A stretch of DNA of 28,543 nt, taken from the NCBI RefSeq assembly GCF_000013985.1, contig NC_008036.1, positions 1-28,543 on the forward strand, written 5' to 3'. The DNA is from Sphingopyxis alaskensis RB2256. GTDB taxonomy: Bacteria > Pseudomonadota > Alphaproteobacteria > Sphingomonadales > Sphingomonadaceae. Position numbers and translations under genes: made by a program. A model generated the notes under the pieces. That model saw only the letters and a list, made by a program, of their open reading frames with translations, did not search any database and was not told where the DNA came from. Positions within the stretch are counted from its first letter, which is position 1, and every line of letters begins with the position of its first letter. Positions 1 through 28,543 of this stretch are shown here, in pieces.

Positions 1-199
1 CCTCCCAAGTCCAAACTAAGCCGAAGCCCTTCCATTGATAACTGGCATCAGCACGGGATGGCACGTCTTTTGGCTTTGGAATGAGAGGGTCAATGATTGG
101 GACTAACCAACCATATACGAAAATCGGGCCGATTGGCGTCAGCGTAATGAGCAACGTCGGTACGACAATTGCAAACAAGGCGAGAATGCTTTTCCTCAT
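1..199 (-). CDS. Hypothetical membrane-anchored protein, N-terminus only (cut by window start)
   Basis: An open frame reads leftward from an ATG at 199 to the window edge without a stop, giving about 66 residues. The protein starts MRKSILALFAIVV and continues with a long hydrophobic stretch (about residues 4-40), broken only by prolines and glycines. This fits a signal anchor or a first membrane helix, followed by a polar, Trp-containing segment. I do not recognise a family. No strong ribosome binding site precedes the ATG, so the start is tentative. The base composition is less GC-rich than the hydrogenase region, as for the neighbouring dioxygenase gene, which lies on the same strand just upstream. 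The alternative is a non-coding frame, but the lysine/arginine-then-hydrophobic beginning favours a real gene. Confidence 0.45.
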   Translation of the reverse strand, partial: MRKSILALFAIVVPTLLITLTPIGPIFVYGWLVPIIDPLIPKPKDVPSRADASYQWKGFGLVWTWE

Positions 200-289
200 C
201 CGATTGACGATCACAGATTAACTGCGGCAAGTCATCGATATTCGTGGGGTTGAGCAACCTGCAGATCATTTCGTGCTGAGGTTGGCATT

Positions 290-970
290 CTACACACCAA
301 GCCATTCGAGTCCGTGCGGCAGCTCTTCCGCCGCAAAATCTACCTGAAGGACTCTTCTGCTTTTCGGCGCAGAGGCAGCGTCGGACGCGTGAAGAATTGG
401 CGTTGCGTATAGCCATACATCGCCAGCTTCGGCCAAACAGACCGCTGTTCCGCACCTGTCTACCACTCCCTTGACCCGATCTACGGCTATTCTTCCGTAG
501 GTGTGGGATCCAGGAGCAATGAGCAGTGGTGCATTGCTAGCGGGCACATTGTCGATGTGCGCCCTCACCGTCACCATGCGGGTAAGAAGATCAAATGGCG
601 GTGCAACGTGATTCATACCGCTTTTCAAGGTCCAGGGGCCAAACCCCGGTGCATCTCGCCTTTCTTTGACACAGATTGTTCGGTCTTGGTGCCAAGCGAG
701 TGCCCAATTGCTTATCGTCGATTTGTTGAAGAGAATTGCCCTAACCGGTCGGGAAGAGTTACCCAAAGCGCTTGCGGCTATTGCCCCTATCGGACCTTCT
801 CTCGCAAGAATTGGATCGAGCGCGGGTATCCCATGCAAACGAACGCCCGCCCCATCTGCTGGAACCTCGGCAAGCGCTGATATCACATCGTCAATGCAAT
901 GGGAGATCGCGCCTTTGAATAGCTGCGCCCCATAGGCTGCAAATTGAGTTGTCGGACGGTCTTTCAACAT
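290..970 (-). CDS. Phytanoyl-CoA dioxygenase (PhyH)-like Fe(II)/2-oxoglutarate oxygenase
   Basis: A 226-aa protein with the layout of the PhyH family, whose members are cytoplasmic non-heme iron oxygenases that hydroxylate small molecules using 2-oxoglutarate and O2. The iron facial triad is visible as WHQD (His94, Asp96) and a distal His194 in PILHASD. An arginine in the following SRRVLQVDF strand (about 205-206) is the usual 2-oxoglutarate anchor. The motif APGSH before it is also typical of the family. The substrate cannot be deduced. The gene stands alone, next to a mobilisation module and convergent with nothing obvious, so it may be cargo of the island or part of the flanking chromosome. 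The ATG at 970 has no strong Shine-Dalgarno sequence. Family assignment is fairly sure, function is not. Confidence 0.7.
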   Translation of the reverse strand: MLKDRPTTQFAAYGAQLFKGAISHCIDDVISALAEVPADGAGVRLHGIPALDPILAREGPIGAIAASALGNSSRPVRAILFNKSTISNWALAWHQDRTICVKERRDAPGFGPWTLKSGMNHVAPPFDLLTRMVTVRAHIDNVPASNAPLLIAPGSHTYGRIAVDRVKGVVDRCGTAVCLAEAGDVWLYATPILHASDAASAPKSRRVLQVDFAAEELPHGLEWLGV

Positions 971-1027
971 CCACTTCGCTAAGCATGAGAAACCCCTTTC
1001 GGCAACGCCCGCGATTGAGTTGATACG

Positions 1028-1795
1028 TCATTGCGCGATCCGAATTGAGCAACTGACCGGCCTTTCTTCCTTCCGCGCCTTTTCGGTGCATCGGCTCAAT
1101 TTTTCGCGGTTTGCGCTAAGGACACGCTGCGCCTCCGCCAATTCTTCCCAAGCTTCGGGGTTCTGAGACCGGATGAGCCTGATTCCTGCTTCCACAATGG
1201 ACGGCTCTCCAACAGACTTGCGAGCCATCCGTTCGGGTAGCTGCCAGCTTTCTGGCATGGCGCGGGCGATGGTGCCGGGGAGAATCGACCAAAGCAGGAT
1301 GCCGACCAAGAATCCCATGCCTGCAAAGCGCCAGGTCTGACGCTTCTGCTCGTCCTCGGCGCGGACTCTTCCGACAATTGCGGCGAGCCGGCCGGTTGCA
1401 TTGTCCAGATCTTTGCGGCCCTGTCGGAACAGGTCGCTGCTGTCGCACAGCATGTCGAGCGAGGCGCGCTTGATCTGAACCGCAATGTCTTCCGGCGTCA
1501 GCTCGATGGCAGGCTTGTTGCCGATTGCGGTTAACGTCTTGGAGACCTGTGCCAGCTGATCGGCCATCTGGCCGAGCGTTGCCGTGTAGTCCGGGATTAC
1601 GATGTCGGCGCGCTCCCTGGCCATGTTCTGGACCGTATGCCGCACCATGGCCATTTCGCCTTCAAGACGGGCGAAGGCTTCTGTTGCCGGATCGGATTCT
1701 TCCGCCGTATCAATTTCCGGTTCTGCCTCCGGGGCGGGAGGTTCCTCCACTTCAAGGTCCAACTGTACTTCTTCGATTTGATCGTCTTCCATCAT
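1028..1795 (-). CDS. DUF6118-family membrane protein of the mobilisation module
   Basis: A 255-aa protein with a very acidic N-terminus (residues 1-40, rich in Glu and Pro), then a predicted helical/coiled-coil region (about 41-155), one transmembrane helix (about 157-178, FAGMGFLVGILLWS) and a basic C-terminal tail. This matches my recollection of DUF6118 proteins, which commonly lie directly downstream of traA relaxase genes in sphingomonad plasmids and islands. Their molecular role is not established. The start ATG at 1795 is preceded by AGGAGC, which overlaps the stop codon of the relaxase gene, so the two are very likely co-transcribed and translationally coupled. By position it probably helps conjugal DNA processing or anchors the relaxosome at the membrane, but that is inference. 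Confidence 0.65.
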   Translation of the reverse strand: MMEDDQIEEVQLDLEVEEPPAPEAEPEIDTAEESDPATEAFARLEGEMAMVRHTVQNMARERADIVIPDYTATLGQMADQLAQVSKTLTAIGNKPAIELTPEDIAVQIKRASLDMLCDSSDLFRQGRKDLDNATGRLAAIVGRVRAEDEQKRQTWRFAGMGFLVGILLWSILPGTIARAMPESWQLPERMARKSVGEPSIVEAGIRLIRSQNPEAWEELAEAQRVLSANREKLSRCTEKARKEERPVSCSIRIAQ

Positions 1796-1802
1796 TCAGC
1801 TC

Positions 1803-4688
1803 CTAAATGCCCATGTCGAAAGCGCGGGTGCGTTCACGGGCGAGGGTTGCGGTGAGTTCTTTGGCGATGCTGCGTTCCGGCTTCGGATCGATGCCAAGTT
1901 CGCGGGTCTTGCCGCGCAGCAGGCCTTCGACTTGCGGGTCGCGTTCAAGCGACTTCGCCAGCTCGTTCTGCTTTGCCGATACGCGGACAGCACCGGCGCG
2001 GTCGCCCTGCTGTTCAAGCTGCTTGCGCGCCGTGCTGAGTCCCTGCCAATCACTGACAAAGCGCTCGGATCGCAGCGCAGGATCGGTGCGCACTGCGGCC
2101 TCTTGGTTCATGGCGCGCATGGCCTCCTGGCTACGCCCGCCAGCGGCCTCTGGGATCAGCTCAGGCCGCCGCTCCAGCGCCTTGGCGAGATCGGTGGCCG
2201 CATGGGGCCGAATCGCGTCGAGCGCTTTTCCTGCCTTCTCCAGCGCGTCCTTCTGGTGCGGGAGAACGGGCAAGCCCTGGGCTTGCATCGTTCCGATATC
2301 GCCAAGCGCGCGGGCATAGCGTTCGACCGCGCGACGCTGGTCGTTCTGCGTGTTCGACTTTGCCGGAAGCGGTTCGAGCTGACGGGCCTGCGGTCGGAAG
2401 TTTCCGAAGATGGATTTGGCCTTCTCCGGCACTTGCCGAACCATCGCCATTACCCGCTCGCGGAAGCTGATTCCGCGCAGTTCGGCGAAAGCCTGCTCGG
2501 GCTTGTAGTCGCCCGCCATATCTTTCCCGCGCTCGCGGCTAAGGGTGCGAACAAGTTTGGACTGGTCGGCAAAGTCATCGCGCCCATAATGCAGCGCTAG
2601 CCCCTCGCGGTGACGCGACATGGCGACATAGGCGGAATGGCTGTCCATGCCCGGTGTGGCGAGAATATGCGTGCGGTCCACTGTCATGCCTTGCGCCTTG
2701 TGGATCGTGGCGGCGTAGCCATGATCGATGTGGGCGTAGTACTTGGTGTCGAAGGCAACTTCCCGCCCATCGTCCGTGCGCACGGCCATGCGCTGCGGGC
2801 TGGACATCGCGACCGTGCCGAGCGTCCCGTTCTTCACCCCAAGTTCGCGTTCGTTGCGCAGGAAGATGATGCGGTCCCCCGATGCAAATTTCCGTTCGCC
2901 GCGTGCGGCCTTGATCGTGGCATCGGCACCTAGCGCGCCAGCCACGCGCATTTTCTCGCGCGCCATCTGGTTGAGCTCGCGGACCTCGTCATTGGTGTGG
3001 GTAAGGATGATCCGTCTTTCGTCTGGGCTGTCCTGCCGCTCGCGATCCCAACGCTCGACAAGCTCTGTCCGTGCGACCTCGCGGGTGTCGGTGGCATAGA
3101 CCATGCCGCGCTCTTCGTAGGTGCGGATCGCTTCGCCCGTGCGGCCCGTGGCGAGCTGCCTGGTCGTATCCTGCTGCCATGCCGATAGCTGACGGCGAAC
3201 CTCGCTGATCTCGACCCCGCCGTGGCGCTCGTGGATTGCCCGGAATGCTGCACCTGCCTCGATGGCCTGGAGCTGTTGCTGGTCACCGACTAGGACAAGT
3301 TTCGCACTGGACTTTGCGGCATGGGACAGCACGCGCTCCATCTGGCGCGTGCCGACCATACCCGCTTCGTCAATGACGAGCACATCCTTGGCAGTCAGCT
3401 GCTCGCACCCTTTGCCCCATTGATGCTCAAGGCTGGCGATGGTGCGCGATGCGATGCCGGAGCCGTTTTCCAGACCCTCGGCGGTAATGCCGGACAGGGC
3501 TGCGCCACGCACATTGTAGCCCGCGCTTTCCCATGCCTCGCGCGCCACGCCCAGCATCGCGCTTTTGCCGGTCCCGGCATAGCCAACGATCACGGCAAGG
3601 CCACCCTTCTTGGTGACATACTCGAAGGCGGATTTCTGCTCGCCTGACAGCACCAGACCGCGCTTCGCGGCGCTTGCAAACGCGGCGTTCCGCTGCACAT
3701 CATTTACGGCGTGACCAGCGCGTTGCGCCATCGCGTCGGCAGCGCAATGCAGGCGCTGTTCGGTCTCGATCATCGCCCGCGAAGTGAAGCGGTCTTGCCC
3801 GCGTCCATCCTTGCCCAATGCGATCAGCTCGGGCGCCGCGCGCACGGCATTGTAGGCGGCGTCAAACTGCTCCTTCCCGTCGCTATGCCGGTGAACAAAG
3901 GCGGCAAGGTCGCGCCTGGTGAAGGTGGCTTGCTGGTGCGTGATCGCATCCAAGGCCAGCGAGGGATTGGCGATTATGCGTTCGCCATTGCGCTGGGCGA
4001 TGGCGCGGTGTTCCTCAATCCGCTCGGCTTCCAGACCGCGTCCGCCAATGCGCGAGGCGGCGGGACCGATCTTGTCCTGCGGTTCCAGCGCAATGCCCTG
4101 CGCTTCCAGGCTGCGATGATCGATCCGCGTATCGATGTCGCGTTCCGCCAGCGCGCGGTTGACATGATCGGCCCAGCGCTCGCGCCACTGCTCGATCAGC
4201 GCGGTCTTGTTCCAGTCGCGGACTTTTGCGCCAAAGCCATCCTTGGTAACCTCGCGCATGGTCAGCATGACGTGGGCGTGCGGCTTGGCTTTGCCGTCCT
4301 CGCCAATATCCCAATGGACATTGAGATCGGCGATCATGCCTTTTTCGACGAATTCAGCCTTCACGAACTCGCGCGCCAGCCTGATGTTGTCTTTCTTCGA
4401 CAGTTCGCGGGGCAGGGCGAACTCGACCTCGCGGGCAAGCTGCGCATCCTTGCGCTTCTCCGCAGCTTCGACCGCGTTCCACAAAGTGGCGCGGTCGGCG
4501 AGGGCTTCGGGTGCGCCTTTGGGCAGCATCACTTCGGAATGAAGAACGCCTGCCTTGTTGGTGAAATCGTGGGTTCTGTCGATCCGCTCATCGTGCAGTT
4601 GCTCGCCCGCACGATAGGCCGCAGCCGCCACGGCACTGCGTCCGCTCGACCTTCCGATGACCTTCGCGCTGAAATGAAAGATTGCCAT
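1803..4688 (-). CDS. traA: Ti-type conjugative relaxase-helicase TraA (MobA/MobL family)
   Basis: A 961-aa MOBQ relaxase joined to a superfamily-1 helicase. The N-terminal relaxase domain has the candidate catalytic Tyr25 (AAAYRAGEQL), the HWD motif near residue 125 and the metal-binding histidines in PHAHVMLTMR (137 and 139). The helicase part has Walker A (GYAGTGKS, about 369-376) and Walker B (VIDEAG, about 438-443). It nicks one strand at oriT, stays attached to it and unwinds the DNA for transfer. I chose the internal ATG at 4688 (MAIFHFSAKVIG), the canonical family N-terminus. A longer frame from 4727 would start inside the oriT inverted repeat. The gene appears intact and full-length. 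It lies upstream of the DUF6118 gene and divergent from traC and traD. Transfer would need a coupling protein and a mating channel encoded elsewhere, since neither is present here. Confidence 0.93.
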   Translation of the reverse strand: MAIFHFSAKVIGRSSGRSAVAAAAYRAGEQLHDERIDRTHDFTNKAGVLHSEVMLPKGAPEALADRATLWNAVEAAEKRKDAQLAREVEFALPRELSKKDNIRLAREFVKAEFVEKGMIADLNVHWDIGEDGKAKPHAHVMLTMREVTKDGFGAKVRDWNKTALIEQWRERWADHVNRALAERDIDTRIDHRSLEAQGIALEPQDKIGPAASRIGGRGLEAERIEEHRAIAQRNGERIIANPSLALDAITHQQATFTRRDLAAFVHRHSDGKEQFDAAYNAVRAAPELIALGKDGRGQDRFTSRAMIETEQRLHCAADAMAQRAGHAVNDVQRNAAFASAAKRGLVLSGEQKSAFEYVTKKGGLAVIVGYAGTGKSAMLGVAREAWESAGYNVRGAALSGITAEGLENGSGIASRTIASLEHQWGKGCEQLTAKDVLVIDEAGMVGTRQMERVLSHAAKSSAKLVLVGDQQQLQAIEAGAAFRAIHERHGGVEISEVRRQLSAWQQDTTRQLATGRTGEAIRTYEERGMVYATDTREVARTELVERWDRERQDSPDERRIILTHTNDEVRELNQMAREKMRVAGALGADATIKAARGERKFASGDRIIFLRNERELGVKNGTLGTVAMSSPQRMAVRTDDGREVAFDTKYYAHIDHGYAATIHKAQGMTVDRTHILATPGMDSHSAYVAMSRHREGLALHYGRDDFADQSKLVRTLSRERGKDMAGDYKPEQAFAELRGISFRERVMAMVRQVPEKAKSIFGNFRPQARQLEPLPAKSNTQNDQRRAVERYARALGDIGTMQAQGLPVLPHQKDALEKAGKALDAIRPHAATDLAKALERRPELIPEAAGGRSQEAMRAMNQEAAVRTDPALRSERFVSDWQGLSTARKQLEQQGDRAGAVRVSAKQNELAKSLERDPQVEGLLRGKTRELGIDPKPERSIAKELTATLARERTRAFDMGI

Positions 4689-4717
4689 GTCGGCAATCCA
4701 GTTACACCGCAAACGCC

Positions 4718-4745
4718 ACGTCGGCACGACGTATAAGCGCGCCCT
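4718..4745 (+). other. oriT: Origin of transfer (oriT), IncQ/Ti-like
   Basis: Positions 4718-4732 form a perfect 6+3+6 inverted repeat (ACGTCG, gca, CGACGT). After one base comes TAAGCGCGCCCT (4734-4745). That differs at one position from TAAGTGCGCCCT, which I recall as the nic region of RSF1010 and related MOBQ origins. An inverted repeat immediately 5' of nic is the standard arrangement for this family, and the site lies in the gap between traA and traC, where Ti plasmids carry their oriT. The nick would be expected within the GCGCCC part. The evidence is sequence similarity plus position, with no functional proof. Confidence 0.75.
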
Positions 4746-4861
4746 CTCATGATAAAATCCTGATCGGGACTAGGCGGTATCACACTGTCCCGGCGACCTT
4801 ACTGCATTGAGATAGCTCACCGATTATCATGTCTCCATCACACCAACGATGGAGATATCCC

Positions 4862-5167
4862 ATGCGCAAACCCCGCGATTTTGATTCGGAGCTCAAGGCC
4901 CTCGCCGACAAGGCCAAGCAGATGAAGGAACGCCGCGTGCGCGACCTCGGCGCGCTGGTCACGGCAACCGGAGCCGACGCACTCGATGCGGATGTGCTGG
5001 CGGGCGCGCTGCTCGAGGCTGTCGACAACAACGACAAGGCTATAAGCGAGGGCTGGCGCAAGCGCGGCGCGGCCTTCTTTCAGGGCAAGCAACGCAACAC
5101 TGCGAGCGGACCTCGGCAGCAGCCGGAAGGCACTCTCCCGCTCGATGGCGGCGCGGCATCGGCTTGA
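4862..5167 (+). CDS. traC: Conjugal transfer protein TraC
   Basis: A 101-aa protein that begins MRKPRDFDSELKALADKAKQ, a charged helical start characteristic of Ti-type TraC. In these systems TraC is a small accessory relaxosome protein that acts with TraA and TraD at oriT. I placed the start at 4862 because GGAGAT lies just upstream and the family starts here. A longer frame from 4829 has no ribosome binding site. The gene is transcribed divergently from traA and ends 23 bp inside traD, so the two are coupled. The C-terminal tail (about 75-101) is Gln/Gly-rich and likely disordered. Confidence 0.8.
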   Translation: MRKPRDFDSELKALADKAKQMKERRVRDLGALVTATGADALDADVLAGALLEAVDNNDKAISEGWRKRGAAFFQGKQRNTASGPRQQPEGTLPLDGGAASA

Positions 5168-5417
5168 GGCAGCAAAGGCACGAACCGACATGCGCGAATG
5201 GCAGGTCAAACGACGCGAACGAACCCGGCAACTGATCGAACTGGGCGGCTTGGTTGCCAAGGCCGATCTGGTAGAGCTGACCGATGATGATCGCGCCGCC
5301 CTCTACGGCGCATTCCTCACCGTCGCCGCCAAGCTGCGCGGGCCGGATGGTGCGCAGGCGCTGGTGCTGTTCCGGCGCAAGGGCAAGCGGGCGTTCGAGG
5401 CAGAGCAGTCTGACTGA
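5145..5417 (+). CDS. traD: Conjugal transfer protein TraD
   Basis: A 90-aa basic protein with the signature of Ti-type TraD: REWQVKRRERTRQLIELGG, then LVAKADLVELTDDDRAALYGAFL. This is a small, mostly helical accessory protein of the relaxosome. It overlaps the end of traC by 23 bp and is probably translated by re-initiation. In complete modules traD is followed by traG, the VirD4-like coupling protein. Here it is followed by about 300 bp without a recognisable gene and then the hydrogenase-linked DUF3422 gene, so the module ends abruptly after traD. Confidence 0.8.
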   Translation: MAARHRLEAAKARTDMREWQVKRRERTRQLIELGGLVAKADLVELTDDDRAALYGAFLTVAAKLRGPDGAQALVLFRRKGKRAFEAEQSD

Positions 5418-5725
5418 GCGACAAAAGAAAGCGGCTCCGGTCCCTGTGAAATGGAGTTGATTGCTCGCGTCAGCTTTGCGCCCCACATCCAGCCATCGAA
5501 GGTTCAACGACGATCGCCTGAAAGCGGACATCGGATCAGTAGGCTCGATCTGGCAGCAACGTCGGACGGTCCGGAACGGCAGGTTTTGGGGAGTGAACGA
5601 GGGATAGCTGCCCTTCGTTGCGGCCATGTCCGATGGCAGCTAGCCGAGATCGATTTTACCGGCATTGCGGCTTCGCGCTTGTTTGAATAGGTCTGGCCCG
5701 GAATCCACTGGCAGGGAATGAGGCT
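5418..5725. other. Gap between traD and the hydrogenase locus; no gene recognised
   Basis: About 308 bp with no supported gene. Short open frames on both strands are Arg/Ser-rich and have no good start sites. This is where traG would begin in a complete transfer module. I found neither a traG start nor a hydrogenase-type promoter (no TGGCA-N-TTGC match and no copy of the TGCAA-N7-TTGCA palindrome). The segment is best read as the scar between the mobilisation genes and the hydrogenase cargo, and it may hold the promoter for the DUF3422 gene. Confidence 0.5.
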
Positions 5726-6991
5726 ATGCGAGAACATGAGGTGCGGCGGCAAGTTGTCAGCGAAATGCATTTGCGTCGCTGGCCGCTGTTGCAACTGCCG
5801 GTCGCAGTGTTCCAGTGGGTGCTTGAGGTTGGGCCTGGCGAGCGTGAGGCGGAGCGCTCAGTCTTGTCCGCTCTGTGCGGAAGCCAATCGGATGAAGAGA
5901 ATCCGCGCCACCTGTCAGGTGCACTCTCCGGCGACGTCTCCTTTACATGGGAGCGACAGAGCGAAGGTTCGACGCTGACAGTGTTTTGTCCGGGACGCGC
6001 CATCGAAGTTTTGCTCGCCCCCGGACTGGACTCTTCGGTGGGCGAGGCCATTGACTGGGCGGAAACCATGCCGGGCGCAATCATTCGCGCGACATCGATC
6101 TGGGTTGGTGGCGACGAAGCCGAAGTCGAAAGGGCATTGCCCGCGGTTGATTTCAACCGCAGCGAGCTTGTGTCGTGCGGCCTCTCCGGGGGAGTGCGTA
6201 TCTGGTCGGATTTTCGCATTCACCCCGATGGCCGGGGGCGCCTTGTGGTGTCAGCCGGGGAAGTCGACCGGAGTGATCTCACCCGGCAACTGCAGCAATT
6301 GCAGGAGCTTGGGAATTACCGCAACAAGGCGCTCTTGGGGCTGCCGGTGGCGCAAGAGGCCTGGCCAAGGCTGGACGCGGCCGAACGCGAATTGGCCGCA
6401 CTGGCCAAGGCCGTCACTTCCTCGGCGGCCTCTGACGATGATTTGCTGGCGCAATTGTCTGACCTCAGCCTGGAACTTTCGACCATTGCCACGTCAATCG
6501 ACTATCGCATGAACGCTACCGCAGCCTATTCGCGTCTGGTGGAAGAGAGGCTCGCACAACTTGCTCCGGAACCGATCCGTGGGTTCGCTTCGCTCGTCGA
6601 CTTCACTGAACGCCGCTTCCTGCCGGCAGCGCGCACCTGCGCCGCCTTGACTGAGCGCGAACGTCAGCTGACACGGCGTGCGCGCCAAATCTCCGAACTG
6701 CTGCGCGCCCGCATCGAGACGCGGATCGAGAACCAGAACGCGAAACTGCTTCGATCGATGGAGCGCAGCACGACGATGCAAGTGCGCTTGCAGCAGATCG
6801 TCGAGGGCCTCTCCGTAGTGGCCGTGAGTTATTATGCCATCGGCCTGCTAGGGTATGCCATAAAGGGTGCGTCCCATCACTTTGACTGGGTTGATCCGGA
6901 AGTTGCGATCGCTTTGCTGGTGCTGCCGGTCCTGGGATGCGTGTGGTTTGCGCTCCATTCGCTCAAAAAGCGGGTTCTGGGCGGCGATTAG
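5726..6991 (+). CDS. DUF3422-family membrane-anchored protein
   Basis: A 421-aa protein whose N-terminus (REHEVRRQVVSEMHLRR, then a Leu/Pro segment) resembles the conserved hPLR-x-E-x-HaRP opening of DUF3422 proteins. A mixed alpha/beta region follows, then long Glu/Arg/Gln-rich helices (about 190-360, likely coiled coil), and two C-terminal transmembrane helices (about 363-380 and 395-413) with a basic tail. The biochemical role of the family is unknown. It could be a membrane-tethered sensor or scaffold. It precedes the sigma-54 activator by about 150 bp on the same strand, and a histidine kinase partner for that activator is missing from the window. The ATG at 5726 follows an AGGGAATGAGG purine stretch. 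A nearby ATG at 5718 is in another frame and makes no family match. Confidence 0.7.
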   Translation: MREHEVRRQVVSEMHLRRWPLLQLPVAVFQWVLEVGPGEREAERSVLSALCGSQSDEENPRHLSGALSGDVSFTWERQSEGSTLTVFCPGRAIEVLLAPGLDSSVGEAIDWAETMPGAIIRATSIWVGGDEAEVERALPAVDFNRSELVSCGLSGGVRIWSDFRIHPDGRGRLVVSAGEVDRSDLTRQLQQLQELGNYRNKALLGLPVAQEAWPRLDAAERELAALAKAVTSSAASDDDLLAQLSDLSLELSTIATSIDYRMNATAAYSRLVEERLAQLAPEPIRGFASLVDFTERRFLPAARTCAALTERERQLTRRARQISELLRARIETRIENQNAKLLRSMERSTTMQVRLQQIVEGLSVVAVSYYAIGLLGYAIKGASHHFDWVDPEVAIALLVLPVLGCVWFALHSLKKRVLGGD

Positions 6992-7062
6992 CTGCATTCA
7001 CGCGGAAATTGCGCACGCGACAACGCCTGTGACCAGCCCACAAGCTCATCTCATTGTTAAGT

Positions 7063-7091
7063 TGGCAGGCGAAATGCAAACTTTCCTTGCA
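7063..7091 (+). promoter_or_regulatory. Candidate sigma-54-like promoter overlapped by a 17-bp palindrome, upstream of the activator gene
   Basis: TGGCAGGCGAAATGCA (7063-7078) keeps the GG and GC of the sigma-54 -24/-12 pattern at the correct 12-bp offset, with two deviations from TGGCAC-N5-TTGCA. Overlapping its -12 element is TGCAAACTTTCCTTGCA (7075-7091). This has the same length and arm spacing (TGCAA-N7-TTGCA) as the palindrome upstream of hupS. The activator's start codon lies 56 bp downstream. A regulator bound here would cover the -12 region, which suggests negative autoregulation. The palindrome match is directly visible; the promoter is a weaker call. Confidence 0.5.
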
Positions 7092-7146
7092 CATCGGGCG
7101 CGACTGGCGGTAGCAGTTGCGGTCCGCTGCATGTTGGGAGGTGCAT

Positions 7147-8589
7147 TTGGCCGGGGAATTGACGATCCTTGTTGTTTCGCGCGACGATGCGCTGATCAGC
7201 GCGGCGCGAGCTGGGCTGAAGGAGCGGGCTGATTACCGGCTGGTCATAGCTGAGGACGGCAAGACCGCGCAGGAGCGGCTCAACGACATCGAAGTACACC
7301 TCTTGCTTTGCGATCTCGACACGGTGGACGATGCCCAGGACAACATACTGACACGCGCGCGCGTTTCACATCCGGGGGTTTGTCGAATTGCGGTCTCTTC
7401 GCAGAATCGCGACGATGCTGACAGCGAGGCAGTCCGTCGCTCTGCCGCCTATCTCTATCTGTTCAAGCCGCTAACACCTCATCAGATTGCGCTCATGGTA
7501 AAGCGCAGCCTGGAAATGAACGAACTTTCGCGACGGCATCGCCTTCTTTCGCGTGAACTGAAGATTTCGGTCGATGACCAGATCTTCGAGGAACGCGTGG
7601 ATATGTCAGTCAAGGGCGGTTACTCGCAATTCGAGAAGCTCGTTTATGCCAGCGCCAAGATGGCTGATTTGATCGTTGAAGCGCGCAAGGCGGCAGTCAC
7701 CGATCTGCCAGTCCTCATCGAGGGCGACACCGGGACGGGCAAGGAACTGCTGGCGCGAGCGATCCATTTCAACTCTACACGTGTCGATTCTCCGATCCAT
7801 GTACAGAATTGCGGCGGTATGCTGGATTCCACGCTCCATTCCGAATTGTTCGGACATGTGCGGGGGGCTTACACCGGAGCCACCGCAGACCGGCTTGGGC
7901 TGTTCCGTGCCGCAGATGGCGGAACGGTGTTCCTTGACGAAATTTCAGATGTTTCGCCGAGTTTCCAGGTCAGCCTGCTGCGCTTCCTTCAGAATGGCGA
8001 GGTTAAACCGCTAGGGTCGGACAAGTTGTTGCATGCCAATGTCCGGATCATTGCGGCGTCGAACCGGCCGCTTCTGGAAATGGTCGAAAAAGGCGAATTT
8101 CGGCGTGACCTGTATTATCGTCTCAAGGGCTTTTCGCTGAGCATCCCGGCGCTGCGGGACAGGCGGGAGGATATTCCTGTTCTTACAGATTTCTTCATCG
8201 AGAAATATGCCGGAGTAGTCGGCCGCAGGGTAATTGGCATTACGCAGAGTGCGCTCGACAGGCTGCAGGCTCATCAATACCCAGGCAATGTCCGGGAACT
8301 GGAAAGCGAGATCAGGCGCGCGGTGGCGCTGGCTGAAAATGGTGGTTACATTACAGAGCGTAACCTCTCGGCCGTGTTTGATAATCTCGTTGTTGCCCCG
8401 GATGTCGGCCAGCAGGCGGAAATGGAAGGCGGCACACTCAAGGAGATGGTCGAGCGTCTGGAGCAACGGGTCGTGGTAGGTGCACTCACCCGTTTTCGCT
8501 GGAACCAGAGCAAGGCTGCCGACGCGCTGGGGCTATCCCGCGTGGGCCTGGCCAACAAGATCAAGCGCTACGGTCTGCATGATGGCTGA
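7147..8589 (+). CDS. NtrC-family sigma-54-dependent response regulator (HupR/HoxA-like)
   Basis: A 480-aa three-domain activator. The receiver domain spans about 5-120, with a likely phospho-acceptor Asp56 in LLLCDLD and the conserved Lys107 in LFKPLT. The AAA+ sigma-54 domain has Walker A GDTGTGKE (193-200) and the sigma-54 contact loop GAYTGA (240-245). A C-terminal Fis-type helix-turn-helix (NQSKAADALGLSRVGLANKIKRYG) ends the protein. Such proteins bind upstream sites and make sigma-54 polymerase open the promoter. HupR and HoxA do this for uptake hydrogenases, which fits a sigma-54 promoter 400 bp downstream. I chose the TTG at 7147, which has GGGAGG six bases upstream. An in-frame TTG at 7117 and a GTG at 7141 are less well placed. 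No histidine kinase is encoded nearby. In HupR/HoxA the unphosphorylated form is often the active one; whether that holds here is unknown. Confidence 0.88.
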   Translation: MAGELTILVVSRDDALISAARAGLKERADYRLVIAEDGKTAQERLNDIEVHLLLCDLDTVDDAQDNILTRARVSHPGVCRIAVSSQNRDDADSEAVRRSAAYLYLFKPLTPHQIALMVKRSLEMNELSRRHRLLSRELKISVDDQIFEERVDMSVKGGYSQFEKLVYASAKMADLIVEARKAAVTDLPVLIEGDTGTGKELLARAIHFNSTRVDSPIHVQNCGGMLDSTLHSELFGHVRGAYTGATADRLGLFRAADGGTVFLDEISDVSPSFQVSLLRFLQNGEVKPLGSDKLLHANVRIIAASNRPLLEMVEKGEFRRDLYYRLKGFSLSIPALRDRREDIPVLTDFFIEKYAGVVGRRVIGITQSALDRLQAHQYPGNVRELESEIRRAVALAENGGYITERNLSAVFDNLVVAPDVGQQAEMEGGTLKEMVERLEQRVVVGALTRFRWNQSKAADALGLSRVGLANKIKRYGLHDG

Positions 8590-8636
8590 CGGTGGTCTCA
8601 TGCAGGAGCAGGAGCAGGAACGGGAGTGGCAGTGAA

Positions 8637-8852
8637 ATGGCAGACCGGGACAATGTTGTTCGCTTGCGTTTTTCCCGCATGCCCTATCCGGGGCAAGAGG
8701 CGCCACAAGACCTCGGCTCGACAAAGCTGACGCGAACAGCGGGTGCAGGACTTTCTGGTGCGCATGGCCATTGGTGCGGGCGCTGCAAAGGCATCTGGTA
8801 TTCGGCGTTCGGCGAAGTTGAATGCCCGGTCTGCGGCAACCGGCACGGCTAG
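8637..8852 (+). CDS. Small zinc-ribbon (rubredoxin-like) protein
   Basis: A 71-aa protein with a disordered, Arg-rich N-terminus and a C-terminal metal-binding knuckle: CGRC (Cys47, Cys50) and CPVC (Cys63, Cys66). The spacing Cx2C-x12-Cx2C is the one I recall for the zinc domain of E. coli HypA, and the HypA of this locus lacks that domain. The start at 8637 is supported by GGGAG upstream; an extended frame from 8592 is not. It lies 47 bp after the activator and before the hydrogenase promoter. It may be a detached HypA zinc module, a rubredoxin-like electron carrier, or a DNA/RNA-binding ribbon. The Cys motif is certain, the role is not. Confidence 0.75.
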   Translation: MADRDNVVRLRFSRMPYPGQEAPQDLGSTKLTRTAGAGLSGAHGHWCGRCKGIWYSAFGEVECPVCGNRHG

Positions 8853-8890
8853 CCTGAACGGTTGGCATACGCACCTCCTGCGGCTCCGAC

Positions 8891-8932
8891 TGCAAAGAAT
8901 GTTTCAAGGAGTGCGTGCAAAGTTTCTTTGCA
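8891..8932 (+). promoter_or_regulatory. Upstream activator sites for the hydrogenase promoter (palindrome plus degenerate copy)
   Basis: TGCAAAGTTTCTTTGCA (8916-8932) is a perfect inverted repeat, TGCAAAG-TTT-CTTTGCA. Twenty-five bases upstream, 8891-8907 reads TGCAAAGAATGTTTCAA, the same pattern with one arm weakened. The pair lies 61-102 bp upstream of the -24 element of the sigma-54 promoter, the normal range for enhancer binding by an NtrC-type activator. The encoded activator is the obvious candidate ligand. Confidence 0.65.
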
Positions 8933-8992
8933 TTTTCTTCGCCGAAAATAAGGGCTTCGCCATACGATATTGAAAATGCTTTAGTATTTTTC

Positions 8993-9008
8993 TGGCACGA
9001 ATCATGCT
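8993..9008 (+). promoter_or_regulatory. Sigma-54 (-24/-12) promoter of the hydrogenase operon
   Basis: TGGCACGAATCATGCT matches TGGCAC-N5-TTGCW with one deviation (A for the first T of TTGC). The invariant GG and GC are separated correctly. Transcription would begin about 12 bp downstream (around 9019-9022), giving a leader of about 60 nt before the hupS start. An AT-rich bend-prone stretch lies between it and the upstream palindromes, as expected for DNA looping. Confidence 0.8.
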
Positions 9009-9080
9009 TAATGTCCTCCCATGGCCCGCAGGGGCATTTGGCCGGTCGGGCACTCCGCCGGGAAGTTGGGAGACTGAGAA

Positions 9081-10043
9081 ATGGCGAATCTGTTGTGGCT
9101 TCAAGGCGGTGCGTGCTCTGGCAACACCATGTCCTTCCTTAATGCCGAGGAGCCCAGCGCATGCGATCTGGTGACGGATTTTGGCATCAATGTCCTTTGG
9201 CATCCCTCGCTTGGCCTCGAGCTGGGTGAGAATGTCAAAGTCATGATGGAAAAGTGCCTTTCCGGCGAAATTCCGCTCGACATTTTCGTGTTCGAAGGCA
9301 GCGTCATCAATGCGCCCAACGGTACGGGCGAATGGAATCGCTTCTGCGGTCGTCCGATGAAAGACTGGGTGGCAGATCTTTCTGCCAAGGCGCAATTTGT
9401 TGTGGCTATTGGCGATTGCGCCACCTGGGGCGGCATCCCGGCAACGGCTCCCAATCCGTCTGAAAGCGAAGGCTTGCAGTTCCTCAAGCGGGCCAAGGGT
9501 GGAGCGCTGGGCGAAGGCTTCACGTCTCAGGCTGGCCTTCCGGTCATCAATATTCCCGGCTGCCCCGCTCACCCTGACTGGGTAACGCAGATCCTTGTCG
9601 CCGTTGCCACGGGCCGCGCGGGCGACCTGACGCTGGACGAATTCCATCGGCCAAAGACCTTCTTCTCCAGCTTCACGCAGACGGGCTGCACCCGCAACAT
9701 GCACTTCGCCTACAAGGTCTCGACCACGGCCTTCGGTCAGCGCAAGGGCTGCCTCTATTACGATCTGGGGTGCCGCGGCCCGATGACTCACAGCCCCTGC
9801 AACCGCATTCTGTGGAACCGCGTTTCGTCCAAGACCCGTGCTGGCATGCCCTGCCTTGGCTGTACGGAACCGGAATTCCCCTTCTTCGATCTCGCCCCAG
9901 GAACTGTCTTCAAGACCCAGACTGTGATGGGCGTGCCGAAGGATCTTCCGCTAGGGGTTGATCGTACCGGCTACGTCAAGCTCACAGCTGCCGCCAAGGG
10001 TGCGGCTCCGGCGTGGGCCGAAGAGGATATCTTCGTCGTCTGA
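9081..10043 (+). CDS. hupS: [NiFe]-hydrogenase small subunit, group 2a-like
   Basis: A 320-aa iron-sulfur subunit that takes electrons from the active site of the large subunit. It starts MANLLWLQGGACSGN with no twin-arginine signal peptide, so the enzyme stays in the cytoplasm, as in group 2 enzymes. Cluster ligands: proximal Cys12, Cys113 (GDCATWGG) and Cys161 (PGCPAHP); distal Cys203, Cys224 and Cys231; medial Cys240, Cys258 and Cys261 (PCLGC). The position of the second N-terminal Cys of classical subunits is Asn15. The usual distal-cluster His (HxxC before Cys203) is replaced: the residue three before Cys203 is Gln200. This agrees with what I recall of the Huc enzyme of mycobacteria, which carries [3Fe-4S] clusters. 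The ATG at 9081 has GGGAG eight bases upstream. It is the first gene after the sigma-54 promoter. Confidence 0.95.
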   Translation: MANLLWLQGGACSGNTMSFLNAEEPSACDLVTDFGINVLWHPSLGLELGENVKVMMEKCLSGEIPLDIFVFEGSVINAPNGTGEWNRFCGRPMKDWVADLSAKAQFVVAIGDCATWGGIPATAPNPSESEGLQFLKRAKGGALGEGFTSQAGLPVINIPGCPAHPDWVTQILVAVATGRAGDLTLDEFHRPKTFFSSFTQTGCTRNMHFAYKVSTTAFGQRKGCLYYDLGCRGPMTHSPCNRILWNRVSSKTRAGMPCLGCTEPEFPFFDLAPGTVFKTQTVMGVPKDLPLGVDRTGYVKLTAAAKGAAPAWAEEDIFVV

Positions 10044-10104
10044 TTCATGAGGGTTCATGGCGCGCAGCGAAGCGCGCCGCACACAGAATTTCGGGAGAAT
10101 TACA

Positions 10105-11700
10105 ATGGCAGCTACACAAACCCTCGACATCTCGCCCGTTGGCCGGGTGGAGGGCGACCTTGATGTCCGTGTCGACATCGAGAACGGGATCGTCACCAAT
10201 GCATGGACGCAAGCGGAAATGTTCCGCGGCTTCGAGGTCATCCTCAAGAACAAGGATCCACAGGCCGGGCTTGTCGTTACGCCTCGTGCTTGCGGAATCT
10301 GCGGTGCCTCGCACCTTTCCTGTGCGGCATGGGCGCTTGACACTGCCTGGGGTACGACCGTTCCGCGCAACGCCATTCTCGCCCGCAACCTCGGGCAAAT
10401 CGTCGAAACCATCCAGTCGATCCCGCGCCATCATTATGGCCTGTTCATGATCGACTACACCAACCAGAACTATGCGAAGTCCAAGTTCTACGAAGAAGCG
10501 GTGAAGCGCTATGCGCCCTTCACAGGGACCTCCTATGAAGCGGGTGTGACCATTTCGGGCCGCCCGGTAGAAATCTATGCCCTGCTTGGCGGGCAGTGGC
10601 CGCATTCTTCCTTCATGGTTCCCGGCGGCGTGATGTGCGCCCCGACTCTGACCGACGTGACCCGCGCATGGTCGATCCTGGAGCATTTCCGCCGCAACTG
10701 GATCGAACCGCTGTTCCTTGGATGCTCGATGGAGCGCTATGAGGAAATCAGGACTTATGACGACCTGATGGCGTGGCTGGACGAAAAGCCCGAGCATGCC
10801 AATTCGGACCTTGGCATGTTCATCCGCATGTCGCTCGATATCGGGCTCGACAAATATGGCAAGGGCCACGGCAAGTTCATCTCCTGGGGCTATCTCCCCC
10901 ATGAAGACCGTTACAACAATCCGACGATTGAAGGTCGCAATGGCGCGGTCATCATGAAGTCGGGCGTGTTCGATGGTGCCAGCGACACTTTCAAGCTCAT
11001 GGATCAGGGCAACACCCGTGAGGACATGCAGCATGCCTGGTACGATGAAGGTGACGGCCTCCATCCGTTCGACCGGACAACCAATCCGGTAGCCAAGAAC
11101 GACATCGACACAGACGGAAAGTACAGCTGGTCAACCGCTGTCCGCCACAGCGACAACGGACGTCTTGAAGCAGGGCCGCTGGCTCGCCAGCTGATAGCAG
11201 GTGGCGATCACGGCGAGAGTTGGCAGCACAGTGATGGCCTGGTGCTCGACATGTATCGCAAGCTGGGCGGCGCTTCGATCTACCTGCGTCACTTCGCCCG
11301 TCTGCACGAACTGTGCAAACTCTATCGGGAATCCGAGCGAATTCTGCGCGAGTTCCGCCTCAATGACGAGTGGTACATCAAGCCGACCGAGCGCGATGGC
11401 CAGGGATGGGGCGCGACCGAGGCTGCGCGCGGTGCCTTGTGCCACTGGATCGACGTGCGCGATGGCAAAATCCACAACTACCAGATCATTGCTCCGACCA
11501 CCTGGAACGTTGGTCCGCGGGCGAGCAATGGCGAGTTGGGGCCGATCGAGGAGGCACTCATCGGCACCCCGATTGCAAATACTTCCGATCCGGTTGAAGT
11601 CGGGCATGTTTGCCGTTCCTACGACAGCTGCCTGGTTTGCACGGTCCACGCACACGATGCGAAAACGGGCGAGGAACTGGCCCGCTTCCGCACAGCTTGA
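10105..11700 (+). CDS. hupL: [NiFe]-hydrogenase large (catalytic) subunit, group 2a-like
   Basis: A 531-aa subunit that carries the NiFe(CN)2CO site and splits H2. The N-terminal nickel motif is RACGICGASH (Cys63, Cys66, His70). The C-terminal motif is DSCLVCTVH (Cys509, Cys512, His515), followed by a 16-residue extension ending in RFRTA. That extension should be removed after His515 by the endopeptidase encoded downstream. The presence of a cleavable tail argues against an H2-sensing (group 2b) subunit, which normally lacks one. The usual Pro after Asp in the second motif is Ser508. The start at 10105 has GGGAG eight bases upstream (10093-10097); an in-frame start at 10057 would lack a ribosome binding site. 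It lies 61 bp after hupS. A strong hairpin follows the stop codon. Confidence 0.95.
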   Translation: MAATQTLDISPVGRVEGDLDVRVDIENGIVTNAWTQAEMFRGFEVILKNKDPQAGLVVTPRACGICGASHLSCAAWALDTAWGTTVPRNAILARNLGQIVETIQSIPRHHYGLFMIDYTNQNYAKSKFYEEAVKRYAPFTGTSYEAGVTISGRPVEIYALLGGQWPHSSFMVPGGVMCAPTLTDVTRAWSILEHFRRNWIEPLFLGCSMERYEEIRTYDDLMAWLDEKPEHANSDLGMFIRMSLDIGLDKYGKGHGKFISWGYLPHEDRYNNPTIEGRNGAVIMKSGVFDGASDTFKLMDQGNTREDMQHAWYDEGDGLHPFDRTTNPVAKNDIDTDGKYSWSTAVRHSDNGRLEAGPLARQLIAGGDHGESWQHSDGLVLDMYRKLGGASIYLRHFARLHELCKLYRESERILREFRLNDEWYIKPTERDGQGWGATEAARGALCHWIDVRDGKIHNYQIIAPTTWNVGPRASNGELGPIEEALIGTPIANTSDPVEVGHVCRSYDSCLVCTVHAHDAKTGEELARFRTA

Positions 11701-11711
11701 TATCGGGTCGC

Positions 11712-11746
11712 CGGGTGGGAGGACGCTGCAAGATGTCTCCCACCCG
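11712..11746 (+). other. Stem-loop between hupL and the accessory genes
   Basis: CGGGTGGGAG (11712-11721) pairs perfectly with CTCCCACCCG (11737-11746) around a 15-nt loop. No T-run follows, so this is not a textbook Rho-independent terminator. It is more likely an mRNA-stabilising 3' end for hupSL, or a partial attenuator that sets more structural than accessory protein. Comparable intergenic hairpins are known in other uptake-hydrogenase operons. The pairing is seen, the role is inferred. Confidence 0.65.
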
Positions 11747-11789
11747 AGGCTGCGAATAGAATAACAACCCGTTGGGAGAATGCGCCGGA

Positions 11790-12170
11790 ATGACTGGCGA
11801 CAACACCGAATTGCAGCGCCAGCGCGAATGGCTCTTGTCCCGGTATGGCGTGGTGCCTTCGGAGGCCGATCATGCGACACTTCTGCGCATGATCGAGGAT
11901 TATCTCAACGAAGGGCTGGAAACGCAGGTAGAGCCATTCCCCGAAACGGACCGCGAATTTTCAGGTATTCTTGATGAGTTAAGGGCGCTCGACCCGGATG
12001 ATCTAAGGGCCAAGCTCGACATTTCCGGCTGGTTGCTTCGCCCATACGGGGCAGACGAGATGCGCTGTCAGGAATGCATGTATTATCTGGTCCACAGGCG
12101 CTGGTGTGACCTGCCGGAGCTAAGCTTGCCCGCCGAGCCCGAATGGTGGTGCCGCCTCTGGCGCATTTGA
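11790..12170 (+). CDS. Hydrogenase-linked four-Cys protein, HiPIP-like (paralogue A)
   Basis: A 126-aa protein with a helical, charged N-terminal part and a C-terminal motif with exactly four cysteines: Cys93, Cys96, Cys106 and Cys121 (Cx2C-x9-C-x14-C), ending EPEWWCRLWRI. The order CxxC, C, then an aromatic-flanked C near the C-terminus recalls high-potential iron-sulfur proteins. A [4Fe-4S] carrier is therefore plausible, though no signal peptide is present and typical HiPIPs are periplasmic. The next gene is a paralogue with identical Cys spacing. The start at 11790 is the best-placed ATG after GGGAG (11774-11778), although the spacing is long (11 nt). An in-frame TTG at 11772 overlaps that site. 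I cannot name the family. Confidence 0.75.
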   Translation: MTGDNTELQRQREWLLSRYGVVPSEADHATLLRMIEDYLNEGLETQVEPFPETDREFSGILDELRALDPDDLRAKLDISGWLLRPYGADEMRCQECMYYLVHRRWCDLPELSLPAEPEWWCRLWRI

Positions 12171-12181
12171 AGGAGTTGCGC

Positions 12182-12499
12182 ATGGCCACTGATGCAGACG
12201 AAACCCTACGGCAGGAAATCGCGGGTCTTCTGGCTGGCGGCCTTGAAACCGAAGTCTTCCCCAGAGCCGAAGACTCTGCGCAGGTCAACGCGATCGTGTC
12301 CCGCCTGCAATCGGAAGGCAAGGATCTTGCTTCCAAGCTTGTGGTTGCTGGCTTTACAGATCACACCATCACGGCTGATGAACTGGAACAGCCCTGCGAA
12401 ACCTGCATGTATTACCTTATCAAGCGCCGCTTCTGTGATCTGCCTGAACTTATGCTGCCGGTTGAACCCGAGTGGTCGTGCCGCCTGTGGCGAATTTAG
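12182..12499 (+). CDS. Hydrogenase-linked four-Cys protein, HiPIP-like (paralogue B)
   Basis: A 105-aa protein that shares with its upstream neighbour the C-terminal block CMYYL, RR-x-C-DLPEL, LP-x-EPEW and CRLWRI. The four cysteines (72, 75, 85, 100) have the same spacing. The N-terminal parts have diverged, although a short GLETEV/GLETQV element is shared. This is an ancient tandem duplication, and the pair may form a heterodimer or two steps of an electron chain. The start at 12182 follows GGAG (12172-12175), 11 bp after the previous stop. The end overlaps the endopeptidase gene. A HiPIP-like [4Fe-4S] cluster is inferred from the Cys pattern alone; a zinc-binding structural role is the alternative. 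Confidence 0.77.
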   Translation: MATDADETLRQEIAGLLAGGLETEVFPRAEDSAQVNAIVSRLQSEGKDLASKLVVAGFTDHTITADELEQPCETCMYYLIKRRFCDLPELMLPVEPEWSCRLWRI

Positions 12500-12972
12500 A
12501 CGCACCTGCCACTGCGATCATTGGCTGCGGCAATATCAATCGCGGTGATGACGGGGCTGGTCCGGCCGTCATCGCCCGGCTTGCTGCTGAAGATTTGCCG
12601 TCTGATGTAGAGCTGCTGGATGCCGGCACTGATGGGATGGCAGTGATGTACCGTGCGCGCGGGGCGCAGCAGCTTATCGTGATCGATGCAAGGGAGCCCG
12701 AAGGCAAGCCGGGGGCTATCTACGAGGTTCCCGGCGATGTGCTGGCGGCAGAACCGGTCCATGGCGTGGGTCTTCACGCGTTCCGTTGGGACAACGCCCT
12801 GTTTGTGGGACGCAAGATCTTTGGCGATGACTTCCCTTCTGATGTGCAAGTCTATCTGATCGAAGCGCAGACGCTGGACTATGCCACCGAGCTTTCCGGG
12901 CCGGTAGTTGCAGCGGTCGAGAAGGTGGCGGCCAAGATCGCGGCGCGGCTCGTCATCGCCCCCGAGGCTTAA
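12472..12972 (+). CDS. hupD: Hydrogenase maturation endopeptidase (HupD/HyaD family)
   Basis: A 166-aa protease that removes the C-terminal tail of the large subunit once nickel has been inserted. The family motif IIGCGNINRGDDGAGP lies near the N-terminus, with the metal-reading acidic residues in RGDDG and the DAGTDG segment. A conserved histidine lies in HGVGLH (about residue 97-101). The length is normal for the family. The start is one of three in-frame GTG codons (12472, 12478, 12487), none with a clear ribosome binding site. All overlap the end of the preceding gene, so translation is probably coupled. The orphan gene follows after 3 bp. Confidence 0.9.
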   Translation: MVVPPVANLDAPATAIIGCGNINRGDDGAGPAVIARLAAEDLPSDVELLDAGTDGMAVMYRARGAQQLIVIDAREPEGKPGAIYEVPGDVLAAEPVHGVGLHAFRWDNALFVGRKIFGDDFPSDVQVYLIEAQTLDYATELSGPVVAAVEKVAAKIAARLVIAPEA

Positions 12973-12975
12973 GTC

Positions 12976-13287
12976 ATGGAGCACACCATCTCCGTCGCGC
13001 GCGGGACGATCCGGTTTCCCGCAGGCCTGGTCGCTACCTATTTCTCGGGCATCGATGCAGTTGCGGTGCTGATCGATGGCGCGACCTTGCGGATTTTGCC
13101 GGTCTTTCACGCGGCGGCCGGAGGAGCGCTGTTGAAACAACGCAATGCTCAAGGCGATCGGGTGGTTGGCGCTTTCGATGTGTTCGAGGCGCATGGCCTC
13201 GCCGACTTCGAGGCGCAGGACGTCCCCGTAAGATGGTCAAGCGGAGACGCGGCGCTTCTTGCGGACCTTCCCGTAACTGATAACTAA
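12976..13287 (+). CDS. Hydrogenase-locus protein of unknown function (103 aa)
   Basis: A 103-aa protein without cysteines, membrane segments or a family I recognise. The sequence alternates hydrophobic and polar residues (for example RFPAGLVATYF, AVAVLIDGATLRILPVF) in a way that suggests a small beta-rich fold. GAFDVFEAHGLADFEA follows in the C-terminal half. The ATG at 12976 has GAGG eight bases upstream and starts 3 bp after the endopeptidase stop, so it belongs to the same transcript. By position it may be an assembly chaperone or a small structural subunit of the hydrogenase complex, but this is a guess. Confidence 0.65.
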   Translation: MEHTISVARGTIRFPAGLVATYFSGIDAVAVLIDGATLRILPVFHAAAGGALLKQRNAQGDRVVGAFDVFEAHGLADFEAQDVPVRWSSGDAALLADLPVTDN

Positions 13288-13384
13288 GTTTACATAACGA
13301 AAAACTGATAGACAATTCATCCGGCGCTCGTTTTAAGAGCTGCAAGGCCCGAATCCGATCAAGGGGAGGCCGGGGAGAGTCGGG

Positions 13385-14383
13385 ATGGTTGCGCTCAGTC
13401 GCACAGAGGATCAGCTGGCGGCCGCCTTGAAGGTGGTGGAGGAAAGTGACGCTTCGGTTATCGAGAAAGCCGAAATGCTCATGGAAATTGCCATGGGTCT
13501 TCAACAGCGGCCGAAGGAAGCCGACGACCTGCTGGCAGCCATCGAACTCTATGAACAGGCAATCCATCAGTGCGGAGACCAGGATGCACTGCTGACTGCC
13601 CGGATTCGTGCGCGAATGGCCACGGCGTTGATGGCAATACCCTCCGAAATTGCCGCACCGATCGAACAGGCTCGTGACCTGCTGAAACAGGCAATATCGG
13701 TTTTGGCAGAGGGCGGCAGCGGCGAAGAGCTGGCTGAAGCGGAAATGAACCTTGGCCTCGCCCTGCAGACGCTTGCAGGCGCAGGCATGGCGCGAATTAC
13801 AGATGCAATATCCGCCTATCAGCGATCGCTGCGGACGTTCAACAAGCTGCGTCATCCACGCGAATATGCCATTCTGAACAACAATCTGGCGACCGCCTTC
13901 CTCTCCGTTCCGATTACGAGCGATAGCGGCAAGATCAGCGAAGCGCTGGCGGTGCAATCATTTGAAGAAGGACTTTCGGCGGTCAATCTGATCGATCAGC
14001 CGATGGAATATGCAATGCTTCAGAACAATCTGGGCAATGCGCTGCAATATGCATCATCGAGCCACCGGGTCGAGAACGGTTTCCGCGCGCTGGAAGCCTA
14101 TGACGAGGCGTTGAAGGTGCGCCAGCGGGACAACACTCCGCTTGAATATGCCAACACCATAGCGAACAAGGCCAATTGCCTTTGCAACCTCCCTGACGAT
14201 CCGCAAGACGGAGAAGCGGGCAATCCACGCAACATCGCGCAGGCGATCAAGCTTCTGCGCGAAGCGCGCGAAATATTTGCCGCTGCCGGAGCGCAGGACC
14301 GGGCCGAGAGCGCGGCGCAAACAATCATCGAACTTGAAATGGCAGTGCGCGGCGAACCCTCGCGCGCCAACGGCGGATTTTAG
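13385..14383 (+). CDS. TPR-repeat protein of the hydrogenase locus
   Basis: A 332-aa soluble protein made of helical pairs that fit tetratricopeptide repeats. Clear units include AIELYEQAIHQ, AEAEMNLGLALQTLA, AISAYQRSLRTFNK, AILNNNLATAFLSV, AMLQNNLGNALQYA and ALEAYDEALKVRQ, covering most of residues 40-320. No signal peptide or catalytic motif is visible. TPR proteins are binding scaffolds, and a TPR gene is, as I recall, part of several group 2a hydrogenase clusters. It may guide complex assembly or oligomerisation. A 97-bp gap precedes it, the longest after the hupL-paralogue A gap, so a secondary promoter could lie there; I see only weak sigma-70-like boxes. Two tiny membrane-protein genes follow directly. 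Confidence 0.85.
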   Translation: MVALSRTEDQLAAALKVVEESDASVIEKAEMLMEIAMGLQQRPKEADDLLAAIELYEQAIHQCGDQDALLTARIRARMATALMAIPSEIAAPIEQARDLLKQAISVLAEGGSGEELAEAEMNLGLALQTLAGAGMARITDAISAYQRSLRTFNKLRHPREYAILNNNLATAFLSVPITSDSGKISEALAVQSFEEGLSAVNLIDQPMEYAMLQNNLGNALQYASSSHRVENGFRALEAYDEALKVRQRDNTPLEYANTIANKANCLCNLPDDPQDGEAGNPRNIAQAIKLLREAREIFAAAGAQDRAESAAQTIIELEMAVRGEPSRANGGF

Positions 14384-14389
14384 AGAACA

Positions 14390-14602
14390 ATGGAGGTGAA
14401 TTTGCTCGTAATTTTACTGCTGGCCCTGGTGGCCGGAATAGCAGGGGCTCTTGTCGGCGGCGCGCTCTCGGGCCTGAAGATTGGCGGGGCTGCGCTGGGC
14501 AAGCAACTGGCAGCCCAACTGGGCGGGCTATACGGCCTGCTCGCCGGAGTTCCCGGTGTAGTCATGGGACTCGCCGTGCTGTTTTTCATGCAATCGGCCT
14601 GA
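14390..14602 (+). CDS. Small glycine-rich membrane protein (first of a pair)
   Basis: A protein of up to 70 aa that is almost entirely hydrophobic. Two membrane-spanning stretches (about 4-24 and 47-67) are joined by a Gly/Leu/Lys turn, with repeated small-xxx-small spacing (for example AGIAGALVGGALSG) that favours tight helix packing. The ATG at 14390 overlaps a GGAGG element. A TTG at 14402 has that GGAGG five bases upstream and may be the true start, which would shorten the protein by four residues. It lies between the TPR gene and a second small membrane protein. I do not recognise a family. Together the pair could anchor the otherwise soluble hydrogenase to the membrane or form a quinone-access channel. 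Confidence 0.65.
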   Translation: MEVNLLVILLLALVAGIAGALVGGALSGLKIGGAALGKQLAAQLGGLYGLLAGVPGVVMGLAVLFFMQSA

Positions 14603-14613
14603 GGGAGACTACC

Positions 14614-14835
14614 ATGTTTGATATGGTTTTCAGTTCAACCAAGTTGTTTTTTCAGGGCAAGCTGTTCCAGGATACGGCCCTCGCCATCCGTCTACTTGTG
14701 ACCGGGGCTGCCGCAGCTACCGTTGCAACTGTATTGGTTGGCATGGTTGCACCACTTTGGGTAGCGGCGATTGCCGGGGGCCTGGTGGGCGGCTTGCTTC
14801 AGCCTTACCTCTACCGGAACATCAAGTACGCCTGA
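14614..14835 (+). CDS. Small membrane protein (second of a pair)
   Basis: A 73-aa protein with an amphipathic, Phe-rich N-terminus (MFDMVFSSTKLFFQGKLFQ). A hydrophobic Ala/Val/Gly segment follows (about 23-63, possibly two helices), then a YLYRN basic end. The ATG at 14614 follows GGGAG, and the stop lies 4 bp before the NifU-Rieske gene, so it is surely in the operon. It has no cysteines and no recognisable family. As with its neighbour, a role in tethering the hydrogenase or its electron carrier to the membrane is the simplest idea. Confidence 0.7.
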   Translation: MFDMVFSSTKLFFQGKLFQDTALAIRLLVTGAAAATVATVLVGMVAPLWVAAIAGGLVGGLLQPYLYRNIKYA

Positions 14836-14839
14836 TCCG

Positions 14840-15706
14840 ATGTCAGAGGCGGATCCCCAGCGGCCCGAGCCAACGCTTTCCCGCCTGCTGGGGGATCTGA
14901 CCGCGCTGGAAGCGCTGGCAGAGAACTGGGAAGAAGGTGCACGTAATGGTGCGCAGGCACGGGCAGCGGCGCTTGATGCGCTCAATGCCGAAGCCTTCCG
15001 TCGCCTGATCCGTTCGCTGCGTGAGCTGCCCGGCGCAGCCGAGGCCTTGCGTCAGGCGGCGGCGGACGAGGTGGTCTATTGCGTGCTCCGCCGCCATGGC
15101 ATCCTCAAAGCCAGCCTGTTCGAGCGGGTCGATGCCGCGCTTGCCACGGTGCGCCCGACGCTGGCCGGCCATGGCGGCGATGCCGAACTGGTCGAAGTAT
15201 CTGGCGACAAGGCAGTGGTGCGTTTTCTGGGGGCCTGTGATGGATGTCCCGCTTCGGCGCTGACTTTCTATGCCGGGGTAAAGAAAGCAATCACAGAGCA
15301 AGTGCCCGAAATCCGCGAAGTCAAGCAGGCCAAGGGGCTGGGCGGCGGCGGTGGTGATACGGTGCATTTCACTTCTCCCTTCGCCGCGCATGAGCATGAA
15401 GGCTGGCTCCATGCTCTGCAACTAACTGAATTGCCCGACGGGACGACTTCTGTCCTGGAGCTGGAAGGGCGTTCGCTGCTGCTTTCGCGATTCGGGGACA
15501 AGGTTACCTGTTTCGAGAACGCCTGTGCGCATCTTGGCATGCCGATGGACCAGGCGGAAATTGCCGATGGCTTCATCACCTGCCCGCATCATGGTTTCCG
15601 TTATGCGCTCGAAAGCGGTGAATGCCTGACGGCACCAGAAGTGCAATTGCAACCCCATGCCGTACGCGTCCGAGGGGATGCCATCGAACTGAGGCTGACG
15701 CGATGA
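14840..15706 (+). CDS. NifU-domain/Rieske [2Fe-2S] fusion protein
   Basis: A 288-aa protein in three parts. The N-terminus (1-95) is helical and of unknown fold. A NifU C-terminal-like domain follows (about 96-165) with CDGC (Cys133, Cys136). The Rieske domain (about 190-285) has CAH (Cys229, His231) and CPHH (Cys248, His251), which together bind a [2Fe-2S] cluster. Such NifU-Rieske proteins are, as I recall, a recurrent companion of group 2a hydrogenases and are proposed to accept or pass on their electrons; the NifU part may carry or deliver a cluster. The start at 14840 lies 4 bp after the preceding stop. The stop overlaps the NHL gene by an ATGA. No signal peptide is present. Confidence 0.9.
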   Translation: MSEADPQRPEPTLSRLLGDLTALEALAENWEEGARNGAQARAAALDALNAEAFRRLIRSLRELPGAAEALRQAAADEVVYCVLRRHGILKASLFERVDAALATVRPTLAGHGGDAELVEVSGDKAVVRFLGACDGCPASALTFYAGVKKAITEQVPEIREVKQAKGLGGGGGDTVHFTSPFAAHEHEGWLHALQLTELPDGTTSVLELEGRSLLLSRFGDKVTCFENACAHLGMPMDQAEIADGFITCPHHGFRYALESGECLTAPEVQLQPHAVRVRGDAIELRLTR

Positions 15707-16881
15707 AAGTATCGCTCGCGCCCTCCTTCCGTCCGGTCAAAGCCGAAGGGACGCAAATCGCGGGGGCACCGCTGCTGGAAGAAGGCGGGCCGCGCGTGGT
15801 ACTCGGCTGGTCGCCGGGCGACGTTGCAACGCCGCTATCTCCCGCCGCTGCAAGCCTGTTCGGGCCGCGCGGTGTCTGCCTGCATCCTGATGGAACATTG
15901 TGGGTCGCGGATACCGGGCATCATCGGCTGCTGGGATGGCGAAAGATCCCACAATCGGACAATGAGCCTGCCGATATTCTGATCGGCCAACCGAGTTTCT
16001 GCCGCGAAGGCCGCAACGCCAAGGGGCCTCCCGGTCCTGCTACGCTCAATGTGCCGACTGGCCTGTGCGCATGGCGCGGCGGATTGGCCGTGGCTGATGC
16101 CTGGAACCACCGCGTGCTGATCTGGCGCGAAGTGCCAACAGGCAATGGCCAGCCAGCCGATCTGGTGCTGGGTCAGGAGGATAGTGAATCCGTTCTGGCC
16201 AATCGCGGCGCTGACCGTCCAACCTCGGCCAGCCTGCACTGGCCCTATGGCGTGGCCGAAGTGGCCGGCAGACTGGTCGTATGCGACAGCGGCAACCGCC
16301 GCCTGCTCGTTTGGAGCGATCCTTCAGAAACCGGCCAGCCAGCCGATCTGGTGCTGGGCCAGCATGACTTCTCTACGCGCGACGAGAACGCGGGCGGCGA
16401 AGTCACGGCGATGTCGATGCGGTGGCCGCATGGAGCCTGCTGGTGGAATGGCCATCTCGCGCTGGCAGACAGCGGCAACAACCGTGTGATGCTGTGGCGT
16501 GGATTTCCAGAGCACAATGGCTCGCCTTGCGACGCAATTCTGGGACAGCGGGACACCGCACATTGCGATCACAATATGTCCTCCTACTATCCCAGCGCGG
16601 CCAGTGTGAACATGCCCTATGCGACGGTTGAAGCCGGTGGCCAGCTGATTGTGGCCGATACCGCGAACTCGCGTCTGCTCGGCTGGGCAGACAGCGCCAC
16701 CGGCATTGCGGCGAACCAGCTTTGTGGTCAGCCGGACTTCGCCAGCAAGGGCGACAATCGCTGGGGCATGCCCGAACGAGACAGCCTGTGCTGGCCCTAT
16801 GGCCTGTCAGCGCTGGGTGATCTGGTGGCGGTTGCCGATAGCGGCAACAATCGCGTCCTTTTGTGGAATCTGGCGCGGTGA
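15703..16881 (+). CDS. NHL-repeat beta-propeller protein of the hydrogenase locus
   Basis: A 392-aa protein with repeated NHL-type units. Examples are PRGVCLHPDGTLWVADTGHHRLLGW, cut here to its core GTLWVADTGHHR, then LAVADAWNHRVLIW, LVVCDSGNRRLLVW, LALADSGNNRVMLW, LIVADTANSRLLGW and VAVADSGNNRVLLW. Six units cover nearly the whole chain and should close a six-bladed propeller, a shape used for protein-protein contact. No enzyme motif is visible. NHL proteins occur in group 2a hydrogenase clusters, so an assembly or docking role is likely. The start at 15703 overlaps the stop of the Rieske gene (ATGA); the stop overlaps the GTG of hypF (GTGA). Confidence 0.87.
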   Translation: MKVSLAPSFRPVKAEGTQIAGAPLLEEGGPRVVLGWSPGDVATPLSPAAASLFGPRGVCLHPDGTLWVADTGHHRLLGWRKIPQSDNEPADILIGQPSFCREGRNAKGPPGPATLNVPTGLCAWRGGLAVADAWNHRVLIWREVPTGNGQPADLVLGQEDSESVLANRGADRPTSASLHWPYGVAEVAGRLVVCDSGNRRLLVWSDPSETGQPADLVLGQHDFSTRDENAGGEVTAMSMRWPHGACWWNGHLALADSGNNRVMLWRGFPEHNGSPCDAILGQRDTAHCDHNMSSYYPSAASVNMPYATVEAGGQLIVADTANSRLLGWADSATGIAANQLCGQPDFASKGDNRWGMPERDSLCWPYGLSALGDLVAVADSGNNRVLLWNLAR

Positions 16882-19244
16882 CCGGCGAACGCCTTTTGGT
16901 ACGCGGCCAGGTGCAGGGCGTAGGCTTCCGGCCCACTGTATGGCGGGTTGCACGCGAGCTTGAGCTAACCGGTGATGTGCGCAACACCAGCAGCGGGGTT
17001 GAAATTCGCCTTTGGGGCGAAGCGGTGTCGCGCTTTGAAAGCGAACTGCGCGCGGCGCTGCCTGCATTGGCGCGGATTGATGCGATAGAACGCGTGGCAA
17101 TTGATGCTGTGCGGCCCGAGAGCTTCGTTATCGGTGCATCGGAAGGTGACGGCATGCGCGGGGCTGTAACGCCCGATGCGGCAATCTGCTCCGCCTGCCT
17201 TGAAGAAGTGCGCGATCCTTTCGAGCGTCGCTATCGCTACCCCTTTACCAATTGTACCGAATGCGGGCCGCGTTTCTCGATTATCGAGACCGGCCCCTAT
17301 GATCGTGCCCGCACGACCATGAGAGGTTTCGCGATGTGCCCGGAATGCGGAGAGCAATATTCCGATCCGACAGACCGGCGCTTCCATGCCCAACCTATCG
17401 CGTGCCATGTTTGCGGACCGCGCGCATGGATCGAGCGCCTTGGCCCCGGTACTGTTAATCACGAAGCCTTTTCGATGATGGACGACGTGGATGCCGCAGG
17501 CGGCATGCTGATGAACGGGCATATCGTCGCCATCAAGGGGCTTGGCGGCTTTCATCTCGCCTGTGATGCCACCCGCGCGGAGGTGGTGGCCGATCTGCGT
17601 ATGCGAAAACGGCGCAGGGGCAAGGCCTTTGCCCTGATGGCGCGCGATCTGGACGTTATCCGCCGTTATGCCGAATTCTCGGATCAGGAAGCCGAACTGC
17701 TGGCATCGCCTGAAGCGCCGATCGTGTTGCTGCGCGCATCGGGGGAGCCGCTGGCTGAAGCGGTGGCGCCGGGGCTGGACCGGATCGGCTTCATGCTGCC
17801 TCACACCCCGCTGCATCACCTGCTGTTGCGGCGGATGAAGCGCCCGGTGGTGATGACTTCGGGCAATCTCTCAGGCCGCCCGCAATGTACCTCTAACGAG
17901 CAGGCCCGTGCCGAACTGGAAGGCATTGCCGAATTTGCGCTGATGCACGACCGGCACATTGCCAACCGGATCGACGACAGCGTTACGCGGGTCGATCTGG
18001 GCCGGGTCCGGCTGCTGCGCCGCGCGCGCGGCTACGCCCCCAGAGCTATCGACTTGCCCACCGGCTTTCCGCGCGACCTCTCGCTGCTGGCCATGGGTGC
18101 GGAGCTCAAGAACAGCTTCTGTCTGGTGCGCGATGGCGAAGCTGTGCTGAGCCAGCACATGGGCGATCTGGAGGATGCGGCCACCGAAGATGATGTGCGC
18201 CGCAACCTCGATCTTTATACCCAGCTCTACGACCATCAGCCAGCGGCAATCGCGGTGGACGCGCATCCCGAATATCTTTCGACCAAGCATGGGCGCGAAA
18301 TCGCGGATGGACGACCGGTGATCGCGGTACAGCATCACCACGCCCATATCGCCGCCTGTCTGGCCGAAAACGGCCGCTCGCTCGATGCCGCCCCTGCACT
18401 GGGAATTGCGCTTGACGGTCTGGGCCTGGGTGATGACGGCACGATCTGGGGCGGTGAGTTCCTGATCTGCGATTATCGCGGATACCGTCGTGCCGGGATG
18501 CTCAAGCCGGTCGCACTACCGGGTGGGACTGCGGCGATCCGCGAACCCTGGCGCAATGCCTATGCCCATTTGATGGCGCAGATGGGCTGGGCCGAATTCG
18601 CGATGAATTTCGCTGACCTGCCATTGTTTGCCCGCCTTTCCGCCATGCCGCGATCCACGATCGATGCGATGATCGCCAGCGGCACCAATAGCCCACTTTC
18701 TTCCTCATGCGGGCGGTTGTTCGATGCCGCAGCGGCGATCTGCGGTCTCGCCTGGGATCGGCAGGAATATGAAGGACAGGCAGCCATGTTGCTGGAAGCA
18801 GCAATCGATCCGGCGGCGCTGAATGAGCCGGACGATCTGGCCTATCCTTTTTCCATTCCGTTGCTGGGCGGGCGTGGGCTTCCCTATGTTGAACCGCTCG
18901 CCGTGTGGCGGGCGATGCTGGGTGACCTGCTGCTGAATACGCCGGTTGGGGTGATGTGCGCGCGGTTCCATCGCGGCCTCGCACGGTCTGTTGTGGCCAT
19001 GGCGCAGCGCCTGACCGCAGACGATGGCCCTGATACTGTGGCCCTGTCTGGCGGCTGTTTCCAGAACGCCACGCTGTTCCGCCTGGTCCATGAAGGATTG
19101 GAACAGCTGGGGCTCAACGTCCTCAGCCACTCGAGAGTGCCCGCCAATGATGGCGGTCTGGCTTTGGGGCAGGCCGCTGTGGCCATGGCCCATTTGCACG
19201 AAGCGACCGCGGAAACCGAAAATGGGAGAGAAGTATGTGCTTAG
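16878..19244 (+). CDS. hypF: Carbamoyltransferase HypF
   Basis: A 788-aa protein that converts carbamoyl phosphate into a thiocarbamate on HypE, the source of the cyanide ligands of the NiFe site. Domains in order: acylphosphatase (GQVQGVGFRPTVW, about 10-22); two zinc fingers with Cx2C pairs at 104/107, 126/129, 154/157 and 176/179; a YrdC-like nucleotide domain (GLGGFHLACDAT); and a Kae1-like carbamoyltransferase domain with HHHAHIAACL and LDGLGLGDDGTIWGGE. The length is normal. I chose the GTG at 16878 because it overlaps the NHL stop codon in a coupled GTGA; an upstream TTG at 16863 lies inside the NHL gene. The end overlaps hypC by 10 bp. Confidence 0.95.
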   Translation: MTGERLLVRGQVQGVGFRPTVWRVARELELTGDVRNTSSGVEIRLWGEAVSRFESELRAALPALARIDAIERVAIDAVRPESFVIGASEGDGMRGAVTPDAAICSACLEEVRDPFERRYRYPFTNCTECGPRFSIIETGPYDRARTTMRGFAMCPECGEQYSDPTDRRFHAQPIACHVCGPRAWIERLGPGTVNHEAFSMMDDVDAAGGMLMNGHIVAIKGLGGFHLACDATRAEVVADLRMRKRRRGKAFALMARDLDVIRRYAEFSDQEAELLASPEAPIVLLRASGEPLAEAVAPGLDRIGFMLPHTPLHHLLLRRMKRPVVMTSGNLSGRPQCTSNEQARAELEGIAEFALMHDRHIANRIDDSVTRVDLGRVRLLRRARGYAPRAIDLPTGFPRDLSLLAMGAELKNSFCLVRDGEAVLSQHMGDLEDAATEDDVRRNLDLYTQLYDHQPAAIAVDAHPEYLSTKHGREIADGRPVIAVQHHHAHIAACLAENGRSLDAAPALGIALDGLGLGDDGTIWGGEFLICDYRGYRRAGMLKPVALPGGTAAIREPWRNAYAHLMAQMGWAEFAMNFADLPLFARLSAMPRSTIDAMIASGTNSPLSSSCGRLFDAAAAICGLAWDRQEYEGQAAMLLEAAIDPAALNEPDDLAYPFSIPLLGGRGLPYVEPLAVWRAMLGDLLLNTPVGVMCARFHRGLARSVVAMAQRLTADDGPDTVALSGGCFQNATLFRLVHEGLEQLGLNVLSHSRVPANDGGLALGQAAVAMAHLHEATAETENGREVCA

Positions 19245-19531
19245 GTATTCCGGGGCAGATCGTGGAGATCACCGATGCCGGGCGCAAGCTGGGCGTGGCC
19301 AATGTCTCCGGCGTGCGGCGCCCGGTCAACCTCGCCTGCGTTATTGGCGAAGGCAGTGTCGAAGACCTGATCGGCACATGGGTGCTGATCCATGTCGGAT
19401 TTGCCATGAGCAAGATTGACGAGGATCAGGCGGCCGAAACACTGCGCATCCTGACCGAGCTGGGAGAGGCGCAGCAGGAACTTGCAGCCATGCGCGACGG
19501 CGATCGCGCGTTGGGAGACGCGCAGTGGTGA
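19235..19531 (+). CDS. hypC: Hydrogenase assembly chaperone HypC
   Basis: A 98-aa HypC/HupF-family chaperone. The functional N-terminus MCLGIPGQIVEI carries the essential Cys2 that holds the Fe(CN)2CO unit together with HypD and escorts the large-subunit precursor. The beta-barrel core (LGVANVSGVRRPVNLACV and GTWVLIHVGFAMSKID) is typical. The start lies inside the end of hypF and the stop overlaps the SIS-domain gene, so translation is coupled. Only one HypC-type gene is seen in the locus, so it presumably serves both the HypD and the HupL steps. Confidence 0.95.
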   Translation: MCLGIPGQIVEITDAGRKLGVANVSGVRRPVNLACVIGEGSVEDLIGTWVLIHVGFAMSKIDEDQAAETLRILTELGEAQQELAAMRDGDRALGDAQW

Positions 19532-20211
19532 CCACTGGCCCTGCCTTGAATGCGCTTTATCCGCATATGCGCAGAGGTGGCGAACAGCTCCGTGCCTCGG
19601 CGCAAAGCCTGCGCCATTCGGTTGAAAGCAAGGCTCGGGACCACACTGAGGTGTTCGGCAAGTTTTTTGCAGAACAGGCAGACGAACTGGTCGCCGCCGC
19701 GACCACGCTGGCCGCAAGCTATCGCCAGGGCGGACGCCTGCTGGCCATGGGCAATGGCGGATCGAGCTGTGATGCCGCGCATGTCGCGGTGGAGTTTCTC
19801 CATCCAGTGACCGCCGGAAGGCCGGCGCTGGGTGCGATCAACCTCGCGGCCGATGTCGCGATGCTGACGGCAGTCGGTAATGATGTCGGACAGGACCATG
19901 TGTTCGTGCGTCCGCTGATTGCCCACGGGCGGCACGGTGATTGCCTGATCGGCTTTTCGACCAGCGGCAATTCCGCAAACCTCATCCGGGCTTTTGCCAA
20001 GGCGCGGGAGATGGGCATTGCCACGATCGGCCTGGCGGGTGGTGACGGGGGCGAGATGGCCCGCGCCGGACTGGATCATCTGCTGGTGGTCCCAACAGGC
20101 TCGATCCACCGGGTGCAGGAATGCCACCTCGCGGCCTATCACATCCTCTGGGACCTGACCCACACGCTGCTAGCCAATGACCGGGCCGCACCGCTGGAGG
20201 CAGGCGCATGA
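19525..20211 (+). CDS. SIS-domain protein (phosphoheptose-isomerase-like) inside the hyp operon
   Basis: A 228-aa sugar-phosphate-isomerase-fold protein. Signature segments are LLAMGNGGSSCDAAHVAVEFLH, cut here to MGNGGSSCDAAH, and LIGFSTSGNSANLIRA for the phosphosugar-binding Ser/Thr loops, with HRVQECHLAAYHILWDL near the end, as in GmhA. GmhA isomerises sedoheptulose-7-phosphate for lipopolysaccharide heptose. No other heptose gene is nearby, and the gene is welded between hypC and hypD by overlaps at both ends (GTG 19525, ATGA at 20208). I recall the same placement in actinobacterial hyp operons. A role in maturation, perhaps handling a phosphorylated precursor, is possible but unproven. 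GTG 19528 is an alternative start. Confidence 0.87.
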   Translation: MVTTGPALNALYPHMRRGGEQLRASAQSLRHSVESKARDHTEVFGKFFAEQADELVAAATTLAASYRQGGRLLAMGNGGSSCDAAHVAVEFLHPVTAGRPALGAINLAADVAMLTAVGNDVGQDHVFVRPLIAHGRHGDCLIGFSTSGNSANLIRAFAKAREMGIATIGLAGGDGGEMARAGLDHLLVVPTGSIHRVQECHLAAYHILWDLTHTLLANDRAAPLEAGA

Positions 20212-21341
20212 AGTATGTCGACGAATTCCGCGATCCGGTTCGCGCCGGTGTCCTGCTCAAGGAAATCGAGGCCCTGACTGCACAGATCATGGCCGGGCGC
20301 GATCGCCCGGTCGTCATCATGGAAGTGTGCGGCGGCCACACGCATTCGATCTTCCGATACGGCATCGAGAAGATGCTTCCGCCGGAAATCGAGTTTGCCC
20401 ATGGGCCGGGCTGTCCGGTTTGCGTGTTGCCGATGGGCCGGGTCGATGATTGCGTGGAACTGGCTATGAAGCCGGAGGTGATCTTCACTACGTTTGGTGA
20501 TGCCATGCGCGTGCCGGGATCGCGGCTCAGCCTGCTAGGCGCAAAGGCCGAAGGGGCCGATGTGCGGATGGTCTATTCACCACTCGATGCCCTCGCGCTG
20601 GCCCGTGCGAACCCGGACCGCGAAGTGGTTTTCTTCGGCCTCGGCTTCGAGACGACGATGCCCTCCACAGCCCTGACAATCCTGCAGGCCCAGGCAGAAG
20701 GGATCGGCAATTTCTCGCTGTTCTGCAACCACATCACCATCATCCCCACGATCAAGGCGATCCTCGATTCACCCGATATGGGGATCGATGGCTTTCTCGG
20801 GCCGGGCCATGTCTCGATGGTCATCGGCACTGATCCCTATGACTTCATCGCACGCGACTACCACCGTCCGCTGGTGGTCGCCGGCTTCGAACCGCTCGAC
20901 GTATTGCATTCGGTTTGGATGGTGCTTCGGCAGATGGCCGAAGGCCGGGCGGAGATCGAAAACCAGTATGACCGGATTGTGCCACGCCATGGCAATGAAG
21001 CTTCGCTGGCTGCGGTTACGGAAGTATTCGAACTGCGGGAATTCTTCGAATGGCGCGGGCTGGGCTCGATTGACCATTCTGGCGTCCAGATTCGCGAGGC
21101 CTATGCGGCCTGGGATGCTGAGCGAAAATTTGCCGTTGCATCGCCTAGCATTCCGGATCCCAAGGCTTGCCAGTGCGGCGAAGTGCTGAAAGGCGCGATC
21201 AAGCCATGGCAGTGCAAGCTGTTCGGTCGGTCGTGCACACCGGAAACACCGATGGGTGCCCTGATGGTTTCGTCTGAAGGAGCATGTGCCGCCTATTATC
21301 AGTATGGCGGGATCGATGCGGTGCCGGAGCCAGCGCAATGA
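20208..21341 (+). CDS. hypD: Hydrogenase maturation scaffold HypD
   Basis: A 377-aa iron-sulfur protein that, with HypC, is the scaffold on which Fe receives CN and CO. Family motifs are present in order: EVCGGHTHSIFRYG, HGPGCPVC, FGDAMRVPGS, GLGFETTMPS, GPGHVSMVIG and VAGFEPLDVL. A C-terminal cysteine set for the [4Fe-4S] cluster follows (Cys321, 323, 336, 343 and 360 in the CQCG, PWQC, GRSC and EGAC segments). The length is normal and nothing is missing. It overlaps the SIS gene (ATGA) and ends overlapping hypE (ATGA). Confidence 0.96.
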   Translation: MKYVDEFRDPVRAGVLLKEIEALTAQIMAGRDRPVVIMEVCGGHTHSIFRYGIEKMLPPEIEFAHGPGCPVCVLPMGRVDDCVELAMKPEVIFTTFGDAMRVPGSRLSLLGAKAEGADVRMVYSPLDALALARANPDREVVFFGLGFETTMPSTALTILQAQAEGIGNFSLFCNHITIIPTIKAILDSPDMGIDGFLGPGHVSMVIGTDPYDFIARDYHRPLVVAGFEPLDVLHSVWMVLRQMAEGRAEIENQYDRIVPRHGNEASLAAVTEVFELREFFEWRGLGSIDHSGVQIREAYAAWDAERKFAVASPSIPDPKACQCGEVLKGAIKPWQCKLFGRSCTPETPMGALMVSSEGACAAYYQYGGIDAVPEPAQ

Positions 21342-22387
21342 ACGCTGTAACTCCCACTGGCAACGGACGGCTGCGAGCGGAGCGGGTGACGCTGGCGCAT
21401 GGCGGTGGCGGCAAGGCCATGCGGGATCTGATCGAGGATGTGTTTACCTCGGTTTTCGAACCCGACGGGTTGGAAGACCAGGCGCGGTTGAGCCACGAAA
21501 TGTTGGCCGTGGAGGGTGCCCGGCTGGCCTTCACCACGGACAGTTTCGTAGTGCAGCCGCTCGAGTTCCCCGGTGGCGATATCGGCAAGATTGCGGTTTG
21601 CGGCACAGTTAACGACCTTACCGTCGGCGGCGCGCAACCGCTGTGGCTGTCGGCGGCCTTTATCATTGAGGAAGGCACCGAAGTCGCCTTGCTACGCCGC
21701 GTGGCAGCGGCCATGCGTAGGGCGGCCGACGAGGCCGGTGTGCGGATCGTGACCGGCGATACCAAGGTGGTTGAGCGCGGTGCTGCCGATACGCTTTTCG
21801 TCACCACTTCCGGAGTGGGAGTCATCCCTGCTGGACGCGAACTTGCCGCGGAGAAAGTTCGCGCGGGCGATGTCGCGCTGGTCAACGGTGTATTGGGTGA
21901 TCATGGCGCCGCCATTCTGGCCGCGCGTGGAGACATGGCTTTCGAGGCGGATATTCGTTCGGATTGCCGCCCGCTCAATCACCTGATGGAAGCGGTGATC
22001 GAAGCCGCACCGGGTGTGCGCTGTGCGCGGGATGCCACCAGAGGAGGCCTGGCCAGCGCACTCAACGAAATATCGCAAGCCTCGGCCATCGGGATCGAGA
22101 TCGACGAGGCCAGATTGCCAATGAGGGCCGAGGTCAAGGGCGTGTGCGAACTGCTCGGGCTTGATCCACTCTATCTCGCCAATGAAGGGGCGCTGGTGCT
22201 GTTCGTTCCAGAGGAGCAGGCGGAAGCTGCGCTGGCAGCCATGCGCTCAACCGAGGCAGGGCGCGATGCAGCCATTATCGGGCGCGCGGCAGAGATGCGC
22301 AGCCCGCGCGTGGTCATGCATAGCCTGTTCGGCGGAAGCCGGATCGTCGACATGCTGGTCGGCGAGCAACTGCCGCGTATCTGCTGA
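21338..22387 (+). CDS. hypE: Hydrogenase maturation protein HypE
   Basis: A 349-aa PurM-like ATPase that dehydrates the carbamoyl group received from HypF to a thiocyanate on its C-terminal cysteine. The chain ends LPRIC, so the essential terminal Cys349 is intact. Other family elements are LAHGGGGKAMRDLI, FTTDSFVVQP, GGDIGKIAVCGTVNDL and CARDATRGGLASALNE. The ATG at 21338 overlaps the hypD stop codon; a longer upstream frame from 21284 lies inside hypD. The nickel transporter gene follows after 15 bp. Confidence 0.96.
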   Translation: MNAVTPTGNGRLRAERVTLAHGGGGKAMRDLIEDVFTSVFEPDGLEDQARLSHEMLAVEGARLAFTTDSFVVQPLEFPGGDIGKIAVCGTVNDLTVGGAQPLWLSAAFIIEEGTEVALLRRVAAAMRRAADEAGVRIVTGDTKVVERGAADTLFVTTSGVGVIPAGRELAAEKVRAGDVALVNGVLGDHGAAILAARGDMAFEADIRSDCRPLNHLMEAVIEAAPGVRCARDATRGGLASALNEISQASAIGIEIDEARLPMRAEVKGVCELLGLDPLYLANEGALVLFVPEEQAEAALAAMRSTEAGRDAAIIGRAAEMRSPRVVMHSLFGGSRIVDMLVGEQLPRIC

Positions 22388-22402
22388 GGGAGAAGACCTG
22401 CC

Positions 22403-23122
22403 ATGCAACTCTCGTTGATCGCCCTGGGTTTCCTTGCCGGAATGGGCCATGCGCTCGAACCCGATCACCTCGCCGCAGTCGGTGCCATGGCCACGGGACG
22501 GAATTCGCGCCGGTCGATGGTGCTGCGGGGTGCTGCGTGGGGGCTAGGGCATACGCTCACCCTGCTCGCGATCTGTTCTGCAGTGATCCTGCTGGGCATG
22601 GCATTGACAGGCCGCACGGCAGCCCTTCTGGAGAGCGCCGTTGGCTTCATGCTGATTCTGCTGGGGGGTGATGTACTTTGGCGGATGCGCAAGGCACGGG
22701 TGCATTTCCACCTGCACGATCATTCCGATGGCGAACGTCATTTTCATGCTCACAGCCATCTTGGCGAACGGGCGCCCCATGATGCGAGCCGCCACGAACA
22801 CTCTCACCCCCACAAGTTTCCCTTGAAAGCGCTGGCTGTCGGGCTGGTGCATGGCGCGGCAGGATCGGCTGCCCTGCTTACCCTGGCAGTCGCTTCGGTT
22901 GGTGATCCTCTGCTGGCGGTTATCTATGTCCTGCTGTTCGGAGTTGGCTCAATTGCAGGAATGGCTGCGCTCAGCTTTATCGCCTCCTGGCCGCTTGGCT
23001 ATGCAGAGCGTGTTGCCTTGCGACTTCATCGAGCGCTGAATCTGTCGTTGGCTGTGCTGGCACTTGGCCTGGGATTGCACACGATCTACGCCAACCTGTC
23101 TGGCGTGTTGGGGGCGGCCTGA
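22403..23122 (+). CDS. Nickel/cobalt transporter-like membrane protein (NicT/UreH type)
   Basis: A 239-aa membrane protein. The first helix carries HALEPDH (His16, Asp21, His22), the Hx4DH metal-recognition signature of the NiCoT and UreH-like nickel carriers. About six helices are visible, split by a large hydrophilic His-rich loop (about 95-138, with HFHLHDHS, HFHAHSH and HEHSHPH) that may gather nickel. The most likely job is nickel supply to HypA/HypB for the hydrogenase; cobalt or export functions are less likely in this setting. The start has GGGAGA upstream. The stop shares bases with the hypA start (TGATG). Confidence 0.85.
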   Translation: MQLSLIALGFLAGMGHALEPDHLAAVGAMATGRNSRRSMVLRGAAWGLGHTLTLLAICSAVILLGMALTGRTAALLESAVGFMLILLGGDVLWRMRKARVHFHLHDHSDGERHFHAHSHLGERAPHDASRHEHSHPHKFPLKALAVGLVHGAAGSAALLTLAVASVGDPLLAVIYVLLFGVGSIAGMAALSFIASWPLGYAERVALRLHRALNLSLAVLALGLGLHTIYANLSGVLGAA

Positions 23123-23364
23123 TGCACGAGCTGTCTCTTGCCCGGAATATTGTCGCCATTGTTGGTGATCACGCGCAGGGTCGGCGGGTGTCGCGTGTGC
23201 GCCTGGCAGTCGGCCCCTATGCCTGCGTAGAGCGCGAGGCGATCCGATTTTCATTCGAGGTGGCGAGCGAAGGTACGCTGCTCGAGAAGGCTGCACTCGA
23301 ATTTCTGGAAGGCGAGACCGACCAGTTCATCATCAAGGATTTCGATATGGAGGAAATGGCCTGA
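23122..23364 (+). CDS. hypA: Short HypA lacking the zinc domain
   Basis: HypA delivers nickel to the large subunit with HypB. This copy has the correct N-terminus ([14 protein letters not shown], with the nickel-binding His2) and the beta strands through [19 protein letters not shown]. It is only 80 aa, against about 113 for the family. The inserted zinc knuckle with two CxxC pairs is missing; the only cysteine is Cys35. The chain passes straight from [10 protein letters not shown] to [10 protein letters not shown], which matches the family's final strand, so this is an internal loss rather than a frameshifted end. It overlaps the transporter stop and the hypB start (ATGA-type joins), which suggests a functional gene. 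A separate protein at 8637-8852 has the missing Cys spacing. Confidence 0.88.
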
Positions 23365-24275
23365 TGTGCGGCACCTGCGGATGCACCGATCCTGACAACG
23401 AGATCGCGATGATTGACCCGGAAACCGGAAAGCGAGTGCTGCTTCGCAGCGGCGATGACCATTCCCACGATCATGACCACTCCCACGATCATGACCACTC
23501 CCACGATCACACTCATTCACACGATCATGATCATTCACACGGGCACCATCATCACCACCATCATGATCACGGGCATGACCATCACCACCACGGCGAACAA
23601 GCGGCGCGTGTATCACTGGAAACCGCCGTGCTTGACCGGAATGATCGCCAGGCGGCTCGCAACCGGGGCTGGTTCGAAGGGCGCGGTGTTGTCGCGCTCA
23701 ATCTCGTCAGTTCGCCAGGGGCTGGCAAGACGACCTTGCTCGAAACCACGATCCGGGCGCTGGAAGGAAGTCTGCCGATTGCCGTTATCGAGGGTGATCA
23801 ACAGACGGCCAATGACGCCACGCGCATTCGCGAAGCGGGGGCCCGTGCAATCCAGATCAACACTGGGGCCGGCTGTCACCTCGAAGCCGATATGGTTGCC
23901 CGCGCTGTTGAAGAACTCGCACCGAAATCCGGCTCGTTGCTGCTGATCGAGAATGTCGGCAATCTTGTTTGTCCGGCGATGTTCGATCTGGGTGAACGGA
24001 TGAAGGTCGCCGTTATCTCCACCCCGGAGGGCGAGGACAAGCCACTCAAATACCCGCACATGTTCCGCGCAGCAGAGCTGGTGTTGATCAACAAGATCGA
24101 CCTCGCCCCGCATGTTGGATTCGACGAGGCCGCATGCCGTGCAAACATCTCCGCAGTAAACCCCAATGCGCTCGTCTTGCTGGTTTCCGCCCGCACCGGT
24201 GAAGGGATGGACGCGTGGTACGATTTTCTGCGAGCAATGGCGTCAGCAGCCGCAGATGGCGGGTGCCTCATTTAG
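23364..24275 (+). CDS. hypB: Hydrogenase nickel-incorporation GTPase HypB
   Basis: A 303-aa GTPase that powers nickel insertion and stores the metal. The N-terminal high-affinity nickel motif is MCGTCGC (Cys2, Cys5, Cys7). Next comes a histidine tract with 27 His between residues 33 and 76, largely in HSHDHD units. The G domain has Walker [10 protein letters not shown] (116-124), the metal-binding CH (171-172) and Cys203, and the guanine-specificity motif NKID (243-246). The long His tract implies nickel storage as in rhizobial HypB proteins. It overlaps hypA and is the last gene of the operon; no clear Rho-independent terminator follows. Confidence 0.95.
23463..23534 (+). repeat. Four imperfect 18-bp tandem repeats coding the HypB histidine tract
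   Basis: Units at 23463-23480, 23481-23498, 23499-23516 and 23517-23534 follow the pattern TCCCACGATCATGACCAC. The first two are identical and the others diverge slightly. Each codes six residues of the HSHDHD type. The multiple of three keeps the frame, so copy number can change by slippage without breaking hypB. Confidence 0.85.
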
Positions 24276-24759
24276 GCGGGACTGCCCACGGGATTAAGAT
24301 CGTCATCTTGCCCTATCGAGGAATGGCGTCTTTCTTTAGTTTTAGCGCACAGACCGGACGGTCCGAAACCGGCCCAGATTCGGCCATTTCGGGTGGCCAG
24401 GTTAGGCAGGAAATGAATTTCTCGCTTTATGCAAACTCGAAATCGGCAACGGTCGCCATTGCGGCGGATTCTGAATTCGATTCGCGCGAAATCCGGCACC
24501 GGTGGCACAGGAATCCGTCGTCGCATGCGCTCATTCGCGCAAGGCTGGCTCAATATCAGGCCAACGCAGAATAATGTTCAGAACTGAAGCTGGCGATGTC
24601 GTTTATCCTACAAAGTCTTTAACCGTCCAGAATCCTTTCAAGTAACTCAAATCGCTAAGGATGCGTCTGAATTTCCGCTCGTTCGACCTCTTGCGTTACG
24701 TCGAAAAGTTCTCACTATGTTCCGTAGAGGGGCTGCCAATGTCAAAGTGAGAACGCCCA
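24276..24759. other. Non-coding stretch after hypB; no gene recognised
   Basis: About 480 bp. An open frame at 24215-24574 overlaps the hypB end in another frame, and one on the opposite strand (24272-24553) is Arg-rich. Neither has a good start signal or family resemblance, so I treat both as chance or as decayed DNA. There is no T-rich hairpin right after hypB. The composition becomes more AT-rich from about 24575. The right end holds an inverted repeat placed as a control site for the alpA-like gene (listed separately). Confidence 0.5.
24708..24754 (+). promoter_or_regulatory. 12-bp inverted repeat before the alpA-like gene
   Basis: GTTCTCACTATG (24708-24719) and CAAAGTGAGAAC (24743-24754) are reverse complements with one mismatch; the outer nine bases are perfect. 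The right arm ends 5 bp before the ATG at 24760. It could be the operator of the AlpA-like regulator, binding two dimers or forming a loop, or a recombination-directionality site. The symmetry is seen, the function is inferred. Confidence 0.55.
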
Positions 24760-24966
24760 ATGTCCAATACCGAACGCATTATCCGACTGAAGACCGTGCT
24801 CGACCGAACCGGTCTCTCCCGCTCCACCATCTATCGCAAGATCGCAGAGGGCACTTTCCCGACGCAGGTGAAAATTAGTGTCCACGGCGCGGGCTGGCAT
24901 GAGTCTGCTATAAATCGCTGGATCGCCGATCCCGTTCACTACCGCGAAGAAGATCTGGCTGAATGA
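24760..24966 (+). CDS. AlpA-family phage/island regulatory protein
   Basis: A 68-aa DNA-binding protein with the family pattern IIRLKTVLDRTGLSRSTIYR, KIAEGTFPTQVKIS and GWHESAINRWI. AlpA-type proteins are winged-helix regulators that activate excision or integrase genes of P4-like prophages and genomic islands. The stop overlaps the start of the next gene by 4 bp. It marks the right part of the locus as integrative-element DNA. It is intact, in contrast to the integrase downstream. Confidence 0.87.
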   Translation: MSNTERIIRLKTVLDRTGLSRSTIYRKIAEGTFPTQVKISVHGAGWHESAINRWIADPVHYREEDLAE

Positions 24967-25157
24967 GCGGTCAACGAACAGTCGAGCCGATCTGCGTCCG
25001 GGTCAATGATGCCGCACGCATGATCGGCGTCGGGCGCACAAAGCTCTACGAACTGATCTCCAGTGGCGAGCTCGAAACCATCAAGATTGGCAAGGCAACG
25101 CGCATCACGACAGCCAGTTTGCATAGGTTGGTGGAGCGGCATCGGGCATTGAACTGA
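24963..25157 (+). CDS. Excisionase-type helix-turn-helix protein
   Basis: A 64-aa protein of the excisionase/DNA-binding-domain family: VRVNDAARMIGVGRTKLYELI, then SSGELETIKIGKATRITTASLHRL. Such proteins bend DNA at attachment sites or act as small regulators. It overlaps the alpA-like gene (ATGA) and would form a two-gene unit with it. About 420 bp of repeat-bearing, non-coding DNA follow before the broken integrase. Confidence 0.85.
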   Translation: MSGQRTVEPICVRVNDAARMIGVGRTKLYELISSGELETIKIGKATRITTASLHRLVERHRALN

Positions 25158-25289
25158 CCAGGCCGCTAACTCGCAATTGGACAGCGTCAGACCGTACCAT
25201 TATGTTGCGATCAGGCGCAGCACGAACCACCCATTTATTCAGCTTTCCGGTCAAAACGCTGAACAGAACCACCGTTAAATGAACGAAAA

Positions 25290-25562
25290 TGTGGGGGAGA
25301 GTGTGGGGGAAGGCCTGCGTTTGTTCCAAGAACAGGATTGATATCAAAAGGTTATTTTTTCGGTTCGATTCAAGCCCTGCCACCACCCTCCGGTCCGAGA
25401 GCGTCTCCTGAAATGCTGGAAGCCGCAGAAGACCCAGGGTATTGTACCCCGGTCATTCCTTTGCGTCCCATGCCGTATCACTGCAGCGCAGCGAAAACTG
25501 TGGGGAGAATGTGGGGGTAAATTTTTCGACCCCTAGAAATCGGGCTTCCGAGTGTGGGGGGA
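25290..25562 (+). repeat. Cluster of TGTGGGGG direct repeats upstream of the integrase remnant
   Basis: The non-coding gap 25158-25578 holds TGTGGGGGA at 25290-25298 and 25302-25310, TGTGGGGA at 25499, TGTGGGGGT at 25510 and TGTGGGGGGA at 25553-25562. Two pairs are spaced 12 and 11 bp apart, about one helical turn. Short same-strand repeats just upstream of a tyrosine integrase are what integrase arm-binding sites look like. A GGGTTAACCC palindrome (25568-25577) directly precedes the integrase reading frame. No other gene is recognised in the gap. Confidence 0.6.
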
Positions 25563-25578
25563 AAACTGGGTTAACCCT

Positions 25579-26311
25579 ATGAAAAACCTGCGGCTTTGGC
25601 GGTCAAGGCAGCGTTGGCAAATCCTGGCACATATCAGGACGGCGACGGGCTGTTTCGGAAAGTCGATAAGCGGGGAGGGGCCTCTTTCTTCGGCTGCAAC
25701 GTGACGGCAAACGCCAGGATATCGGCCTGGGCAGCGCCAAGCTGCTTCCGCTCGCGGAGGCGCGTGAGAAAGCCAATGAACTTCGCAAGGCGGTCAAGAT
25801 CGACCGTCGCGATGTGCTCGCTGAGCGAAAGAGCGAAGCTGCCGCCAAGATGACGTTTCGCGACGCCGCACGCCAATATCATGGCGAGAATGCCGCCGGC
25901 TGGAAAAGCGCCATCCAGGCCCGCCAATGGCTCGCGGGCCTCGAGAGCCATGCTTTCCTGAAGTTGGGCGACCTTCCGACTGGGAGAATCTCCGCGGCGG
26001 ACATGATCGATGTGCTGTTGCCGATCTGGCAGGAAATCCCGAAACGGCGCGTCAGGTCCGTAACCGGATCTGCGTCGGCCTCGATTATGCGCACGCAAAA
26101 GGTTGGCGCTCCGGCGAAGCGCGGTCGGGCAATGGCAGTCTGAAAGCCGGATGCGGATTGCCCCGCTAGGTCAAATCGCGCGAGAATCGCAAGGCGATGC
26201 CCTACAGCGCGCTGACGGCCAGGCTTCCAATCGCGAGTTCGCGCGCCGCCGCTGTGCAACGCGCCCCCAAATGGTGATTGCAGCGGGCCAAGACGATGAA
26301 ACTGCGCCGAA
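25579..26311 (+). pseudogene. Tyrosine-recombinase integrase (P4-type), frameshifted and truncated
   Basis: Fragments of one integrase lie in successive frames. The N-terminal arm-binding part is ALAVKAALANPGTYQDGDGL followed by FRKVDKRGGASF. After a shift near 25690 come RLQRDGKRQDIGLGSAKLL, AVKIDRRDVLAERKSEAAAK and FRDAARQYHGENAAGWKS through LPIWQEIP. After another near 26040 come ETARQVRNRICVGLDYAHAK and GWRSGEARSGNGSLKAG. After a further shift (about 26160-26200) come ENRKAMPYSALTARL and IASSRAAAV. The catalytic domain with its Arg, His and Tyr residues is missing, and the frame is cut at the MITE boundary. The ATG at 25579 is itself out of frame with the first conserved block. The gene cannot make an active recombinase. 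Exact shift points are approximate. Confidence 0.85.
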
Positions 26312-26581
26312 CTAGGGTCAGGACCCATTAATTACCCGTTCGAGGCGTCGAAATGGCGAAGATATCGGGCCTTGGCGGGTGCAGCGGGTAGCATCGCTAC
26401 CCGCAAGGCCGCGAAGGTCCGAGATTGAAGCCATTTCGGCGTCCCTTCGGGATTTGACCGATTTTGCCCATGGCAGCGTCGAAAAGTCTTGAAATATATT
26501 CATATTCCTGCGCCTTTCCTCCTCGCCCTGAGCAAAATCGCCTCAAACCTCGAACGGGTAATTAATGGGTCCTGACCCTAG
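26312..26581. mobile_element. MITE-like element with perfect 34-bp terminal inverted repeats
   Basis: Positions 26312-26345 and 26548-26581 are perfect reverse complements over 34 bp, beginning CTAGGGTCAGGACCCATTAA. The 270-bp element has no transposase; its longest internal frame (61 aa) is not credible. The outermost CTAG (or TA) is a palindrome and could be the duplicated target site instead of part of the repeat. A strong internal hairpin, GCGGGTAGC-atc-GCTACCCGC, and other internal symmetry suggest a folded single strand. It lies exactly at the end of the integrase remnant. It is probably mobilised by a related insertion sequence elsewhere. Confidence 0.8.
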
Positions 26582-26637
26582 CCTTCCGGTCCCATCCAAC
26601 GCGCCCGACGCTTTATTGCGGATCAGGGAGAGGCGGT

Positions 26638-28125
26638 TCAGGCTGCGCGTCGCCGCGCCTCTGCGGCCCTGGCCAGTGGTTCTGCCAGATACTTTTTCAG
26701 TATCTTTCCATTGGGGTTGAGCGGCAGGCTGTCCATGATCACCAGCGTGCGCGGGACCTTGTTGTCCGCCAGATGTTCACGGCAGAATGAAAGGATTTCC
26801 TCGGTTTCGGCGGTTTTTCCCGGTCGCAGCGTCACCGCGGCGGCAATATCCTCCCCCAATATCTCATGCGGAATCCCGACGACCGCCGCCTGCTGGACGG
26901 CGGGGTGCAGGTGCAACACCGTTTCGATTTCCAGCGGCGTGATATTATAGCCGCCGCGAATGATCAGTTCCTTCGACCGCCCCGCCATGATCAGGTCGCC
27001 ATCCTCGTCGATGAAGCCAAGGTCGCCGGTTTTGGTCCAACCGCCCCGGAAGCTGTCGGCGGTCGCTTGCTCGTCGTTCCAGTATCGGCGGGGATGTTTT
27101 TGCCAGCCGTATATTTCACCGACCACGCCGACTGTGGTGATCACATTCCCCGCTTCGTCGCGAAGCTGCATATGCTTCGGCAATTTTCCGACGCAGCCGG
27201 GCTTCAGCACCTGTTCCGCGCTTGTCGTGCTTACCCCGACCCCGCCTTCGGACATACCATAGCTGTTGCGGATTCGCAGATGCGGCCACAGGTCCATCGC
27301 GCGCTTGACCGAATCATGCGGCAACGGCGCAGTGCCCGTCATCAGATATTTGACGCCCGAAAAATCATAATCGGGGGCATCGGGATGGTCGAGCACCAGC
27401 CGCAGCATCGAAGGCACCAGATAGACAAGATTCGGCCGCTTTTCGCGCACCAGGTCCAGAAAGCCCTTCGGATCGAACTTGGGCTGGGTGATCGCTGTCG
27501 CTCCGCCGCGCGCCGGAAGCATCACGATGCCGATGTTGCCGCCCGATCCCGTCAGCGGCAATGCATTCAGCGTCGAGCGCGAGCGGTCCATATTATAGCC
27601 GGTCACGCCGGTCATCAGGTCGGGATGAGAAATCACGACCCCCTTGATCTTTCCCGTGGTACCGGACGTGGCGAGGATTTCGGCGTCGGCCCCCGGATCG
27701 AGGCTGGCCTGGTCGGGAAGCGCCGTCAGGTTGCGGGGCATATCCTCGGCGTGCCAACAGGCCGCGAGTTTCAGATCCCTTACCCGATCGGGCGCGTCGG
27801 TGATGCAGAACCGCGGCTCGCACAGCGCGGCATATTCGGCGATCTCTTTGGGATTGAGGCGCGTGTTGATCGGGCAGGCGATGCCGCCGGCGCGAAACAC
27901 CGCAAAAACGGCAATTGCCATCTCCACTGCGTGGAAATTGCTGATCGGCAGAAAAACGCGATCGCCGGGCACCAGCCCGGCTGCGGCCAGGCCACCGGCG
28001 ACCTCGTCCACTTCGCGATCCCACTCGGCAAAGCTGATTTGCCGCCTCGTATCGTCGTGCGCGATCTCGTCAGCCTGATGCTGGGCGCGCACCTTCAAGG
28101 CGTCGCTGATGCGGCGAACTTCCAT
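26638..28125 (-). CDS. AMP-dependent acyl-CoA synthetase/ligase
   Basis: A 495-aa ANL-superfamily enzyme that activates a carboxylic acid with ATP and CoA. The P-loop-like motif is ATSGTTGKIKG (about 155-165). YGMSEGG, the GWTKTGDLGFIDEDG core and the hinge GRSKELIIRGGYNI follow, and the catalytic lysine lies in NPNGKILKKYL near the C-terminus. The substrate is not deducible; the sequence style is that of medium/long-chain or aromatic-acid CoA ligases. I give the ATG at 28125. A TTG at 28134 is in frame and closer to the AAGGGG purine run (28138-28143); neither spacing is ideal. It diverges from a MaoC-like dehydratase gene, which suggests a shared fatty- or aromatic-acid pathway outside the hydrogenase island. 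Confidence 0.9.
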   Translation of the reverse strand: MEVRRISDALKVRAQHQADEIAHDDTRRQISFAEWDREVDEVAGGLAAAGLVPGDRVFLPISNFHAVEMAIAVFAVFRAGGIACPINTRLNPKEIAEYAALCEPRFCITDAPDRVRDLKLAACWHAEDMPRNLTALPDQASLDPGADAEILATSGTTGKIKGVVISHPDLMTGVTGYNMDRSRSTLNALPLTGSGGNIGIVMLPARGGATAITQPKFDPKGFLDLVREKRPNLVYLVPSMLRLVLDHPDAPDYDFSGVKYLMTGTAPLPHDSVKRAMDLWPHLRIRNSYGMSEGGVGVSTTSAEQVLKPGCVGKLPKHMQLRDEAGNVITTVGVVGEIYGWQKHPRRYWNDEQATADSFRGGWTKTGDLGFIDEDGDLIMAGRSKELIIRGGYNITPLEIETVLHLHPAVQQAAVVGIPHEILGEDIAAAVTLRPGKTAETEEILSFCREHLADNKVPRTLVIMDSLPLNPNGKILKKYLAEPLARAAEARRRAA

Positions 28126-28166
28126 TGTAGGCAATATCCCCTTGCTTCGCTACAAGGCATGTATTA

Positions 28167-28183
28167 CCTAGTTATATAACTGG
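28167..28183. promoter_or_regulatory. Palindromic candidate operator between divergent genes
   Basis: AGTTATATAACT (28170-28181) is a perfect 12-bp palindrome within CC-T-...-GG flanks. It lies between the acyl-CoA synthetase (minus) and dehydratase (plus) starts. It is AT-rich in a GC-rich setting and overlaps where -10 boxes would be. A TetR- or MarR-type repressor is a typical ligand for such sites, but no regulator gene is in the window. Confidence 0.4.
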
Positions 28184-28201
28184 TGGCAAGGGAGATATGC
28201 C

Positions 28202-28543
28202 GTGGCGAATGCGAAAGCCGACATCAAACAGAGCGATGAGTGGCAAAAGGCCGTCGCCTATGAAATCACCGATGCGGACATTGAGCGGCAGCGCAAGCTG
28301 CTGGGCTTTGATCAGGCGGCCAAGACGCGCGAGTATATCACCGTCGCGACCGAGGATAATATCCGCAACTTCGCGCATGGTATAGGCGACGACAAGCCGC
28401 TCTATACCGACCCCGGCTATGCGAAGAAAACGCGTTGGGGCAGCGTGATTGCGCCCGGCATGATGGCGGGGATCATCAACAAGCCGATGCTCGGCGATCC
28501 GGTCCCCGACGAAATCAAGGCGCTTCGGAAAAGCCTTTTCAAG
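28202..28543 (+). CDS. MaoC-like/FAS1-type acyl dehydratase, N-terminus only (cut by window end)
   Basis: An open frame runs from GTG at 28202 to the window edge, giving 114 residues. Segments such as VATEDNIRNFAHGIGDDKPL, then YTDPGYAKKTRWGSVIAPGMM, match the N-terminal hot-dog domain of MaoC-type enoyl-CoA hydratases (FAS1-like dehydratase family). These enzymes hydrate 2-enoyl-CoA esters. GGGAG lies seven bases upstream of the GTG. It is divergent from the acyl-CoA synthetase and fits the same catabolic theme. The C-terminal half is outside the window. Confidence 0.8.
   Translation, partial: MANAKADIKQSDEWQKAVAYEITDADIERQRKLLGFDQAAKTREYITVATEDNIRNFAHGIGDDKPLYTDPGYAKKTRWGSVIAPGMMAGIINKPMLGDPVPDEIKALRKSLFK

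Follow-up and report, generated by a model that had tools for sequence, protein, structure and literature searches.

The hydrogenase and maturation locus

The window analyzed here, that is, the whole stretch of 28,543 bases (60.4% GC; contig C1, positions 1-28543, of a genome with two contigs and 3,373,713 bases in all), carries [NiFe]-hydrogenase structural and maturation genes on its plus strand (Table 1). Plasmid F of Sphingopyxis alaskensis RB2256 is described as a 28.5-kb replicon of 60.4% GC with a NiFe-hydrogenase cluster (excerpt of PMC4224046), and we infer that the window is this plasmid. By reading of its translation, a large ORF at 1803-4727 on the minus strand is a candidate plasmid relaxase/helicase.

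The large subunit HucL matched 7uus and 7utd best among solved structures, at 645 bits compared with 211 for the next entry; we take these two structures to be Huc. A search of the S. alaskensis genome found no PF00374 protein besides HucL. The structural match and the published assignment of the S. alaskensis enzyme to group 2a (excerpts of PMC10305171 and PMC2974642) both place it in the Huc-type group 2a, and our working label of group 1h was dropped on the 7uus/7utd match and the group 2a assignment in PMC10305171. Strain RB2256 is reported to take up H2 aerobically, reaching concentrations below the atmospheric level while growing exponentially and showing negligible uptake once stationary; the enzyme responsible is the plasmid-borne group 2a hydrogenase (hucL, Sala_3198; excerpt of PMC10305171).

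Two similar, overlapping ORFs 3' of hucL share the motif CxxCMYYL...RRxCDLPEL...EPxWxCRLWRI. Neither matched a Pfam family above the cut-off, and the pair is present in the alphaproteobacterial loci and absent from the four others compared (see below); we regard both products as candidate metal or Fe-S proteins. Further downstream, the nicO stop codon overlaps the hypA start codon (TGATG), and the hypA stop codon in turn overlaps the start of hypB.

Table 1. Features of the hydrogenase locus in the window (positions are those of the whole window).
Feature	Position	Strand	Remarks
Sigma-54-dependent response-regulator type activator	7117..8589	+	immediately 5' of the ribbon gene in alphaproteobacterial loci read
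Zinc-ribbon protein, 71 aa, Cx2C-x12-Cx2C	8637..8852	+	conserved GHWCxxCxGIWY...EVECPVCGNRHG; accompanies both short and full-length HypA
[NiFe]-hydrogenase small subunit HucS	9081..10043	+	
[NiFe]-hydrogenase large subunit HucL	10120..11700	+	nearest solved structures 7uus, 7utd (Hydrogenase-2 large subunit)
Cys-motif protein	11772..12170	+	similar to ORF 12143..12499
Cys-motif protein	12143..12499	+	similar to ORF 11772..12170
Hydrogenase maturation protease	12472..12972	+	TIGR00072
NifU-domain plus Rieske protein	14840..15706	+	start inferred
HypF	16863..19244	+	zinc fingers used as controls in the ribbon comparison
HypC-like	19235..19531	+	name from position and from hypC in L033
HypD	20208..21341	+	
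HypE	21338..22387	+	start inferred
NicO-type nickel permease, His-rich loop	22403..23122	+	PF03824, 31.2 bits
HypA of 80 aa reduced to its nickel-binding domain, without the zinc loop	23122..23364	+	PF01155; Met1/His2/Glu3 and Glu37 present
HypB GTPase	23364..24275	+	N-terminal CGTCGC, His-rich stretch, RVSLE (hydrophobic-x-Leu), G-domain Cys-His site

A sole HypA without the zinc loop

The window's HypA begins with MHELSLARN and contains a single cysteine (C35) and no CxxC. It matched the Pfam HypA family at 55.9 bits (cut-off 28.9), covering only model positions 1-65 of 112, and at 55.1 bits it fell below the TIGR00100 equivalog cut-off of 88.1. Alignment revealed that M1, H2, E3, and the stretches flanking the zinc loop on both sides are retained, and that E37 is aligned with Asp40 of Helicobacter pylori HypA, a likely nickel ligand together with Met1, His2, and Glu3 (excerpt of PMC5557546). 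Both the N-terminal MHE nickel motif and the acidic ligand position are therefore present, and the predicted fold is a confident and complete alpha/beta nickel-binding domain. Because the zinc loop with its two CxxC motifs is absent, we class the protein not as a canonical HypA but as a HypA-derived, zinc-less variant. The first-pass annotation had read it as a HypA that keeps His2 and the flanking strands after losing the zinc domain with both CxxC pairs; the ORF, the end of the Pfam match at model position 65, and the alignment all bear this out.

A single-sequence search recovered 22 proteins, of which twelve were full-length HypAs and nine were 80 aa long, the remaining one being a 61-aa fragment. 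When an alignment of nine short HypAs was used as the query, 4578 of 5855 candidate proteins reached E <= 1e-8. We examined the best 120 of these 4578: all lack a CxxC, and 117 have a length of exactly 80 aa; their names include Hankyongella, Kiloniellales, Pelagibius, and Rhodospirillales. Among the 117, H2, E3, and E37 are invariant, while M1 is kept in 116, H17 in 113, and C35 in 112. Comparison with the Hankyongella gene gave a dN of 0.20 and a dS of 1.44 (dN/dS about 0.14), which indicates purifying selection on the short hypA, with dS near saturation. That the short HypA is a sequencing or annotation artefact is thus practically inconceivable: the same or a similar 80-aa protein recurs in other assemblies and many database entries, which refutes this reading, its length is fixed, and its gene appears to be under purifying selection.

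We found no second HypA over the Pfam cut-off in the S. alaskensis genome (G000), where the one other match scored 11.5 bits, below the cut-off; a full-length paralogue serving as the working copy, against which the earlier proposal had to be checked, is accordingly not there. A single HypA was detected in each of seven short-HypA genome handles searched, two of which (G037 and G103) are apparently one genome, and likewise in G1091. Neither G732 nor the chromosomes that go with the Octadecabacter and Roseovarius plasmids are part of this count.

The short form was rare in our genome surveys. In the phylum survey, 93 of 397 genomes had a HypA match and two of them, S. alaskensis and G1091, had the short form; a partial match that looked like a further short HypA (G854:C85) proved to be a gene cut by the contig end. 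In the class survey, a search with the short-HypA profile (E <= 1e-10) gave matches in 20 of 386 genomes, among which the S. alaskensis match alone spans positions 1-80. Among plasmids, 72 records had a HypA-like match, of which five were read and 32 were not among the matches listed. Identical HypAs are encoded on Novosphingobium pLA5 and in N. subterraneum and Sphingopyxis H115, and a 3.24-Mb contig from a different genus of the same family (G732:C1; L067/L068) encodes HucL and operon proteins that are 100% identical. Identity across genera points to recent lateral transfer. A HypA identical to the window's also lies on a 6.9-kb contig (L011) of a metagenome-assembled genome (MAG) labeled Betaproteobacteria, probably through a binning error.

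The zinc-ribbon protein and the history of the loss

The first-pass annotation had also pointed to a 71-aa protein in the same locus with the spacing Cx2C-x12-Cx2C and had suggested a split HypA, in which this ribbon would supply the short HypA with its zinc module in trans. The cysteine pattern was confirmed as CGRC-x12-CPVC; the ORF runs from an ATG at 8637, and an alternative GTG start at 8592 (86 aa) is also open. This spacing matches that of the HypA zinc loop, and our earliest check, on the genomes behind the HypA loci, found the ribbon in 5/6 genomes with short HypA and in 0/6 with other HypAs, a contrast that taken alone would favor the split. Reading whole operons altered that picture. 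The ribbon occurs in all ten short-HypA loci in which the region is covered (the window, L029, L030, L033, L048, L049, L050, L051, L068, and L108; six distinct by concatenated sequence), but equally in all six alphaproteobacterial loci read that encode a full-length HypA with zinc cysteines (Bradyrhizobium L031, Mesorhizobium L032, L044, L045, L047, and L046/L072, the last with ribbon and HypA on two contigs of one genome). The ribbon is therefore not restricted to short-HypA genomes. A short HypA without the ribbon was seen once, in the sixth genome of the earliest check, a MAG (G101) whose whole bin yielded no ribbon and whose HypA contig is only 6.9 kb long.

Outside the class, no ribbon was found in the stretches fetched from Mycobacterium, Runella, Thermus, and Sulfobacillus loci, whose large subunits are 55-57% identical. 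These four, together with Novosphingobium, Octadecabacter, Roseovarius, Mesorhizobium, and Bradyrhizobium, are the loci read out of 35 plasmid records encoding a similar large subunit, a sample in which one of seven near-identical Bradyrhizobium records was read and Hymenobacter was left out. The ribbon thus travels together with two other features of the alphaproteobacterial operon, the Cys-motif pair and the sigma-54 activator. Its gene directly follows that of the activator in the loci read from this class (7117-8852 for the two in the window), which suggests a regulatory or early-operon role.

We compared the ribbon with HypA by profile alignment (hhalign), using the two zinc fingers of HypF as the only controls. 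The ribbon matched full-length HypA with 68.5% probability over 26 columns and reached 84.4% when set against just the zinc loop; for the HypF fingers, the corresponding values were 81.7 and 90.6% (first) and 49.9 and 76.4% (second). Although 68.5% had looked suggestive of an excised zinc loop, the controls bracket the ribbon, one above and one below, so that with two controls only the comparison gives no specific signal of kinship, although the two may still be related. Ribbon residues GHWC, GIWY, and CGNRHG are absent from the HypA zinc loops aligned. The ribbon had no Pfam family match over the cut-off, and its low-confidence model (pLDDT 69) had no PDB match with E <= 0.001.

A tree built from HucL, HucS, HypD, HypE, and HypF, in a second version without the long-branched Runella row and with G1091, placed the short-HypA rows in one clade (100/100) nested among full-length rows, with G451 as sister; the earlier version, with Runella and without G1091, agrees. 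Since the ribbon is found on both sides of this nesting, it predates what is a single loss of the zinc domain in this sample. The zinc site may have been relaxing beforehand, given that the second knuckle is contracted to CxC in 10 of the 11 full-length proteins P0010-P0020 and in five of the six full-length loci, and given a Mycobacterium intracellulare plasmid HypA (L052, 16652-16993) with three of the four cysteines. In the latter, one CxxC is kept and the second knuckle has a single Cys (CSSS), so that this zinc site, too, looks eroded from its sequence. One further 80-aa HypA, P0009, whose longest contig is 772 bp, has the sequence style of full-length HypAs and groups with them in a HypA-only tree. 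Its sequence makes a second, independent loss of the zinc loop possible, yet a single clade of all short forms was not rejected (p-AU 0.34).

Taken as the supplier of zinc in trans, the ribbon is a very improbable partner of the short HypA, even with its cysteine spacing, its presence in 10/10 covered short-HypA loci, and an hhalign score above that of the second HypF finger. In the loci read, it was in the operon before the zinc domain was lost and is kept by 6/6 alphaproteobacterial loci with full-length HypA; the first HypF finger is a better match than the ribbon to the HypA zinc loop; the ribbon's own conserved residues are not those of that loop; and its gene lies 14 kb off, beside the sigma-54 activator. 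Probably, then, it is not the missing piece of HypA and would instead serve the alphaproteobacterial operon as an accessory in its own right. In a weaker form of the idea, the pre-existing ribbon may later have made the zinc loop dispensable or may partly replace it, as every covered short-HypA locus has the ribbon.

Probable nickel delivery by a minimal HypA

Our preferred interpretation, which we consider probable, is that this 80-aa HypA occurs naturally as a zinc-independent form, delivering nickel with the nickel-binding domain alone after a single loss of the zinc loop. The ancestor would have been a full-length HypA in an alphaproteobacterial group 2a (Huc-type) hydrogenase operon, from which one in-frame deletion of about 32 codons between the last two strands would have removed the loop, allowing the strands to close as a short hairpin and leaving an autonomous nickel-binding domain. 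The short HypA would bind Ni(II) through the Met1 amine, His2, Glu3, and Glu37, dock on HypB, and pass nickel to HucL like an ordinary HypA, so that the zinc domain would in this case be an add-on, regulatory or structural, that can be removed. The alternative offered alongside the split HypA, dispensable zinc, is supported, as is the loss of the zinc domain. The window's HypB keeps the CxxCGC start, the His-rich stretch, the G-domain site, and the hydrophobic-x-Leu motif; a motif of this last kind is required for HypA binding in Archaeoglobus (excerpt of PMC3287977).

A sole HypA in a bacterium with a working hydrogenase likely means a functioning zinc-less HypA. H2 uptake is nevertheless no proof of this, because in various organisms the disruption of hypA/hypB can be overcome in part by supplying extra nickel (excerpt of PMC3287977). 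The same observation fits a decaying remnant, with HypB and sufficient nickel maturing the enzyme without HypA. So does the effect of single Cys mutations in the zinc site of H. pylori HypA, which leave hydrogenase activity at 9-60% of wild type (excerpt of PMC5557546); the zinc site thus matters in that organism, which counts against zinc-independence. We nonetheless judge a remnant decidedly unlikely, in view of a length fixed at 80 aa, the invariance of H2, E3, and E37 in 117/117 (best 120 of 4578 homologues), a dN/dS ratio that is low even if its dS is near saturation, and a confident, complete predicted fold.

Gene order adds a further element to the zinc-independent HypA. The order hypE-nicO-hypA-hypB is found in all ten short-HypA loci, and in eight of them the ORF coordinates show the end of nicO overlapping the hypA start codon; in G1091 one base separates the two, and the Hankyongella assembly has an interrupted nicO frame, with TGATG still there. 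By contrast, nicO lies 3' of hypB in two full-length relatives, Bradyrhizobium (L031) and the sister G451 (L069), and was not found in the stretches fetched from the others; Mesorhizobium has a HoxN-type transporter downstream of hypB instead. The relocation of nicO and the loss of the zinc loop map to one and the same branch, and the arrival of nicO directly 5' of hypA may have helped to make the loop expendable. In a special form of the preferred interpretation, compatible with it, the short HypA and the NicO encoded upstream would form a unit in which nickel is taken from NicO, so that a zinc loop modulating nickel acquisition would be unnecessary. The constant gene order, the stop/start overlaps, the different arrangement in full-length relatives, and the shared branch speak for such a hand-off, which we still hold to be unlikely: a single branch offers no independent replication, the nicO change may be one coincidental event, and the gene order may merely reflect translational coupling. 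Tentatively, and with low confidence, we extend the preferred interpretation to propose that the zinc domain would lie outside the nickel-delivery core of HypA, and that a whole lineage of H2 scavengers would run a 9-kDa minimal HypA, charged directly from the upstream-encoded NicO (and HypB), as a zinc-sparing design for nutrient-poor waters.

A 2019 review states that every HypA has a zinc site with two CXXC motifs (excerpt of PMC7055735). Among the open-access papers searched, which leave out most of the subscription literature, none described a HypA that lacks the zinc site. Conserved as a family and the sole HypA found in a marine bacterium reported to oxidize atmospheric H2, the short protein is a natural experiment on the purpose of the zinc domain, and it offers structural biology and hydrogenase production a minimal nickel chaperone.

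Among known systems, the short HypA is closest to the HypA/HybF metallochaperones (PF01155, TIGR00100), e.g., those of Thermococcus kodakarensis (3a43, 5aun) and H. pylori (2kdx, 6g81), with which it shares the nickel-binding domain fold, the N-terminal MHE, an acidic residue where H. pylori has Asp40, and a place in the hyp operon beside hypB. It differs from them in that the zinc loop is wholly gone and the length is 80 aa rather than about 112-120. The near full-length relatives, from Bradyrhizobium, Mesorhizobium, G348, G418, G484, and G451, belong to group 2a-like operons that resemble the window's in having the ribbon, the sigma-54 activator, and the Cys-motif pair, whereas their HypAs keep zinc cysteines, mostly with the CxC second knuckle. 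The zinc-ribbon family of these operons, finally, resembles the HypA zinc loop in cysteine spacing but has its own conserved residues and occurs alongside both forms of HypA.
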